This document shows positions 1 through 60,162 of a DNA stretch of 60,162 nt, in pieces. Under the pieces are notes generated by a model that worked only from the letters and a program-made list of their open reading frames with translations, made no database searches and had not been told where the DNA came from. This DNA is from a virus. The stretch's first letter is position 1. Each line of letters starts with the position of its first letter. A program made the translations under genes and the position numbers. The stretch covers positions 1 to 60,162 of IMG/VR virus record IMGVR_UViG_3300035703_000098; one strand, written 5' to 3'.

Positions 1-127
1 GATCGCTGCCTGTTTGTTTGCGGCGAAACGGTCCACCGCCCTTGTTCGTCTCGCTTCTGATCTGGATCAAACGCATACCGCTCGACCGCCGGTTTCTTCG
101 TGGCTCCGTCCTGATACAACCACTTCA
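1..127. repeat. Terminal direct repeat, left copy (circular closure)
   Basis: The first 127 bases are identical to the last 127 (60036-60162). A reverse-strand reading frame runs through the join without interruption, so the two ends are the same locus sequenced once and overlapped. The exact match and a length of 127 suit an assembly k-mer overlap of a circular or circularly permuted molecule better than physical phage ends, although short physical repeats cannot be excluded. Confidence 0.95.
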
Positions 128-644
128 GGAACTGCCCGCGCGTCATCGCGACAAGGCTCCGCAGCCCCTTCCAGCCGGCCGAGTACGCTGACAGGTAAAG
201 TTTCCGGGCTTCGCCCTTCGATCGGCAGCCGAGCACAACCTTGTGCTCATCGAACCGGCCGCCAGGCGTCTGCTGGTTGACCACGAACACGACTTCGCTC
301 GATGGATGCGGACCGATGAAGCAGTCCACATGGTCACCGTCCGCCTCGCTCAGAGTGCGCCGGATGTAGCCGTAGTGTGCCGGCATCGTGACCGACCATG
401 CGCGACCCTGGCCGTCGCGACCGGATCGAACTGACCCCTTCGGGTTCTCGATGACCAGTTCCAGTCCCCACATCCAGAACCGGCCCTTGCGGTAGTTGCC
501 GGCCCGCTTCTGATCGTCGGTCGGATTGCGGTCTGTCTCTGCAGCGGCGTCGCTGATGCGTCCGGCGAGCGAATAGCGTTCCCGGCGGACATCATCGAAG
601 ACTGTCCGCAAAGCTCGCTGAAGTGTGGGCGATGCCGTGCTCAT
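1..644 (-). CDS. Polyvalent protein, N-terminal part (inorganic pyrophosphatase-like domain)
   Basis: This is the 5' end of a gene that continues across the circular junction into 54170-60035; the joined product is 2,169 aa. Translation starts at ATG 644 (MSTASPTLQR), preceded by an AAGGCAG ribosome-binding site and 12 bp after the stop of the previous gene. Residues about 55-170 resemble the inorganic-pyrophosphatase-like domain found at the N terminus of phage polyvalent proteins: a W-rich entry, ITIENPKG-like strand (here VIENPKGSVR), then DGDHVDCFIGP, which matches the metal-binding D-x-D-x-x-D signature of pyrophosphatases, and a closing GQFLKWLYQDG. Whether it hydrolyses pyrophosphate is unknown; in phages this domain usually accompanies other effector domains. 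The frame was read by hand from the reverse complement and is open throughout. Confidence 0.85.
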   Translation of the reverse strand, partial: MSTASPTLQRALRTVFDDVRRERYSLAGRISDAAAETDRNPTDDQKRAGNYRKGRFWMWGLELVIENPKGSVRSGRDGQGRAWSVTMPAHYGYIRRTLSEADGDHVDCFIGPHPSSEVVFVVNQQTPGGRFDEHKVVLGCRSKGEARKLYLSAYSAGWKGLRSLVAMTRGQFLKWLYQDGATKKPAVERYAFDPDQKRDEQGRWTVSPQTNRQR

Positions 645-656
645 TACTGTTCTGCC

Positions 657-995
657 TTATTCTGCGAGCACTGACGTCTGGAATTCGACGTGTCTGAACT
701 CAGTGACAGCACCGGGAATCCGTTCTGGAATGCAACCCGGCTCACAAATCGGAAACTCGTTACTGGCGATCAGTGCTTCGATGCAGCGACGCTCAAACGA
801 CACATTCACTGCGATGACGACACAATCCGGCGGCAGTTCGTCAGTAACCGGCAGCGCAAGCCAGTGCGGAGGATTTCGCCACCAGTTCAGGACATCAATC
901 AGAAATTCCTGCCTGATACTGATGATTTTCACTCGCCGCTCATCCACTTCGACTGAAGCAACTGAAGTGGCCAGCGTTGTTGATTCCGTGCTCAT
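657..995 (-). CDS. Hypothetical protein upstream of the polyvalent gene
   Basis: 112-aa protein I do not recognise. The start is ATG 995 (MSTESTTLATSV), 8 nt after a GGAG; a GTG nine bases earlier lacks support. The middle is tryptophan-rich (DVLNWWRNPPHWLALPV), followed by hydrophobic strands. It ends 12 bp before the polyvalent-protein start and begins at the stop of the thermonuclease gene, so it belongs to the same transcript. No signal peptide or membrane segment is visible. Confidence 0.6.
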   Translation of the reverse strand: MSTESTTLATSVASVEVDERRVKIISIRQEFLIDVLNWWRNPPHWLALPVTDELPPDCVVIAVNVSFERRCIEALIASNEFPICEPGCIPERIPGAVTEFRHVEFQTSVLAE

Positions 996-1000
996 TACGA

Positions 1001-1429
1001 TCACTCCTTGCGAATCGTCGCATGCCCGGCCCGGACCTGTTCTGCAGACACATCCGCATCAGGCTGGCCGTCACCGTTTGAATCCCGCCAGGCTCGCGCG
1101 AGGACTCTGCCGAGCGTGATTGAGTCTTCCAGCCGGCCTGTGGTCGGAATCTGAATCCGGACCGTGCTGCCAGGCGGAATCAGGCTGGCCAGGTGATCCC
1201 GCGACGCATAGCCCCGTCGCTTCTCTGCTGCGTCTCTCGTCCGGATCTCCGGTGCCCAGCAGTCGAGCAGCCGAACTCTCAGTTCCGTCTGGACAGTGAC
1301 CACAATCGTGTCCCCGTCATAGACCTCGCGGACAACAGCGTCCGTCGTGATGCCGCGCGGCGGCGCGGGATCATCCGCAAACAGGACGATGCCGGTTCCC
1401 AACACGGTCAACGCGAGAATGTGACGCAT
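1001..1429 (-). CDS. Secreted thermonuclease-family (SNase-like) nuclease
   Basis: 142 aa. ATG 1429 overlaps the preceding stop (TGATG), with GGGAG 6 nt upstream. A hydrophobic N terminus (RHILALTVLGTGIVLFA) looks like a signal peptide. The rest matches the staphylococcal-nuclease fold: VYDGDTIVV carries the Ca-binding aspartates and RVRLLDCWAPE supplies the Arg and Glu equivalents of R35 and E43. GRVLARAW supplies the R87 equivalent. An EF-hand-like loop (DSNGDGQPDAD) is inserted just after it, suggesting a second calcium site. It may degrade host or competitor DNA outside the cytoplasm, or act in the virion. Its position among virion genes, far from replication genes, favours an exported or virion role; this is inference. 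Confidence 0.85.
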   Translation of the reverse strand: MRHILALTVLGTGIVLFADDPAPPRGITTDAVVREVYDGDTIVVTVQTELRVRLLDCWAPEIRTRDAAEKRRGYASRDHLASLIPPGSTVRIQIPTTGRLEDSITLGRVLARAWRDSNGDGQPDADVSAEQVRAGHATIRKE

Positions 1430-1797
1430 CACGTGGCTCCCGAAAGGATGATTTCTGCCGCCGGATCGGCCGGAGTCTCAGCCGAGTCCGTCACCTTAAT
1501 ACAGGCAAACGGCATACACTCATCGGGAACCGGATACCAGCCAGCAGTTCCACCTGTGTCGATCGTCACATCTTCCCACGTGGAGAAGTCTGTGTCGGCG
1601 TTCGTTCGCCGCTTGATCACAGAGAACGTCCCGTCTGACCTGCCGTTGCTGCTGCCGTAGAACTTCAACACGGACAGAGTGGCCGGCACATAGATCGCGC
1701 TGGCCACTGGATCAAGCATGATCGGATCGCTGTCTGCAACAGCGGCGGCAACGGTGATTCCAGACTGAATCGTTTTGAGTCGTGAAATTGCACCCAT
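1429..1797 (-). CDS. Hypothetical structural-region protein
   Basis: 122 aa with no recognised family. The sequence is strand-rich and low in charge (IYVPATLSVLKFYGSS, TWEDVTIDTGGTAGWYPVP), as in small tail or baseplate jelly-roll proteins. ATG 1797 follows a GGAGGTAA at a long spacing, inside the end of a small Gly-rich ORF. It is translationally coupled to the downstream nuclease (TGATG). A virion role is inferred only from context. Confidence 0.6.
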   Translation of the reverse strand: MGAISRLKTIQSGITVAAAVADSDPIMLDPVASAIYVPATLSVLKFYGSSNGRSDGTFSVIKRRTNADTDFSTWEDVTIDTGGTAGWYPVPDECMPFACIKVTDSAETPADPAAEIILSGAT

Positions 1798-1809
1798 GAT
1801 TGTTACCCG

Positions 1810-1950
1810 TTACCTCCGCACAAGGAAAATGCATCGCCGCCACGCACACGCGCGCATGAGTCTTTGCCGCCACGTCATGGAACCACCTCCGCCCCCGCCG
1901 CCGGGACCAGAACTCCCATCCCCAACACACAAGAGCATCCAGCCGATCAT
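1810..1950 (-). CDS. Small glycine-run protein (46 aa)
   Basis: Short ORF that fills an otherwise empty gap. ATG 1950 overlaps the stop of the upstream gene as ATGA. The product has a hydrophobic start (MIGWMLLCVG), a run of seven glycines (SGPGGGGGGGS) and a basic end (WRRCIFLVRR). It carries the ribosome-binding site of the next gene near its stop. It may be translated only to couple its neighbours; function unknown. Confidence 0.45.
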   Translation of the reverse strand: MIGWMLLCVGDGSSGPGGGGGGGSMTWRQRLMRACAWRRCIFLVRR

Positions 1951-2597
1951 GAGGCACCTCGGATCGGATCGTCATCGGCGGTCTTCGTCAGCGATCGAGT
2001 GCCAAGCGATGTGCTGCCGTCCGTCTTGTAAACGGTCAGCGTTGTTCCGCTGATGGCGAACTTCTGCGACTGCTGGATCAGGCCATACAGACAGGCCAGC
2101 GAAACCGCGTCGCCGTTTGCGGATGCTTCCGCGTTCGCGGCCGTTCGTCGCAACACAGTGTCGGCGATTCGCGCCGCCATAATTGCGGGAGTCTCTTGCG
2201 GGTCGAACTGAGTCAACCAGACGCGAGCTGTGGTCTGTGCCGCGTTGCTCGCTCCGCTGATGGTGACATCAACGTAGGTCGCTCCGGAAACGGCAAAACG
2301 GGCATCCGCAATCTGCAGTTCGTACAGGCCTGGATGATTCGTTCCATCGACGGCCTTGAAGCGGCACTTGCTAGCTGTTGGTGCCGCGAATGTGCCCAGC
2401 GTCGTGATGTCTTCCACGTTCCCGGCGGCAACAGTGTAGACAGTCGCCGTGGCTTCGTTGTCGGCAATCGTGCTGATAATCAATCCGGACGTGTTGTACG
2501 CCAGCCCTGTCTTGCCGGCACCGGTTGTTACTGACGAATCCAGAATCGGAATTCGCAGGACGTTCGATGTCGATGAGTGTTTGCGCCAGAATTGCAT
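1947..2597 (-). CDS. Putative tail fibre or baseplate protein
   Basis: 216 aa. ATG 2597 overlaps the upstream stop as TAATG, giving MQFWRKHSSTSNVLRIP. The segment IPILDSSVTTGAGKTGLAY resembles the N-terminal beta domain of many phage baseplate and tail-fibre proteins, which carry an 'LDSS.TTGAG.TGL' pattern. The remainder is Ala/Thr-rich beta sequence followed by a helix and a final short strand region. A structural, probably tail-associated role is likely; the exact position in the virion is unknown. Confidence 0.6.
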   Translation of the reverse strand: MQFWRKHSSTSNVLRIPILDSSVTTGAGKTGLAYNTSGLIISTIADNEATATVYTVAAGNVEDITTLGTFAAPTASKCRFKAVDGTNHPGLYELQIADARFAVSGATYVDVTISGASNAAQTTARVWLTQFDPQETPAIMAARIADTVLRRTAANAEASANGDAVSLACLYGLIQQSQKFAISGTTLTVYKTDGSTSLGTRSLTKTADDDPIRGAS

Positions 2598-3823
2598 TAG
2601 AGAAACATCCTGAGTGGGCTTTGTCGAAGATGATGAGGGAAGCAACCGCCTTCATCTGCTGCAGACCAGCCGTCGTACTCGCGAGTTCCGGCGGTCCCGG
2701 TCAGGCCGACGATATTGCCGGTGGGGTATTGGGTGTCCGTGCTGCCGGAACTGAATGCTGTCCCGTTCCGCGACAGAATGTGCGTGCTGCCGGACGAATA
2801 GTTTCGGATGACATCCCAGGCCGTCAGGGACTGTGTGCCAGACGTGTATACGAACGTCGCCGATCCACCAACGAAACGAGCAATCCGCCAGGTGTTGTCA
2901 GCCGGCCGGAAGTAACCGATGTAACCCTCATTCTGATCGGTCGTCGTTGACCGACGAATCCAGACACCAACGCCGGATGATCCGCTGTGACTGATGGCTG
3001 CCTGCGCCCAGTGATTCGAGCCGCTCAATGTGGTCGTGAATGATAGACACGGCCACGCACTGGCATCCGTGCAACGACAGATCGTGCCAGGATTCGTGAA
3101 CGTACCACGGCCCTGAGTCCAGTTGTTGAGATTGCCCGCGTTGAAATCATCGCTGACAGAAGTGTGAAACGCGGCCGGCAACAATCCTGCAGCCCGTAGA
3201 TCGGACGGAATCAGAGTGGTCGTCTGCGGGTCAGGAGCAACCCCGGTATCAACAGCGATTTCGTGGCACAGCCAACCCAGCCACTCCGCGCACAGTTGCT
3301 GACTGCTACTCCACAATCGACGCAATTCCGCATGAATGTGTGGAATCCACTTCGCGAAGGCGTGCGGATGGAGTCGCGTGAATCGTTCGCAGTAGACACT
3401 TTGTCCGAACAGCACAGTCAGGTAATAACCGTCCGGCTCGCGAGTCGGCCACAGTGGAAGAGTCCCTTCGCCAGCAGGATCAGAGCCGTCCAGCAGCGAA
3501 TAGACGCAGGCCCGCTGCAGCGTTTCGATTGAGTTCGGCAAACTGACGCGAAACATCGCCTGCCAGGCATCGCGTTCTGACGTTCCGAAGTCGATTTCGG
3601 ACCAGTCACCCACGCCGAAAACCGTGTAGTCGCTGGGGACGTCAACCGGATCGCAATCGAGTTGCCACAGTCCGCAGCCGCGTTCCGTCGCGCCATCGCC
3701 AGCGACTGCAGATTCACGCTGAGCGCAGTCCGACAAATCGAGCGTCGCCAGCACAGCCCCCGCATCTGGAGCTGACCAGCCGCCGTCTCTCATCTGCCAC
3801 GGTCCCGCGACAACGCAGCTCAC
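2597..3823 (-). CDS. Putative tail fibre/adhesin with C-terminal concanavalin-like domain
   Basis: 408 aa. GTG 3823 overlaps the upstream stop as GTGA. Residues 1-215 are Trp- and Cys-rich and unrecognised. From about residue 225 (DDFNAGNLNNWTQGRGTF) to 400 the sequence resembles a LamG/concanavalin-like jelly roll: the DDF...W opening, alternating strands (GVGVWIRRS, EGYIGYFRP, WRIARFVGG) and a closing TREYDGW. Such domains bind glycans, so a host-receptor or cell-surface-binding tail protein is the best guess. It is coupled at both ends to neighbouring structural-type genes. Confidence 0.55.
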   Translation of the reverse strand: MSCVVAGPWQMRDGGWSAPDAGAVLATLDLSDCAQRESAVAGDGATERGCGLWQLDCDPVDVPSDYTVFGVGDWSEIDFGTSERDAWQAMFRVSLPNSIETLQRACVYSLLDGSDPAGEGTLPLWPTREPDGYYLTVLFGQSVYCERFTRLHPHAFAKWIPHIHAELRRLWSSSQQLCAEWLGWLCHEIAVDTGVAPDPQTTTLIPSDLRAAGLLPAAFHTSVSDDFNAGNLNNWTQGRGTFTNPGTICRCTDASAWPCLSFTTTLSGSNHWAQAAISHSGSSGVGVWIRRSTTTDQNEGYIGYFRPADNTWRIARFVGGSATFVYTSGTQSLTAWDVIRNYSSGSTHILSRNGTAFSSGSTDTQYPTGNIVGLTGTAGTREYDGWSAADEGGCFPHHLRQSPLRMFL

Positions 3824-4131
3824 TGATCGGCCTCCGTGCTGCTGACCGCTTTCGTGCCAAACGCCATCCGGTCCAAAGCTCGATCAAATGAATCTGAAGC
3901 ACGCTGAAACTGCTTCGTCTGCTCCGCTTCCTGACGCTCAAGTTGCCGCTGATGTCCGGCCTCGATGCGTTCCACGGCTTCAAAGATCGCGGCACGTTCA
4001 CCGGGAATAACGCGTTCGCCAAAGTAGTACAGGCCGCCGCCAATAACCGCGATCAGCATCATCACAAGCACGTTGAGGAATGGTTGCCCGGTAAACCACT
4101 TTACCAGCATGCCCAGGCTGTCTTTCGACAT
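3820..4131 (-). CDS. Single-TM coiled-coil membrane protein (holin or spanin candidate)
   Basis: 103 aa from ATG 4131 (MSKDSLGM); an upstream in-frame codon at 4164 lacks a good ribosome-binding site. One strong membrane segment (NVLVMMLIAVIGGGLYYFG, about residues 18-37) is followed by a charged amphipathic helix rich in Glu, Gln and Arg. The one-TM plus long-coil layout fits an i-spanin or an atypical holin, but also other small membrane proteins. It lies directly after the portal gene. Function not proven. Confidence 0.6.
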   Translation of the reverse strand: MSKDSLGMLVKWFTGQPFLNVLVMMLIAVIGGGLYYFGERVIPGERAAIFEAVERIEAGHQRQLERQEAEQTKQFQRASDSFDRALDRMAFGTKAVSSTEADQ

Positions 4132-4213
4132 GATTGTCACAATCCTGCTCCACCAGAACCACAATGACCGCCAGTGTCAGGCCTGCCCGCCATCGACTGA
4201 CAACCCCGCTGTA

Positions 4214-5851
4214 TCACTTCATGACCGCCTGCAGTTTTCTCGCAAAGTCGCGTGTCCATCGCTCGCTGCTGACATTGCCCCTTGACCACGATGCCGCCGG
4301 CTGACCCGGCTGGCCGTTCTCGCCTTCACCGACCAGACCATCTCCGTCGCCGTCACCGCCGAGACCCGGCCCGCCCTGCTGCGGATTGTTCTGCAGAACC
4401 ACGTCCTCACCGGTCGGCACGCCAGCCCCGATCGTCGCCAGTACGTCAGACTCTTTGATCCGCGCGCCCATCTGCCAGGCGGACATGTAGGCATCCATCT
4501 TGTCGCGCGCGTCAGGCGTTTTCGTGTCGATCTTGAACCGCACGTGGATGCCGGCAGCTCGCGGGAAATTGAATCGGATCAGCGGCAGCACAAGTTCGTG
4601 AGTGAGCGTCTCTTCGAGATTGCCGGCGTCGTACTCGATGATCTGGCTCAGCGTGTCCATGTGGATGTCGGCGACGCCGGAACCGAGTCCTGTCGCGTCC
4701 GCTTCACTGCTGAGCGTCTGGCCGAGGATGTACCGCTTCACGCGATGGCCGAAATACTTCTCCAACAGCTCCTGCAGTGCCGCGGCACCGGCCATGCCCG
4801 GCTCGACATGCCGCACGTCGAACAACGGCGCATCCTCTCCCTGAGGCTTCGGGAACATGACGATATTCCGGTTCGGCCCGGACCGATTCATCGCCGCTGA
4901 GCGACAAGCTGTCTCCGCCTCTTTGTTACCGAGCGGGTATTCCCAGATCTCGATGCCGAACGCAGACCGCTCCAGGTATTCCAGAAGAAATCCCAGACAC
5001 TCCTGCTTCTGGAACCACTCCCAATAAATCCGGGATCGGATGCCGACACCGTTGATTGCGCCGGAACCAAGCGGATCTTCGAACGCTGCGTCTTCGATCG
5101 AATGGCGATGAATCGTCATGAGCGGGCGCTGCCACTGCGGCAGGAAATAGCACATGCCCTGATTCGTCGGATACAGGTGGCTCCGCATCCGTTCCGGCAC
5201 AGTCGCCACGTTCACTCGCACGCCGACAGAGCCGAGCTGCTCGCCATCGACGTTCTTCACCGGGTACGAATCATCGTCCGGCGCGCGGAAGACGAGCTTG
5301 TCGCCATGGATCGGCGCCCAGCCTGGCAGTTCACATCCAGGCGGCTGCGACGGCATCGTGATGATCTTGCCACCCAGATTGACGCGCCGCCATTGATGCT
5401 GGACGGCATACCGGCCAAACCAGATGGCTTCCATCAGACAGCGACGCATCTCCGTGAATCGCCGGATGCGGCCAAGAATCTTCGTGAGTTGGTCACACAG
5501 TGCCTTCTGATCCTGCGATGACTCGTCTTCCGGTTCCAGGTGCCAGCCCAGCAGTGCCGTCAGTCGCTGGCGAGCCTCGATGCACTCCATCACGCCCACG
5601 TCATTCCGCATGAATCGGGCGTTTTCGAGCGAGTGCCGGACCGCCTCATCCGCCTGCATGTAGACGCGGGCCAATGCGCCGGTCATGCCCGCAAATGACA
5701 CGATGTGCGGAACGATCGGCTCGCCATAATTCGGAGCGTCCCCGGACAGCGACGCGGGATCAACCCGCCGCGCAGACTCCGCCAGCATCGCTTGCCGCAA
5801 CGGAGTGCTGGCCAGTGAATTCGGCGAATCGGTGACGGTCGGAGAAGCCAT
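4214..5851 (-). CDS. Portal protein (DUF935/Mu gp29-like)
   Basis: 545 aa. The C-terminal half carries the signature of Mu-type portals: HRVKRYILGQTLSSEADATG, DIHMDTLSQIIEYDAGNLEE and LVLPLIRFNFP. The N-terminal region has the expected wing and stem helices, and the extreme C terminus is a Gly/Asp-rich tail (GGDGDGDGLVGEGENG) followed by a basic end. The dodecameric portal forms the DNA entry vertex and docks terminase. The gene follows the large terminase with only the KTSC gene between, a normal head order. The ribosome-binding site at 5851 is weak. The 92-bp spacer upstream contains a sequence repeated near 53.9 kb. Confidence 0.88.
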   Translation of the reverse strand: MASPTVTDSPNSLASTPLRQAMLAESARRVDPASLSGDAPNYGEPIVPHIVSFAGMTGALARVYMQADEAVRHSLENARFMRNDVGVMECIEARQRLTALLGWHLEPEDESSQDQKALCDQLTKILGRIRRFTEMRRCLMEAIWFGRYAVQHQWRRVNLGGKIITMPSQPPGCELPGWAPIHGDKLVFRAPDDDSYPVKNVDGEQLGSVGVRVNVATVPERMRSHLYPTNQGMCYFLPQWQRPLMTIHRHSIEDAAFEDPLGSGAINGVGIRSRIYWEWFQKQECLGFLLEYLERSAFGIEIWEYPLGNKEAETACRSAAMNRSGPNRNIVMFPKPQGEDAPLFDVRHVEPGMAGAAALQELLEKYFGHRVKRYILGQTLSSEADATGLGSGVADIHMDTLSQIIEYDAGNLEETLTHELVLPLIRFNFPRAAGIHVRFKIDTKTPDARDKMDAYMSAWQMGARIKESDVLATIGAGVPTGEDVVLQNNPQQGGPGLGGDGDGDGLVGEGENGQPGQPAASWSRGNVSSERWTRDFARKLQAVMK

Positions 5852-5913
5852 TGAATCACTCTGAGGCTGCGCGCGAACGAAAAACGCAATGAGCCTCAGA
5901 GGGTCTTACGGAT

Positions 5914-5932
5914 CGACCACAATCAACAAGAG
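5914..5932. repeat. Short repeat upstream of portal gene, copy 1
   Basis: CGACCACAATCAACAAGAG, one mismatch from 53935-53953. Both copies lie in untranslated spacers just upstream of minus-strand head-region genes. A shared promoter or processing element is possible. Confidence 0.6.
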
Positions 5933-5943
5933 CGAACCGCAGT

Positions 5944-6822
5944 CTATCTCTGGACCAGCGGAACACGCCGACCACCGGGGAACAGAGCCACCGAACTGAC
6001 GCGCCGTACGAACTGGCTGGGCAACTGACTTTCGAACGCGCGGACCTCGCCAGTCCTTGCGTTCCGGCCAGTCACCGTCCGGCGGATGAAGTATTCACGA
6101 TAATCACCCGGCCTTCGCCGCCCGACAGCCTGACGAGGGACATATCCATCAGCGATGCCCGTCAGCTTGTAGTCGAACCGATGACCGCTGATCGTGCCAC
6201 GGATTCGCAGCCGGTCCCACACGAACTGGCCCTTCGAGTCTGCTGCGCGGAAGGCGTCGAAAATCAGCGGATGCACTGCAGAGTATTCGTATTCCGGACC
6301 GGGCCGGCCCTTCTGCAGAAAGCGCACAATCAACGTGCCCTTCGCCGGATCCATGTCATTCCAGCGGAAACCGATCGAATGCACGTTCGAAGACGTAACA
6401 GGGATCATCTCGCCGCGATAGATCGGGTCATCCGGATCGCCATTGAATCCGCGAATGAACATCGGCCGCCGCTCCGGCCGTCGCACATCACCGGTGTCAT
6501 CGTAGGCCGGCTCCGGGATGCCACCGGGTGGAACTTCGGAGAACGTGATTCCGCCTGCCGGACGTGATCCCTGCAATTGTGGTGCAAGGTCGGGTCGCAG
6601 AATCGCCACCGCCTGCCGCAGAGCATCGAGTTGGTCCCGCGTCGGACGCTGGCCCGGCCACAGTTTGCGCAGGAACGATCCGACTGGTCCGAGCGATCGA
6701 ATCAAACGGGTCCAGGCGGACTGAGTCTGCTGCGGAGAATTCGCCGCGTATCGCTCGATGCCGGACACGGACCGAATGATGGATTCACGCTGGCGACGGT
6801 TGCGATTGTAGCGGTCGAACAT
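5944..6822 (-). CDS. KTSC-domain protein of the head region
   Basis: 292 aa, ATG 6822 with AGGTGAAGC upstream, 3 bp after the terminase stop. Residues about 138-225 match the KTSC domain: IPVTSSNVHSIGFRW, then TLIVRFLQKG, YEYSAVHPLIFDAFRAADSKG and WDRLRIRG. KTSC domains recur in phage and plasmid proteins; the biochemical role is not established. Near the N terminus lies SGIERYAANSP, one of several ERYA motifs shared with the protease/scaffold and polyvalent proteins here. Between terminase and portal, a minor head or packaging-associated protein is likely. Confidence 0.75.
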   Translation of the reverse strand: MFDRYNRNRRQRESIIRSVSGIERYAANSPQQTQSAWTRLIRSLGPVGSFLRKLWPGQRPTRDQLDALRQAVAILRPDLAPQLQGSRPAGGITFSEVPPGGIPEPAYDDTGDVRRPERRPMFIRGFNGDPDDPIYRGEMIPVTSSNVHSIGFRWNDMDPAKGTLIVRFLQKGRPGPEYEYSAVHPLIFDAFRAADSKGQFVWDRLRIRGTISGHRFDYKLTGIADGYVPRQAVGRRRPGDYREYFIRRTVTGRNARTGEVRAFESQLPSQFVRRVSSVALFPGGRRVPLVQR

Positions 6823-6825
6823 GCT

Positions 6826-8322
6826 TCACCTGACTCCCTGATTCTCCAGTCGAATGCCGTGCCGATACCGACTGCTTTCGTGCGACTTCGCGACGCGGTC
6901 GATCGTGACGCCGGACGTGACCGCCTCGCTGTAGAGCAGATACCGCAGACAATCTGCAAGATGGTCCTTGACCTTGAGCGGCTCGCGCGCCGGCGATCGA
7001 GGATTGAGCACGTTGGTCTTACTGCTTCGCACCCAGCGATACGTCCGCAGTTCCCTGATCAGATTCCGGCAGCTCTCATGGATGATCAGACCCGGCCCGT
7101 TGAAGCGGGCCTGTGCCTTCATCGCCAGCTGGACGTGCTCGATGCCGGCCCGGACGTTCTTCCGCGCGCCCTGGATGCTGATATTGTCGCAATGCGGTTT
7201 GTGCCTGCTGAGCTGTCCTGCCATCAGCATTGACGATGGATCGGCGGTGTCAGCCCACGTTGGCCCCCAGACCAATGTGTCCGGCTTCCAGCCCCAGTCC
7301 TTCGATCTCTGATCCACCAGTTCCAGATAATCCGGAGTCGTCAGACGGTCCGTGACATAGAGTTCGTCGTAAACCACCCAGCGTCCGGACGACTCGCGAT
7401 ACGCCCACAGGCAAGCGAATGGATGCTCACCGCCGGAACCCCAATCGATCGCGCGAGCATGGTACACACCGCGCGGGAATGTGATCTCCGAGTCCCCGCG
7501 AACGTGAGTGCGCACCGTGAACGACGGATAGATCGTGCCATCGAACGCGCCGAACTCCCCGATCTGTCGAACCAGCAGCATCTCCGGCGGCACCATTCCG
7601 AAGAAGTCGTCGTACCACTGTGCGGTCACATGCCCGGCTTCAAGCGCGCATTCCGTGTTCGCCCGATAGATGCCCCACGTTGGTGGCACACGATCCTGCT
7701 CGATCATCTCCTGCAACTCGAAACACAACTCAGGGTCGATCGGAGTGAACTCAGCCAGCTTGTTGCCGGTGTAGGAATACTCGCGGCATCCACGATACAC
7801 CTCCTGAAACAGCCCCCATGGGAATTGCTCCGTAAACGCGAATCCGCCGATCGACCGGGCGCTCATCTGGTTGAGCTGCTGCCGCCATGACTTGAACTCC
7901 AGCACCCAGTTCGCGCGCGGATTCACATCGGGCCGATCATGCGTGTACTTCGGCCAGGGACGCAGCGGCACCGTGGAAGGATGCCCCTTCTTCGCGTCGA
8001 GCCAGCTGATTCGCTTCCAGTCGATCTCCGATTCTGGAATGTGCCCGTGCCCCAGCAGTTTTTCCTTCCAGCAAGCTTCACATGACTGCACATAGGAGCC
8101 GGCCACGATCCAGAACGGAGTGTCAGGACGCGGAGGCGGTTGCTGCTGCAGCACGAACTCAGCCACCTTCGCCAGCATCGTCTCCGTAGTGCCCGCTCCG
8201 TTTCCGCCCAGGAGAAACGTCGGACCGGCATGCTGGCTGAAGAAGAACGATTCCTGCTGATCGTACCGGTCAGGTTGATCGGGCCGCGGAGTCCAGGCGT
8301 TCCATTCGCAGGTCGCGATCAT
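6826..8322 (-). CDS. terL: Terminase large subunit
   Basis: 498 aa; ATG 8322 overlaps the small-terminase stop (ATGA). The N-terminal ATPase domain begins with FLLGGNGAGTTETMLAKVAE, a P-loop in which the usual Lys of GxxGxGKT is Thr. The C-terminal RNase H-like nuclease starts at ARAIDWGSGGEHPFACLWAY, and DHLADCLRYLLY near the end is typical of large terminases. It translocates and cuts genome DNA at the portal. The overlap with terS and position before the portal confirm the assignment. Confidence 0.92.
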   Translation of the reverse strand: MIATCEWNAWTPRPDQPDRYDQQESFFFSQHAGPTFLLGGNGAGTTETMLAKVAEFVLQQQPPPRPDTPFWIVAGSYVQSCEACWKEKLLGHGHIPESEIDWKRISWLDAKKGHPSTVPLRPWPKYTHDRPDVNPRANWVLEFKSWRQQLNQMSARSIGGFAFTEQFPWGLFQEVYRGCREYSYTGNKLAEFTPIDPELCFELQEMIEQDRVPPTWGIYRANTECALEAGHVTAQWYDDFFGMVPPEMLLVRQIGEFGAFDGTIYPSFTVRTHVRGDSEITFPRGVYHARAIDWGSGGEHPFACLWAYRESSGRWVVYDELYVTDRLTTPDYLELVDQRSKDWGWKPDTLVWGPTWADTADPSSMLMAGQLSRHKPHCDNISIQGARKNVRAGIEHVQLAMKAQARFNGPGLIIHESCRNLIRELRTYRWVRSSKTNVLNPRSPAREPLKVKDHLADCLRYLLYSEAVTSGVTIDRVAKSHESSRYRHGIRLENQGVR

Positions 8323-8945
8323 TCTGAATCCATCTCTGGTCCAGTAATCATTCCGCCGTTGATAACCGGCCCGCCGAGTCCCCTGCGTTCTTCCTCTCGT
8401 TGCAGCCTGGCCAATGTCTGTCGGCGCAGTTCGTCACGCCCGCGCCCGGCGATTCGGTCCGACTCATCCGGCTCCGCGTCATCAGCATCGTCTTCCAACT
8501 GTCCGACGCGCAACCCGATACCACAGTTTCGTGCGTAGACCGGCCTCCGGGCCTTCAGAATGAAGATCGCCAGCTGATCGCTGTATTCACGCTCCAGATA
8601 CTGCTTCTTGGTTTCTGGATCAATTATTGGCTCACCTTTGGCGTTGAACTTCTTCTTCACAACGCCCTGAAATGCGCGGCGCATGACCTCGCCTTCGAGC
8701 AGCTGCGTCGATTCTTCGATGGCCGCTTCGTAGGCCGCGCGATAAGTGGCAGACTTTTTCAACCAGCGGTCGTGGAGATTGAACACCGTGTGGTAGGTCA
8801 GATTCATCGCGCGAGCGGCATTGGCGATTGTGCCGACTTCAGGCAGCACTTTGAGGAATGCCTTGAGCCGCGGCGGGAAGTTGGCCGGATCTCCATCGCG
8901 ATCCTTGATTGATGGCGCTCCCACCCTCCGCTTCTGAGTGGTCAT
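8319..8945 (-). CDS. terS: Terminase small subunit
   Basis: 208 aa. The N-terminal third is a helix-turn-helix typical of small terminases (FLKVLPEVGTIANAARAMNL, then VFNLHDRWLKKSATYRAAYE), followed by an oligomerisation helix region (LLEGEVMRRAFQGVVKKKFN) with YLEREYSDQLAIFILKARRP, and an acidic/basic tail. It recognises packaging DNA and feeds the large subunit, with which it overlaps by 4 bp. Confidence 0.9.
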   Translation of the reverse strand: MTTQKRRVGAPSIKDRDGDPANFPPRLKAFLKVLPEVGTIANAARAMNLTYHTVFNLHDRWLKKSATYRAAYEAAIEESTQLLEGEVMRRAFQGVVKKKFNAKGEPIIDPETKKQYLEREYSDQLAIFILKARRPVYARNCGIGLRVGQLEDDADDAEPDESDRIAGRGRDELRRQTLARLQREEERRGLGGPVINGGMITGPEMDSE

Positions 8946-8977
8946 CGTGGCGACCTCCAGATTCAGTCGCCTTCAGG

Positions 8978-10159
8978 TCAGTCTTCGGAGTCCGAGTCAT
9001 CGTCCGAATCGTCATCGGACGCGATACCGGCAGCAGTGTCACTCGATAGCGGCGAACCAGAGCTGAGCGATGCGCCCCGCTTCCGGGCCTCTCGACGCAG
9101 GCCGGCGATCTGATGCGGAGTCAATGTGCCGCCCGCAGCGATCAGTCGTTCGCGAATTTCCTGATTCGGCATCTCCGGATTGTCCGCAATCAACGTCAGG
9201 ACCATCTCACGCTGCTGTTCGTCCGATGGAGTGCCTGCCGTGCCCGATTGCACAGCCTGTGTTACATCGCCACTGTCGTCACCATCTTCAGCCTCACCGG
9301 ACTGTGAATCATCAGCCGGTGGAGCGTACAGCGTGCTCTGTGGCGTCTTCAAAGGCACCTGCCGCCGCTCTGCGATGGCCAGCACCTCTTCGCCAGTCAG
9401 GATCGGCCATTGCCTTAGAACCTGATGCAGAAACGCGCCTTCGGCCAGGTACTCTGCAACCTGCTGTTCGGTCGGACGTTCTTCGCTGCGAATGCGTTCA
9501 GACCGCTGTTGTTCTCGCGTGGCTCGCTGATCCACTCGTTGCAATCGAGTCTGCAGTTCGCGTTCGCGGCGAGTCCTGTTTGCCACATCCGACGGATGTT
9601 CCCAGCTTGCAGGGATGACCGACCCCGGCTGCTCCGCTTCCTTGTCGATCAAATGCGACATGACAGCACTGCGAGCATTGAAAAACGGACCGATCCACCG
9701 TTCGCCGTCACGATGGCCGTAGATTTTTGCGATCTGGATGTCGGACACCTTCTGCTCTCGCAGAGTCCGCACGGATTCCACCAGGCGGGATGTTGGCAGT
9801 GACACTCCGCGACGCGCATCGACCACAGCCCGGACAGCCGCGTAGAACGTCGGCTGCGGTTCGAGCGTATGAGCCACAAACTCACCCTGCTGATACAACT
9901 CCCATTGATGCTCCAGCCGATTGATCGCCAGCGTGAGTTCCAGACAATTCTCCGGAATGTCCCCTTTGGAGACCGCTACGAACATGATCTCCATCATGTC
10001 GCCGAGCGCACTATCCGGCGAGATGACCGTTGTTTTCTCATCATTGGCCCATTCGTCATAACTTTTGACGAACTCATCCACCCGACGCAGAATCCATTCT
10101 CGCCGTCTCGCCATGTCCGAATCAGTCGCATTTCCAATCGGAATCGCAGCAGCAGTCAT
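8978..10159 (-). CDS. Hypothetical protein upstream of terminase
   Basis: 393 aa. ATG 10159 overlaps the upstream stop (ATGA). No family recognised. The N-terminal half is helical; a segment SDIQIAKIYGHRDGERWIGP looks like a helix-turn-helix. The C-terminal part has several HTH-like repeats (NQEIRERLIAAGGTLTPHQI) and ends in an Asp/Ser-rich tail (SDDDSDDDSDSED). Two putative DNA-binding segments and a place directly before terS suggest a role in packaging recognition or late regulation, which is only inference. Confidence 0.65.
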   Translation of the reverse strand: MTAAAIPIGNATDSDMARRREWILRRVDEFVKSYDEWANDEKTTVISPDSALGDMMEIMFVAVSKGDIPENCLELTLAINRLEHQWELYQQGEFVAHTLEPQPTFYAAVRAVVDARRGVSLPTSRLVESVRTLREQKVSDIQIAKIYGHRDGERWIGPFFNARSAVMSHLIDKEAEQPGSVIPASWEHPSDVANRTRRERELQTRLQRVDQRATREQQRSERIRSEERPTEQQVAEYLAEGAFLHQVLRQWPILTGEEVLAIAERRQVPLKTPQSTLYAPPADDSQSGEAEDGDDSGDVTQAVQSGTAGTPSDEQQREMVLTLIADNPEMPNQEIRERLIAAGGTLTPHQIAGLRREARKRGASLSSGSPLSSDTAAGIASDDDSDDDSDSED

Positions 10160-10719
10160 GTTGTTCGCATTCCTTCGATGAAATTCACACATTGAGCAAT
10201 CGCGTCCGCGGCCTCGCGTTCCAGCTCCCCATGCCCATGCGATCTATCCGCGTGATCGACCAGTTTCGCAGCCAGCAACCGCATACGTGCAAGTTCCACC
10301 GGCCTGACCAGCCGCGCGGCCTCGAACGCCGGTCCGCCGGCGAGACTGACAGCCTCGTAGTATTTCAGCGCACGGCGCCGCCTGAGCGGTGCAATCCACC
10401 GGGCAAACAGCGAGGCCTTCGCGGCCGACTCCACCAACGCCAGCAGATTGTGCAGGAAAAGTGAATCGGCCTCACCTTTGTCGTCGGCAGTAACACCCTC
10501 CGCGTACATCCAGTCGTGGATATTGCAGGCCTCAGTGATCGGCAGGCCGTAGACGGTGTCAGGCACCAGCGTGCCCTTCCACCCGCCAGTGCCGCAGCCG
10601 TTGCAGTTCAAGCGGCGTGTCTCGCAGGTGGCAGACCAGTAGCTGACCGGCGCAGACAGCGACCCGCGCCGCTGGAGTGCGACCGGGTTGCTGTAGACTG
10701 ATCCGGGCAGGCCTGGCAT
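10156..10719 (-). CDS. Phospholipase A2-like protein
   Basis: 187 aa. CNGCGTGGWKG resembles the calcium loop and ACNIHDWMYAEG resembles the catalytic helix of secreted phospholipase A2, whose His-Asp dyad is normally in HDxCY. The remaining helices (ADSLFLHNLLALVE, ALKYYEAVSLAGGPAF) are consistent with a compact all-alpha enzyme. No signal peptide is present. Start ATG 10719 follows a GGAG at 10 nt. If active, it would hydrolyse membrane phospholipids during entry or lysis. Next to it are a Gly/Ala-rich hydrophobic protein and, further upstream, a secreted-type protease. The family match comes from motif recognition only. Confidence 0.65.
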   Translation of the reverse strand: MPGLPGSVYSNPVALQRRGSLSAPVSYWSATCETRRLNCNGCGTGGWKGTLVPDTVYGLPITEACNIHDWMYAEGVTADDKGEADSLFLHNLLALVESAAKASLFARWIAPLRRRRALKYYEAVSLAGGPAFEAARLVRPVELARMRLLAAKLVDHADRSHGHGELEREAADAIAQCVNFIEGMRTT

Positions 10720-10726
10720 GTGCGTG

Positions 10727-11212
10727 TTACTCCGGCTTGCCGAGTTCGAGCAGATATCGCGGCGAAGTCGTTTCGCCGCCGGTTGAATCAGGAGCGGCCG
10801 GAGCAGTGGCAGCCGGCTGTTGAGTGAGCAGGTCTTTCAGCGCGGACATGCCCAGCGGAATGCCCACCGCCGCCCCAGCGCCGGACCCGATCAGCGCCGC
10901 CGCGACGCCGGCCTTCGCCAGCGCGCCGAGCTTTGACGCAGGCGCGGATCCCGGAGCGGACGGGGTGCTGGCGGCTGGTTCCGGCGGAACAGTGATGGTC
11001 ACGGTAGAGTCAACCAGAATCATGTCATCGCCCGCTGATTGCATGTCTGACTCATGGTGATTATCACCCCACGCCATCCGCTGTGCCCGCTGCCAGTTGG
11101 CCGTCGCCTTCCGCTCGCTGCGCAGTGTCATCGCCTCCGCCAGAAAGCCCCGCAGTTTGAGGAGCGAACTGGTTGTCGTCTGCCGATTGGTGGTATCTGC
11201 TGCGGAGGTCAT
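10727..11212 (-). CDS. Hydrophobic Gly/Ala-rich protein (possible membrane or holin-like)
   Basis: 161 aa. The N-terminal half is charged (RSERKATANWQRAQRMAWGD); a Pro/Ala/Ser linker leads to a long hydrophobic Gly/Ala segment (ALAKAGVAAALIGSGAGAA, about residues 98-125). ATG 11212 has AAGGCAGAG upstream. Its place beside the phospholipase-like gene makes a membrane-active lysis role conceivable, but a structural role is equally possible. Confidence 0.6.
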   Translation of the reverse strand: MTSAADTTNRQTTTSSLLKLRGFLAEAMTLRSERKATANWQRAQRMAWGDNHHESDMQSAGDDMILVDSTVTITVPPEPAASTPSAPGSAPASKLGALAKAGVAAALIGSGAGAAVGIPLGMSALKDLLTQQPAATAPAAPDSTGGETTSPRYLLELGKPE

Positions 11213-11348
11213 CGAGTCTCTGCCTTACCACTGAAGACACTGTTCCGTTCAAGCCAGCAGACAGCACGTCATGCGCTGCCTGCTGCGCCAGTTCTTCGTC
11301 CGCGAGGATCTCACGGGCGAAGTCCGAGAGGTGATTACTTGCTGGCAT
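11064..11348 (-). CDS. Possible small overlapping gene
   Basis: 94-aa ORF starting MPASNHLSDFAREILADEEL, with a plausible helical N-terminal half covering the 122-bp gap between the two neighbouring genes. Its C-terminal half overlaps the next gene by about 150 bp in another frame and becomes Gly/Ala-rich low-complexity sequence, which weakens the case. No strong ribosome-binding site is seen. Either a real overlapping gene or an incidental ORF. Confidence 0.35.
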   Translation of the reverse strand: MPASNHLSDFAREILADEELAQQAAHDVLSAGLNGTVSSVVRQRLDDLRSRYHQSADDNQFAPQTAGLSGGGDDTAQRAEGDGQLAAGTADGVG

Positions 11349-11670
11349 CGGGAGCATTGCCGGGCTGACCAGCGGCGGAACGAGCCAGCAGCACGTCTTT
11401 CGCCATGCCGGATTCCAGGTTGGTCGCGGCCTTCGCGCCGACAAGCTGAATCGCCGACTGATGGACGAGCTGAGTCGTTTCGGCAATGAAATTCGCGGCG
11501 TTGTTGTGCCGCACAGCACCAGCAGCAAAACCCTGCTGCAGAGTCGTCTGAGTTGACGAGTAACCTTGATCCATCGCAAGCCGGATGGTGGCATCCACTT
11601 CGTTCGCCATGACTGGCATCTCCACTGAAACAGGAACCGGAACGTCAATCACACCATCACCAGACGGCAT
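11335..11670 (-). CDS. Hypothetical helical protein
   Basis: 111 aa starting MPSGDGVIDVPVPVSV. The body is alanine-rich and helical (FIAETTQLVHQSAIQLVGAK) with evenly spaced Gln and Ala, as in small phage head or scaffold-type helical proteins. No known domain. It is the first gene after the tRNA-like element at 11703-11767. Confidence 0.55.
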   Translation of the reverse strand: MPSGDGVIDVPVPVSVEMPVMANEVDATIRLAMDQGYSSTQTTLQQGFAAGAVRHNNAANFIAETTQLVHQSAIQLVGAKAATNLESGMAKDVLLARSAAGQPGNAPDASK

Positions 11671-11702
11671 GTGTCACACTCTTTCTTACTGCTGAATCCG
11701 GA

Positions 11703-11767
11703 AGCCGGTGACTGGATTTGAACCAGCACTCCACCATCATGGTCGCTCGCCGTTGGCGTACACCGGC
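11703..11767 (-). tRNA. tRNA-like element with truncated anticodon arm
   Basis: The reverse strand folds as acceptor GCCGGTG/CACCGGC (7 bp), D arm CGC-loop-GCG with a GG in the loop, and T arm GCTGG-TTCAAAT-CCAGT. Only about 11 nt are left for the anticodon arm (ACC-ATGAT-GGT), too short for the normal 17 nt, and no CCA is encoded. It lies entirely within the 103-bp gap between two minus-strand genes. It is probably a degenerate tRNA or a tRNA mimic for RNase P/Z processing rather than a decoding tRNA. Confidence 0.55.
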
Positions 11768-11773
11768 CGTGTC

Positions 11774-12871
11774 TCACTTCGATTTCGTCAGCAGCCGCTC
11801 GTGAAATCTCAGCACGATCGGCTGACCGGGCTGATATGTCTCTGTATCACTCGCGATTACTTTCCCGCTGCCGTCAACCACGTCCAGCCGGACCTGCAGC
11901 GGGCGGGCGCTCGCGTCTTTTCCGGCCGGACCAACTGGCCCTTGTGGCCCTCTCTCGCCCTGCGGTCCGGGCGGGCCGGCCTTGCCACTGGCGGACTCTG
12001 CGAGCTGCTTCCGCAGCGTTGCGACGTCGCGTTCCAGCGACTCGATTCGTCGCACTTTTTCGCGGTCCGGAATGTCTCCGGGCAGCTCGATTGGCGGCGG
12101 TGGCACGGCGGCGAGCGGTGCAACAGGCAAAGGGCTGGGCACGCACTCCGGCCGGCAGCGCAGGATGAACTCACGGACGTGATGGCAGGGCGTCAGTCTC
12201 GTCTCGCGGTCCTCACGCGAAATGGAGTTGATCACTCCGACGATCTGACCGCCAGCGATGGCTGGTCCACCGGAATCACCGGGCCGGGCCATCGCATCAA
12301 CCCACGAGTCAGACAGCAGCGGCGCGTCCGCCCACGCTCTCTGATCGCTGTCGCCAAAGCCCCACAGTCGCACCGTTTTCGCAGGGGAATACGACTCGCT
12401 GGCCACAGGAATCGGACGCAGTCCGGTCAGGCCTGGCACATCCAGCAGCGCCACGTCATGACCCGCTTCGGGTCGGTAATCGACGGCAATCACGCGGGCT
12501 GATCGGCCACGAACTTCGACCGCTTGAGCACGGCGAACAACGTGCGCCGCGGTCAGCACAATCGAGCCGCTCTGGCTCGCGCAGATGACCGTTCCAGTGC
12601 CGTTGCCGCGATACTGGACCAGTCGGCAATAACCCGGAGCCGGACACTCCTGCCGCGTCTCTGTGGTCGTGATCGGCACGATGGATTCGACCAGGCCAGG
12701 CTGCGGTTCGGCGGCGGCGACGCTGCTGGCCAGCAGGAAAATCACCGCGATTGCGATCACAGCCGCCATTGCCGCGACGATGCCTTTCGCAATCTCCCAC
12801 AGCATGTCCGGGCCGCAGTATTCGTCATCGTCGATCGCTCGCGCGCGATCTTCAGCCTGCTCAATCCGCAT
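11774..12871 (-). CDS. Membrane-anchored trypsin-like serine protease with collagen-like stretch
   Basis: 365 aa, ATG 12871 with GGAGG 7 nt upstream. A cytoplasmic leader precedes one TM segment (about 28-52, AAMAAVIAIAVIFLLASSV). The trypsin-like domain has His in IVLTAAHVV, Asp in GHDVALLDVPG and Ser in ARPGDSGGPAI, so the triad looks intact. After it come a Pro-rich spacer, a short coiled coil (KVRRIESLERDVATLRKQL), and a collagen-like Gly-X-Y run (GPPGPQGERGPQGPVGPAG). A final beta segment follows. The topology places the protease outside the cytoplasmic membrane. Collagen-like runs are common in phage tail fibres, but the TM anchor argues for a cell-envelope enzyme, possibly for lysis or superinfection interference. 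Confidence 0.85.
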   Translation of the reverse strand: MRIEQAEDRARAIDDDEYCGPDMLWEIAKGIVAAMAAVIAIAVIFLLASSVAAAEPQPGLVESIVPITTTETRQECPAPGYCRLVQYRGNGTGTVICASQSGSIVLTAAHVVRRAQAVEVRGRSARVIAVDYRPEAGHDVALLDVPGLTGLRPIPVASESYSPAKTVRLWGFGDSDQRAWADAPLLSDSWVDAMARPGDSGGPAIAGGQIVGVINSISREDRETRLTPCHHVREFILRCRPECVPSPLPVAPLAAVPPPPIELPGDIPDREKVRRIESLERDVATLRKQLAESASGKAGPPGPQGERGPQGPVGPAGKDASARPLQVRLDVVDGSGKVIASDTETYQPGQPIVLRFHERLLTKSK

Positions 12872-12955
12872 CTCACCGCCTCCGTGATGTCGGATGATCG
12901 TCCGTTATCGCGGATGACGGTAGGCAGTGAGCAGGTGAATGTCAAGCGGATTCAA

Positions 12956-13240
12956 TCACTCCTGCTTCTGCGTGACCATGTCGCTCTTGCGAAACTCGTA
13001 GTCGTTCATGCTCGCCAAAAAACGAATCGCCATCGCGGCCGTCTGTCTCGCCTCCTGCATAACTTCCAGCCGCGATGTCTTGTGCGGCTCGTAGGTCAGC
13101 TGCAGCACGGCCCGCTGCAACTCTCCGCACTCTTCGGCCACGATCGCCGCAGCGTGAATCGGATCGGTCGGCCACTCAGGGAACTTATGGAGTGCCCCAG
13201 CTAATTCCTGCTGCACATCCGCAAATTGTCGCTCGAACAT
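12956..13240 (-). CDS. MazG-like nucleotide pyrophosphohydrolase
   Basis: 94 aa, ATG 13240 preceded by AAGGGG. HAAAIVAEECGELQRAVLQ carries the EExxE metal-binding helix of the all-alpha NTP pyrophosphatases, and EVMQEARQTAAMAIRFLASM the second helix, although its usual Asp/Glu pair is reduced. Phage MazG-like proteins alter nucleotide or (p)ppGpp pools. The small size is normal for phage versions. Confidence 0.7.
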   Translation of the reverse strand: MFERQFADVQQELAGALHKFPEWPTDPIHAAAIVAEECGELQRAVLQLTYEPHKTSRLEVMQEARQTAAMAIRFLASMNDYEFRKSDMVTQKQE

Positions 13241-13253
13241 CGTTGCCCCTTAA

Positions 13254-13439
13254 TTAACCATTCCTTGCCGCGTCACATCCACACTGCTCAACCACATTCC
13301 CGCATCGACCACAGCGACTGACACGCCATCTCCCGGAAGCGATCAATCTGTTTGCCTCGGCACACGACTCAGGCGTATCGCAAATTGCGTGTAAGTATTG
13401 GGCGGCCTGCTGTCCGGCATATTCGCTCAATGGTCGCAC
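13254..13439 (-). CDS. Small zinc-ribbon-like protein
   Basis: 61 aa. The C terminus has a Cys cluster (SRCGRCGNVVEQCGCD) able to bind one zinc. GTG at 13439 is the only plausible start, with a GGAGA about 13 nt upstream, so the N terminus is uncertain. Function unknown. Confidence 0.45.
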   Translation of the reverse strand: MRPLSEYAGQQAAQYLHAICDTPESCAEANRLIASGRWRVSRCGRCGNVVEQCGCDAARNG

Positions 13440-13501
13440 TGTGCTGATCGTGTCTCCGCGATAACACTCCCGCTGGCGGTCGAGATGCTGTTGCTAATCC
13501 A

Positions 13502-13690
13502 TCACAGATACTCCAGTTCCCAAGCTGGATGGAAGGTTCGCGATCGCTTTTCATCATCCAATCGTATTCGCAAATACCCGCCGCGCGCAGACGTTATCAC
13601 TCCATATCTCACACCATCCGGACTGCCAGTGTATTTCACTTTGCCGCCGCGTTTAGCAGGCACTCCGTATGTCTTTCGGATGTAACTCAT
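13502..13690 (-). CDS. Small SH3/KOW-like conserved phage protein
   Basis: 62 aa. ATG 13690 overlaps the upstream stop as TGATG. The pattern AKRGGKVKYTGSPDG, YGVITSARGGYLRIRLD and FHPAWELEYL is typical of small beta-barrel proteins in phage accessory regions, possibly nucleic-acid binding. The precise role is unknown. Confidence 0.65.
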   Translation of the reverse strand: MSYIRKTYGVPAKRGGKVKYTGSPDGVRYGVITSARGGYLRIRLDDEKRSRTFHPAWELEYL

Positions 13691-14037
13691 CACGGCTTCA
13701 CCCCCATCGCTTCGAGCAGTGTCATCGCCTGCCGACGGGTTGGGTTCTCGATCACTACGGAATCAGCCGCTTCGATGCTGCCGTTGTCATAGATTGCAAG
13801 TTTTATTCCGTGTCGAAACCAACCGTATACACCAAGAAATGCGTACCTTTTAGACGACAGTCTCAGCAATTCTTCCAGCCACTCCTTCGTCGCCGGCAGT
13901 TGCTCGTCTGCCAGCCGCTGTTCCTCGGCAGCGATGGTGGCGCGCAATGCAGTTATTGAGGCTCCGTCAGATTTGACGGCGTCGTGCGAGTCCGCCACGG
14001 ATATGACAGCCTTTGCGGCTTCAAGCAGTTTGCTCAC
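13690..14037 (-). CDS. Hypothetical protein
   Basis: 115 aa. Start chosen as GTG 14037 because GGAGAAAGGA lies just upstream; an earlier frame extension would overlap the neighbour more. The product is helical (LRATIAAEEQRLADEQLP) with a C-terminal alpha/beta part (GIKLAIYDNGSIEAADSVV). No family recognised. Confidence 0.6.
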   Translation of the reverse strand: MSKLLEAAKAVISVADSHDAVKSDGASITALRATIAAEEQRLADEQLPATKEWLEELLRLSSKRYAFLGVYGWFRHGIKLAIYDNGSIEAADSVVIENPTRRQAMTLLEAMGVKP

Positions 14038-14350
14038 GGCGTTCCTTTCTCCACTCCAGGAAGATCGCAACCGCTGCGTCCATTGCCGGTGCGAACAGTT
14101 GCTCGATTTCCTCGATCTCTTCTCCGGTCACGTTGAATCCACACTCAGGGCACTCAATTGCTCCTCGTGAGACACGGGAGTAGCGGTGATGCCTTTCCGT
14201 ATAAGTTATGCGATCACGGATGATTCTTGTTGCCGGATTGTGCTTGTGGCACTTCGGGCAGTCCCCGTCGTTCAGTGCCCGCCAGACCCTGTGCAATGCT
14301 CTGGCTCTTTCGAGTGATACGTCGAGATGAAGGGGCTGTTGATCGCTCAT
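14021..14350 (-). CDS. Small zinc-ribbon protein
   Basis: 109 aa, ATG 14350 with GGGAGA upstream. Two CxxC pairs (CPKCHKH and ECPECGFN) enclose a basic segment, giving a four-cysteine zinc ribbon. The C-terminal helix ends in KERREQTA. Possibly a transcription- or nucleic-acid-associated factor; no specific family recognised. Confidence 0.65.
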   Translation of the reverse strand: MSDQQPLHLDVSLERARALHRVWRALNDGDCPKCHKHNPATRIIRDRITYTERHHRYSRVSRGAIECPECGFNVTGEEIEEIEQLFAPAMDAAVAIFLEWRKERREQTA

Positions 14351-14502
14351 GGATTCTCCCTCGCCTTTCGCTTGCCGAACCGAACATCAATCGCATACCA
14401 CGCTACGGCGATCGGAATCAGCCTGAACGCCTTATCGCAGTAAAACAGTCCGTTGATATCAACGCTGCGACTTATGATGTATCTCGCCTGCTTGCGCGTC
14501 AT
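14347..14502 (-). CDS. Small hypothetical protein (51 aa)
   Basis: ATG 14502 follows GGGAGAAG at ideal spacing, and the stop overlaps the next start as ATGA, so the ORF is well framed by signals. The product starts MTRKQARYIISRSVDING and has a central hydrophobic stretch (RLIPIAVAWYAIDV) before a basic end. Possibly a small membrane-associated protein. Confidence 0.6.
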   Translation of the reverse strand: MTRKQARYIISRSVDINGLFYCDKAFRLIPIAVAWYAIDVRFGKRKARENP

Positions 14503-14717
14503 GTCTTCTCCCTCGATTCCATCGCCTCGCGGGTCCGCTCAGCGGCTTGAGAATTCCCCTACCAGCGTCCGGACCGAATCCAACGTACAAATGCTCGGCG
14601 CACCCAGCATCGCGATATGTCACTCGTCCGGAAAACTCATACCACGGATGCCAGGCCTTATCCCCCGGCAGTGCCGGCGAGCCGTCCGCGAACTTCGGGA
14701 TGCGGACGAATCGCCAT
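14459..14717 (-). pseudogene. Frameshifted small gene
   Basis: ATG 14717 sits behind AGGGGCTGAG, a good ribosome-binding context duplicated before the gene at 15539, but the initial frame (MAIRPHPEVRGRL) stops after 19 codons. One base over, the frame reads IPKFADGSPALPGDKAWHPW and continues as convincing protein to the TGA at 14459. Removing one C near the CGTCCGCATCCC segment would give an intact protein of about 85 aa starting MAIRRIPKFADG. Either a real frameshift mutation or a sequencing/assembly indel. It overlaps the downstream 51-aa gene. Confidence 0.55.
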
Positions 14718-14719
14718 GC

Positions 14720-14745
14720 TCACTCAGCCCCTGCCGCAGTCAGTT
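14720..14745. repeat. 26-bp repeat at gene boundary, copy 1
   Basis: TCACTCAGCCCCTGCCGCAG plus TCAGTTC; one mismatch from 15541-15566. On the minus strand both copies encode ELT(A/T)AGAE-stop and are followed within two bases by ATGGCGAT, the start of the next ORF. Confidence 0.75.
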
Positions 14746-15361
14746 CCATGCCAGCAACATTAAATAAACTACGTTCTGGTGTCTTACTTAATCCCCTGAC
14801 AATGTCGTCCAGCATGTGGTCATACATCGCTACGCCACTTCCATCGCAGGTGTCCGCACCTGCTTCCGCAAATAGCTTGTACCGCTTCAGCGTATTGACC
14901 CTGCCGACGTGTGCGTGCTTTTGCAGGGTCTTTGCCGTCTTCACGATGTCAACCGCCGCTTTACTGTCCTTCCACGGATCGCAACCGCCAATGAACACGG
15001 CCGACAAATCGCCCCACGGAATATCCATATCTTCCATGCCATCCTGCATAACCAGCGCCAGCGGCCATCCACTCACGATCCCGTACCGATGCCTCCATAT
15101 TTCCAACGTTCGGCGAGCAGATCCCACGATGTCTGGCACGGAGACAAACAGGCAACGCTCTTTATGTAAATCCTCGCGCTGCAGTAATGATGAGAACGCC
15201 AACCTGTCGAAACCGCTGTATGCGCCATTATCAATCGCAAACACACCTCCAGCATTTCGATATCGTGTCAGCGGGGTTAACAACTGCCCGGCCACAAGAG
15301 TTGGATGCAGGCTCATTTTTCGCTGAATGTCATTCGGCGACTTGTCGATCAGAAACTTCAC
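14720..15361 (-). CDS. dpdA: DpdA-like DNA guanine transglycosylase
   Basis: 213 aa, GTG 15361 with GAGG 9 nt upstream. Sequence features match the DpdA/TGT-like family that inserts 7-deazaguanine bases into DNA: GVFAIDNGAYSGF, FVSVPDIVGSARRTLE, ALVMQDGM, IPWGDLSAVFIGGCDPWK and HAHVGRVNTLKRYKLF followed by GADTCDGSG. In TGT-type enzymes the conserved aspartates perform base exchange. No genes for making the preQ0 precursor are seen, so the host would have to supply it. Modified guanines would protect the phage genome from restriction. The C terminus (ELTAAGAE) is encoded by a 26-bp sequence repeated at 15541. Confidence 0.72.
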   Translation of the reverse strand: MKFLIDKSPNDIQRKMSLHPTLVAGQLLTPLTRYRNAGGVFAIDNGAYSGFDRLAFSSLLQREDLHKERCLFVSVPDIVGSARRTLEIWRHRYGIVSGWPLALVMQDGMEDMDIPWGDLSAVFIGGCDPWKDSKAAVDIVKTAKTLQKHAHVGRVNTLKRYKLFAEAGADTCDGSGVAMYDHMLDDIVRGLSKTPERSLFNVAGMELTAAGAE

Positions 15362-15539
15362 TGGTCAACACCTCTGCAGACAGATTGCGAAATCCGCCAC
15401 AATCCAAATCAACAAGACAACGCCCGGATGGATACACCACGCGAATGACACCAGAACCGCCGGCGGCTCCGTCTGAATCAGCCAGCACGCGCACACGCTG
15501 GCCGGCAAACACAATGCGAGGCTCTTCTTTCATCGCCAT
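15330..15539 (-). CDS. Small beta-barrel-like hypothetical protein
   Basis: 69 aa starting MAMKEEPRIVFAGQRVRVLA. Strand-rich with a GVIRVVYPSGRCLVDLDCGG segment like KOW/SH3 barrels. It begins immediately after the second copy of the 26-bp repeat and overlaps the dpdA-like start by 32 bp, so the two are translationally coupled. Function unknown. Confidence 0.6.
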   Translation of the reverse strand: MAMKEEPRIVFAGQRVRVLADSDGAAGGSGVIRVVYPSGRCLVDLDCGGFRNLSAEVLTSEVSDRQVAE

Positions 15540-15540
15540 G

Positions 15541-15566
15541 TCACTCAGCCCCTGCCGTAGTCAGTT
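15541..15566. repeat. 26-bp repeat at gene boundary, copy 2
   Basis: Second copy of the repeat at 14720-14745. It lies in a 21-codon ORF (TTG 15606, MCDEPDVIRRRIRELTTAGAE) whose last residues match the end of the DpdA-like protein. The short ORF may be a leader or a leftover C terminus. Confidence 0.7.
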
Positions 15567-15598
15567 CGCGAATCCGGCGCCGGATAACGTCTGGTTCG

Positions 15599-15853
15599 TC
15601 ACACAACCCGAATCACTGACAAAGGTCTCTTGCCGAGTGAAACAAGATACGCATTCAACGCATCGGTGCGTGCCTTTCTGACCACATACCCAGCGTCCCA
15701 GCCAGCAATCCAATGGTCCGATTCGGTCAACCGTCTTGGCTCAGGCCTGATTGCCGCACAAAAGCCAGCCGAAAACTCGTCCGCGATCGTGTATAGATGT
15801 GACGAACAAGCGGGTGAATCCGAGTGCTCGTCTTGCCGTTTTGTTTCAGTCAT
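15599..15853 (-). CDS. Hypothetical protein
   Basis: 84 aa, ATG 15853 with GAGGAGAAG upstream. HWIAGWDAGYVVRKARTDAL is a helix reminiscent of small phage proteins of unknown role. No motif assigned. Confidence 0.55.
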   Translation of the reverse strand: MTETKRQDEHSDSPACSSHLYTIADEFSAGFCAAIRPEPRRLTESDHWIAGWDAGYVVRKARTDALNAYLVSLGKRPLSVIRVV

Positions 15854-15888
15854 AGTCTTCTCCTCGTACCGGATAACCCAAGCGTTAC

Positions 15889-16161
15889 TCAGCCCTTCTG
15901 TCCGGACCCTGAATCGGCAGCGCGTTCACTCGTCACTTCTTTGGTAATCTCACGCAGAAGCTTCTTCCCAGCCAAAGTGCCGATCAACGTCGCACCGACT
16001 CCGCCAGACAACATTCCGAGGCCTATCGCCTGTGATACACTGAGGAGCAGTAATCCGACCCACAGGCCAATAAATCCCGCCAGGCAGCCGAACACGCCGC
16101 AAATCAAAAAGAACGACAGAACAACTGTGTTTACTTCTTCCGTTCGCAATTGCATTTGCAT
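15889..16161 (-). CDS. Two-TM small membrane protein (holin-like)
   Basis: 90 aa, ATG 16161 with AAGGGAAA. Two hydrophobic segments (VVLSFFLICGVFGCLAGFIG and GLGMLSGGVGATLIGTLAG) are followed by a charged cytoplasmic tail (KKLLREITKEVTSE). Size and topology fit a class II holin, but it is separated from the other envelope-active genes, so the role is uncertain. Confidence 0.6.
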   Translation of the reverse strand: MQMQLRTEEVNTVVLSFFLICGVFGCLAGFIGLWVGLLLLSVSQAIGLGMLSGGVGATLIGTLAGKKLLREITKEVTSERAADSGSGQKG

Positions 16162-16167
16162 TTTCCC

Positions 16168-17346
16168 TTACTCACTGACCATCGGAAACACACGCCGCAA
16201 CGCCTCGAGCGCGTTGCAGATATCTTCAGCCTTACCCTTCCCGATCCCTGTCAGGTCGCGATACCAGTGTGAACCGCCCTTCTCACGCATCAGGGCTTCG
16301 AGCTGCCCGATCGTGTAGATGCCCGCGTCGCCCAGCTTGTCGGCGATGGCGTCGCTGATACCGACGTCTCCGGATCGGCCGTTGGTCTTCGATGAGAGCT
16401 GGTCGCGGGTCAGCAGGTGGATGGCGCAGCCGAGGATCGGGTCTTCGCCTGCCGTGGCGTTTTCCGGCTCATCGGATTTTTCGGCCGCCGGATCTGGCTG
16501 TCCGGCTTCCGGCTGGCTCACCCGATCAAACGGCAGCCGCGTCTGGAAGTCGCCACCAGCCACGCCGGTCAGAGCCTCACTGAGTTCCTCGACCAGTGAG
16601 TTCAACTGGTCCTGCATCGCATCGACGTTTTTCTTCGCCGCGTCATGAGCCTTTTTTCGACTCTCAGCCAGCGACTCCGCATCCCGCAACTGACGCAGAG
16701 CGATCGGCAACATCTCCTCCAGCCGCTGCCGGGCCTCTGCCGGCGTCTCCGCTCGCGGGGGCTGCTGATCGACGGCTGCGGACGCAGACGAATCCGCTGA
16801 AGCCTCGCCGCCAGCCTGCTCATCCGCCGGGATCGGCTCAACCACAGTCCGCAGGCACTCCGGCACGATCAGCAGATCGCCGCCGTTCGCCTTGAGGTCT
16901 CCGCCGCTGGCCAGCGTGTCGTGGACCGAGTCCACCCACTCGTTGAGTTCGTTGAGTTCGTCGCCGTCCAGATCGCTCAGGAAGGCCTGTGGCGTAATCT
17001 CGATGTCAGTTCGCCACCGCTGGCCAACCGCCTTGATCGCACCCAGCAGGCGGGAATTCTCGTGACGCTCTTCCAGCCAGTCCGTCAGTTCCGCCGGGCA
17101 CTCCAGCCAGAGTTCCGGGTTGTTCTCCGCGCCGATGTCGGTCTCACCGATTGCAACATCGGTCCAATCCTGGACTCGTTCGTAGACGTCGATCGTCTGC
17201 GTCAAGAGCCACGCCACAGCATCGTCAGCCGCCAGTGAGCCATATCGGTCGCCCGGCCAGTCAGCGCGGTCTGAGAGCGATCCCAGACGCTCTGCCAGCA
17301 GCTTCACGCCCGGATCCACCACAGTTGCCGTTGCCGCCATGCTCAT
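16168..17346 (-). CDS. Helix-hairpin-helix protein next to the origin
   Basis: 392 aa from ATG 17346, with GGAGAAAGAG upstream; the longer ORF is untranslated leader. Residues 1-150 are acidic and unrecognised; 190-240 is a coiled coil (RQRLEEMLPIALRQLRDAES). The C-terminal 60 residues (GISDAIADKLGDAGIYTIGQ, DLTGIGKGKAEDICNALEAL) look like a HhH/alpha-CTD-type DNA-binding fold. Lying just downstream of the iteron-rich region, it could bind the origin or act in replication; inference only. Confidence 0.6.
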   Translation of the reverse strand: MSMAATATVVDPGVKLLAERLGSLSDRADWPGDRYGSLAADDAVAWLLTQTIDVYERVQDWTDVAIGETDIGAENNPELWLECPAELTDWLEERHENSRLLGAIKAVGQRWRTDIEITPQAFLSDLDGDELNELNEWVDSVHDTLASGGDLKANGGDLLIVPECLRTVVEPIPADEQAGGEASADSSASAAVDQQPPRAETPAEARQRLEEMLPIALRQLRDAESLAESRKKAHDAAKKNVDAMQDQLNSLVEELSEALTGVAGGDFQTRLPFDRVSQPEAGQPDPAAEKSDEPENATAGEDPILGCAIHLLTRDQLSSKTNGRSGDVGISDAIADKLGDAGIYTIGQLEALMREKGGSHWYRDLTGIGKGKAEDICNALEALRRVFPMVSE

Positions 17347-17439
17347 TTCTCTTTCTCCAGTTCCTGAAAATTCCGATCTCGAACCCCAAACCAACCCGCG
17401 GAACAACACGCTCCGCAGATATCCCAAATTCGCCATTCA

Positions 17440-17812
17440 TCCAGCAAAGAAGAGTGGGGCGGATGCGTTTTTCATCCGCCGCGCGTTAACATCAATTCCC
17501 GATTGCATTTACACAACATGGAGGCGGATGGGGCGGATGCGCCCTACCGGAGAACGCTCACAGTCACCAACTACCACCCACAGCACTGCTCTACATGCAC
17601 CATACAACACACAAATTAAAACTTTTTAGAGAAGCGTCTTATCCGTCTTATCCGCCCCAACACAGGGAATTCCTTATGATTTCGCGCGGCGGATGCGAAA
17701 GCGCATCCGTCTTATCCGCCCCGGATTCGCGACCGAATTGACTCCACGTCTGAAATCAGATTTGAAACTTTCCGAATTCATCCGCCCCATCCGTCTTATG
17801 TGCCGCGCCGTT
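17440..17812. other. Iteron-rich non-coding region, putative replication origin
   Basis: The gap 17347-17873 (527 bp) contains no convincing gene. It holds many copies of GGGGCGGATAAGACGGAT-like units in both orientations. GGCGGATG occurs in tandem at 17523-17539. GTCTTATCCGTCTTATCCGC runs from 17636. A CATCCGTCTTATCCGCCCC copy lies at about 17703-17722 and a related CATCCGCCCCATCCGTC copy at 17779-17795. Two perfect hairpins occur: GGCGGATG-CGTTTTT-CATCCGCC at 17458-17480 and GGATGCG-AAAG-CGCATCC at 17690-17707. An AT-rich stretch at about 17600-17635 (AAATTAAAACTTTTTAGAG) lies between iteron groups and could be the unwinding element. The flanking primase-helicase supports an origin. Confidence 0.65.
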
Positions 17813-17873
17813 GTCCGCATCAGTATGTGTTCGATTTCAAGAGTGGATAACAATGTTTGAGAGTCCGCATCAG

Positions 17874-20399
17874 TCAGAATGAGCCGCCCTTCGATTCCAG
17901 CTCGATGCGATGCTCCAGGTCGCAAAAAATCTCCGTTCCGGATTCGTGGAACTTGTCACCCTGCCACAACACGCCTCGACCCTTTCGCTTGTTTGTCCAT
18001 CGGAACAGGTTGGTGAACTCTGATTCGTCGATCGACTGATTGATTTTGCGCATCACTCCGACCGTTGAACCGGTCCGATCATTCGTGGCTGCGCGGTACC
18101 AGGTCACGAACAGCACGGCCGGGATAAACACACTGTGCTGTTCGGTGTCGTACCGCAGATCGGCCAACTGGTTCTGTACGTAGCTCTGGATCAGGTCGCA
18201 TTCATCCGCGTCTGAATCAGTGAACGACTGCCGTTCTGCGATGATCCGGCGGACCTCATCCGGTTCTGGAAGTCGCTGTAAAACATCTTTCTCCCATGCC
18301 CCCCAGCGACTGTGGCCAGTGATGGCCGTTCGCTCGCGACGCAGGAATTCCACGCAATCGGCGTAGATCGCGCGCCGATGCTCCGCGATGTAGGTTTCGA
18401 CCATCTCGATCCAGTTGCCGGCGTACTGTGGTTTCGAGACTTTGATAATCACCGAACGCTGAGCGAGGTCTTTCGAGAAGGCCGGCCCGTTCATCGTGAT
18501 CAGGTAAGTGAGCGTATTCGGCCGCTGAGCCTCGCCGATGTAGAGTGCCCGGCCGCTGATGACCGGCGAAGTTACCAGTCCCTCGAAATCAGCCCAACTG
18601 AATTTGTGCGACTTCACGTTGTCGAGCAGGACAATGCGATACCGCAGTGATTCTGGAGTCAGCAGCCGCTCTTTGATCCGCTCGAACGTCTCGTTGCTCG
18701 TCAGTTCGATGTGGCCGCCGAACAGCCGGCAGACCATGCGAGCCGTGGACGACTTCCCGGATCCGCGACCGTCATCTGACGTGAGCACGAACACAGGTCG
18801 AGTGCCACCAGCCCCGCCCCAGAACGGCGTCACAAACATCAACCGGAGCAAATCAGCATCCCACTGGCTGGCCGGCTTCATCATCTCCAGCAGGCCGTCC
18901 AGTGCCTTCCCATCGCCTGGCTGAAGTGTTTCGTCGCATGCGTAGAACCGATTCGGCATCAGCGGTTCATGTGGGACGTACTCGATGGATTCGTAAGCTG
19001 GAGCACACTGAGCAATACGTTCAAAGACTTCTCCCTTTGTGTGATAGGAAGCACCTCTCCAGAATTCTGGAGGCACGCCAGTCTTCTGGCCGATGTAGCC
19101 GAACAGTCCAGCCTGATTAGTGATTCGGTGGATCTGCTTTTCTTCGTAGGTGAAAAGCATCTCACCGACTCGCCGCGGCCAGCCATCGGTCAGCTGAAAA
19201 CACCGCTCGACGATCTTCTGCATTGGCAGCGGCATGCCTTCTCGCTCTTTGATGCCGCGCTCGAAGTTCGTGACTCCCTGAAGAGCTTCTTCGGCCGCCG
19301 CCTGGCTGCGCTCTGCCGGCTCGACAGAATTGGCCAGTTCCACCAGCTCCGTGAATGTGTGCCCCTCGTTGAGCCAGTCCCTCAGATCCTTTCCGTGAGT
19401 CGCGGACATCTCGTACGGAAGCCGGACATGCCGCACGTCCTGGCAACCCATCGCGAGCTGAGCCACCCAGCGAGACGCTCCGTCCTCGCCTGGCTGATCG
19501 CAATCGTGGATGACGACGACTCGTCCAGACTGGCCAGCTGCCGTCGCCGCGAACGCATCGAGCATCCACGCTTCAGGTTTCTCCTTGCTGCCGTTGGCTG
19601 TCGTGATCACTGCCGTCGAGTCTCGCTCAGACTCTGGGATCGCTCCCATCAGCGCGAGACAGTCCGAGACGCCTTCGACCTTGAAGATCGTCTTGATCGC
19701 ATCGGGTTGGCTGATCAGCCGCGCGGCATCACCAATCAGTCCCGGGTCGCTGCCAGCTGTGACTTTGACTTTCTCCCAACGCGGTGGCTGCGACTTCTTG
19801 TCGAAGATCGGCAGTTCGCCGCCGCCTTGCTCGAAGATCACCCAGCCGACTGCATCCGCAGCCGCTCCCTTCGGACCGCGCACCGGGAACGCCATCACGC
19901 TGTATCGCTCGCGGTATCTAGCCGGCAGTCCGCCCGCCTGTTGAATGGCTTCCGGAGCGACTCCGGGTTTGTGACGACACCACAGTTTCGCAGGGATCGG
20001 ATGCCACTCGCGAAGAACCAGATTTTTCAGCGGGTCCGCTTTCTCTCGCCCGCCCTTCGATTTCAATTCAACGTGCAGAAAGTCTGCCACCCGCCTGGCA
20101 GCCTCAGAGAAATCGCACCCCAGCCACCATTGCAGAGATGCCAGTCCGTCACCGTTTCTGGTGGCGAAACACTGATTGCAGAACAGTCCGCCAGTCTGAT
20201 CGAAGTCTTCAAATGCCCGATATCGATCACTGCCGCCGCATTTCGGGCATGGCCCGTGAACAGTGCTCAGGTACTCTGCGGGAAAACCGTTGGTAGTCAG
20301 GATTGATTGCCAGCGGCCTGATGCCAGTCCTTTCAGTTCGTCGAGTGAAACTTTCCGTTCCGGCTTTGCCGAGACATTCCGTGTCTTCGCCGCATTCAT
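17874..20399 (-). CDS. Primase-helicase (zinc ribbon, TOPRIM, P-loop helicase)
   Basis: 841 aa. ATG 20399 overlaps the previous stop as ATGA; the longer ORF upstream is spurious. The N-terminal zinc ribbon (HGPCPKCGGSDRYRAF, FCNQCF) matches phage gp4/P4-alpha-type primases. A TOPRIM-like domain follows (IFKVEGVSDCLALMGAIP, VVVIHDCDQPGEDGA). The C-terminal half is a P-loop ATPase with Walker A GRGSGKSSTARM and Walker B-like IVLLDNVKS, as in DNA helicases of phages and integrative elements. It would prime and unwind at the adjacent iteron region. No DNA polymerase is encoded nearby, so host polymerase is presumably recruited. Confidence 0.85.
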   Translation of the reverse strand: MNAAKTRNVSAKPERKVSLDELKGLASGRWQSILTTNGFPAEYLSTVHGPCPKCGGSDRYRAFEDFDQTGGLFCNQCFATRNGDGLASLQWWLGCDFSEAARRVADFLHVELKSKGGREKADPLKNLVLREWHPIPAKLWCRHKPGVAPEAIQQAGGLPARYRERYSVMAFPVRGPKGAAADAVGWVIFEQGGGELPIFDKKSQPPRWEKVKVTAGSDPGLIGDAARLISQPDAIKTIFKVEGVSDCLALMGAIPESERDSTAVITTANGSKEKPEAWMLDAFAATAAGQSGRVVVIHDCDQPGEDGASRWVAQLAMGCQDVRHVRLPYEMSATHGKDLRDWLNEGHTFTELVELANSVEPAERSQAAAEEALQGVTNFERGIKEREGMPLPMQKIVERCFQLTDGWPRRVGEMLFTYEEKQIHRITNQAGLFGYIGQKTGVPPEFWRGASYHTKGEVFERIAQCAPAYESIEYVPHEPLMPNRFYACDETLQPGDGKALDGLLEMMKPASQWDADLLRLMFVTPFWGGAGGTRPVFVLTSDDGRGSGKSSTARMVCRLFGGHIELTSNETFERIKERLLTPESLRYRIVLLDNVKSHKFSWADFEGLVTSPVISGRALYIGEAQRPNTLTYLITMNGPAFSKDLAQRSVIIKVSKPQYAGNWIEMVETYIAEHRRAIYADCVEFLRRERTAITGHSRWGAWEKDVLQRLPEPDEVRRIIAERQSFTDSDADECDLIQSYVQNQLADLRYDTEQHSVFIPAVLFVTWYRAATNDRTGSTVGVMRKINQSIDESEFTNLFRWTNKRKGRGVLWQGDKFHESGTEIFCDLEHRIELESKGGSF

Positions 20400-21046
20400 G
20401 TGCTGGCCTCCAGTTGCCGTGAGGCAGCAGCGATCTGTTCTGTGGCCTTTGCGTGAAACCGTTCCAGCCATCTGAACGCTGTGATTTCAGCCAGTCGCCG
20501 ACTATCGCAAAACAGCCACGGTGTTTTGTGGTAGTCCTGCTGCAAGGCGATGACGGACCGATGGAAGATCTTCATCAGCGTCTGACTGCCATGCTCGCTC
20601 TCGACGCAGTAATTCAGGCAGGCATCCAGCGAGCCTTCGCAGATCACTACAGCCGAAGTGAGTGTCTCAAGATTGGCCAGTTCACGCTCGAACCGCTCGC
20701 GTCGATCACTCTTGAATCCAGTGATCGTGCCGACCATGTCCTCGATCGACTTTCGTTCGATGGCCACCCTTGCGACGGCATCAATCCGACCTGGCTCATA
20801 CCCGGCCAGCGAATAGTCGCCACAGCCAGCGCCCAGAGATTGCCACCGCGTTTCAACGACCAGCGGCCGGTTCCGCTGTTTCGAGTCGGCTCGCAATCCA
20901 CTGAATGAGAATGGCGCCTTCTCTTGCGCGTCGATCACTACAACGAAAGGGCAGACAAGTGGTCGATCGTCTGGCTGTCCTTTTCTGGTTCTACGTTCGG
21001 ACGCTGTTCCAACTCCAGTTCCGCCGTCTGCATGTCCGCCTGACAT
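20396..21046 (-). CDS. ERCC4-type nuclease
   Basis: 216 aa from ATG 21046, which has GGAGG 8 nt upstream and lies within the end of the RecD-like gene (108-bp overlap). The motifs VVVIDAQEKAPFSFSG, CGDYSLAGYE and VAIERKSIEDMVGTITGF with RRERFERELANL correspond to the D...GDY...ERK core of the XPF/ERCC4 nuclease fold. It probably cleaves branched or flap DNA during phage recombination together with the neighbouring helicase. Confidence 0.8.
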   Translation of the reverse strand: MSGGHADGGTGVGTASERRTRKGQPDDRPLVCPFVVVIDAQEKAPFSFSGLRADSKQRNRPLVVETRWQSLGAGCGDYSLAGYEPGRIDAVARVAIERKSIEDMVGTITGFKSDRRERFERELANLETLTSAVVICEGSLDACLNYCVESEHGSQTLMKIFHRSVIALQQDYHKTPWLFCDSRRLAEITAFRWLERFHAKATEQIAAASRQLEAST

Positions 21047-23385
21047 GTCAACAACCTCCGCTGTTCTTCGATGCGTTCGACCAGAAAAGTCTTGCGATTC
21101 TTCAAGGCCACGCGACGCACCATCGCGTGTGCTGTCGCCAGTTTGCCGACCAACAGGCAAAGCCGCTTGGCGCGACTGATGGCCGTGTAGATCCACTCTC
21201 GCGAAGTCACCATTCGCGCGCCGGCATAGTCGTCGAGCACGACAATGACGACCGGCCATTCGCTGCCCTGCGATTTGTGAACGCTGAGTGCGTAGCCCAG
21301 ATCCCAGCTGCAGCCGCTGTCGCCTTCGGTCTCGTTCTTCTGACCGCGCGGGATCTTCACGCAGACTTCACCGGGTCTCGTGCGGGCAATCGTGAAGCCC
21401 GATTCGGCATGTAAGACCTCCGCCAATTCTCCGTTTGCAATGAAGACTTTCGCATCATCGCCAAGTGATCCGTCCGGTTGGCATTCAGGGAAGAACCCAT
21501 TCTGTGTGTTGACAATCTTGTCACCCGTCCTAAAAGGGTTGCCGTTGGGAGTGCTCTCGGCCCCATTGAAGGACGATTTTGTCACCAACCCGGAACGGCT
21601 TTTTCCCATCAGTTCGCTCTGCAATACCTGATTCAGAGCCTTCCGAGACACTCCCGACTTCTCGTTGACCGCAACCAGGACCTGCACATCCCAGACTGGA
21701 TCCAGTCCTTCTTCTCGCTGCAGTGCAATCGCCTTGAGAATCTTCTCCATCTGCTGATCGGCGTTCGATGCCTGGACCAGATACAGGTTCTCAGGATCAT
21801 CAACATCCAGATCGACGCGCATGCTGGTCCGGATTTCCTGCCCTTCACGGATGGAATGGCACTGGCTGACGATGCGGCCGCTGTTCCTCCGGATTTCCGT
21901 AAGGATTGCATGGGGCACATTCGCCGCGATGAAATCGCGAAGCGGCGCGCCATGGCCAACCGGTGGCAACTGATGGACATCGCCGACCAGAAGCAGGTGA
22001 GTCCCTGTCGCGCGAGCCGCCAGCAGGTGATCCATCAGCGGAACGTCGATCATCGAACTCTCATCGACGATCAGCCAGCGGTGAGGCAGCGGGCAGTTCG
22101 CGTTGTGCCGGAACGTCCAGCCGCCTCCGTCTGAATTCGTTTCAACCCCCAACAGCGAATGAATCGTCTGAGCCTGCAGGTTGATTCCGTAGGATCGCAT
22201 GGCTTCAGTGATTCGCACTGCCGCCTTCCCTGTGGGAGCCGCCACGGCGATCGAGCCACCCAGTCCGCTGGACTGGATGAGTTTGACGATCTGGGCCGCC
22301 GTGAATGTCTTGCCTGTGCCTGGCCCGCCGCCCAGGTGGCAGACGACTCCGGCCAGTGCCTCGCTGGCATGTTCTCGCTGATGCTCGCTGAGCACTTCAC
22401 AGCTCGCGACCGAAGGCCATTTGCACGGCTCAGTGGCAGCCTGCGCGAGGCGTTCTGCGATTCGCTCTTCTGCCAGCGAAGCGGTCCGCTCTGATACCCA
22501 CAGCCGATCGTGTTCGTCGCGGCGTGTGTCGATCATGCGGCCGCGTTTGGCCAGCTTTAAGGCGGCGAATTCGCTGATGGCCGCACCGCCGACTTTCTCG
22601 CGCAGGCCTCGCTCCACAACGGCCACTGGAAACCAGGTATGACCGTCCGAATTGCTGGCCAGCGAATGCCACGCACACAGCGCCTGTCGTTTCAGTCGTC
22701 CCGGTTCGCCTCCGAGGTCCAGATACATCTGGTCGGTTCGCAGGAACCCGCAACCCCGGAACTTCATCAGCAGGTACGGATTCCGCCGAAGCACTTCGGC
22801 CGCACGATTGCCCCATGCCCGGATTGCCTGGCGGGCCACAGACTTCGGGAAGCCGCGTCCGGTCAGCAGGTCCATCAGGTCGAGAGTGCAAGACTCCAGC
22901 GCGGCCTCTTCTTGCAGGAATGCCGCCGCCTCTCGCGCCTTCTCAATTGTGAAGTGACTTCCGCCAACGCGGGCAACTGCCACCTCTGGCTGCTCGCGCA
23001 ATACACGCACAGCGTCTGATTGGAATCCTTCCCACAGCTTGCGAGCGGTGGCTGATCCCACATGCGGAGCATTCTGCAGATATCGGACAACACCCTGCAT
23101 TCCGTGCGGCTGCGCGCGGACGAACGTCTGGAACTCGAATTGATCTTCAGAAACTCCAGTGCGTTTGTTGGTGTACTTTTTCCAGCGGCCGTAAAAACGG
23201 TACGTCAGCAGGTACTCCAGCTCGCCTTCATCGGCCGTGCCTTTGATCTTGATCGGCACCTTGCCTGAATGCTGATCCTGACCTTCTTCGCTGACCACGA
23301 TCATCTGAGCACTTCCAATGATGGTCTGATCCCAGCGTTGCTGCTCGCTGATGAATACAGCAGTGATTTCCTGCAGTTGAGCCAT
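20938..23385 (-). CDS. RecD2-type DNA helicase
   Basis: 815 aa. ATG 23385 overlaps the upstream stop as TGATG. Order: N-terminal OB/HhH part (VGSATARKLWEGFQSDAV), Walker A LGGGPGTGKTFTAAQIV, motif II WLIVDESSMIDVPL, LLVGDVHQLPPVGHG, and UvrD_C-like TLGYALSVHKSQGSEW-type motif V/VI (here DLGYALSVHKSQGSEWPVV then WIYTAISRAKRLCLLVG). This is the SF1B RecD2/TraA arrangement, acting 5'-3' in recombination and replication restart. Confidence 0.88.
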   Translation of the reverse strand: MAQLQEITAVFISEQQRWDQTIIGSAQMIVVSEEGQDQHSGKVPIKIKGTADEGELEYLLTYRFYGRWKKYTNKRTGVSEDQFEFQTFVRAQPHGMQGVVRYLQNAPHVGSATARKLWEGFQSDAVRVLREQPEVAVARVGGSHFTIEKAREAAAFLQEEAALESCTLDLMDLLTGRGFPKSVARQAIRAWGNRAAEVLRRNPYLLMKFRGCGFLRTDQMYLDLGGEPGRLKRQALCAWHSLASNSDGHTWFPVAVVERGLREKVGGAAISEFAALKLAKRGRMIDTRRDEHDRLWVSERTASLAEERIAERLAQAATEPCKWPSVASCEVLSEHQREHASEALAGVVCHLGGGPGTGKTFTAAQIVKLIQSSGLGGSIAVAAPTGKAAVRITEAMRSYGINLQAQTIHSLLGVETNSDGGGWTFRHNANCPLPHRWLIVDESSMIDVPLMDHLLAARATGTHLLLVGDVHQLPPVGHGAPLRDFIAANVPHAILTEIRRNSGRIVSQCHSIREGQEIRTSMRVDLDVDDPENLYLVQASNADQQMEKILKAIALQREEGLDPVWDVQVLVAVNEKSGVSRKALNQVLQSELMGKSRSGLVTKSSFNGAESTPNGNPFRTGDKIVNTQNGFFPECQPDGSLGDDAKVFIANGELAEVLHAESGFTIARTRPGEVCVKIPRGQKNETEGDSGCSWDLGYALSVHKSQGSEWPVVIVVLDDYAGARMVTSREWIYTAISRAKRLCLLVGKLATAHAMVRRVALKNRKTFLVERIEEQRRLLTCQADMQTAELELEQRPNVEPEKDSQTIDHLSALSL

Positions 23386-23612
23386 CAGGCGAATCCCCTC
23401 TGCTCTGCCAGTCTCAGGCGAATCACGATTGAGCCAGCATTCTCCGGCCCTTCTGGAAACGATTCACTGAGAATGTCCACGCGGCGGAACCACTCAAAGG
23501 AGCCGTCAATTCGATACGCAACCATGTTGCCACGAATAACACGTTGTTCGGCGGCGATTTCCCACTCGCCGTCCGCATCCTGCTCATCAGCATTGATTGC
23601 TACTCGCTCCAT
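23385..23612 (-). CDS. Small hypothetical protein
   Basis: 75 aa starting MERVAINADEQDADGEWEI, ATG 23612 with GAGAGGAA upstream. The ORF could be read further upstream but that sequence is the tRNA-like element. The protein is acidic with beta-type stretches (GSFEWFRRVDIL, GSIVIRLRLAE). Coupled to the RecD2-like helicase gene; function unknown. Confidence 0.55.
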   Translation of the reverse strand: MERVAINADEQDADGEWEIAAEQRVIRGNMVAYRIDGSFEWFRRVDILSESFPEGPENAGSIVIRLRLAEQRGFA

Positions 23613-23638
23613 CACGACATTCCTCTCAGCTACAGAAT

Positions 23639-23739
23639 TGGTCGCGGCAGGACTCGAACCTGCATTCATTGCGGGCACCGCCAACCTCACTCGCAATGAC
23701 TCATTGGCTTGGGCGTTTTCCGGGTTTCGCCACGCGACC
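23639..23739 (-). tRNA. tRNA-like element with oversized anticodon region
   Basis: 101 nt on the minus strand, exactly filling the gap between two genes. Acceptor GGTCGCG/CGCGACC (7 perfect pairs, discriminator A), D arm GCG-AAACCCGGAAAA-CGC and T arm GCAGG-TTCGAGT-CCTGC are canonical. A stem TTG.CGG/CCG.CAA could be a class II variable arm. The anticodon region has about 10 extra bases and no clean 5-bp/7-nt arm. CATTGCG and CGCAATG form an alternative perfect stem. No CCA is encoded. Amino acid identity cannot be assigned. Confidence 0.55.
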
Positions 23740-23750
23740 AGCCATCAGAA

Positions 23751-24416
23751 TCACAGGCCGGCGTATTTGTCGGCCGGTTTCGCTTTGGCAGCAGGAGCCG
23801 CCGGCACATCGTCTGACCCGGCCGCAGGCTTGCTGACAGCAGTCTGGCCAGTGGTCTGATTCGCAGCAGAAGCCGCGGCTCCGCTACCTGCAGTTTGTTG
23901 ACCAGACGGGTCAACGGCGTTCTGCTGGCCGTTCTCGCGGCATAGATCCAGCGTGACTTTGTCGGCCGGAATGTGTGCCGCGTCCGGATCGTTCGGCGCC
24001 CAGATATACAACCCGTCGATCTGCCCCTGCCTGCCGGTGCCACCGGACTTTTTCGTGTAAGTCCGATGAGTCACGCCGGCCTTGAAGCAGCGATACAACA
24101 GCTGGTCCGGTTCATACGGCTTGCCGCTGCGAGCCTCTTCGATGGATGCGAAAATCCCGGTCGCCAGCAGCAGCTTGAGCTTCCGGCTACGCGCGAATTT
24201 TCCACCATCCTTGTTGGTGGACACATCGTGAAACCACGCTTCGGTCAGTTTGCGCCCGGCCTGACCATCAACCGTGCCACTGCACACGGTCAACTCGAAC
24301 TCGGTGAGTTGGTCCTTTTCTTCCACGTTGCTCACCATCAGAAGGTATTGACCTTCATCCGGAAACGACTGGCCCGCCAGATCCTTTTCGTCGATGTCGT
24401 CGAACTCACTCGGCAT
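23751..24416 (-). CDS. DUF669-like ssDNA-binding/recombination-associated protein
   Basis: 221 aa, ATG 24416 with GAAAGGAACG. The N-terminal 150 residues (GQYLLMVSNVEEKDQLTEFE, AWFHDVSTNKDGGKFARSRK, LLLATGIFASIEEARSGK) match the DUF669-type proteins found beside Sak4-like ATPases. The C-terminal 60 residues are low-complexity Ala/Gln/Pro (NQTTGQTAVSKPAAGSDD). Presumably an SSB-like partner of the adjacent ATPase. Confidence 0.7.
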   Translation of the reverse strand: MPSEFDDIDEKDLAGQSFPDEGQYLLMVSNVEEKDQLTEFELTVCSGTVDGQAGRKLTEAWFHDVSTNKDGGKFARSRKLKLLLATGIFASIEEARSGKPYEPDQLLYRCFKAGVTHRTYTKKSGGTGRQGQIDGLYIWAPNDPDAAHIPADKVTLDLCRENGQQNAVDPSGQQTAGSGAAASAANQTTGQTAVSKPAAGSDDVPAAPAAKAKPADKYAGL

Positions 24417-24449
24417 GATTCGTTCCTTTCAAGAGAACAAGAGAAAACA

Positions 24450-24617
24450 TCAAACTTCGTACCCTTCAGTCGCCAGCACTGTGCGGACGGCTTGAATTGC
24501 CGCAACAGGATGCGGCGCCCAGGTTGCCGGGTAACCATGCACTGCCAGCCACGTTGACCAGACGGCCTGCTCACCACAGCATTCCACCAGTGGCCGGAGT
24601 GATGCCGGCCAGATCAG
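24450..24617 (-). CDS. Possible small protein between recombination genes
   Basis: An open frame (Trp-rich, AVWSTWLAVHGYPATWAPHP, ending VRTVLATEGYEV) fills the gap. Only CTG 24617, overlapping the upstream stop, or GTG 24587 could start it, so the start is uncertain. The amino-acid composition looks real, but evidence is limited. Confidence 0.4.
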   Translation of the reverse strand: MIWPASLRPLVECCGEQAVWSTWLAVHGYPATWAPHPVAAIQAVRTVLATEGYEV

Positions 24618-25765
24618 TTTCCCGGCGTGCTGCCAACGCCAAACATCTCTTCGGCTACAATGCTTTCGGCCACCTCTTCCAGTTTTTCCAGGAACTCAGT
24701 CCCGACTGTTGCTTCGAGTCGCTCTGGATGTGGTTTGTTGTCCGCATCTGGCTGCACTCCTCGCGCTGCCAGCTTTTGGATCAGCACCTCATCCGGCATT
24801 TCGATGCGTTTCGCGAGGTAGAAGATTCGTTCCACCTGAGCCGGAGTGATGCAGGTCGTGAATGGGATGTCTGTTGCCGTTGTTGCGGGAGCAGTCTGCG
24901 TTGCTGGCTGGTCCTGCTGCTGTCGCTTGAGTTCATTCTTGCGTCGCAGTTTTTCGATTGGACTCAGATTCTCTTCGGCGGCTTCTTTGTTGACCTGTGT
25001 CTGAAGGTCAGCTTCGGTGACCGCATAGAAACTCGGATCAACCGTGCTCCCGTTCTCCAGCCAGTTCAGCAATGGTGTCATCAGCGACGCGCCCGGTTTC
25101 ATGACGACCATGCCATCGAGCGCCGGGCAACGAGTCTTACTCACCTTCAGCAGATGCTCGGTGTCAATGTCACACACGACATCGAATTCGTATTCCATGC
25201 CGTCCCGCTGAATCGGTTTCAGGCCGATCTTTGTTGGAACCATCTTGCCGGTTTTCGAGTCCGGCTGAAGGACGTACTCCGTCTTCGATCGCATGGTGCA
25301 GATGACATGACACGGCGATCGCAGGATCGCTTCCACCATCTGGCGATGCTGCGGAGTTACGTCCTTCCATGCGGTGAAGGAGTTCCCGCCTTTGGTGGTT
25401 TTCGCGTCCACCTGGTCGAGCGCGCCGCCTTTGCCTTCCCAGGCATGCGACAGCGAATCAATCACAACAACGTCGTATCCATTCTGCCCGGCCTCCTGCA
25501 GCACAACCGTGTAATCAGTCGGGCTGAAGTTCTCCAGAACAGCATGATCGAATTCGAAGGGCGTGCCGTCCGGACGCTCGCCCACGTATTTCGCTGCACT
25601 GCCGTGCTCAGTGTCGATTACGGCAATGCGTCCTTGCCCCTTTGCCGCCAGAGCTTGAGCAAATCTCAGTGCAGTGAATGTTTTTCCCGAACCGCTGGGA
25701 CCATCCAGTGCCAGTCTCAGTTTGGCCTTCTTGCGATCGGCCTTTTTGAAGAATGAGGAAGCCAT
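24614..25765 (-). CDS. Sak4-like RecA-type ATPase (recombination)
   Basis: 383 aa. Walker A LDGPSGSGKTFTALRFAQAL, Walker B YDVVVIDSLSHAW and the KNELKR-rich linker are typical of the AAA_24/Sak4 single-strand-annealing ATPases of phages. The C-terminal third is unlike the core and may bind partners. Next to it lie the DUF669-like protein and a DnaQ-like exonuclease, forming a coherent recombination module. Confidence 0.82.
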   Translation of the reverse strand: MASSFFKKADRKKAKLRLALDGPSGSGKTFTALRFAQALAAKGQGRIAVIDTEHGSAAKYVGERPDGTPFEFDHAVLENFSPTDYTVVLQEAGQNGYDVVVIDSLSHAWEGKGGALDQVDAKTTKGGNSFTAWKDVTPQHRQMVEAILRSPCHVICTMRSKTEYVLQPDSKTGKMVPTKIGLKPIQRDGMEYEFDVVCDIDTEHLLKVSKTRCPALDGMVVMKPGASLMTPLLNWLENGSTVDPSFYAVTEADLQTQVNKEAAEENLSPIEKLRRKNELKRQQQDQPATQTAPATTATDIPFTTCITPAQVERIFYLAKRIEMPDEVLIQKLAARGVQPDADNKPHPERLEATVGTEFLEKLEEVAESIVAEEMFGVGSTPGN

Positions 25766-25773
25766 CGTTTCTC

Positions 25774-26796
25774 CTACGAGCAGAAAAAGCCTTGATAAAT
25801 CTGATGCAGTTTGCGCGTCACGGTGATGTCAGACCTGACGTACTCAGCGACCTTGGCCGGTTCGGTCTGCATCAACTGGTAGACAGCGCCGCCATCGGTC
25901 TCACCCGCCGGAACTTCGATCTCCAGCATGCGACACAGGTCTTTCAGCCGCGTTGCTCCGGAACGCGGATAGCGTGCTACCATCAGGTCCAGCACGTCAC
26001 TTCCCCACGGCTTCAAATCGAATCGTCTGGTAGGACTCACGCCCAGCATTGCTGAGCGGACGAAGATCACCGGCAGATCGAATCCCAGGACATTGAAGCC
26101 ACACAGTGGAGTTGCCGTGCGGGCCAGCCCCCAGAAGACTTCCAGAATCGACTCTTCGGTCACTCCATCAATGCCGACTACCAGCGAGACAGGATCAGCA
26201 TCGCCAACAGCGAATCCCAGCGCGGCGATGCGGCACATTTCCGGAGTGACGCTCATCGTCTTGATCTGTGCAGCTTCGGCCGTTTCGCGAGCAGATTTCG
26301 CGGTGCGAATCGCAGAAACGATCTTTGCCACACCAGCCCGTGGCTTCTTCTGCTGCAACTCGAATTGCTCAAACCCATCCAGCCATTCCGATTCCGGATT
26401 GAGCGGAATCAGTCGTTTCTCGATCTCATCCAGTCCCAGGCCTGCCACCTCTGCAAAGGGCGGGCATCCATCAATCGGAGTCTCTGGCGGCACTTCCGGC
26501 AGCGGGTCCAGTCCGAACAGTTCGCGACGGCGTTCGTCAGGGACTGTCTCCAGATCAAAATAGACGATCTCGCGACCAGTTGTTTTGAGGTGAACTGGTG
26601 GCTGCGATTGCAACACGACAGCATTTGCCGGTATCGGCGGTGCAGTTGTGACGCCAACCTGGTTGCCTTTGCCGTCGTGCTCGACTGCGGTGACAGTATG
26701 TTCCGTCACAACCACACTCGACGATTGTGATTGCTTTTTTGCAGCAACCCGTGCTCGCAGTTCAGCGAGTGGGTCTGACAGATCGGTGTTTGTCAT
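25774..26796 (-). CDS. DnaQ-like 3'-5' exonuclease
   Basis: 340 aa. The Exo I motif is YFDLETVPDE, Exo II GFNVLGFDLPVIFVRS and Exo III VRSDITVTRKLHQIY, giving the DEDD core. A disordered N-terminal leader (QSQSSSVVVTEHTVTAVEHD) precedes it. The gene starts the recombination block and is separated from the CsrA cluster by a short gap. Probably processes DNA ends for recombination. Confidence 0.78.
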   Translation of the reverse strand: MTNTDLSDPLAELRARVAAKKQSQSSSVVVTEHTVTAVEHDGKGNQVGVTTAPPIPANAVVLQSQPPVHLKTTGREIVYFDLETVPDERRRELFGLDPLPEVPPETPIDGCPPFAEVAGLGLDEIEKRLIPLNPESEWLDGFEQFELQQKKPRAGVAKIVSAIRTAKSARETAEAAQIKTMSVTPEMCRIAALGFAVGDADPVSLVVGIDGVTEESILEVFWGLARTATPLCGFNVLGFDLPVIFVRSAMLGVSPTRRFDLKPWGSDVLDLMVARYPRSGATRLKDLCRMLEIEVPAGETDGGAVYQLMQTEPAKVAEYVRSDITVTRKLHQIYQGFFCS

Positions 26797-26839
26797 CGTG
26801 CTTTTCCTTCGGTTTCGATTTCGGTTTCAGAAACGTCAC

Positions 26840-26971
26840 TCAACACTCACAATTCAGGTACGCATCGCGCATCTGGTCGAGAATCATTTCCCGGATTTCA
26901 ATCGGCATCTCCGGCGGAAACACAGGCGGCTTCCACCAGACCATGATCCGGCCGTTCCATAGACCGCACAT
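26840..26971 (-). CDS. Small Trp/Pro-rich protein coupled to CsrA
   Basis: 43 aa, MCGLWNGRIMVWWKPPVFPP. ATG 26971 overlaps the csrA stop (TGATG) with an excellent AAAGGAG site. The C-terminal half is helical (EIREMILDQMRDAYLNCEC). Unknown, but the coupling suggests a function with CsrA. Confidence 0.6.
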   Translation of the reverse strand: MCGLWNGRIMVWWKPPVFPPEMPIEIREMILDQMRDAYLNCEC

Positions 26972-27147
26972 CAGGCAGACTCCTTTCGTTGTTGCTGTTG
27001 TTCGTCCAATTCTTCGCGGACGATGTTCATGTCCTTCGGAGCGTCAATTCCCAGCCGAACGGTATTGGGACCGATCCGGATAACAGTGACAGCCACGTTG
27101 TCGCCGATCAGAATGCGTTCACCGGGCTTCCTTGATAGAACCAGCAT
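26971..27147 (-). CDS. csrA: Phage-encoded CsrA (carbon storage regulator)
   Basis: 58 aa: MLVLSRKPGERILIGDNVAV then IRIGPNTVRLGIDAPKDMNI and VREEL. This is the complete CsrA fold, including the N-terminal R-K-x-G-E-R-I and the VREEL tail that binds RNA GGA motifs. CsrA dimers block or stabilise mRNAs and control carbon flux, motility and other traits in bacteria. A phage copy could redirect host translation or regulate phage genes. The GTGGAG upstream serves as its ribosome-binding site. Confidence 0.92.
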   Translation of the reverse strand: MLVLSRKPGERILIGDNVAVTVIRIGPNTVRLGIDAPKDMNIVREELDEQQQQRKESA

Positions 27148-27264
27148 GCTGCTCCACTTCCCTGTTCGGAGCCGGCCGGGCCTCTCCCTGACCTGGCCGG
27201 CTCTGCCACTGCGTCGCGTCTGCCAGTCTCCACTGACTGCCCCGCGCGACGCTCCCTCGATTTA

Positions 27265-27636
27265 TCAATTCACCGGCAGTCCAATCAGAGAGACTGATCT
27301 CACCGATGGCCCGGCAGTCAATCGCAGTGACACACTCTGCGGCATCGCCTCTACGGCGTGCCGGTGGAAGTTCAATTGGTGGTCATCCCGCAGTGCGGAC
27401 ATCGCGAGCAGCAGGTACTGAGTGGCAATCTCGCTGGGAGACGGCCACGGCACACGCTTGTCGCTGAACCACGTGATCGCGGTGCGATCGCGACAGGCGG
27501 CGGCCCACTCCCACGCCTGTTGCCAGTTCACGTCGTTGTCTTTCGGCTTGCACCGCAGATACTGCCACAGCAGCTGCTTGACCGAATTGACCAGCGGCAC
27601 GCTGGGATGGCCTGATAATGTTCGGACTTCAGCCAT
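27265..27636 (-). CDS. Hypothetical protein
   Basis: 123 aa. ATG 27636, with GAGG 9 nt upstream. A Trp-rich helical middle (NWQQAWEWAAACRDRTAITW) and a Pro/Ser-rich segment precede a hydrophobic end. No family recognised. It is the first gene after the short membrane peptide at 27642. Confidence 0.55.
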   Translation of the reverse strand: MAEVRTLSGHPSVPLVNSVKQLLWQYLRCKPKDNDVNWQQAWEWAAACRDRTAITWFSDKRVPWPSPSEIATQYLLLAMSALRDDHQLNFHRHAVEAMPQSVSLRLTAGPSVRSVSLIGLPVN

Positions 27637-27641
27637 TGTTA

Positions 27642-27743
27642 CTACCTCGCCATTCTGGCCAGTCCCGCAATCGCCGCGACCAACGCAGCACAGCAGGCGA
27701 AGGGCGACAGGCAGAACAGCACTGTTTCGATCACGGTCAGCAT
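27642..27743 (-). CDS. Small hydrophobic membrane peptide (33 aa)
   Basis: ATG 27743 with AAGGAC upstream. MLTVIETVLFCLSPFACC and the following alanine-rich stretch form one TM segment with a basic end (GLARMAR). It sits between two minus-strand genes and its stop lies just before the next start. A single-TM regulator or small effector is plausible. Confidence 0.5.
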   Translation of the reverse strand: MLTVIETVLFCLSPFACCAALVAAIAGLARMAR

Positions 27744-27840
27744 GACTGATGTCCTTGGTAGTAAGAGAAGAGTCACCGCCAGCTTTCAGGTGCGGTCTCG
27801 TTTCCAGTTGACGCCCGCGTCCGGATGCCAGTCCTGTTGC

Positions 27841-28158
27841 CTACGGCTCCCTGCCGGCGGTGACTCGTGTATGTGGTCGATTGGTAAGATGCGTCTGCAC
27901 GAACTCCCGCGCCGCATCCAGCACTGATGATTCAGTGGAAAGGTCTTCCCGCAGGAAGTACCAGACGCGGCCTGGCTCGCGATGCTCCGGCACAGCTCTG
28001 ATTTCGAGCGAGTACGTCAGCGCGCTGAGCCGCTCGCACTCCGTGGTCGAGACGTGCCGGCCGATCAGTTCAATTCGCCAGCCGTCCTCGCCGATCATCG
28101 CCCGCACCGCGCAGGCCAGGTCAGTCACGCTCATCAGGTTGTCGATGTCGGCGAGCAT
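27841..28158 (-). CDS. Hypothetical protein
   Basis: 105 aa from ATG 28158 (MLADIDNLMSVTDLACAVRA), two bases after the upstream stop; the longer ORF overlaps the neighbour without support. The middle forms an alpha/beta pattern (WRIELIGRHVSTTECERLSA, VWYFLREDL). Unknown function. Confidence 0.55.
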   Translation of the reverse strand: MLADIDNLMSVTDLACAVRAMIGEDGWRIELIGRHVSTTECERLSALTYSLEIRAVPEHREPGRVWYFLREDLSTESSVLDAAREFVQTHLTNRPHTRVTAGREP

Positions 28159-28159
28159 T

Positions 28160-28615
28160 TCAGCGGCCTGCCTTTCCGGTGCGCACCGGCGCCGCTTTGA
28201 GCGATGCTGACTTTCCTCTTTGAGCGCCATGGCGACTGACCGGTCTGCTGGTCCGCCTGGCAGGTTCCGGCTCCAGACGGATCATGAGTCCGCCAAGAGA
28301 TTCAGCCGCTTTCATTGCCGGAATGACGGCCTTCTTTGAAGCGGTCCGGAACGATCGGACGGCAGATGCCGGCCTGCCCGCCGGAATGATTTGAAAGACC
28401 ACAGTGTCCGGATCAACCACAGAAGTGAATGCGGTCCCGCCAGCGCCCCTGATCTTCGACTTCAGCAGAATTGTGCTGCGGAATTGCTCCGCTGTGACAT
28501 TGAAGTCAACGCCGCGCTTCGCCACTCGAATTTGACCGTCCATCCATGTTTGCCACGGATAGGACGATCGCGGACCGCGTTGATGGAAGTCGAAGCTGGT
28601 GATCACCGTGGCCAT
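28160..28615 (-). CDS. Hypothetical early protein
   Basis: 151 aa from ATG 28615 with AAAGGA 6 nt upstream. FHQRGPRSSYPWQTWMDGQI and VDFNVTAEQFRSTILLKSKI are features of small phage proteins of unknown function; the C terminus is basic and Arg/Lys-rich (RTSRPVSRHGAQRGKSASLK), suggesting nucleic-acid binding. The 154 bp upstream show nothing convincing. Confidence 0.55.
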   Translation of the reverse strand: MATVITSFDFHQRGPRSSYPWQTWMDGQIRVAKRGVDFNVTAEQFRSTILLKSKIRGAGGTAFTSVVDPDTVVFQIIPAGRPASAVRSFRTASKKAVIPAMKAAESLGGLMIRLEPEPARRTSRPVSRHGAQRGKSASLKAAPVRTGKAGR

Positions 28616-28769
28616 CGTGATCCTTTCGCGGAGAAGTTCAGCCAGGTCCGCGCACACCGGGAGCGCAGACGAACTCAGGGTCGTTTCAAACCAGTCTCGA
28701 CATCGCGGCTGGTTCAACTGTCTGCCGGCCGTCCGTGGCCTCAGTGAGTGTCGATCCTTCGCAGCGTGA

Positions 28770-29018
28770 TCAGATCACGGCACTCGCCGTGGTTGCGGCA
28801 GGCTTTGGTTCGCCGGCCAGCCGATGAAGTTCGCGCCACGAAATGCGGCGGACCGAACCTCGCAGCAGGACCGTTTCAATTTCACCGCGTCTCTGCATCA
28901 GAAAGAACGTTTCGCGGCTGATCGACAGGTAGGCACAGGCCACATCAACGGTGGTCAGGCCGATCTGCTGATCGGCTGGCGGAATGACAACGGCAGTGGT
29001 TTCAGTGGGTGCAGACAT
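28770..29018 (-). CDS. AlpA/Xis-like helix-turn-helix protein
   Basis: 82 aa, ATG 29018 with GGAG. GLTTVDVACAYLSISRETFF followed by LMQRRGEIETVLLRGSVRR and ISWRELHRLAG is the winged/HTH_17 excisionase or AlpA fold, which bends DNA or recruits factors at attachment sites. Lying at the start of the minus-strand operon, it could be the excisionase for the integrase or an early regulator. Confidence 0.7.
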   Translation of the reverse strand: MSAPTETTAVVIPPADQQIGLTTVDVACAYLSISRETFFLMQRRGEIETVLLRGSVRRISWRELHRLAGEPKPAATTASAVI

Positions 29019-29262
29019 TGGACCGAATCTCCTTCAGCGCCTTCGCCATCGGGCTGCGATGCACGGCCTGAAACGGCAGTGCCAGGTTCTTATTGACCAG
29101 ACTCTCCCAGGACTCGCGACCGGCTTCGATCTCTCGAAGAGCCTGCTGGTAACAGGCATTGCAGAGACCTCGCTTCTGCTTCAGTCGCACACATCCGGGA
29201 ACCAGGCAATCGCCGGGCTTCTTTGCAGGTCCGGCCGATGTCGCCTTCTTGCCTCGTGCCAT
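29002..29262 (-). CDS. Small zinc-finger protein at the start of the early operon
   Basis: 86 aa from ATG 29262. CLVPGCVRLKQKRGLCNACY gives a four-cysteine zinc-binding site (CxxxxC...CxxC). It overlaps the next gene by 17 bp. As the first gene of the long minus-strand transcript, a regulatory role is plausible. Confidence 0.55.
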   Translation of the reverse strand: MARGKKATSAGPAKKPGDCLVPGCVRLKQKRGLCNACYQQALREIEAGRESWESLVNKNLALPFQAVHRSPMAKALKEIRSNVCTH

Positions 29263-29388
29263 TTCCTCGCGTCTCCATTCAGTCGTCCGCGTCAGTCGCT
29301 CGCAGTGCTTCAGAGTCTGCAATCGACAGCGGGAGTATGACCGATGATTCTTCGATGGCAAGTCTATGTTTCATCAAAATTCCAAAGA

Positions 29389-29467
29389 TGTTGCAAGTCG
29401 CTGCGGCTTTTCGGTTTCAGTTGCGTGAATCACCTGTATGTTGCATGCTAATGCCGTACTTGTTGCA
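29389..29467. promoter_or_regulatory. Divergent control region with TGTTGCA repeats
   Basis: The interval between the divergent genes (29263-29480) holds three TGTTGCA copies at 29389-29395, 29439-29445 and 29461-29467. The last two lie 22 bp apart, about two helical turns, suggesting binding of the same protein face. This is the only place in the window where transcription diverges, so it is the natural site for the lysis-lysogeny control promoters. Repressor and promoters are inferred, not seen. Confidence 0.5.
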
Positions 29468-29480
29468 TGAGGTGATTGAG

Positions 29481-29723
29481 TTGCCGAAGAAACACGCCAG
29501 TCTGGTTCGACGCGATGACTACACAGGAGCCGACCTGCTGAAGTGGGCGGACCAGCTTGCCCGTTTGCAGTCGGAACTACTTGCTTCTCACGACGTTATG
29601 AAGGCAGAGAACCTCGATACCATTCGCGTAGACGGCGCCACGAAGATCACTCGCGGCCTGAAGCTCATCGCCGAATTCAGCGGCAATGTCACGCGGGCCA
29701 TCAAGTCCGCTCAGTACGGCTGA
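29481..29723 (+). CDS. Hypothetical first gene of the plus-strand block
   Basis: 80 aa from TTG 29481, chosen because GAGGTG lies 6 nt upstream; ATG 29451 or 29445 are alternatives without a site. The product is helical (DYTGADLLKWADQLARLQSE, LIAEFSGNVTRAIKSAQYG) and unrecognised. As the plus-strand gene nearest the divergent region it could be a regulator. Confidence 0.5.
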   Translation: MPKKHASLVRRDDYTGADLLKWADQLARLQSELLASHDVMKAENLDTIRVDGATKITRGLKLIAEFSGNVTRAIKSAQYG

Positions 29724-29820
29724 GCCGTGCGTTTGTCTGCGAATCCTCTTGTTGAGTTGACGCGCGGACACAGGAAACGCAGGATGCAGTGAACGTCACG
29801 CGAAAATCGCGAGGAACTGC

Positions 29821-30471
29821 ATGGCTCTTCAGCGACTCCTGATCCTGATCGGCAGTATCGGCATCGGCATTGGCTCGTTTCTGCCGTGGCGATGGTTTCC
29901 ATTCGGATTATCCGTCCGGGCCTTTCGCGAATACGGATGGTTGACGGCCATTTTCAGCCTGGCAACGGCACTCATCGCATTGATGGCCGGTCCTCTTGAG
30001 CGTCCCGTCACTCAGCGGAAGTCTGTTCTCGCAGTGCGTGTGATGTGCATTCTTTCCACGCTGATCGTACTGCATGTGATTCATGAGTCAGTAACCTTAC
30101 GGGACAGGCTTGGCCCGGACATCGGTGCTGGAATAGTCATCGGTTCGGCAATTCTGGCCGTTGTTGCATCGTTCATGCGGGAATCGATCACGGTAGCAGA
30201 CCAGCCAGCATCAGAGCCTGCTTTTCATCCAGCTTCTGAGAGTCCAGTCTCGCAGAAGCCGCAACAGCCAGTCCGTACGCAGCCACAGACGCGTTCTCAG
30301 CCACAACCATCGGGCTTCATCCTGAATCGCGAGACGATTCACCTGGTCCCCGAAACCTGGACCGCTCCCTGCCCGTCCTGCAAAACCTCGCTGGTTCTGC
30401 ATCGCTCCCTTCTGCGGATTGATGTGACCTGTGGCCATTGTGGCTCGATCTTTGAGGTGACCTGGCCCTGA
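29821..30471 (+). CDS. Multi-TM protein with C-terminal zinc ribbon
   Basis: 216 aa, ATG 29821 with GAGGAA upstream. Four hydrophobic segments lie between residues 6 and 122 (LLILIGSIGIGIGSFLPW, IFSLATALIALMAG, VMCILSTLIVLHVI, IVIGSAILAVVASFM). A Gln/Pro-rich linker leads to a zinc ribbon (CPSCKTSLVLHRSL, CGHCGSIFEV). Topology and location next to the integrase suggest a lysogenic-conversion or exclusion protein; no family recognised. Confidence 0.65.
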   Translation: MALQRLLILIGSIGIGIGSFLPWRWFPFGLSVRAFREYGWLTAIFSLATALIALMAGPLERPVTQRKSVLAVRVMCILSTLIVLHVIHESVTLRDRLGPDIGAGIVIGSAILAVVASFMRESITVADQPASEPAFHPASESPVSQKPQQPVRTQPQTRSQPQPSGFILNRETIHLVPETWTAPCPSCKTSLVLHRSLLRIDVTCGHCGSIFEVTWP

Positions 30472-30486
30472 TCTGGAGACCTGCCG

Positions 30487-31374
30487 ATGAAGACCACGTT
30501 CATCGTCGCCGCCGCCGTTCTGCTCGCAAAGATCGCTTGTGCTCAACCGGATGAACCGGCTCCCGACAAGTCACAGCAGGCTCAGACTGAGAAGCAGACG
30601 CCGAAACCAGCTCGCCCGGCTTCCATCGACCCACGATTGCTGGCAGCTGGCCGCGGACTGAAGGATTCGAGTTGGGATGCTCAGCTTCGATCCATTCAGG
30701 AACTGAAACAGGATTGGGGACCGCGCGCGACACCGCTGCTTCCAGACATCTGCACCGTCGCCTGCACTCGCAATCTGAAAACGAGACAGGCCGTTGCTGA
30801 ACTGATCGAAGCCATCGACCCGGAGCTTTACGACGCCATCGTTCCCGTGCTGGTGGATCAGGATCCAACGCAACGACACAAAGCCCTTCAGGCATTACCG
30901 GCAGCCAGAAACGGGAAGGCAGCAGTTCCCCTGGTTGTCTGGTTGGCGAGACAGAATCTGGCGATCGCCGGGACCAGATCTGACACCTATTCGGTCGGCA
31001 ACTACGAGGCTCGCCAGTGCCTGAGAACCGCCGTTGAACTTGATGGATCAGACCGCTCTGTCATTGATCTGATTCACGACGTCGTGTCAGGCAGGATCCG
31101 AAACAGCGACGCAGTGAGCGTGGCCGTCCTGCTGATGCCGAAGCTGTCTCGCGAAAAGCCATTCGGCCAGAAGAGTGTGGACCTGCTCGTTGATCTGCTG
31201 AAGAAAATGCCTCGCAACTCCCCACACGCGACCGGACCGATCAAGGCGCTGGAAGAGTTCGGACCAGAGGCACGATCTGCGCTGCCGGTACTGAGAGCAG
31301 CAAAGTTGTCATCTCAGGTATCCGTTCGACAGGCCGCCGAAAACGCGATTGTTGCGATTGAACAAACTCCCTGA
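30487..31374 (+). CDS. Secreted HEAT-repeat-like protein
   Basis: 295 aa, ATG 30487 with GGAG 8 nt upstream. The N terminus (MKTTFIVAAAVLLAKIACAQ) is a signal peptide with a likely cleavage after AQ. A Gln/Pro spacer is followed by repeated two-helix units (WDAQLRSIQELKQDWGPRAT, AVAELIEAIDPELYDAIVPV, KSVDLLVDLLKKMP, ALEEFGPEARSALPVLRAAK), typical of HEAT-like solenoids. Exported HEAT proteins are common in planctomycetes. Between the attachment site and the divergent control region it is a likely lysogen-expressed cargo gene. Confidence 0.7.
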   Translation: MKTTFIVAAAVLLAKIACAQPDEPAPDKSQQAQTEKQTPKPARPASIDPRLLAAGRGLKDSSWDAQLRSIQELKQDWGPRATPLLPDICTVACTRNLKTRQAVAELIEAIDPELYDAIVPVLVDQDPTQRHKALQALPAARNGKAAVPLVVWLARQNLAIAGTRSDTYSVGNYEARQCLRTAVELDGSDRSVIDLIHDVVSGRIRNSDAVSVAVLLMPKLSREKPFGQKSVDLLVDLLKKMPRNSPHATGPIKALEEFGPEARSALPVLRAAKLSSQVSVRQAAENAIVAIEQTP

Positions 31375-31513
31375 ATGACTACCCCGCCAGTACCCTGACC
31401 CGCAAAAATTCAGCAGGATTCCGCCAGTTTCTCTAGCACGTTGCGTTCTTGTTGCGTCATCTGTAAGGTGAAAGCCAGAAACGAATTACAACAACGCTGC
31501 GACGTCCGGAATC

Positions 31514-31557
31514 GCATGGCATGCAAGAGGTCGGGGGTTCAAGTCCCCCATCCTCCA
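31514..31557 (+). other. attP core: 3' half of a tRNA-Ala(GGC)
   Basis: GCATGGCATGCAAGAGGTCG, then GGGGTTCAAGTCCCCC and ATCCTCCAC. This equals the anticodon loop to acceptor end of a bacterial tRNA-Ala with GGC anticodon, including T stem GGGGG/CCCCC and loop TTCAAGT. The 5' half is missing, as expected of a phage attachment site that reconstitutes the host tRNA gene on integration. The integrase gene starts 130 bp downstream. The whole gap 31375-31688 is otherwise non-coding and would hold arm-binding sites. Confidence 0.85.
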
Positions 31558-31631
31558 CTTCTCGCAAGATGTTTTAAGTTCAAGAGTTACGCATCCTGTG
31601 AGAACTGCAAAGAGTGTTGGTTCCTGAGTTT

Positions 31632-31688
31632 ACTACCCCGATTCGGAGGGTAGTCGCAGCGTGAAGTTGTCCTTCTGGAGCTTCACGC
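31632..31688 (+). promoter_or_regulatory. Two inverted repeats upstream of integrase start
   Basis: ACTACCC/GGGTAGT at 31632-31654 is followed by GCGTGAAG/CTTCACGC at 31659-31688. The second hairpin ends one base before the integrase ATG and its 14-nt loop contains the GGAG ribosome-binding site. It may restrain integrase translation or bind a regulator. Confidence 0.5.
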
Positions 31689-32774
31689 ATGCCGCGCAAA
31701 CGACGCACGAAGCCGGCCTACCAACTGCACAAGGCGACCGGCCAGGCGAGGGTCCGCATTGACGGACGAGACTGCTATCTGGGGGCACACGGATCCCCGG
31801 AATCGAAGACGCTGTATCAACGCCTCGTCCGCGAATGGATGGCGCGACAGGACGGGCTGGCGACGACTGTCGGCGACGTTGCTGCCGCCTGGCTTGAGCA
31901 CGCGGACGGCTACTACCGCAAGAACGGCGCGCGGACTTCGGAATACGCGTGCTTCAAGGCCGCGTGCGATTTCCTGAAGCCATTCGCCGGTGAACTGGCT
32001 CTGGACTTCGGACCGCGAAAGCTGAAGAAGGTCCAGGACGCGATGGTTGCGGCCCGGCTGGCCAGGACCACAATCAACCGCCAGACCAGCCGCATCAAGC
32101 AGGTCTTTCGCTGGGCGGTGTCCGAAGAACTGATCCCGGCGGACACGCTGGCGGCGCTGGAATCAGTCAGCGGTCTGCGTAAGGGCCGGACGGCAGCGGT
32201 CGAAACCGAACCAGTCGGGCCAGTGTCGATTGAGCACGTCGAAGCGATCCAGTCCCATGTCAGCCGGCCTGTGTGGGGCTTGATCCAGTTCCAGTTGCTG
32301 ACGGGCTGCAGGCCCGGGGAAGCATTAAATCTGCGTTGGTGCGACATCGACCGCCGCGGCGAGGTCTGGCAATACCACCCGCGCGAGCACAAAACCGAGC
32401 ATCACGAACGCGACCGCGTGATTTGCATTGGCCCGGATGCTCAAGCCCTGCTGGCACAATATCAGGAAGAGGAATCCGAATTCGTGTTCTCGCCGCAATC
32501 AGTGCGGGAAGTCGTTCCGGACGGGACTCGACAGCCAGGCAGGCGATACGACCGCAGCGCGTACCGGAATGCCGTTGTGCGAGCTTGTCGCCGGGCGGGG
32601 ATCCCGGAATGGACTCCGAACCAGCTCCGGCACACGGCAGCCACTCAATTGCGGTCCCGATTCGGGCTGGAAGTCGCTCGGACGGTTCTGGGGCACAGCA
32701 CAGTCCGCATGACAGAAGTTTACGCGGAACAGGATCTGGAACAGGCCCGGAAAGCGATCCGGCAGATCGGTTGA
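31689..32774 (+). CDS. int: Tyrosine recombinase integrase
   Basis: 361 aa. The catalytic residues are visible: Arg in LLTGCRPGEALNLRW, His/Arg in NQLRHTAATQLR, His in TVLGHSTVRM and the nucleophile Tyr in TEVYAEQD. The N-terminal YQLHKATGQARVRIDGRDCY resembles the style of planctomycete tyrosine recombinases, and ATTVGDVAAAWLEHADGYYR starts the core-binding domain. It would recombine attP at 31514 with a host tRNA-Ala gene. The start ATG 31689 is bracketed by a hairpin. Confidence 0.92.
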   Translation: MPRKRRTKPAYQLHKATGQARVRIDGRDCYLGAHGSPESKTLYQRLVREWMARQDGLATTVGDVAAAWLEHADGYYRKNGARTSEYACFKAACDFLKPFAGELALDFGPRKLKKVQDAMVAARLARTTINRQTSRIKQVFRWAVSEELIPADTLAALESVSGLRKGRTAAVETEPVGPVSIEHVEAIQSHVSRPVWGLIQFQLLTGCRPGEALNLRWCDIDRRGEVWQYHPREHKTEHHERDRVICIGPDAQALLAQYQEEESEFVFSPQSVREVVPDGTRQPGRRYDRSAYRNAVVRACRRAGIPEWTPNQLRHTAATQLRSRFGLEVARTVLGHSTVRMTEVYAEQDLEQARKAIRQIG

Positions 32775-32898
32775 CCCCTGGCAGTTGTGGTCATAGATCA
32801 CTGAACGCCGATTTCAGAAAAAGCAGTTGCGATACTGAACTTCGACGATACTTTCCCGCCATCAAAACGAATGAAGAACAAGTCACGGAAACGCAACA

Positions 32899-32988
32899 TG
32901 GCTGCTACTGATCCCCGCTGGATCACTGTTGCCCGATGGTCTGAATTCGGCCCTTGCGCCTTCAGCCAGACTCCGCCGCCAGCTTGAG
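32899..32988 (+). CDS. Possible 29-aa ORF in the integrase-downstream gap
   Basis: The gap 32775-33089 (315 bp) shows only this ORF, MAATDPRWITVARWSEFGPC, ending SQTPPPA. The upstream ACGGAAACG could serve as a weak ribosome-binding site. Nothing else is recognisable in the gap. Confidence 0.25.
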
Positions 32989-33089
32989 ACGACTGACATC
33001 GTTTTGCTGATCGAGTCGTTGAGTTGTTGTCCGCATTCATCCGGCTGCGCTCATCCTGCGCGCCGATCATTCTTCAGGAGTTATCCATC

Positions 33090-33317
33090 ATGAGAAGTCT
33101 GGCCATTGAAAAGTGCTTTGTCGTGACTCGTTCCTCTCAAGATTCTGCTGTCCTGTTTGCCGCGGTTGATCTGGATTCGAGTTCCGCGTTCGCCCGTGCT
33201 CAGTCCTACGTTCGGACGTTCAATCAGTTGACCCGGACTGGCAAGGCTGTCATCCGTCCGGCGCAGGCCTCGCTGGCATGGAACGCGCGAGGCACGGTCG
33301 CTGCTCCTCACCGATGA
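33090..33317 (+). CDS. Small hypothetical protein
   Basis: 75 aa, ATG 33090 with AGGAG 9 nt upstream. MRSLAIEKCFVVTRSSQD starts a mixed alpha/beta protein with a helical middle (FARAQSYVRTFNQLTRTG). It is followed by a strong bidirectional terminator. Last gene of the plus-strand block; function unknown. Confidence 0.6.
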   Translation: MRSLAIEKCFVVTRSSQDSAVLFAAVDLDSSSAFARAQSYVRTFNQLTRTGKAVIRPAQASLAWNARGTVAAPHR

Positions 33318-33348
33318 TCGACTCGGAAGCTGCTGTCCTGAGTGTGTT

Positions 33349-33382
33349 AAGCGCGGTTGTCTCTTAAGGAACAACCGCGCTT
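33349..33382. terminator. Bidirectional terminator between convergent genes
   Basis: AAGCGCGGTTGT and ACAACCGCGCTT form a perfect 12-bp stem with a 10-nt loop (CTCTTAAGGA). It lies between the ends of the plus-strand block (33317) and the minus-strand late operon (33389), so it can stop transcription from both sides. U-tracts are short, so efficiency is unknown. Confidence 0.75.
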
Positions 33383-33388
33383 GCGCAC

Positions 33389-33745
33389 TCATCGGTGATT
33401 TTCCGGAGTCAGCCATCGCAGCAGAAGCACCCACAGGTCTGTGGCTGTTGGATCGCGCGGAAGCCGGTGTTCGTCATGGACGACTTCCGCTGCGGTTTCC
33501 ATTGTGCCTTCGGTGTCTGCAACTGGTCCGATTAACTCGCGACCGTCCAACTGCGCCTGTCTTCGCAGACTGATTTCGTGAAACGCAGCCAGGGCCAGCG
33601 CACACAGCATGTCGAACTGCTCAATCGGCAGTTCGCGAACGCGATCGTGATCTTCGCTGAGCAGTGAGTCGATCAGATTCGCGCGGTCTTCCCCGGAAAG
33701 TGCCTGAAACGAATCGGCGATGTCAGGCCAGAGCAGGTCTGACAT
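33389..33745 (-). CDS. Hypothetical last gene of the late operon
   Basis: 118 aa from ATG 33745 (MSDLLWPDIADSFQALSGED); an earlier start at 33814 would overlap the glycosyltransferase by 91 bp. Helical throughout (LIDSLLSEDHDRVRELPIEQ, MLCALALAAFHEISL). No family recognised. It ends 7 bp before the bidirectional terminator. Confidence 0.55.
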   Translation of the reverse strand: MSDLLWPDIADSFQALSGEDRANLIDSLLSEDHDRVRELPIEQFDMLCALALAAFHEISLRRQAQLDGRELIGPVADTEGTMETAAEVVHDEHRLPRDPTATDLWVLLLRWLTPENHR

Positions 33746-35642
33746 GGAAATCAGCCGGCTCAGTGTCGGATCGTGCTTTCGCGGCTGAGATGGATTCCGG
33801 CTCGTCATCGACATCTGCCCGGCTGATGTGCTCGCACTCGATCGACCAGTCCATCAGCGTGCGCCAGTGGGTCTGTTCCAGTCGTGTGAATCTGGCCCGA
33901 TCGTAATCAGGAGACGACACGCTGGCGAACGAATCCGCTCGATCGGTGAAAACTCCCAGATCGAACATCTGCCGGCGCATCAGCGCGCAGCCGAATCCTG
34001 TGCCGCCAACCTGCTGGATCCTTTCGGACGGCTTGTCGGTGAATCGCAGATCGAAGGCGCGACCGCGATCCCAAGCGATCCATGTGCCCCAATACGGCGA
34101 GCGATACGCCCCGGATACACAGATCACGTCGTGTTCGACGCTCGCCATCAGTCGGCCGATCACGTTCGGTGTTGGTACGAAGACGTCGTCTTCGAGAATA
34201 AAGGCGTATTCCGTCGCGAGGTTTCGTCGCAGCCAGTTGTAAATCCGGGCCATCGCCGTCCAGACATGCTCCACGGCAGGACGATTGCCCGGATGTCGCC
34301 GATCCACGTCAGCCACTCGCGGCGGACCAACAGGTTGCCGGACATGGCGGATGTCGGACCAGCGGGAGCGATTCATCCAGCGGCGGACTCTGGCGGCAAA
34401 CGTGTCTGACTGTGACGTGTCGAACAGGATCAGCGAGAGTTGATCTGCCGGCCAGTCGAGCACTTCGAGCTGTGCCGCATACCGGTCCCACAATTCGGCG
34501 CGACCCGACAGCGGGCAGAACACGGTGACCGGCTCCTGCATCAGATTCGCGCGATCGGCATACGTCAGCAGTTTGTGCTTCCGGATCATCGAGTTCGGAT
34601 GCTGGCGGTACAGGTACCTGGCAGGCTGCTTTGCGGCGGTGTAGCCGTATCGGATCAGCCGTTTCCACAGCGTCCAGTCGTCATGCGTGTTGATCGACGT
34701 GAGCGGATGGAAGGCATCAGCCTGCCTCAGTGCAGAGATGCGGCACAATGAGCCGGCGTGAACACAGTTGTCGATCCAGAAGCGGCTGCGATCGAACTGC
34801 GCGGGATACTCCATCAGGCGGTCGTCGAGACCGAATCGCTGCATGTCGCTGTAAACGATGGCTACGGTCGGATCGCCAAAGTGCTGCAGGCCGGCCAGGT
34901 AGTCCGGCGGCAGCATGTCATCCGCATCCAGGAACACGATCACTTCCGCGCCGGCTTGTTCGGCCAGATGGGCCGCATGCTGCCTCGCGCGATGCACGCT
35001 GCGGAGCTCGACTCGATGCCGCGGCACTCCCAGACGAGCGCAAACCTCAGGCGTCTCGTCATCGGACGCATCATCAACCACGAAGACCTGATGCGTTTCG
35101 TGCCGCAACGCCCGAACGGACCGGATGCAGTCTTCGAGGAACCGGCCGTAATTGTGGCAGATGATGGCGATGGTGGTCTTGAGCGGCGACGATTCTCGCT
35201 CCACCGGTGGTTCCGCAATGATCGGACTTCGACTGCTCAACTCGGCCACGATTTCGCGCGCGTCAGGAGTTCCGTGTCGGACGTAATCCGGGCAGTGACC
35301 GCAGAACTGGAAGCCGTCAGTCGCTGACAGGATCGTGACCAGTCCCGCAGAGGCATGATCCGGATGCCGGCAGGCGAACGCTGGTTGTCCGCCACTGCTG
35401 CACGAGCACGGCGCGGTCGAAGCCTGTTGCCGGGTGTCACAGAATTCGCATCGCGACCTCAGTGCCGCCGTTAGTTCCGCCGGATCAACGCGCTCCGCCG
35501 TCGAAGGCGGAACCGGAGGTCGGGGAATACGTGCCGGCGACAGTGTGGCCCGCGTTCGATCTCGATCCTTTGAATGAATCGGGCAGGAATCCGGCGGACG
35601 CCGGGATGTAACACAGATGCCGTTCGATGTGCGACAGGTCAT
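33723..35642 (-). CDS. Two-domain glycosyltransferase in the tail operon
   Basis: 639 aa; ATG 35642 overlaps the upstream stop (ATGA). Residues 60-125 form a Cys-rich region (CEFCDTRQQASTAPCSCSSG, FQFCGHCPDY). From about 155 a GT-A family 2 domain: TIAIICHNYGRFLEDCIRSV, VFVVDDASDDET, VIVFLDADDMLPPDYL. From about 370 a second glycosyltransferase-like domain: VTVFCPLSGRAELWDRYAAQ, YAFILEDDVFVPTPNVIGRL, GGTGFGCALMRRQMFDLGVF. Phage glycosyltransferases modify virion proteins, DNA or host surface sugars. Lying within the tail operon rather than near DNA-modification genes, virion or receptor glycosylation is likely. Confidence 0.8.
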   Translation of the reverse strand: MTCRTSNGICVTSRRPPDSCPIHSKDRDRTRATLSPARIPRPPVPPSTAERVDPAELTAALRSRCEFCDTRQQASTAPCSCSSGGQPAFACRHPDHASAGLVTILSATDGFQFCGHCPDYVRHGTPDAREIVAELSSRSPIIAEPPVERESSPLKTTIAIICHNYGRFLEDCIRSVRALRHETHQVFVVDDASDDETPEVCARLGVPRHRVELRSVHRARQHAAHLAEQAGAEVIVFLDADDMLPPDYLAGLQHFGDPTVAIVYSDMQRFGLDDRLMEYPAQFDRSRFWIDNCVHAGSLCRISALRQADAFHPLTSINTHDDWTLWKRLIRYGYTAAKQPARYLYRQHPNSMIRKHKLLTYADRANLMQEPVTVFCPLSGRAELWDRYAAQLEVLDWPADQLSLILFDTSQSDTFAARVRRWMNRSRWSDIRHVRQPVGPPRVADVDRRHPGNRPAVEHVWTAMARIYNWLRRNLATEYAFILEDDVFVPTPNVIGRLMASVEHDVICVSGAYRSPYWGTWIAWDRGRAFDLRFTDKPSERIQQVGGTGFGCALMRRQMFDLGVFTDRADSFASVSSPDYDRARFTRLEQTHWRTLMDWSIECEHISRADVDDEPESISAAKARSDTEPADFHVRPALA

Positions 35643-37390
35643 GTTTTCAGCTTTTCGTAATCAAGACCGGCCAGTGCGAGAGCACGTGGCAGAATCGTTC
35701 CGAAATTTGACAACCCCGTCCCAGCGACGGCGGGCCTTCCTCCAGTCGCAACAAGACCGCCTAAGGTGAAGAACCCGCAAGCAATCACTCGCGATCCATT
35801 CCCAAGCTCGTCCACGGCAATCACTGGCCAGGTGCCGCGAACGTCAGTTCTTTCTATGAAATCCTGAAGGTCTCCGGAATTTCGTAACTCGGCTTTTTGA
35901 GTCAACACAGCATTACATGCAACTGTCCCACCGCTGATTGTTCCGCACGCGACGGCTCCAAATGGAAATTGCGGCCAGGACTCACTGTCATCGTTTGTTT
36001 CCCATCCACTGAATGACTCACCAGCCGGACAGATCGGATGAAGACCAGTAGACTGAAATGATACTCTGGCATTGACGTATTCACCCACATAGGGAGGGTC
36101 TGAGATTGGAGATAGAATCGAGGCATTTACAATGCCTTGCGCCTCATTGAGTACATTGCCACAAAGCACTCCACTTCCAAAATCAATTGACAGCGATGAC
36201 CCGATTCCAGAAAGGAATGCATTGTGGTTGCTGCTGTCGATTGCAACAGAAACGATACCGTTTACACATGGCGAAAAATCAAGAAAGAGAGTCTTGTTGC
36301 CGGTATTCAGCCAGTCATTGATTGCTGAGGTGTCATCACCCGCAGGCAGAGACGTGTAAAACATTTCATCGGAAGCTGGATAGAATACGCGAACGGCTGT
36401 TATTGCAACAAACTTGACATTATTGATGAACGCGGTCTGGCTGAACCGATGCGGCCCCTGTGTGAGACCGAGGTTCCGCCGGACAAAGATCCCGCCGAGT
36501 TCACTGATTGTTGAATTTGTTGAAACCGGAGCGCCGGCGCCGCCCCCCTCTGCGGTTGAAGTACCTGAAATGAACGGTGACTGACAGGGCAGAAAATCCG
36601 GACTGCCGACAGCCGAGTATGGAAATTCCCACTCAGGCATGATCGCTGTATTCCAGATGATTGCTTCTGGAACGCATCCCGGTGCGACGTTCGGATGATC
36701 TACGTCTCCAGTCCAAAGGATTGACTGCGATTCAGACAAGGCGTCTACATATCTGGTACCATTATTGAATAATCCGTGATTGATCGGTTTGCATTGTGGT
36801 TCCGTCGTTCCCGTCTTGAGAATCGGCCAGTTCTCTCTGTCGCAAACGTCACTGCCTCCGGGATAGTAATCGAGTCCTTCTGGATATTGTGAGTATTGCC
36901 GCATTCCGGGCCACATGATCTGTGTGCCGCCACACACCACACATCCGACTTCCAGAACCCACGGCCATGCAACCATTACGGATGTTGGATTGACGCCCCC
37001 ACTGGCGTACTGTGTCGTGAGGATGTTTCCTGTCCAGTTTGGTGGAATGCCGATCATGCGCCAGTCCCGAACAGGGCCAAGCGCATCTGGAACAGCCGGG
37101 TTCACTGATCGCGTTATTGCTCCTCCCGGATTGGCAGTAATGTCGGTCAAGCAATTGTCAGCTTTGTACTGCAGCCAGGCGCGCGAACCTGCAAAGTGCC
37201 GGATTCTCCAGATCAGCGTCGTTATCTGCGGCTGCCAGTCGGCGAGGCGATGGTGCCAGCCCGGGAACGTCCGAATGTCCGGTTCGTTCGAGAAATCGTA
37301 ATCGCCGGACCATTGGAGCAGGACTGCTGAGTGGCATCGTGGTTTGCACGGCGAACACGTCGGCAGACATCCGCAGGATTTCTCTTTCAT
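35639..37390 (-). CDS. Large Cys-rich tail-region protein
   Basis: 583 aa from ATG 37390. N terminus is Cys-rich (KEKSCGCLPTCSPCKPRCHS). The rest is beta-rich with many Gly, Asn and Ser (FTLGGLVATGGRPAVAG). The middle of the gene looks AT-richer than its neighbours, which hints at exchange of this part. Position after the large baseplate-like gene and before the glycosyltransferase suggests a receptor-binding or distal tail protein; unproven. Confidence 0.6.
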   Translation of the reverse strand: MKEKSCGCLPTCSPCKPRCHSAVLLQWSGDYDFSNEPDIRTFPGWHHRLADWQPQITTLIWRIRHFAGSRAWLQYKADNCLTDITANPGGAITRSVNPAVPDALGPVRDWRMIGIPPNWTGNILTTQYASGGVNPTSVMVAWPWVLEVGCVVCGGTQIMWPGMRQYSQYPEGLDYYPGGSDVCDRENWPILKTGTTEPQCKPINHGLFNNGTRYVDALSESQSILWTGDVDHPNVAPGCVPEAIIWNTAIMPEWEFPYSAVGSPDFLPCQSPFISGTSTAEGGGAGAPVSTNSTISELGGIFVRRNLGLTQGPHRFSQTAFINNVKFVAITAVRVFYPASDEMFYTSLPAGDDTSAINDWLNTGNKTLFLDFSPCVNGIVSVAIDSSNHNAFLSGIGSSLSIDFGSGVLCGNVLNEAQGIVNASILSPISDPPYVGEYVNARVSFQSTGLHPICPAGESFSGWETNDDSESWPQFPFGAVACGTISGGTVACNAVLTQKAELRNSGDLQDFIERTDVRGTWPVIAVDELGNGSRVIACGFFTLGGLVATGGRPAVAGTGLSNFGTILPRALALAGLDYEKLKT

Positions 37391-37394
37391 CGGA

Positions 37395-39425
37395 TCACTC
37401 GCAATCAATCCAGATGAACTGCCATTCGTCGCCGTATCGCCGGAGATACGACACTCCTGCTGCAGTCGTCAGCACGTCGGTTCGATCCCAATCGAAGCAA
37501 TCAGTCCGATCGGGAGTCATTTCATCCGGGCAGTCGGACGGCGCGCCGGCGGCCGGCAGTGTGTCGCAGCCAATCTCGTCGCGCAGAGCCTGGATGATCT
37601 TTTGCGACCGAGTGACTCCAGTGATTTCCGCCCCCAGCCAGACCATTGTCCGACCCGCCTGAATGGATCCTTCCGCCGCCCACGGATCAGACGGAATGAA
37701 GGGTCGCACTTGTGCTTCCGCCCACTGCCATGAATGTGGGAAGAAGTCTTCGATGATGCCGCCGGACTGCAGCTGCACCGGATACTCACAGGCCGGACCG
37801 GATGCGCCCAGCAGGCTGCAGGCATCTTCCGGTGGAGGATCTTCGACGGCTTCGAGTTCCTTCGGATACAGCGTCCACTCCGACACAATCGCGCCAACAA
37901 CCTGATCCGGATCGAAGTCCGTCTGCCGGTGGAGCTGCACCAGCAGCGTGTTGACTCCGAAATTCGGCGGCAGCGACCGGACGTGAGTCGTCAGGGTTTC
38001 CGCGCACCAGACAGCACAATCGTCGAAGCCGGTCATCTCCCAATCGGCCATCCCGATCAGGTGATAATCGTGCTGCTGCTCCCGCCAGGCGACGTAGTTC
38101 GCGGCGACGGCCCGCGCGAACCGCATGTATCGATCGCCGTAAAAATTCTGGTCGATCGTGCCTGGCGGTTCCGGGCAGTCGCCGGATACCCCGTCGTGAT
38201 ACAGGTGCAGTCCCACCCAGGACGGCGTGTGAAACGTGACGGCAGTCCCCGGCAGGAAGTGCGTGACTCCGTGCGGTTCTTCGCTGATGTCTTCACGCAG
38301 CGTGCGAACGCCAGTCCCCGCCTGCAGCCGCATCCGGAAGTATGGGTCCGGCAGAAACACGCCAACGGACGGCAGGTCGTTCACGTCGGGGTTTGGATCT
38401 TCGTATTCAACCAGCTTGCGGAACGTAACATCGACGAACTGCGGATACAGAGCGGATCGGCGGAACGGTTGCCCCGCCGGAGTCAATGACGACAGGGCTG
38501 TCAGTTGAGTGAGCGCCGTCGGACCTGCCGGCGCGATGATCGGGCCGCCGGCCGTTGTGGTCGCAAGCGGCAAATTCGACGTGTGCGTCATTCCCGATCG
38601 TGTCGGGTCGATCAACAGGCAGGAGCCATCCACCCGGCGGACGAATCTCCGGCCACAGGAATGAGCCAGAGCGTCCAGCGTCATCGCCACGTTTGCCCGG
38701 GTACGGTCGAGCTCCGTCCGATCAGGGAAGAACCATTCCGTCACATCCACGTCGGGTTGAAACTCCAGCGTGACATCCCGCTGATCGTCATCCCGGTCAT
38801 CCAGCGAGGCCTGCAGCACTTCCAGCCAGCCAGCCCACGTCTCCTTTGTCGCGTTCGACCAGGCGACTCCGTTGTTCCGCTGCAGAACCGGACGGAACTG
38901 CCACCAGTACCGGACATCGACCAGCGGGAGCAGCCAGAATGTCGTGACTCCATCCACCGCGTCCCCGGATGGAATCGAGACCGGATGCGGTTCTAGCAGG
39001 AACATTCGAGTGCTCAGGACTCTCGCGCCGTTGCCGTCTGTGCTGACCTGATCGGCTTGCGGTTGTCCTTGAAACTCTCCGTCGCCGATCACAAGTTGAG
39101 CCGGCTTCCAGCCGACTCGATAGCCAGCCACGGTCTGCAGAATCAGGGTCAGGGCTTCCCGCGTCGCAATGCCGATGAACTGCGACCATCGCGCCGCGCC
39201 TGTCGGCCAGTAGAGCTGGTTGATCATCAGCCGCGGCAGTTCAGGATAGTTCGGCGTCGGAAACGGAGCGGTCGGCTCGTGACGACAGACCGGATTGTTG
39301 CGGCCGTCGTGTGCCGCCATCGGCGCGGCGAACAGCGTTCCGAAGTCGAATCCGTTCGACTCCAGAAACGCCTTCAGCGTCCCGCGCTGATCGGACAGCA
39401 GGTCAACACCAGCGAAGCGGATCAC
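37395..39425 (-). CDS. Large baseplate/tail-tip-like protein
   Basis: 676 aa. ATG 39425 overlaps the upstream stop (ATGA). Unrecognised family. N-terminal part has alpha/beta character (MIRFAGVDLLSDQRGTLKAF), the C terminus is Trp/Asp-rich (WQFIWIDCE). Size, place downstream of tape measure and of a beta-repeat protein, and tight coupling suggest a tail-tip or hub component. Confidence 0.55.
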   Translation of the reverse strand: MIRFAGVDLLSDQRGTLKAFLESNGFDFGTLFAAPMAAHDGRNNPVCRHEPTAPFPTPNYPELPRLMINQLYWPTGAARWSQFIGIATREALTLILQTVAGYRVGWKPAQLVIGDGEFQGQPQADQVSTDGNGARVLSTRMFLLEPHPVSIPSGDAVDGVTTFWLLPLVDVRYWWQFRPVLQRNNGVAWSNATKETWAGWLEVLQASLDDRDDDQRDVTLEFQPDVDVTEWFFPDRTELDRTRANVAMTLDALAHSCGRRFVRRVDGSCLLIDPTRSGMTHTSNLPLATTTAGGPIIAPAGPTALTQLTALSSLTPAGQPFRRSALYPQFVDVTFRKLVEYEDPNPDVNDLPSVGVFLPDPYFRMRLQAGTGVRTLREDISEEPHGVTHFLPGTAVTFHTPSWVGLHLYHDGVSGDCPEPPGTIDQNFYGDRYMRFARAVAANYVAWREQQHDYHLIGMADWEMTGFDDCAVWCAETLTTHVRSLPPNFGVNTLLVQLHRQTDFDPDQVVGAIVSEWTLYPKELEAVEDPPPEDACSLLGASGPACEYPVQLQSGGIIEDFFPHSWQWAEAQVRPFIPSDPWAAEGSIQAGRTMVWLGAEITGVTRSQKIIQALRDEIGCDTLPAAGAPSDCPDEMTPDRTDCFDWDRTDVLTTAAGVSYLRRYGDEWQFIWIDCE

Positions 39426-39646
39426 TTTGCGGTCCCGTTCGGAGTTGTCGAGGTCTCCGGAGTCGCCGCGACACGGCTGAATCCGGTGGACGTCGTCTTG
39501 CGGACTGGATTTGACGGCGGTTTCGTTCCCTCTGCGACCGGCGCGGGCGGCTGCTGCGGACCAGGATCACTCTGAGCAGTCGCTCCGGGGCTTCCGGCTG
39601 CGATTCCGTCGATGCCCGTTGTGGTTGCGGTTGTGTCTTTCGCCAC
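39422..39646 (-). CDS. Small Pro/Thr-rich linker protein
   Basis: 74 aa, low complexity (MAKDTTATTTGIDGIAAGSP, GPQQPPAPVAEGTKPP). Its stop overlaps the next start. Disordered; probably a minor tail or chaperone-like protein. No family recognised. Confidence 0.5.
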   Translation of the reverse strand: MAKDTTATTTGIDGIAAGSPGATAQSDPGPQQPPAPVAEGTKPPSNPVRKTTSTGFSRVAATPETSTTPNGTAK

Positions 39647-39663
39647 GATGAAACTCCTTCAAA

Positions 39664-40212
39664 TCACGGATCAGGTTCTGGATCGGCGGTCAGATCCCAT
39701 TCAAACGGCAAGTTCACCAGCAGTGCCAGGTCGCCGACAGGCTGGCCCTGAATTGTTGGCCGCTCGCAATGCAGGATCTGCAGCGGCTGGATCAGCAATG
39801 ACACCGTCTGCTCATCGACGGTTGTGGTCAGGTACTGGCCGGCCAGTGCCCGGATCAGCTTGCGCTTCAAAACCCACAACCCGTAATTCGGCTCCGTCAG
39901 CACAATGCCCGGCTTACCTTTCTGCGCGAGTCGAATTGACGAATGCAGAACGATCGTGGCGGCCGTGTACTCGATGACATTGTGCTCTCCGCCGCCGTCG
40001 AATTCAGGCTCGCCGATCTGGCCATCAGTCGGACAGACCACGGCATAGACCTTGTGCTGTGCGCCCTTCGGAATCTCGAACTCTGGATCGTCTGACAGCC
40101 ACAGATTGACCGTGTTGAAGATCGGTTCGGCGTTCGCAGTGAGAACTCCGGCCCGGATCTTTGCCAGCAGTGCGTCGAACACTGCCTGATGTGTTGTTGG
40201 AGTGTTGATCAT
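39664..40212 (-). CDS. Tail-terminator-like or tail-completion protein
   Basis: 182 aa. MINTPTTHQAVFDALLAKIR followed by VNLWLSDDPEFEIPKGAQHK, VYAVVCPTDGQIGEPEFDGG and beta strands to the end resemble small phage tail completion or terminator proteins in composition and size. Position between the beta-repeat protein and the P/T-rich protein is unusual for a terminator, so the call is tentative. Confidence 0.5.
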   Translation of the reverse strand: MINTPTTHQAVFDALLAKIRAGVLTANAEPIFNTVNLWLSDDPEFEIPKGAQHKVYAVVCPTDGQIGEPEFDGGGEHNVIEYTAATIVLHSSIRLAQKGKPGIVLTEPNYGLWVLKRKLIRALAGQYLTTTVDEQTVSLLIQPLQILHCERPTIQGQPVGDLALLVNLPFEWDLTADPEPDP

Positions 40213-43200
40213 TGAATCACCGTGTCCGGCACAGTCTCACTGCCAACCGCGTTTACCGGCAGCAGGAGCCGTTCCTGGGCGAGGTCGAATGTTCGATGCA
40301 TCCATTCGTGGAGCGTGCCCGCGCGGTTGTTCGCGACCGCCAGAGCGAATTCGTCGTTGATGCGGAAGGCGTCTCGACCGCCGAACGCCGCCACGAACGG
40401 ACCGCCGGCATACAATTCGGTCATCGCCACCATTGTGAGATGATCGACGAACAGGATCTTGCCGGACGGCATCGCCGTACTGAACCGGATGCGAAAGTAG
40501 ACCAGTGGTGGCAGCTTTGACGGCGTCCGGAAGATCGGGACGACTCCACTGATCGCGGACAGCGCCTGCCACGATGTCGTCAGGTCGGCAGCATTGACCG
40601 TGATGGCGTTCGAGTTGCCCGCGTCATCGGTGATCACGGTCCCGTTCACGCCGTCCACCAGCTCGAACTTGATGACTCCGGATGCGGAAGCAGCCGCCAG
40701 AATCAACCGGCAATCCACGGCGTAAGGCGTCGCGGCCGTCAGCGATGTGAGCCGCTTCGTGATCTGAGTGAGTTCCGACCCGTTCGATGTCAGCTTCAGC
40801 GCGTAGGCTCCGGAGTAGACCTGCGCGGTCCCCGGCACGGATTCCGCAATTGCGATTGTGCCGGAATCGTCAGACCCCTGCTGAGTTGTCGTGATCACTC
40901 CGGACGGCTGAGCATTGGCCAGAGTGCCGGCGTCTTTTGTGACCGTGATGTTGATCCCGGACAGACTTCCGCCGGCCGTGACAGTCCATGGCCCGCCGGC
41001 CGAACCGGTCACCGTGAACGTGCCGAGCGCCGTCGCATCCAGCAGGCCTTTCAGTGCGGTCGAAGTCGCCGCGTAAGAGATGTCGCCAGTTTCGACGGCT
41101 GGATTCGTCCCGTCGTTGATCGTCAGCGTGAACGCGCCGCTGATTGGAGAATTGCTCAGCGTGACTGTGAACTGCTCATCCTGATCCGGCTGACCAACCT
41201 GCGTCTGTGTGACCTTGTAGAGCAGCAGCGAATAATCGACCGACAGCATATCCACGTTGCCCATGGTAGACGGGAACGTGACATCCATCGTGTTACTGGG
41301 AAACGGACCGGCCCCGGACACGGTCACAGCCGACATGCCTGGCAGCGTCCGCAGTTTGGTTTGCGTGTCGGCAACGGCTTCGTCGAAGTCGATCGAAACC
41401 CACGAACCCAGCCGACCAAGCCGGAATGTTCCTTCCGCTGGAGTGCCGGCCACGGTGATTCGCTGCACTTCCGATGTGGATGATGTCGCGCCGTTCTGGA
41501 CAGTGTCCATATATGGTTCGCCTGATACGGCATTGAGATACTCCAGGACGGTCATGGAAAACTCAGAACCAATATTTGTGGCAGCCAGATCCCCGACGAA
41601 TTCAAACGTGTACGTTGCCGGTGCGATTTCCGTGACCGTGCAATTGCCACTCCCAAACAGCGTGTTCATTGTGGTCTGAAGTGTTGATTCTGCCCCTGAT
41701 GTGACATCTACCTCTTCGGATTCCGAGCCATTGTAAAACACTGCGGTGTACTGCAAAGGAACCCATGTGCCGGTAGCGCTTCCATTTACCACTCCAGATG
41801 AGGCATACGACCCGCCTCCGGTCAAGCTGCCAGCATTGACAGTAATCGTTGCGTAATTCTGAAACCCTGAATTAATCAGGACAAACTCAAAACCCGACGA
41901 TGCCCCCGATGTATGAGTCAGCGACAACAACGCCTGACTGCTGCTTTGCGGAATTACACCAACAGTTCCAGAACCGTAGGCCTCGTCAAAAACCCCTTGA
42001 ATCGCTTCAAGAATTGTCCACCATTTCGCATCGTAGGGAATTGCGTCCGATGTGTACGTCGTTGACGATACTGTGATAGCAACTGTAAATGTCCCTCCGG
42101 ACACAGTACCTGATCTAACAATTTTCTGTCGTTCAAAGTTGCGACCTGTCCCGACTGAATCCGTGCCAGAGCCAAATGCATCGCACCGCAGCAGCCGAAT
42201 CTCATTGCCGCCGGTCGCCCCTGCCGTCTGCTCCGATACCGCAACCGAAATGCTGCCTCCGGTCAGGCCGGATGTGTCGAGCGTCATTGCGGGGATGACT
42301 GAACCGGCCGAAGCCCCATCGAACTCGATCTCAACAGAATCGGTCCCCAGCGGACCGTCCGAAGTGGTCACTTCGTAATCGCCAGTGTCCTCGATCGCCG
42401 TTGCAATGTCGGCGGCGGACGCGTCGTGATCGAACGGCGCCGTGACCGTGTTGCCGATCCGAAGGAATGCCGTTCCGCCGGTGAAGGTGTCGATCAGCTC
42501 CAGTGTCTGGATCGAATTCGCCGCCGGACCGCCTTCGCGCACGGTGGCCAGCACCACGTCCGGAGCCGTCCGCGTCAGGCTGGCGGTGTCGATCGTCATT
42601 GCCGGCAGGTTCTGCAGACCCAACCCGTTCTGAAACTCGACCACCCACGGCCCGGACCCGGTCACACTGATTTCACCGGTGTCCACATTCGACAGCGCCA
42701 GCAGTGCTGTGCTGATCGTCGCAGACGTCGGCGGATAGCTGATGTTCCCGGTCGTCTGTGGATTGCTGCCCGTGTCGTCGAACGTCAGCGTGAAGGTGCC
42801 ACCGTCCGCGTTGCTGATCGTGATCGACTGTTTTTCATTCGATCCGCTCGCCCCGGACAGATAGTTCTTCGCGACCAGCAAGGCCACGTCGCCACCGACA
42901 CCCTTGAAGGTGACCGTGTGCGTGTAGTTCGGGCTGGTCCCGGTCGAACTGACGGTCAGCTGATTCAGTCCGTCCAGGCTCCGCAACCCGGACTGCACCT
43001 TCGAAGCCGCGCCGTCATACGTGATCGGATCGGTCGTCTGGATCTTTCCGTTTCGATCCGTGTACTGGAGCTGGTAGTAACCACCGGTCGGAGTGCCGGC
43101 GATCGTGACGGTCTGCTGCTCTGGAGTCGTCAGGCTGATCGTGGTTCCGGGAGTGCCGACCACAACAATCCAACCGGAAGGCACGTCCGCGTCGAGAGTC

Positions 43201-43850
43201 GAGACTGTGTCGAAGCCGCCATCCCGCAGCACATCAGAGCCGACAGACGTGACGGCCACAGTCGTCTGAGTTCCGGATCCGCCTGGCCAGTCCACCGACA
43301 GCAGATCGAGCTTCACGCCATCGGACACCGTCAGACTGCGACCGGTGTCATCAATTGCCTTGGCCGTCAGAGCCTCAGCCAGTGCATGCTGTTGCGTCAG
43401 GCCATCGCCGCGGATAACGGTGGCAATCACTGTTCCGTCGCCGTCGTTGTCGCCGTCTGCTGTGACCGTGATCGACACAGTGGAAGCATCAACCGATTCG
43501 CTCTCTTCGATCATCTGCCGGATCAACTCTACCAGAGCGGCGCGCGGCGTCTTCGATGTCAGCGGATGATCGGCATGCACGACTTCGACCAGATAGTTCC
43601 GCGCCACGGTCCGCAGTGCTGACAGCGCCGATGACGCGCCGGAAGTGCTCGCGGTGTCTGCCAGCAATACCTGAGCGATGATCGCATTCAGGTCGATGTC
43701 GTCGGTGACGTTCTCGAACTGCGTCAGAATGTCCGTGAGTTCCTGCCGGATCGTTGTGCGCGCGGCTGTTTGTACGGCACTCATCGCCTGAAACACGCGG
43801 CCCAGCACGTCGAACAGACCGGCCGATCCATCAGTGAGCAGTACGGTCAT
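40209..43850 (-). CDS. 1,213-aa beta-repeat tail protein
   Basis: Overlaps the next gene as ATGA. After an N-terminal helical part (residues 1-130) come about six or seven degenerate repeats of 80-100 residues. Examples are QTVTIAGTPTGGYYQLQYTD with ITYDGAASKVQSGLRSL; QSITISNADGGTFTLTFDDT with YPPTSATISTALLALSNVDT; and QFTVTLSNSPISGAFTLTIN. The pattern 'GGTFTLT...A..A.QAALEAL...V.VTG...V.F' recurs in many phage tail proteins. A different C-terminal part from about 1000 may be a carbohydrate-binding or adhesin domain. Probably a long tail-side or fibre protein. Confidence 0.75.
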   Translation of the reverse strand: MTVLLTDGSAGLFDVLGRVFQAMSAVQTAARTTIRQELTDILTQFENVTDDIDLNAIIAQVLLADTASTSGASSALSALRTVARNYLVEVVHADHPLTSKTPRAALVELIRQMIEESESVDASTVSITVTADGDNDGDGTVIATVIRGDGLTQQHALAEALTAKAIDDTGRSLTVSDGVKLDLLSVDWPGGSGTQTTVAVTSVGSDVLRDGGFDTVSTLDADVPSGWIVVVGTPGTTISLTTPEQQTVTIAGTPTGGYYQLQYTDRNGKIQTTDPITYDGAASKVQSGLRSLDGLNQLTVSSTGTSPNYTHTVTFKGVGGDVALLVAKNYLSGASGSNEKQSITISNADGGTFTLTFDDTGSNPQTTGNISYPPTSATISTALLALSNVDTGEISVTGSGPWVVEFQNGLGLQNLPAMTIDTASLTRTAPDVVLATVREGGPAANSIQTLELIDTFTGGTAFLRIGNTVTAPFDHDASAADIATAIEDTGDYEVTTSDGPLGTDSVEIEFDGASAGSVIPAMTLDTSGLTGGSISVAVSEQTAGATGGNEIRLLRCDAFGSGTDSVGTGRNFERQKIVRSGTVSGGTFTVAITVSSTTYTSDAIPYDAKWWTILEAIQGVFDEAYGSGTVGVIPQSSSQALLSLTHTSGASSGFEFVLINSGFQNYATITVNAGSLTGGGSYASSGVVNGSATGTWVPLQYTAVFYNGSESEEVDVTSGAESTLQTTMNTLFGSGNCTVTEIAPATYTFEFVGDLAATNIGSEFSMTVLEYLNAVSGEPYMDTVQNGATSSTSEVQRITVAGTPAEGTFRLGRLGSWVSIDFDEAVADTQTKLRTLPGMSAVTVSGAGPFPSNTMDVTFPSTMGNVDMLSVDYSLLLYKVTQTQVGQPDQDEQFTVTLSNSPISGAFTLTINDGTNPAVETGDISYAATSTALKGLLDATALGTFTVTGSAGGPWTVTAGGSLSGINITVTKDAGTLANAQPSGVITTTQQGSDDSGTIAIAESVPGTAQVYSGAYALKLTSNGSELTQITKRLTSLTAATPYAVDCRLILAAASASGVIKFELVDGVNGTVITDDAGNSNAITVNAADLTTSWQALSAISGVVPIFRTPSKLPPLVYFRIRFSTAMPSGKILFVDHLTMVAMTELYAGGPFVAAFGGRDAFRINDEFALAVANNRAGTLHEWMHRTFDLAQERLLLPVNAVGSETVPDTVIQ

Positions 43851-43852
43851 GA

Positions 43853-45682
43853 TTATGGATTCGCGTTAGAGAAGAAGTTCTGCGGGTTGGTCTTGTGAGT
43901 CGCCACCGATGCGTCCTCCCACGGGTTGAACGCGACCGGAAGCTGATCAGTGTCCTTCGGACGAGTCGTCAGCGCGTATTCGAACTCCGCGCGGACCGTG
44001 AACACTTCCTGGCCGCCGGGAGTGCGCTCCGGAGACACCGGAGTGGCCACGTTGCGCAGCAGAATCGCGCGGCCATTGCCGAACTGGTACGACGGAACCG
44101 GACGCGGAATGGATGGTTCGCGTCCGACTCGTTGACCGACGATTCGCACGATGCGCCGCCAGCCGGGCAGAGCCACGGCGCCCACAACCAGCGTTGGTGA
44201 ATCATCGGACAAGGCGAATGCCTGACCGGCGATCGGCAACGCGATCCGATGTGCGTCCTGCTGGTAGACGGACTCCGCCTGCCAATGTGTGTAGACCGCG
44301 TCGCGATGATCCTGGCCGACGTAATTCACCGGCTGCGTCGGCAGAGCTGACACGACCGCGCCGGAGAGCGCGTAATCTATGCGCGCAAACGGACTCTGCT
44401 CTTTCAATGCGTTTTCAGCACTTTCAATTCCATGCGTTGAGCCATCACAGGGCGTCTGAAGGTAGGCGTGCCATGCGGATGTCACTGGAATCGGTCCGCT
44501 GACGTAGATCGGATCGCCAGGGCGTGCGCCAACTGAAAAATTCGAGTTGTATCCGGGAACCACGGCCGCCAGATCAGCCGCAGTGATCGGCCGCCCGATC
44601 GAATTCGTCAGCGCTCCCAGCAGTGCGTTCGTCTCCATCGCGCGTTCGGCCAGGCACGAGACCTGAATCGAGTTCCCGGAGTCGCCGAAACTGTCCACGA
44701 TCGTGAATTCATGAATAACTGCCTGAGCTTGATTGCCGCCGTTATTGACGAGCTGAGACAGCTTGCTGATCTTCGCTTCGATCAGCGCCACGCCGATCCG
44801 GATCATGGCCTGTTTGTCGGCATCGCGCGGGCCTTTCAGGGTCACATCCAGCGATGACTGCACCATCCGGCTGTTACTGGTCTTTTCGACATGACGGACG
44901 TCCCAGCTTGTGGCGGGCGCTGGACAGGCGAAAGCCACTTCGCGGTCCACGATGGTGTAATCGAGGATCCGCGCGTCCTCGTTGACCGTGAACTGCATCG
45001 ACTGGCGACGGAAGCCCGGTTGCAGCCGGGGAACTACCCAGAACCGCAGCGAGTTCACGTTCACCGTGCCGTCAGCCGTTTCCATCCGGCCGTTGATCGT
45101 GCGCGTCGTGTAGTAATCCTGATCGACCACATCCACCATCGACCAGCGATTGTTGAGGATGCCGGTTGTCTGATTCGGAGCTGTTCCGGATTCGTTGCAC
45201 TCGACCAGGCAAACTTCAATCTCGAACTCCAGCCGCATCACATTGCTGCTGACAATCTGAGTGACTGCCAGAGAACGCGGATGCGGACCGTTCTTCACAT
45301 CGACATTGCTGTAGGACAGCGATGTCTTCGAGGCAACCGGATTCGCTTCCAGCATCATGGTCGTGCCGGACTTGAACTCGAACGCCTGACGCGGTTCCAT
45401 CAGTTTCGCGCGAATGATCAAGTGCTGCGTCGGCGCGTTGATCGCACTACCTGCTGGCGGTGGCAACGATGGATTCAGACCGGATGTGCGAACGCCAACT
45501 CGTGTTGTTGGCGCTGTAAAATCAAGGACGTCTGCGGATGACAGATAGCCCGTTACGCCGATCGTGTAACGATAGTAAAGCAGGTCGGTATCCGACCGAT
45601 CGTAGACCGCTTCCTGACGGAAAGTCCGGGTCAGGCAGTTCCGCAGAGTGACACCGTTGTAAGTGAGAGTTGTTTCGCTCAC
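43853..45682 (-). CDS. Baseplate/tail protein
   Basis: 609 aa from GTG 45682, which forms a GTGA overlap with the tape-measure stop and has GGGAG 8 nt upstream; an earlier GTG (45697) is less likely. Beta-rich (VTGYLSSADVLDFTAPTTRV, RLEFEIEVCLVECNESGTAP). No family recognised. Downstream of the tape measure, so a distal-tail or baseplate component is likely. Confidence 0.6.
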   Translation of the reverse strand: MSETTLTYNGVTLRNCLTRTFRQEAVYDRSDTDLLYYRYTIGVTGYLSSADVLDFTAPTTRVGVRTSGLNPSLPPPAGSAINAPTQHLIIRAKLMEPRQAFEFKSGTTMMLEANPVASKTSLSYSNVDVKNGPHPRSLAVTQIVSSNVMRLEFEIEVCLVECNESGTAPNQTTGILNNRWSMVDVVDQDYYTTRTINGRMETADGTVNVNSLRFWVVPRLQPGFRRQSMQFTVNEDARILDYTIVDREVAFACPAPATSWDVRHVEKTSNSRMVQSSLDVTLKGPRDADKQAMIRIGVALIEAKISKLSQLVNNGGNQAQAVIHEFTIVDSFGDSGNSIQVSCLAERAMETNALLGALTNSIGRPITAADLAAVVPGYNSNFSVGARPGDPIYVSGPIPVTSAWHAYLQTPCDGSTHGIESAENALKEQSPFARIDYALSGAVVSALPTQPVNYVGQDHRDAVYTHWQAESVYQQDAHRIALPIAGQAFALSDDSPTLVVGAVALPGWRRIVRIVGQRVGREPSIPRPVPSYQFGNGRAILLRNVATPVSPERTPGGQEVFTVRAEFEYALTTRPKDTDQLPVAFNPWEDASVATHKTNPQNFFSNANP

Positions 45683-47961
45683 GGGCGAATCTCCCACTGC
45701 GGATTGATCGGCTGCCGGAGTCCAGCGAACGGATCATTCGGTTGGGCTTTGAACGCCGCCATGACTTCCACGGGAATGCCGCCACGATCTTCTTTGCGTG
45801 TGTTCTTCTCGATCTGATCGAGAATGGCGCCGAAGCCAAGAATCTCACGGGCCGTGCTGTACATGCCGCCGAATGCTTCCGAGATTTTCGCGCCGAAGAC
45901 TGCTCCCAGGTTTGAAATCGTCTTTGAATCTCTGTCATACGGCTGCCACGCTTTTTGCGATGCAGTCGTCGCATTGACAAGCCACGCTGTTGTTCCCTGC
46001 GTCTCATTGGCCGTCTGGCGGTCCATCTGCATTCGATTCAAATCCTGTCGCGCGAAAGCCGCCGCGATGTTGCCGTTGTATTTCGCGAGATACCGATTGC
46101 CCTCGTTGATCGTCTCCGAGAATTCCTTGAACTTTCCGACCAGACCAATGGTCGCGGCACCGAGGACCCCAAGGCCCGCAGCCAGACCAGCCACTACCAG
46201 TCCGACCGGCCCTCCTGCCATCAAGCCAGCCGCCACAGTGCCACCGACCACCAGTCCGGCTACTCCACCTGCCATTCGACCTGTAGCCTGTGCTGATGGA
46301 GTGTTTCCGCCAATACTGCTCATTCCGCTCGAAACACCAGCACTGACAGTGCGTCCTGTCACATATCCGGCTGCCAGTCCGCCAAGGAGTCGTCCGCCCA
46401 TACCGCCCGGGCGCAGTCCGAACTTCCGCATGGCCTGCCGACCGGCCTGACGGCGTCCGATCGTGGCCAGCAGATTGCGGGCGATGCCGCGTTTGCCGAA
46501 CACCAGATTCCGGAAGACCGCGCGCGGGTTGAACGCTGGCTGCTTCCGCGAATCACGACGACGTCGGCGCTGGCCCGATCCAGATGGCTGAGCGGACTGG
46601 TCGGACTCCGAGCGGCTATCACCGTCCGAAACCGGCGGAATGGGAGAATCACCAATCGGCGCGGCAGCTTGCGATGGATCGATCTGTCCTGGATTCCCAG
46701 ACTGGCCGGATCGTGACTCATTCCTGCTGTCGCCGCTGTCGTCGTCACCGCCGTCCGGAGGCTCATCTCCACCGCCTGCTGGTGGACGCGGCGGGCCCGG
46801 CGGAACTGGAGGAATCTGGCCGCCGCTGCCTGCTGACGATGGCTGAGCCGCCGCCGATGGTGACGATGTCGCAGACTGCTGTTGCTTCTGCGGATCCTGC
46901 TGATGGCGTTGAAGCAGCGAGTTCAAGACTTTGACCGTGTCGGTCTTGTTCCCCCCAGCGTCATAAATCGCCGCGATGTCGTCACGGTCGCGAATCAGTC
47001 CACGAGAGGCCGCCAGATCAACAGCCTGCTCAAAGACAGGAGGCTTGCCACCGGCGATGTTTGCGGACTTCCCGGCCTGCACTCGATTCCAGACCGAGTC
47101 GATCAGGCCGTCCCGCATGCCTTTGGCCATCCCGGCGCCCATGCTCGCAAGGCCGGTTTTGTCGCCGTTTGTGCCGTCCGTCCTGCTTTCGACCAGCGGA
47201 GCGGCAACCAGAGTTTTCGCCACTGGCTCTGCCGGCTCTTCCGTCGCCTGCAGCGAGGCCATCGCCTGAGGGTAATACCGGCCAAGCAACTGTTGAGCTT
47301 CGTCCGGACTGAGCGCCACTGCATTTGCCGGACTCGCCTTGCTCTGACGAGTTGCTGACCGGGAAGACGGGACACGGCCGGGCTTGCCCACCGAAGGCGA
47401 CAGTGGAGGCAAAGCACCGGCCGGCCCGGTTGATTGTGATGCGGATGATTGCGGATGCGGAACCGAGGACTGCGATTCAACCGGATTGACCGCCGCCTGC
47501 AACGTCGCCGCGGACATGATCAGATCCGGCCGCAAACCCATCAGCGACTGAATCAGTTCGGCGCGTTGTGCCGGGTCCGGAAACAGTTCCGGGCTGATGA
47601 TCGCTGCGACTTCCCGCATCTCCTTTGGCACTGTCGATGCGGCTGCGGACGATGGATTCAGTGCCTGCTGAATGGCCCGCGCCGCATCCGGTACGCCGGC
47701 CTGCTGCATGATCTGCGCGGAAATCTCTGGCCCGATCGAATCCAGCAGAGACCTCACGACGCGGGACATGCGAGGCCGCGCGGCCGGCTGCGTCGGACCA
47801 GATCGATCGACGGGCATCGCTCCCGTCTCGCCGGAAGTCTCAGCGGCCAGAAACTGCGACAGCCAGTCCGCCAGGCGAGTCAACGGCAACGCGGACAGAA
47901 TTGACCGCCACGGCCATGCCGCGCCGCCGATTCCTCCCTGCATTGGGGTTCCAGTCGCCAT
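45679..47961 (-). CDS. Putative tape measure protein
   Basis: 760 aa from ATG 47961. Long Ala/Gln-rich helical segments, a Pro/Gly/Asp-rich middle (PPGPPRPPAGGGDEPPDGGD), and a C-terminal region with Gly/Ala hydrophobic stretches (MAGGVAGLVVGGTVAAGLMA, VLGAATIGLVGKFKEF). It lies directly after the frameshifting tail-assembly chaperone, the normal place for a tape measure. Tape measures set tail length; about 760 aa would predict a medium tail of roughly 110 nm. Confidence 0.72.
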   Translation of the reverse strand: MATGTPMQGGIGGAAWPWRSILSALPLTRLADWLSQFLAAETSGETGAMPVDRSGPTQPAARPRMSRVVRSLLDSIGPEISAQIMQQAGVPDAARAIQQALNPSSAAASTVPKEMREVAAIISPELFPDPAQRAELIQSLMGLRPDLIMSAATLQAAVNPVESQSSVPHPQSSASQSTGPAGALPPLSPSVGKPGRVPSSRSATRQSKASPANAVALSPDEAQQLLGRYYPQAMASLQATEEPAEPVAKTLVAAPLVESRTDGTNGDKTGLASMGAGMAKGMRDGLIDSVWNRVQAGKSANIAGGKPPVFEQAVDLAASRGLIRDRDDIAAIYDAGGNKTDTVKVLNSLLQRHQQDPQKQQQSATSSPSAAAQPSSAGSGGQIPPVPPGPPRPPAGGGDEPPDGGDDDSGDSRNESRSGQSGNPGQIDPSQAAAPIGDSPIPPVSDGDSRSESDQSAQPSGSGQRRRRRDSRKQPAFNPRAVFRNLVFGKRGIARNLLATIGRRQAGRQAMRKFGLRPGGMGGRLLGGLAAGYVTGRTVSAGVSSGMSSIGGNTPSAQATGRMAGGVAGLVVGGTVAAGLMAGGPVGLVVAGLAAGLGVLGAATIGLVGKFKEFSETINEGNRYLAKYNGNIAAAFARQDLNRMQMDRQTANETQGTTAWLVNATTASQKAWQPYDRDSKTISNLGAVFGAKISEAFGGMYSTAREILGFGAILDQIEKNTRKEDRGGIPVEVMAAFKAQPNDPFAGLRQPINPQWEIRP

Positions 47962-47975
47962 TGTTCTCACTCACC

Positions 47976-48266
47976 TCACTGGCCGAGCAGTTCACGCCTC
48001 TGTCGCTGCAATTCGAGATTCGCCTGATGCCGCTCCCACTGGTCCTGCGCCTGCCATTCACCGTCAGCCACCGCGTCAAACATCTCCCGCGGCACTTCTC
48101 CGGACAGTGCCGTATGAATCGCAGTCATGACGGGCACGGCTCCGCGATACTGCTGGCGTTCGAGGTTGAGCCAGAGTCCGAATCGGAATTCGGGATCGGA
48201 TCGCTCGTGCTGGGGGATGGCTCCTGCGCCGTATTGAGCAGCGAGGTCAGCAGCAGGTTGCCACTT
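47976..48266 (-). CDS. Tail-assembly chaperone, -1 frameshift extension (gpT-like)
   Basis: Continues the chaperone after a -1 slip at 48266: KWQPAADLAAQYGAGAIPQH, FRFGLWLNLERQQYRGAVPV and a final charged helix (HQANLELQRQRRELLGQ). The joined product would be about 205 aa. It has no ribosome-binding site of its own, and the ORF before the slip is convincing, as in lambda gpG-gpGT. Confidence 0.8.
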   Translation of the reverse strand, partial: KWQPAADLAAQYGAGAIPQHERSDPEFRFGLWLNLERQQYRGAVPVMTAIHTALSGEVPREMFDAVADGEWQAQDQWERHQANLELQRQRRELLGQ

Positions 48267-48592
48267 TTTTTTTGCTCGCGTATGTATGCCACAAATGCAA
48301 TCAGCAGTCCGACGCACTCTGTCTCTGTGAGGCTACCTGTGACCGGCAGCCGGAACGCCGATCGAACTGCCGCCACGGTCCGCTGGAGTGCCGCGTCTCG
48401 CTCCTGATGCGTGAGAGCGCTGCTGATCCAGATCGGGTCTTTCGACCAGTCAAACGGCGGAGAATTCATTAACGTGCGAATGACTTCGATCGGATCAATG
48501 GTCCGAATTTCGCGACCATTCCAGTACCGATAAACAGCACGTTCCCGCTCTGCACGTTTGCGTCTGATCCTGTTGAACAGCCAGCCGAGCAT
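48125..48592 (-). CDS. Tail-assembly chaperone (gpG-like)
   Basis: 155 aa from ATG 48592 with AAAGG upstream. RYWNGREIRTIDPIEVIRTL and FDWSKDPIWISSALTHQERD start a helical protein; TETECVGLLIAFVAYIREQK precedes the A-run where the ribosome can slip. The zero-frame end is Ser/Asp-rich (SDPIPNSDSDSGSTSNASS), a common end for gpG forms. Sits between the tail tube and tape measure. Confidence 0.78.
   Translation of the reverse strand: MLGWLFNRIRRKRAERERAVYRYWNGREIRTIDPIEVIRTLMNSPPFDWSKDPIWISSALTHQERDAALQRTVAAVRSAFRLPVTGSLTETECVGLLIAFVAYIREQKKSGNLLLTSLLNTAQEPSPSTSDPIPNSDSDSGSTSNASSIAEPCPS
48265..48273 (-). promoter_or_regulatory. Slippery A9 run for -1 frameshift
   Basis: On the minus strand CAA AAA AAA AGT is read in frame zero, so nine A residues follow a C. 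A -1 slip gives CAA AAA AAA AAG TGG and joins the two ORFs exactly. This matches the site class used by tail-assembly chaperone genes. Confidence 0.85.
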
Positions 48593-48696
48593 GTCTGATC
48601 GCCTTTCAGACAGTTCGAGAAAGGAAAACAGCCGGAGTTGCCGAAGAACCGACAACCCCGGCCGCCGAAGGAAGGGCTGCGCCCATCACACACTCG

Positions 48697-49188
48697 TCAT
48701 GTGGTCGTCGCGTTGTAGAGCGTCATCGTTCCGGACACGTCCACCGCATGTGCTTCCCACGTCATCGGAATGCGAGTCGCTCTGGTACCGGCCGGGATCT
48801 TCATCCCTCGCCACGGAGCCGCGAGCAGATAGTTGCGCGGGACCGAAGTGGAATGCAGCAGCAGGCGGAACCCGTTGTCGCTCAGGAACGTGCCGGGATC
48901 CGCGACTGTGCCTGCCGTTTGCCCGTAAACGTGAGCCAAAACCTTGGCCAGAACTGCGGCATCGAACTTCACCAGCGTGAACTGAATCAGATGGATTGCT
49001 CCGAAGTATTGCACTTCGTCTGGAGGGCCGGCCTGGCCGCCGCGCAGGTCACACTTGATGTCTTCGCGGAAGACCTGATCGTCGATCATGACGCCGTCTT
49101 CGGAGTATCCAAGCAGTTCCAGCGCGTTCGTTGCCCCGGTATCAACCTTGATGGCGACCGGGCCTTTCATTTCGTAAGCGACAGCCAT
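48697..49188 (-). CDS. Major tail tube protein-like
   Basis: 163 aa. MAVAYEMKGPVAIKVDTGAT, LGYSEDGVMIDDQVFREDIK and a C-terminal beta region (ATRIPMTWEAHAVDVSGTMT) are typical in size and layout of siphovirus tail tube proteins. It is followed by the chaperone and tape measure, the usual order. The 104-bp gap to the chaperone holds no gene. Confidence 0.75.
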   Translation of the reverse strand: MAVAYEMKGPVAIKVDTGATNALELLGYSEDGVMIDDQVFREDIKCDLRGGQAGPPDEVQYFGAIHLIQFTLVKFDAAVLAKVLAHVYGQTAGTVADPGTFLSDNGFRLLLHSTSVPRNYLLAAPWRGMKIPAGTRATRIPMTWEAHAVDVSGTMTLYNATTT

Positions 49189-49194
49189 GATTCA

Positions 49195-49698
49195 TCACCC
49201 TCTTCGGGGAAAAGTCTGATGCGGGTAGTAATGGTATGTTCGGCTTCTCATCAGGCCGGCTGCTTCCACGCTGGACGGCGTTGCCACCTCACGCGATGGA
49301 ACGCTGGCTTCCAGAGACTCCGTGATGCCGAAGATGTTTTCGCCGCGCCGCAGCCGATCGAGCATGTCATTCGGCCACTGCATCCGTTTCTCAAACTGAT
49401 CTGGATCGAGTCCGCCGCGCCGCTCTTCCAGAAACGTGAACGCAATCTGGCAAACGAGCCGCTTGAGCAGTCCCTGTGGATTACCAGTGAGACCACTCAG
49501 GTCAGCTGCCGAGTACCGCTGACCGGCCAGCAACGCGGCTTCCACCTGACCGGATGCGTCTTCCAGCACCATCAGGAGAATCTCGTTGTCGTCCAGGTCA
49601 GCAGACTCGATCGCTTCATCGGTGTCGCTGGGCAGCTCAAGGAGCGTCCGCACGTCATACCGCTGAGCGAGGTCCGCCGGCGTCGCGTAAGCAGCCAT
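49195..49698 (-). CDS. DUF1320-like head-tail connector protein
   Basis: 167 aa from ATG 49698 with GGAG 7 nt upstream; the longer ORF upstream is antisense noise from the capsid gene. AAYATPADLAQRYDVRTLLE, VLEDASGQVEAALLAGQRYS and NPQGLLKRLVCQIAFTFLEE match the DUF1320/gp36-type head completion proteins of Mu-like phages, which also have a DUF935 portal. Confidence 0.8.
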   Translation of the reverse strand: MAAYATPADLAQRYDVRTLLELPSDTDEAIESADLDDNEILLMVLEDASGQVEAALLAGQRYSAADLSGLTGNPQGLLKRLVCQIAFTFLEERRGGLDPDQFEKRMQWPNDMLDRLRRGENIFGITESLEASVPSREVATPSSVEAAGLMRSRTYHYYPHQTFPRRG

Positions 49699-49709
49699 GC
49701 GGACTCCGA

Positions 49710-50765
49710 TCAGATCACATCGGTGAACAGGAACGACGAAGCCGGAGCAGTGAGCTTGGCCACGCGATGGTCGATCACACGGACTTTCGTGACTCGATTT
49801 TCGGTGTCGTTCTTCACTTCCGTCTGCATGTCGTACCCATCGCTGCCCTGGTAGACGAACAGCGAGCAGGACGAGAACTCCGGCGAACCGTAGAGGCCTT
49901 CCAGCGCCCCGGGACGCGCCAGCAGCATGGCCTTTGCGCCGGTAAGCACATAGGACCGACTGACAGACGACGCGCCCTTTTTGCTGGTCACCATCGTGGT
50001 GTTCTCGACAACCAGCTTGACGCCGTAGAGGTATGGCGGAAGCCCCCATTCGGAGTTGTCCCACAGCGTGCCTTCGATCTGGCCCTTGCTGTGCTGCGAC
50101 CCCTTGAGGTACTCGACGATCTCCTGACATTCAGAGATTTCACTGGCACAGTCGGGACTGATCACCAGCACGAGGTCTTTCTTGCTGACAGCGCTCAGCG
50201 TTGCCTTCTCGATGACCTTCGCCGCATAGTTCAACGACCGCTTGATGTCCTGTCGGGCACTGGTCGAAGCCGCCCACGTCCCGGAGTTACCGGAGATATC
50301 AGCCGCCGCCGAATAGTGACCGGACAGGTAATTGCCAGTCGTGGTCAACATGTCGATGACATGCCGCGTCCGGCTGGTCATGCCCTGCTGGGCCTTGATG
50401 CGGGCGTGCTGATTGACGATGTCCCACGATGCCTGTTCGGCACCGAGATTGCCCAGCCGCGCGCTCCACGCTTTGCGGTCGCAAGTGAACTGTTTGAACT
50501 GGAACGACTCCGTTCCGCCGTTGTCGTCGGGAGCATCTGCGCCATCCGGCCAGGCGTGTTCAACGTCGTTGGCCGACAGAACTCGACCGGCCTCTTCGAC
50601 GGTCATTTCCAGCCAGTAACCGGCCATCTTCGGCGCCGGAATCAGCTTCGTGTACTGATTCAACGCGAATTTGCTGGGGTTGCGGCTGAAATCCACAGTA
50701 AGGCCGCCGCTGGCCTTATGGTCCAGAACGAAGGTGTTATTACCACCCGGAAGAGTCGCAACCAC
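49710..50765 (-). CDS. Major capsid protein
   Basis: 351 aa from GTG 50765, chosen because GGAGAAAAAG lies just upstream and the ORF before it is the terminator stem. Long beta/alpha protein with features of HK97-fold capsid proteins (WLEMTVEEAGRVLSANDVEH, KKDLVLVISPDCASEISECQ, LLARPGALEGLYGSPEFSSC). It follows the decoration gene and precedes the connector. Independent terminator upstream would let it be expressed by a fresh promoter or read-through ratio. Confidence 0.8.
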   Translation of the reverse strand: MVATLPGGNNTFVLDHKASGGLTVDFSRNPSKFALNQYTKLIPAPKMAGYWLEMTVEEAGRVLSANDVEHAWPDGADAPDDNGGTESFQFKQFTCDRKAWSARLGNLGAEQASWDIVNQHARIKAQQGMTSRTRHVIDMLTTTGNYLSGHYSAAADISGNSGTWAASTSARQDIKRSLNYAAKVIEKATLSAVSKKDLVLVISPDCASEISECQEIVEYLKGSQHSKGQIEGTLWDNSEWGLPPYLYGVKLVVENTTMVTSKKGASSVSRSYVLTGAKAMLLARPGALEGLYGSPEFSSCSLFVYQGSDGYDMQTEVKNDTENRVTKVRVIDHRVAKLTAPASSFLFTDVI

Positions 50766-50784
50766 GGCTTTTTCTCCAGTCCAC

Positions 50785-50832
50785 AAAAAAGAAAAACCCG
50801 CGACCGAGTGCATTCACACTCAGGCGCGGGTT
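50785..50832 (-). terminator. Rho-independent terminator before the capsid gene
   Basis: On the minus strand AACCCGCG...CGCGGGTT forms a GC-rich stem with an extra paired segment (CACTC/GAGTG), followed by TTTTTCTTTTTT. Complete intrinsic terminator shape between the decoration gene and the capsid gene. Partial read-through would be needed unless a promoter lies inside the spacer. Confidence 0.8.
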
Positions 50833-50878
50833 CTGTTGGTCAGTCACCCGAAAGAATCAGATTGTGAGAGTCAGTCGA

Positions 50879-51298
50879 TTACGCGGCCGGAACGGTACGA
50901 GTAGACGGACGCAGCTCCATGCGGGCGTATTCGCCTTCCGACGCCGTTTCGAGCGCCTTGCCACCAAGGTTCCGCACCGTGCCGGCAGTCGTAGCGGCAA
51001 TGACCGCCTGGCCGTCTGCGTCCGACTCAACGTCCGACCCGTAGGTCACGCCGCCGGAACCAACGCGGATCAGCACGATCTCGCCCGGTGTGTGATGCAC
51101 GTTGAGTGCTTCACCGCTTTGTGCGGCCTGAGGCGGATCGGCCGTTTCGCTCGGAATCGGAACCACGCGGCTGAATTCCTGCGAGACACCGTAGATCGAC
51201 TCGTTCGCATCGCATTCGGCGACGGAGAAGTTTCCACTCAATTTGACGAAGCGACTCACTCGAATCGTCCCGGTCGCAACATGGGCACCAGTCGGCAT
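50879..51298 (-). CDS. Head decoration protein-like
   Basis: 139 aa from ATG 51298, preceded by GAGGAACGGAAC. GAHVATGTIRVSRFVKLSGN, VVPIPSETADPPQAAQSGE, and GVTYGSDVESDADGQAVIAA resemble the small beta-rich DUF2190-type decoration proteins that sit beside capsid genes. Flanked on both sides by terminators with matching spacer sequences. Confidence 0.72.
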   Translation of the reverse strand: MPTGAHVATGTIRVSRFVKLSGNFSVAECDANESIYGVSQEFSRVVPIPSETADPPQAAQSGEALNVHHTPGEIVLIRVGSGGVTYGSDVESDADGQAVIAATTAGTVRNLGGKALETASEGEYARMELRPSTRTVPAA

Positions 51299-51311
51299 GT
51301 TCCGTTCCTCA

Positions 51312-51363
51312 AAAAGAAAGAGCCTGTGCTGAATGCTGTTGTTTGCACTCAGCACAGGCTCTG
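51312..51363 (-). terminator. Rho-independent terminator before the decoration gene
   Basis: On the minus strand AGAGCCTGTGCTGA...TCAGCACAGGCTCT is a near-perfect 14-bp stem followed by TTTCTTTTT. It lies between the protease/scaffold gene and the decoration gene. The spacer after it shares TCTGTTGGTCAGTCACC with the spacer of the second terminator at 50785. Confidence 0.82.
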
Positions 51364-51407
51364 TTGGTCAGTCACCTGTGAAATCAGATTGTCTGTAAGC
51401 GAGCCGC

Positions 51408-53075
51408 TCAGATCCGGCCGGCAATCGCATCCTCAACCAGCTTGTTGTAATCCGCCGGTCGGCCCGCCTGCACTTCGGCGCGGTACTTCTCCATCGCCCT
51501 CTTCGCGTATCGAGCCATCTTCGGGTTGCCCGGCTGCGACAAATCCCCGCCGGAACTTTCCGTCTTCTTCGGCCGCTCAACCGGCAAATCGCCAACCTCA
51601 TCAGCCAGCGGCACTCGCACTGAATTTCGCTCCAGAGACTTCGCATACCGTTCAAACTGAACATCGTCGAAGTCTTCACTGAGTTGAGCACATTCGTCGA
51701 TGTCGATCTGGTGGCCCTTCTTACGAAGTGCAGCCAGCGTCGCACGGCGGTAATGCTCCTTTTTCTCGCCGCCCACTTTCGCGAGCTGCTGCTTCAGCCG
51801 GGCATTCTCAGCCTGCAGTGAAGTGATGCGATCCATCAGGACGTCAGGACTGGCGCCGGATTCAGGGCTGACCGCTTCGAGACTTGAGCCAGATGTATCG
51901 CCAGCCGATTCCGTTTCATCGCCGTCATCATCGCCGTCATCAACATCCGACGCCGCTTCAGCCGGGGCCGGAGCTGCTCCTGCCTCGCCTTCACCGCCAT
52001 CCTCTTCATCATCTTCATCGTCGAAGTCCGCCATGACCTGAGAGTCATCGTCGGAGACTTCATCACCGTCCGGCTCGTCATGATCGTCGTCAGTGACTGC
52101 TTCGGTGTCCGCGACATCATCCGGCCCTTTGTCGCCGGCCATCATCGACTTCACGAACTGCACCCACGGCGTTTCTTCCAGAATGTCCGCCGCATACTGA
52201 GCGATCTTGCGAGCATCTTCGTCAGAAAGAGCCATCGAATCCCGTCCTTCTGTTTCCGGCTCATCGGCCGAATACTTTTCGTCTGGAACAAACGTGTTCG
52301 CGCCGCCAGGCATCGCTGCAGCTGCGTACCGCTCAACCTTGATTCCCGATCGCTGCCCCTGTACTCGCGTCGCAGACAACCGCGTGATTCCACGGGCTGC
52401 ATACCTCTCGACAGCGACTTCGTGCTGTGATCCAGACAGTGAATACCGAGCCATACCCAGATCGCGACGGGGACGTTCGGCCCCCAGCGCGGCGATCGGA
52501 TCCATGACCCGGTCTTCCAGTCGCGGAGTCAGCCAGACTTCCGGCGAGCGAGTGCGGTGAGTGTCCAGGATCGGCGCCGCGGATTTGCGGTGCCACTCCA
52601 CCGAAAACACTGCCCAGCGGGGAGCGCCCTCGTTACCAACCTGGCCGAGGTAGAACGGCCCGGAGTAGCCCAGCACTTCAGGCTGCTGATCAGCCGGATC
52701 GTCAGTCGTGTGCCCGTCCGTCAGCGCCGCGTAATTGCCGGTTTTCCGAATGCGATCATTCATGTTCCGAACGATCGCAGACAGCCCCTTGTGTTCGTAG
52801 TGCGTTGTCGAACCGTCGCCATTGCGGGCCACATGCTCGTCAAACACTGCGACCGGAGGCACCATCCGGTACTTCTCTTTCGGCCATTGCCTTCGCCCGG
52901 CCCGCAACAGCGAATCGTTTCCGGATTCAAACCAGACCCGGAACATCTCCGCGTTGCGAGCATCAGTATCGGGAATCTCGCGACTCATCAGAGTGTGGAA
53001 ACGAGTGGCAAACGCAATCTGATCCTCTCCCGGTTTCGGGAGCAGACCGACTCGCGTTGTGATACCTGCTGCCAT
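51408..53075 (-). CDS. Prohead protease/scaffold-like fusion protein
   Basis: 555 aa, ATG 53075. Residues 1-200 form an alpha/beta domain without an obvious classical catalytic motif (FRVWFESGNDSLLRAGRRQW, YSGPFYLGQVGNEGAPRWAV). Residues 206-270 contain several processing-like motifs (LGMARYSLSG, VAVERYAARG, KVERYAAAAM). Residues 300-420 are strongly acidic (DDDHDEPDGDEVSDDDSQV), then a coiled coil (RITSLQAENARLKQQLAKVG). This resembles scaffold and internal cleavage proteins of capsid assembly. It precedes the decoration and capsid genes. The protease call is uncertain; the scaffold character is clearer. Confidence 0.65.
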   Translation of the reverse strand: MAAGITTRVGLLPKPGEDQIAFATRFHTLMSREIPDTDARNAEMFRVWFESGNDSLLRAGRRQWPKEKYRMVPPVAVFDEHVARNGDGSTTHYEHKGLSAIVRNMNDRIRKTGNYAALTDGHTTDDPADQQPEVLGYSGPFYLGQVGNEGAPRWAVFSVEWHRKSAAPILDTHRTRSPEVWLTPRLEDRVMDPIAALGAERPRRDLGMARYSLSGSQHEVAVERYAARGITRLSATRVQGQRSGIKVERYAAAAMPGGANTFVPDEKYSADEPETEGRDSMALSDEDARKIAQYAADILEETPWVQFVKSMMAGDKGPDDVADTEAVTDDDHDEPDGDEVSDDDSQVMADFDDEDDEEDGGEGEAGAAPAPAEAASDVDDGDDDGDETESAGDTSGSSLEAVSPESGASPDVLMDRITSLQAENARLKQQLAKVGGEKKEHYRRATLAALRKKGHQIDIDECAQLSEDFDDVQFERYAKSLERNSVRVPLADEVGDLPVERPKKTESSGGDLSQPGNPKMARYAKRAMEKYRAEVQAGRPADYNKLVEDAIAGRI

Positions 53076-53096
53076 GTCGTTTCACTCGATTAAAAA

Positions 53097-53168
53097 TGGC
53101 GGAGGACAGAATTGAACTGTCTGTCTCCAGCTTATGAGGCTGGCGAGATACCGGTTCTCCACTCCGCG
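53097..53168 (-). tRNA. tRNA-Met(CAT), initiator-like
   Basis: 72 nt. Acceptor arms CGCGGAG and CTCCGCC pair except for a C1-C72 mismatch. D arm GAG-AACCGGTAT-CTC (A11-T24), anticodon arm CCAGC-CTCATAA-GCTGG (anticodon CAT), variable AGACA, T arm GACAG-TTCAATT-CTGTC, discriminator A. A 1-72 mismatch with A11-T24 are initiator signatures in bacteria; three G-C pairs in the anticodon stem, another signature, are absent. No CCA is encoded. It lies in the gap between two minus-strand genes. Confidence 0.88.
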
Positions 53169-53174
53169 TCAGTA

Positions 53175-53861
53175 TCAGTTGTCACCCAGGTTGATCCAGA
53201 TCAGCCGAATCGTCCCGTTCACAGTGATCGTGTCGTTGGCCGAAGACCCGGCATCCGGACACGCGATGTTCAGGTAAGCGTCCGCAGCCGTCGAAGTGCC
53301 ATCCAGCAGGGCAACCGCTGTCGATTCGCCCTTTACGGCTCCTGCGCCGCTCGTCAGCGTGCCGGCCGTGCTGGGAACGATGTTCGCTTCCGTGCTGGTC
53401 AGAGTCGCATTGTCGGTCCCCACAGCCGCGGAGCCAACAGACGCAACGATTGAGGCCGTGTCTGAGATTCCGCCAGCACCGGCTTCGATGGTGAGGTCGG
53501 TCACCGCGCCCAGAACCATGATGTTGCCGGCCGGGAAGTCGTAGACCTTCTGGCTGCCGTGGCTGCCGTTGGTCGTCGCGTCCGTCATCGTGACTTCAAG
53601 GTCTTCGATCGTCAGCACAGTCGTCTGCACACGGGCGCCGCGTTCGTCAGCAGCCACACCGGTCCCCGCTGCCGCGCCGGAGCTGGTCGCTTCCGGTTCC
53701 AGACCGTCCGGCTGAACCCATTCGCCGCTGGCATTGAAGACCAACAGTTTGCCGATCGTAGTGTCGAAGTAGACCGCGCCCACGTTCGCATTGGTCGGGC
53801 GCTGCGCCGTCGTTCCGCAACGATCAGCACCATTCTCGGACCACGGGATCACCTGAATCAT
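53175..53861 (-). CDS. Putative virion structural protein
   Basis: 228 aa from ATG 53861 (MIQVIPWSENGADRC); a GTG at 53876 is an alternative and neither has a strong ribosome-binding site. After a short globular part the C-terminal half is beta-rich and Ala/Thr/Gly-rich (TSTEANIVPSTAGTLTSGAG, NDTITVNGTIRLIWINLGDN), a pattern common to phage structural proteins. Between polyvalent and scaffold genes, a head or adhesion role is likely. Confidence 0.6.
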   Translation of the reverse strand: MIQVIPWSENGADRCGTTAQRPTNANVGAVYFDTTIGKLLVFNASGEWVQPDGLEPEATSSGAAAGTGVAADERGARVQTTVLTIEDLEVTMTDATTNGSHGSQKVYDFPAGNIMVLGAVTDLTIEAGAGGISDTASIVASVGSAAVGTDNATLTSTEANIVPSTAGTLTSGAGAVKGESTAVALLDGTSTAADAYLNIACPDAGSSANDTITVNGTIRLIWINLGDN

Positions 53862-53934
53862 ATCACACCATTTCACGCATAACTTGTCAGACCATCAACA
53901 GGCGGAACGCCAGAGTCACGATCCGACCACGAAC

Positions 53935-53953
53935 CGACCACAATCAGCAAGAG
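53935..53953. repeat. Short repeat, copy 2
   Basis: CGACCACAATCAGCAAGAG, one mismatch from the sequence at 5914-5932 in front of the portal gene. A partial tandem CCGACCAC lies just before it. In the 84-bp spacer between two minus-strand genes. Confidence 0.6.
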
Positions 53954-53960
53954 ATCATTT

Positions 53961-54173
53961 TCAGAGTTTTTCTGACCGTCTGGTGGATGCGACAATTCGG
54001 ACGGGCACACCGTTCTCAACGAAGACCTGCAGGCCGACTTCGCCAAACCATCCAGACTCGCCGACAGCGACAACTTCGCGCTCCATGGCGCGCAGGATGG
54101 CCGCCATGCGACTGCGACGAACAGCCTCCGGCTCGCCTTCAGCCGGCCTGCGATCAATCACTCTGCCGCTCAA
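53961..54173 (-). CDS. Small hypothetical protein
   Basis: 70 aa from TTG 54173, which overlaps the polyvalent stop (TTGA) behind a GGGGG site. MSGRVIDRRPAEGEPEAVRR, ESGWFGEVGLQVFVENGVPV suggest a basic alpha/beta protein. A competing frame (53873-54157) lacks such coupling. Function unknown. Confidence 0.55.
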   Translation of the reverse strand: MSGRVIDRRPAEGEPEAVRRSRMAAILRAMEREVVAVGESGWFGEVGLQVFVENGVPVRIVASTRRSEKL

Positions 54174-57100
54174 AATGGAACCCCCGCCAACTGTTCTGCC
54201 AGCGTGTCGATCGTGGATTCGCGAGACCATGTCTGCGGCCCGTCGAAACCATTCTCATCACCACTGAAATTGTCGAAGTCATCGAATCCGTCACTGTCGC
54301 CGAAATCGTCATCAGCGCTGGCGGACGGCTGCTTTTGCACTCGCTTTGCCGCCTTGCGATCACGCATCAATCGCTCTGCGGCACTGTCTGCCACTTCCTG
54401 CGACCACTCTTTGACCGCTGGCTTTGCGCCCTCGCGAATGAAGTCCCACACTTTCTGCGGGTTCTCAGTATCATCCGGATCGAATCCCAGATGCTGGAAC
54501 GCATAGGCGAATGTGCGAGCGCCCTCATCGAATCCGGGAACCGTCGAATGGTCCCTGTAGGCGTTTTCGATGAACCCCTGCCGGCCGGAGTTCAGGCCAG
54601 TCATCTTCCTGGCTTCCGCGCGAGCCTGTTCAAACAGCAAATGATCCTGAGACATCCGCTGATGCTCTTCCGTCATCGCTCGAAGGACATCACGAGTCGA
54701 AACGCCGGTCGCCCTGGCTGCACTCCGGGCCGCCGCATGCTTCTGCTGAGCTGCGGGAGACTCCAGCTTCTTCAGGTCGGCAGTCTTCATGTCTTTCCCG
54801 GTCTTCCCGGCCGCTTCCGCATGGGCCTGCCGCGCAGCGCGACGATCGCGTGACAGGTCATCTTCGCCGATCAGATCGTTGACATGCTCACCCTTCAGAC
54901 CGGGACAGCCTTTGGTGATCTTGCCGTCACCGTTCACGAACACCGACGAACCGCCGACCTTCTGCCAGCCCGGAGTCCCGTCACCCGGCTGGCGTGCCCT
55001 CTGCGACGTTGCCACTCTCTTCTTGCCCCCGCGAGTCTTTCCAGCTTTCGGATGGCTTTCAGCAGGCGCCGACGGCTTCAGTTCGTAACGCTCTACATGC
55101 ACGGCATCGAAGGCACGACGAAGCATGCCGTAAGGCTCGCGACTGACATCCGAATCCGGCATGGATGGCTTTTCAATTGTGACAAGCCGTGTATTCACAC
55201 CGGTTTTCCGAAACGCCTCATTCGACGCAAACGAACCTTCCGGCAAGTCTTCGGAGACTCCCCCCTGGCCCGTTAACCAGGCGTCGAATTCTTCGCGCTT
55301 TCGGCCACCGCCTGCACTCATGATGGCCACAACGCGGCCACCCGGAGCAAGCAGGGAAAAGGCGTGTTTGACATGTTCGATATCCTGCGCATTCTCAAAC
55401 GGCGGATTCATCACGATGCGGTCATAGCCGCCTTCGGAGTGCTTCAGGAAATCATCGCCAACCAACTTGTGGCCCTTTGCATCCAGCACGCCTCGCAGAT
55501 CACTGTGCGGCTCAATCGCATGTGGTTCAATCGCATCACCGTGCCGCTCTTTGAGCACATCCAGCAGATCACCTTTGCCTGCGGATGGTTCCAGAACTTT
55601 CATGCCCGGACGAATATCAGCCTCGTCAACCAGGCGATTCGCCAATGTCTTCGGAGTGGGAAAGAACCCGTCGATCTTTCTGCCGGCCAGTGCTCGTTCC
55701 GCCGCCTTGATCGGGTCTGTCTGCTGTTTGCCCACCTTGAGAGACTGGTATTCCCGAAGCGCCGCCCGCAATTCGGGCGGGTTCGTGATATCCATTGACC
55801 GCAGTCGCTTCACCTGTTCCAGCCGCCAGTTGAGATCATCTGCAATTCGCTGCCTGTTGCGGTCCGGTGATTTCTTCAGCCGAGACGCCACTGTTTCCAG
55901 CCTGGCAATCTCGTCTGGCTCGCTGAATGTGACCATTTCGCTGTCGGAAGTCGGCGCATCCACCAGATCAAGTTTGTGCCCGCGACTTCCGGCCGCAACG
56001 ATCGCTTCATCCGGAGACTTTGCAAACGTCTTGCCTCCGTCTGCCGTGTAGGCGTGCTCCAGTCCATGCTGCTGCAGTTCGCCTTTCAGTTTCGGATCCG
56101 AACTGCGATGCACTCGGACGGCCTTCCCATCCGGCACGCCGAACAATCGCGTCTTCTTTGACGTAATCAGTTCGCCGCCACTGAATGCCAGCCCATTCCC
56201 CTTCCGCTCAAATCCTTCTTCGGCCTTCTTCTTCAGGCTGGCCGCGATGTTCTTCAGGCCCGGCACGTCGCTGAGTTCGGCTGCATATTTGAGGATGTCA
56301 CTTTTGTGCAGACGCGGATACGGGAACTCCGCATGATCGACGTGCTCCCTTGCCGCCGGTCCATCCAGGATGCTTTCCTCTTCACGCCAGGTCATTCGAT
56401 CCTTGCCGTCTCCGCGCTCCTTCCGCATGTGCCGAACTGTCGCGTACTTCGCCTGATTCAACAGGCTGTCGAGCGTATCGAGATGCGTTCCGTGGCGGAC
56501 TCCAGCCAGATGTTGCAGTTCTCCGCGTTCAAGGTGATCCGCCAGAGTCTGCATCGTCTTTGCCTTCGCGACGCTGGCGTGTGCCCGGCCTTCGATCGAC
56601 GCCGCCATGTCCGCACGACGCGACGTATTCGTCTGACGCTCGCGACCGAGTTCCGCTGTCGCCGCTTCATGGATTGACGCGGCCTTTTCTCGAAGTGATT
56701 CGGATGCGGTCTGCGCCCGGAGTTCTGCTTTTGCGGCCATCTGATCCGATGCGTCCGCACTACCGCCTTCCATCACGCTGACGAACTGACGGCGAGCATC
56801 CTCAGTCGGAAAATGAAACCCGCCAGGCGTGCCGCCATAAGCCTTGTAGTACCATCCGCCCAATCGCCTGGCTGCCGCATTCATCGAATTGTATTCGTCT
56901 GTGCCAACCCGGTTCTTCGGACTCGCGGTGAAGATGTCGTGACCGCGCTTCGAGTGAAAATTCTTCGTCAGATCAAAGCCGCCAACTGAACCGACCGCTG
57001 CCGTCGATGCGGTAACCGTCGCCTTCTTACCGCGTTCAGATTCGCGTCTGGCTGTCGCCCGCAAGTCATCGTAAGTCGCCCGCTGCTCACTGGTCAGTTT

Positions 57101-60100
57101 GTCCTCGCCGCCCTTGATGCGCGCCGCTCGCTCAAAGTCTTCGATCGTCTTCGGGTTCTCCACTCCGGCCTTCATCTCCGCGATTTTTGCCTGCCGCTCT
57201 TCGGTAACGGCTTTACGCTGTGCTGCGTGCTTCTGGATGTGGTCGTCGGTCAGTTCATCAAGCCTCTTCGCGATCGCGTTAGCCTTTGCGGCCTTCATGT
57301 CGCCACTCATCTGATAACTGATGCCACGGTCGGTCACATTCAGCGACTCGCCACTCATCCAGTTCTGCATCAGACTATTGATTAGATCGGCCTTCTTTTC
57401 GCGACCGACCCAGCCGCGTGCGCCGCGCTTCTTTAGGTCTGCGACGCTCATTTTCTCCAGTTCACCGCGCACAGCTGACTGGAACTCCGGCGACTGCATT
57501 TCCTTGTGCCATTGCCGGACTTCATTTGCTGTTGTTTCTCCACGATCAAGGCGATCGTGCATTTCCGCGAGCCTGGCGATGCTGTACGGCGGCAGGTCTG
57601 TCCTTTCCGCTGCTGGTAATGGCATGTCGGCCTTCATCGATGTCGTTTGCTGTCGCTGTGAGAACTCTTCGAGCATCCGTTTCGCCAATGCGGGATTACT
57701 GGCAATGATGTCCTTCATCGCCGCTTTCGCGTCTTTGAGCGTTCTGCCGTTTTTCTGAACTGTACTAAGTGCAAGGGCATCTCCATGCTTCTCGAATAGC
57801 TCGCGAGCCTCGTCACGAATCTGAGATGACTCAAGTCGTTCTTGTCTTGCTTCTTCCACCTGCGACTTCTTCAGGTCATCAATCTGTCTGTCAATGTCAC
57901 CCCGTTTGCTGAGTGGCACATTGACTTGAGCCGTATCGACACCCTTTGAAGCCGCCTTCGTCGCTTTCCTTGCACGAACATACGCATCATCAGACGGTCG
58001 CGAACCCGCCTTCGACAACTCCCGCTGTCTCGCCACTAGATCCGGGTATTCCTGCAGTACATCATCGGGCACGTAGATGCCGCGCGCCAGATAACCCTCG
58101 ACGTGATTCTTGTGCTGTCCTAACTGCTCCTCCACGGCTCTGACCTGATAATCTCTCAGCGTAACGCCTTGCCGCATCAAGTCGGCCTTGCGCTCCTGTG
58201 TTAGATAGCCTTGCAGATGCCGAGGCCTGTCTGCTTTGGCCCAATCGCTGGCTGCCTGCTGCGCGGCATCGTAGGCCAGCCGCCGCTTGTCGAGCCGATG
58301 GAGCTTGTCCGCCTCTTCGGCTGTCATACTCTCCCACGCCTCTTTCGACCTGTCGTCGCCGACATCTACCAACTCCCGTTGCCCATCCAGCGGCTTGTTC
58401 GCGGCAGCTCGTTCCTCGTCCGCGTCTGAGATCTTCTCCAGCTCCGACTTCGGCACGGCAGACTCAGTGGACTTCGTGGACGACTTCGGCGCCGACACAT
58501 TGAACAGCTTGCCCTGTGAGTCCGGATTGAACAGGTTCTGCTGCTGGCCGGGGACGGTTGGCTGAGATGTTGCTCGCTCAGGTGTTTCTGGGCGCGCAGT
58601 CGGTAGTACCAATCGCGGATCAATCTCCTTCGTCGGCTCAGCTTGCTTTGACTCCGGCTTCCAATTGGGCATGTCCGCTGTCGCCACTAACACATTCTTA
58701 CCCCGCAACACGGCGCGAACTTCCGCTTGTGTGCCGCCTCCGTATGTGGCAATCGACAACTTTTCTCCGGGCTTCATCCTGGTCTTGAGCTCGTCCAATG
58801 TTGTGACGCCAGCAAACCTGCCTTTCCCGCCGCGAATTTCGCCAAGCTGTCGCTCGTTATTCTGCTTTAGCTTTACTGCACTGGAAGACGAGCGATTTCG
58901 TTCGGCCAGCTCGTTGGCGGCATTGGGCATCGCGTCTGCGTACTCGCGAAGCACTTCATCCGGAATTGAATCCGGATCGTAAATCAATGCGGCCTGCACC
59001 CATTCCTGATGATGGCCGGAATCATCTTGGCCGATCAGGAACTTACCGCCTGCAGGATCGAGTGCGTTGGCATACTCATCGGAAGTCAGCGTCCATGGAT
59101 CACGCCCGGTTGCTTTGCGGACGGCATGACCGCCTGATCTTGCGCGAGATGACAGCGCCGACTCGGACACCTTGCGACCACTTGACGACTTCGCTGCCAC
59201 ATCCGAACTGGACACCTCGCCGCTTCCATCTTTCGCCGGCTGTTTCTTACCTACTTCATGCGGCTTCTTGCCGTGCAGGGCCGGAACGGTCGGGTGGCTG
59301 GCAATCCGGCCTTCGCCGTCCAGCAGAACCGGAGTGCCGCCCGCGTGCTCCTTGCCGTCCTCTTCGTGACCGCCGATCGTCACCCAGCGGAATTCGCCCT
59401 GACCCTTCGCGGACTGGCGGGCGTAGCGCTCGCAGGCAACCCGCATCGCATACGACAAAGAATACCTGTTGACATCCCCATCAGAATGACGACCATCAAT
59501 ATCGGTCCCTTCAGAAGACGGGCGAGCCGTCCTGGGCGTTCTGTGAGGGGAGTCGGCACTCGCCGATTCATCCACTCTCGACCCTTTTTTCTTCTGAAGG
59601 GACTTTAATGCCAACTCTCGTCTGCCAGTCCTGACAGCCTGAATTGTGACGACATGACCGTTGAATCTCTTGCTGAACAATAACTGCAAACTCCCATGTG
59701 CATCCCGCTTCCGCAGCAGTTCCACATGGTCAGGCGAAGCCATGATTTCGGGTATCTTCATGAAGTCTTCGCGGCTGATCGGCAATTGCGATCGACTTGC
59801 TTCAATAGCCGGATCCGAATGACGATTAACGGCATGCCGCACATCATCAGCATCAATGATCAGGCTGTAACCTTCGACATCAACGCCAGTAGCAACTCTG
59901 ATCTTGTCAGCACCGATTTGGCTGACATCGGCATAATAAACCGCATCCCGGCCAGCAGCTTTTGACGACAAAGCGCGGTCAACCAATTGGCTAATTTCAG
60001 CAAGACCGCCTGTTCGCGTTCCTTGCGGTAAACGTGATCGCTGCCTGTTTGTTTGCGGCGAAACGGTCCACCGCCCTTGTTCGTCTCGCTTCTGATCTGG

Positions 60101-60162
60101 ATCAAACGCATACCGCTCGACCGCCGGTTTCTTCGTGGCTCCGTCCTGATACAACCACTTCA
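54170..60162 (-). CDS. Giant polyvalent protein: PBECR-like nuclease, N6-adenine methyltransferase, linker repeats
   Basis: Main part of the 2,169-aa protein that starts at position 644 beyond the junction. Residue numbers below refer to the joined protein. About 245-365 matches the phage Barnase-EndoU-ColicinE5/D-RelE-like (PBECR) nuclease family: a DADDVRHAVNRHSDP segment followed by PISREDFMKIPEI and a C-terminal strand-rich end. About 430-465 holds a WVTIGGHEEDGK...GGTPVLLDGEGRI module, echoed near 1905 by WQKVGGSSVFVNGDGKITKG. About 600-1650 is charged, helical and unrecognised. About 1665-1835 is an adenine-specific DNA methyltransferase: FFPTPKTLANRLV, SAM-binding LEPSAGKGDLLD and catalytic NPPF near 1760. 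The C terminus is acidic and Gly/Phe-rich. Polyvalent proteins are thought to be packaged and injected with the genome to protect it. The gene lies between head genes, which fits packaging. The final TGA overlaps a TTG start of the next gene. Confidence 0.85.
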   Translation of the reverse strand, partial: KWLYQDGATKKPAVERYAFDPDQKRDEQGRWTVSPQTNRQRSRLPQGTRTGGLAEISQLVDRALSSKAAGRDAVYYADVSQIGADKIRVATGVDVEGYSLIIDADDVRHAVNRHSDPAIEASRSQLPISREDFMKIPEIMASPDHVELLRKRDAHGSLQLLFSKRFNGHVVTIQAVRTGRRELALKSLQKKKGSRVDESASADSPHRTPRTARPSSEGTDIDGRHSDGDVNRYSLSYAMRVACERYARQSAKGQGEFRWVTIGGHEEDGKEHAGGTPVLLDGEGRIASHPTVPALHGKKPHEVGKKQPAKDGSGEVSSSDVAAKSSSGRKVSESALSSRARSGGHAVRKATGRDPWTLTSDEYANALDPAGGKFLIGQDDSGHHQEWVQAALIYDPDSIPDEVLREYADAMPNAANELAERNRSSSSAVKLKQNNERQLGEIRGGKGRFAGVTTLDELKTRMKPGEKLSIATYGGGTQAEVRAVLRGKNVLVATADMPNWKPESKQAEPTKEIDPRLVLPTARPETPERATSQPTVPGQQQNLFNPDSQGKLFNVSAPKSSTKSTESAVPKSELEKISDADEERAAANKPLDGQRELVDVGDDRSKEAWESMTAEEADKLHRLDKRRLAYDAAQQAASDWAKADRPRHLQGYLTQERKADLMRQGVTLRDYQVRAVEEQLGQHKNHVEGYLARGIYVPDDVLQEYPDLVARQRELSKAGSRPSDDAYVRARKATKAASKGVDTAQVNVPLSKRGDIDRQIDDLKKSQVEEARQERLESSQIRDEARELFEKHGDALALSTVQKNGRTLKDAKAAMKDIIASNPALAKRMLEEFSQRQQTTSMKADMPLPAAERTDLPPYSIARLAEMHDRLDRGETTANEVRQWHKEMQSPEFQSAVRGELEKMSVADLKKRGARGWVGREKKADLINSLMQNWMSGESLNVTDRGISYQMSGDMKAAKANAIAKRLDELTDDHIQKHAAQRKAVTEERQAKIAEMKAGVENPKTIEDFERAARIKGGEDKLTSEQRATYDDLRATARRESERGKKATVTASTAAVGSVGGFDLTKNFHSKRGHDIFTASPKNRVGTDEYNSMNAAARRLGGWYYKAYGGTPGGFHFPTEDARRQFVSVMEGGSADASDQMAAKAELRAQTASESLREKAASIHEAATAELGRERQTNTSRRADMAASIEGRAHASVAKAKTMQTLADHLERGELQHLAGVRHGTHLDTLDSLLNQAKYATVRHMRKERGDGKDRMTWREEESILDGPAAREHVDHAEFPYPRLHKSDILKYAAELSDVPGLKNIAASLKKKAEEGFERKGNGLAFSGGELITSKKTRLFGVPDGKAVRVHRSSDPKLKGELQQHGLEHAYTADGGKTFAKSPDEAIVAAGSRGHKLDLVDAPTSDSEMVTFSEPDEIARLETVASRLKKSPDRNRQRIADDLNWRLEQVKRLRSMDITNPPELRAALREYQSLKVGKQQTDPIKAAERALAGRKIDGFFPTPKTLANRLVDEADIRPGMKVLEPSAGKGDLLDVLKERHGDAIEPHAIEPHSDLRGVLDAKGHKLVGDDFLKHSEGGYDRIVMNPPFENAQDIEHVKHAFSLLAPGGRVVAIMSAGGGRKREEFDAWLTGQGGVSEDLPEGSFASNEAFRKTGVNTRLVTIEKPSMPDSDVSREPYGMLRRAFDAVHVERYELKPSAPAESHPKAGKTRGGKKRVATSQRARQPGDGTPGWQKVGGSSVFVNGDGKITKGCPGLKGEHVNDLIGEDDLSRDRRAARQAHAEAAGKTGKDMKTADLKKLESPAAQQKHAAARSAARATGVSTRDVLRAMTEEHQRMSQDHLLFEQARAEARKMTGLNSGRQGFIENAYRDHSTVPGFDEGARTFAYAFQHLGFDPDDTENPQKVWDFIREGAKPAVKEWSQEVADSAAERLMRDRKAAKRVQKQPSASADDDFGDSDGFDDFDNFSGDENGFDGPQTWSRESTIDTLAEQLAGVPF
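60036..60162. repeat. Terminal direct repeat, right copy (circular closure)
   Basis: Exact duplicate of bases 1-127. Joining the ends gives a 60,035-bp circle and restores the interrupted polyvalent-protein gene. Confidence 0.95.

Follow-up and report, generated by a model that had tools for sequence, protein, structure and literature searches.

A predicted phospholipase A2 and an exported protease in a putative lysis cassette of a probable planctomycete phage without a recognised endolysin

How might a phage open its host when no peptidoglycan-cleaving enzyme is recognised in its genome? The question is raised by a locus in the 60,162-nucleotide stretch of viral DNA analysed here (the window), for which a reading made from the letters alone (the sequence-only reading) had proposed an endolysin-free lysis module. 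In that proposal a membrane-anchored trypsin-like protease, a Gly/Ala-rich hydrophobic protein and a phospholipase A2 (PLA2)-like protein replace peptidoglycan cleavage by cleavage of protein and lipid in a planctomycete host. All three genes are located together, as described, within 10156-12871 on the minus strand. A 111-aa ORF at 11335-11670, absent from that reading, also belongs to the set, and the order of transcription is the 365-aa protease, the 111-aa protein, the 161-aa hydrophobic protein and the 187-aa PLA2. Downstream of the PLA2 gene follow a 404-aa conserved protein and then both terminase subunits. Only short gaps separate the module genes, and the end of the PLA2 gene overlaps the start of the 404-aa gene, so the module genes look like one operon. 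Small membrane proteins are represented by a borderline segment in the 161-aa protein within the module and by two transmembrane (TM) candidates, at 3820-4164 and 15889-16161, that are not adjacent to it. The features are as follows.

11774-12871 (-): predicted exported trypsin-like serine protease, 365 aa (Pfam; TM segment and ribosome-binding site; triad in two relatives)
11335-11670 (-): soluble protein of 111 aa, N-terminus MPSGDGVIDV (tblastn and alignment with L058:11268-11558)
10727-11212 (-): 161-aa protein with a Gly/Ala-rich hydrophobic segment, candidate membrane protein (hydrophobicity; 35-37% identity to L058:10743-11240)
10156-10719 (-): predicted phospholipase A2, 187 aa (profile match, AlphaFold model, Foldseek, conserved residues)
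8978-10192 (-): 404-aa protein kept upstream of terminase in planctomycete phages; its start overlaps the PLA2 end
8319-8945 (-): terminase small subunit (phrog_4044, 1.2e-15)
6826-8322 (-): terminase large subunit (PHROG, 1.2e-14)
3820-4164 (-): candidate holin, 114 aa, with one N-terminal TM segment (residues 29-47) and a charged helical C-terminus; no convincing family match
15889-16161 (-): second candidate holin, 90 aa, hydrophobic with a charged C-terminus; no family match
31689-32774: integrase

An exact 127-bp direct repeat is present at both ends of the window (1-127 = 60036-60162), and the rightmost ORF reads in frame across the junction into the leftmost one, so that the contig represents a closed circle of about 60,035 bp. 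The gene inventory is therefore complete, and the absence of a recognised endolysin carries more weight than in an incomplete genome. All portal-protein relatives detected in a bacterial genome collection came from Planctomycetota MAGs (3/3), one of which is assigned to the Planctomycetaceae and carries a syntenic prophage-like contig. With the caution usual for MAG binning, the host is probably a planctomycete, in agreement with the earlier guess, and the explanation favoured below takes the phage to be a temperate one of this group.

The search for muralytic genes covered every plausible gene of the closed genome. Thirty likely proteins were scanned one by one against Pfam, followed by ten more; 66 ORFs, those ten included, were compared with Pfam and PHROGs, and 30 proteins with PHROGs. 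No lysozyme, amidase, transglycosylase or endopeptidase family was found in either library at E-values down to 0.01-1, so the statement that the window has no muralytic domain anywhere was borne out at the level of profiles. Five related planctomycete phage contigs (G042, G001 and G043-45) likewise showed no muralytic family among the top 25 Pfam families listed (best E about 1e-8). Many window genes match no family in Pfam or PHROGs. One match of phrog_938 ('endolysin') to 3-644 was rejected; the alignment is confined to one domain, an inorganic pyrophosphatase (InPase), of a very large polyvalent protein.

The identity of the 187-aa protein was examined by profile and by structure. A family profile built from 38 phage relatives matched the solved PLA2 structure 1faz (E=6.8e-8), and the AlphaFold model (pLDDT 87.8) retrieved PLA2 structures as its top three Foldseek hits (two with probability 1.0, one with 0.77), the only convincing fold. 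The protein carries a calcium loop, NGCGTGG (residues 40-46), together with H68, D69, Y72 and D85; the 38 sequences show no variation at G43, H68, D69, Y72 or D85, and in a further PLA2 set H, D and G were present in 29/29 and D85 in 23/29. From sequence and model together, the 187-aa protein is a predicted enzyme and a genuine member of the PLA2 superfamily, of the secreted type, in line with its initial description as PLA2-like. It resembles the secreted bacterial and fungal PLA2s of Streptomyces violaceoruber (1faz) and Tuber borchii (4aup) in fold, HD catalytic motif, Asp partner, calcium loop and disulfide position, and differs from them in being phage-encoded, in its C-terminal helical extension and in having no signal peptide. 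Cys42 and Cys65, which we take to correspond to the classical C29-C45 disulfide pair of secreted PLA2s, are kept or lost jointly (36 C/C, 6 with neither and 0 mixed among 42 sequences), and both are present in 29/29 of the further sequences. A signal peptide is missing from 41/42 members, the window PLA2 included. Retention of a disulfide pair in a protein with no signal peptide would fit release of the PLA2 to the periplasm at lysis.

The genes that surround PLA2 in other phages bear directly on its function. In 12 of the 15 records with a muralytic Pfam match, the muralytic gene is no more than 1.5 kb from PLA2, compared with 2.6 expected for uniform position (P about 3e-8; families were located in whole records). 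Separately fetched records, found by a scan with a four-sequence PLA2 alignment, reproduced the association (8/10 within 1.5 kb, 1.2 expected, P about 1e-6). Both P-values are optimistic, as the records are related to one another and the uniform-position null ignores shared ancestry. The neighbours belong to six different families (GH108, M15_4, M15_3, Amidase_2, Amidase_3 and Phage_lysozyme), which argues that the association arose repeatedly. Individual loci pair PLA2 with an Amidase_2-like gene (L003 and L007), an M15 peptidase (L008 and L010), Amidase_3 (L032) or a phage lysozyme (L005), and holin-like TM proteins and lipoproteins stand alongside in loci of this type. Small TM proteins were found within 1.5 kb of PLA2 at 20/30 loci (0.27 at control positions) and small lipoprotein-like ORFs, by a crude motif count, at 8/30 loci (0.00 at control positions). 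Exceptions occur in Vibrio phage 1.097, where PLA2 is flanked by TerL and a head completion gene and lies away from the M15 gene, and among Mu-like prophages. PLA2 thus appears, from gene neighbourhoods, to be a recurrent component of phage lysis cassettes, probably one that usually works beside an endolysin; this conclusion is firmer than the one that the phage has no endolysin. Searches of the open-licence PMC literature returned no account of PLA2 as a member of phage lysis cassettes, so that a secreted-type PLA2 would be a recurrent and apparently undescribed part of these cassettes, next to six kinds of endolysin. A separate family of 190-250 aa ('YRFSDPDGPGRSGYSFGxCQFDLRHN'; L003:8542-9225, L004:8888-9631) occurs near PLA2 in three loci and is possibly an endolysin.

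Proximity to lysis genes could also reflect the habit of lysogenic conversion genes to settle there, as with staphylokinase and pla2 of Staphylococcus sciuri phage phi575. The phi575 phospholipase is encoded downstream of the lytic module, carries a signal peptide and has been proposed to be a secreted virulence factor (PMC5390265), and the window phage, with its integrase, also encodes further exported cargo, an SNase for example. The signal peptide of phi575 Pla2 sets it apart from nearly all of the PLA2 members collected here, and PLA2 genes are often nested within the lysis operon, on the same strand and overlapping their neighbours. We consider a cargo origin very improbable, the least credible of the readings discussed.

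The protease gene (11774-12871, -) matches Pfam Trypsin_2 (E=1.7e-10) and Trypsin (E=8.5e-8). The Trypsin_2 domain occupies residues 91-213 (about 12601-12233) and is followed by a coiled coil, a short collagen-like GXY run and a C-terminal beta domain. A single strong TM/signal segment is located at residues 30-48, with a good ribosome-binding site ahead of M1, and the H/D/S triad is intact in the window protein and in both relatives (G001 and G042). These features support the predicted export of the protease and uphold its initial description as a TM-anchored trypsin-like enzyme. The triad and export are shared with HtrA/S1-type proteases (Trypsin_2), from which the window protein differs in having no PDZ domain and in possessing a coiled coil, a collagen-like run and a C-terminal domain of its own, and its relatives in carrying a CxxC segment. 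Direct sequence searches for protease relatives among viral contigs and phage records returned none, and phmmer against the PDB gave no match; the Trypsin_2 genes of G001 (a match below the curated cut-off) and G042 were reached only through linked portal and PLA2 records. An AlphaFold model built from the 3 sequences had a pLDDT of 45.7 and was set aside. In the protease relatives at L055:2653-3930 and L058:11561-12706, a CxxC, thioredoxin-like segment that is missing from the window copy lies past the trypsin domain.

In G001 the protease is accompanied by a 96-aa protein and a 165-aa hydrophobic protein in the same order as in the window. Since this order is kept at 31-37% identity, the protease, 111-aa and hydrophobic proteins form, judged by comparison, a real three-gene unit. 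The 161-aa protein contains one borderline hydrophobic segment, GVAAALIGSGAGAAVGIPL, at residues 102-120 (about 10909-10853); a search for further relatives of this protein returned G001 again and nothing else. G042 (portal 59%, TerL 56% identity) encodes an exported protease with the CxxC segment followed by two small TM proteins. The protease and PLA2 genes are apart in G001 and PLA2 is missing from G042, which argues against an obligate four-gene unit. The joining of the protease unit with PLA2 is, as far as the sequences compared extend, specific to the window.

These relatives also supply part of the case for a role in virus entry, in which PLA2 would breach a membrane in the manner of the PLA2 of parvovirus capsids, the protease with its collagen-like stem would act as a fibre-like protease of the virion, and the hydrophobic protein would be ejected. 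The module adjoins the packaging genes; PLA2 adjoins the head completion gene in Vibrio phage 1.097 and capsid genes in G001; the G042 protease is located among tail genes; and collagen-like stems such as that of the protease are also found in phage fibres. However, a TM/signal segment is odd for a protein assembled into virions in the cytoplasm, and most PLA2 genes lie beside endolysin, holin-like and lipoprotein genes rather than structural genes. Protease export and the PLA2 neighbourhoods thus weaken the alternative, named in the sequence-only reading itself, that these are virion components only, and we regard it as improbable.

The explanation we favour, at about even confidence, is a late lysis (egress) cassette: PLA2 released by a holin would attack membranes and the exported protease would attack envelope proteins. 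Its place, directly before the terminase genes, resembles that in lambda. PLA2 would be synthesised in the cytoplasm, lacking a signal peptide, cross the inner membrane once a holin-like protein had opened it, and fold in the periplasm with a C42-C65 disulfide; its hydrolysis of phospholipids may then destabilise the outer membrane, so that the enzyme acts like a spanin or as an auxiliary factor. The protease would be exported to a membrane-anchored or periplasmic location, probably as a multimer held by the coiled coil and collagen-like stem, and cleave envelope proteins, and the hydrophobic protein may perturb the inner membrane or anchor there. Enzyme activities, timing and the roles of the protease and hydrophobic protein are what we infer from these features. 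A link to lysis is well supported by comparative sequence evidence for PLA2, moderately for the protease, whose ties are limited to export, operon position and small TM neighbours, and weakly for the hydrophobic protein.

Whether such a cassette acts without any muralytic enzyme is a separate matter. Planctomycetes are now known to possess peptidoglycan. The PLA2 and protease could therefore be auxiliary, the true endolysin being encoded elsewhere in the genome and too diverged for Pfam or PHROGs, with lysis otherwise ordinary. PLA2 accompanies a muralytic enzyme in most relatives, many window genes have no family match, and several PLA2-bearing records of more than 35 kb also have no match to the endolysin families tested, so that absence is weak evidence. 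Against this stand the closed genome, searched in two libraries at permissive thresholds, and the lack of muralytic families among the top Pfam matches listed for the five related contigs. We view a diverged endolysin as a serious though less likely alternative. Of the original proposal, the lysis role of PLA2, protease export, the host and the lack of a recognised endolysin in a complete genome are supported; that the phage opens its planctomycete host without any muralytic enzyme, through the protease, membrane protein and PLA2 dismantling the envelope in place of peptidoglycan cleavage, seems unlikely. No description of phage lysis of planctomycetes was found in the literature searched; the locus points to a planctomycete phage group in which PLA2 and an exported protease may fill the lysis slot without a recognisable endolysin.

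Among known systems, the canonical holin-endolysin-spanin cassette of phages of Gram-negative bacteria shares with the favoured egress cassette its position before terminase, as in lambda, and PLA2 relatives are embedded in such cassettes (the 12/15 and 8/10 above); the window differs in having a protease and PLA2 instead of a recognised endolysin or o-spanin. The closest precedent appears to be the hypothesised cassette of phage WO (Wovirus), which has no endolysin genes and for which a patatin phospholipase and a holin-like protein were proposed as the lytic cassette (PMC9203015). Both phages combine the lack of a recognised endolysin with PLA2 activity (predicted here) beside a small holin-like TM protein (a candidate here), and both have phage relatives with a GH108 lysozyme in that slot and a host with an unusual envelope. 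The WO patatin is an unrelated serine-dyad lipase, whereas the window protein has the His/Asp, calcium-dependent PLA2 fold and is not patatin-like by profile or Foldseek. WO encodes an ankyrin protein where the window has an exported trypsin-like protease, and peptidoglycan, present in planctomycetes, has not been detected in Wolbachia.

Several other features of the genome were observed. The polyvalent protein, roughly 2,200 aa, spans the contig junction (54170-60154 joined to 3-644) and contains InPase, PBECR3 nuclease and methyltransferase domains. An SNase-like nuclease with a signal-like N-terminus (1001-1432, -) has a counterpart directly after PLA2 in G001 and another in G042. Adjoining the integrase, 29821-31374 (+) encodes a four-TM zinc-ribbon protein and an exported HEAT-repeat protein, probably cargo. 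A tRNA-Met gene (53097-53168, -) lies amid structural genes, and a family 2 glycosyltransferase (33723-35642, -) is encoded inside the structural gene region.
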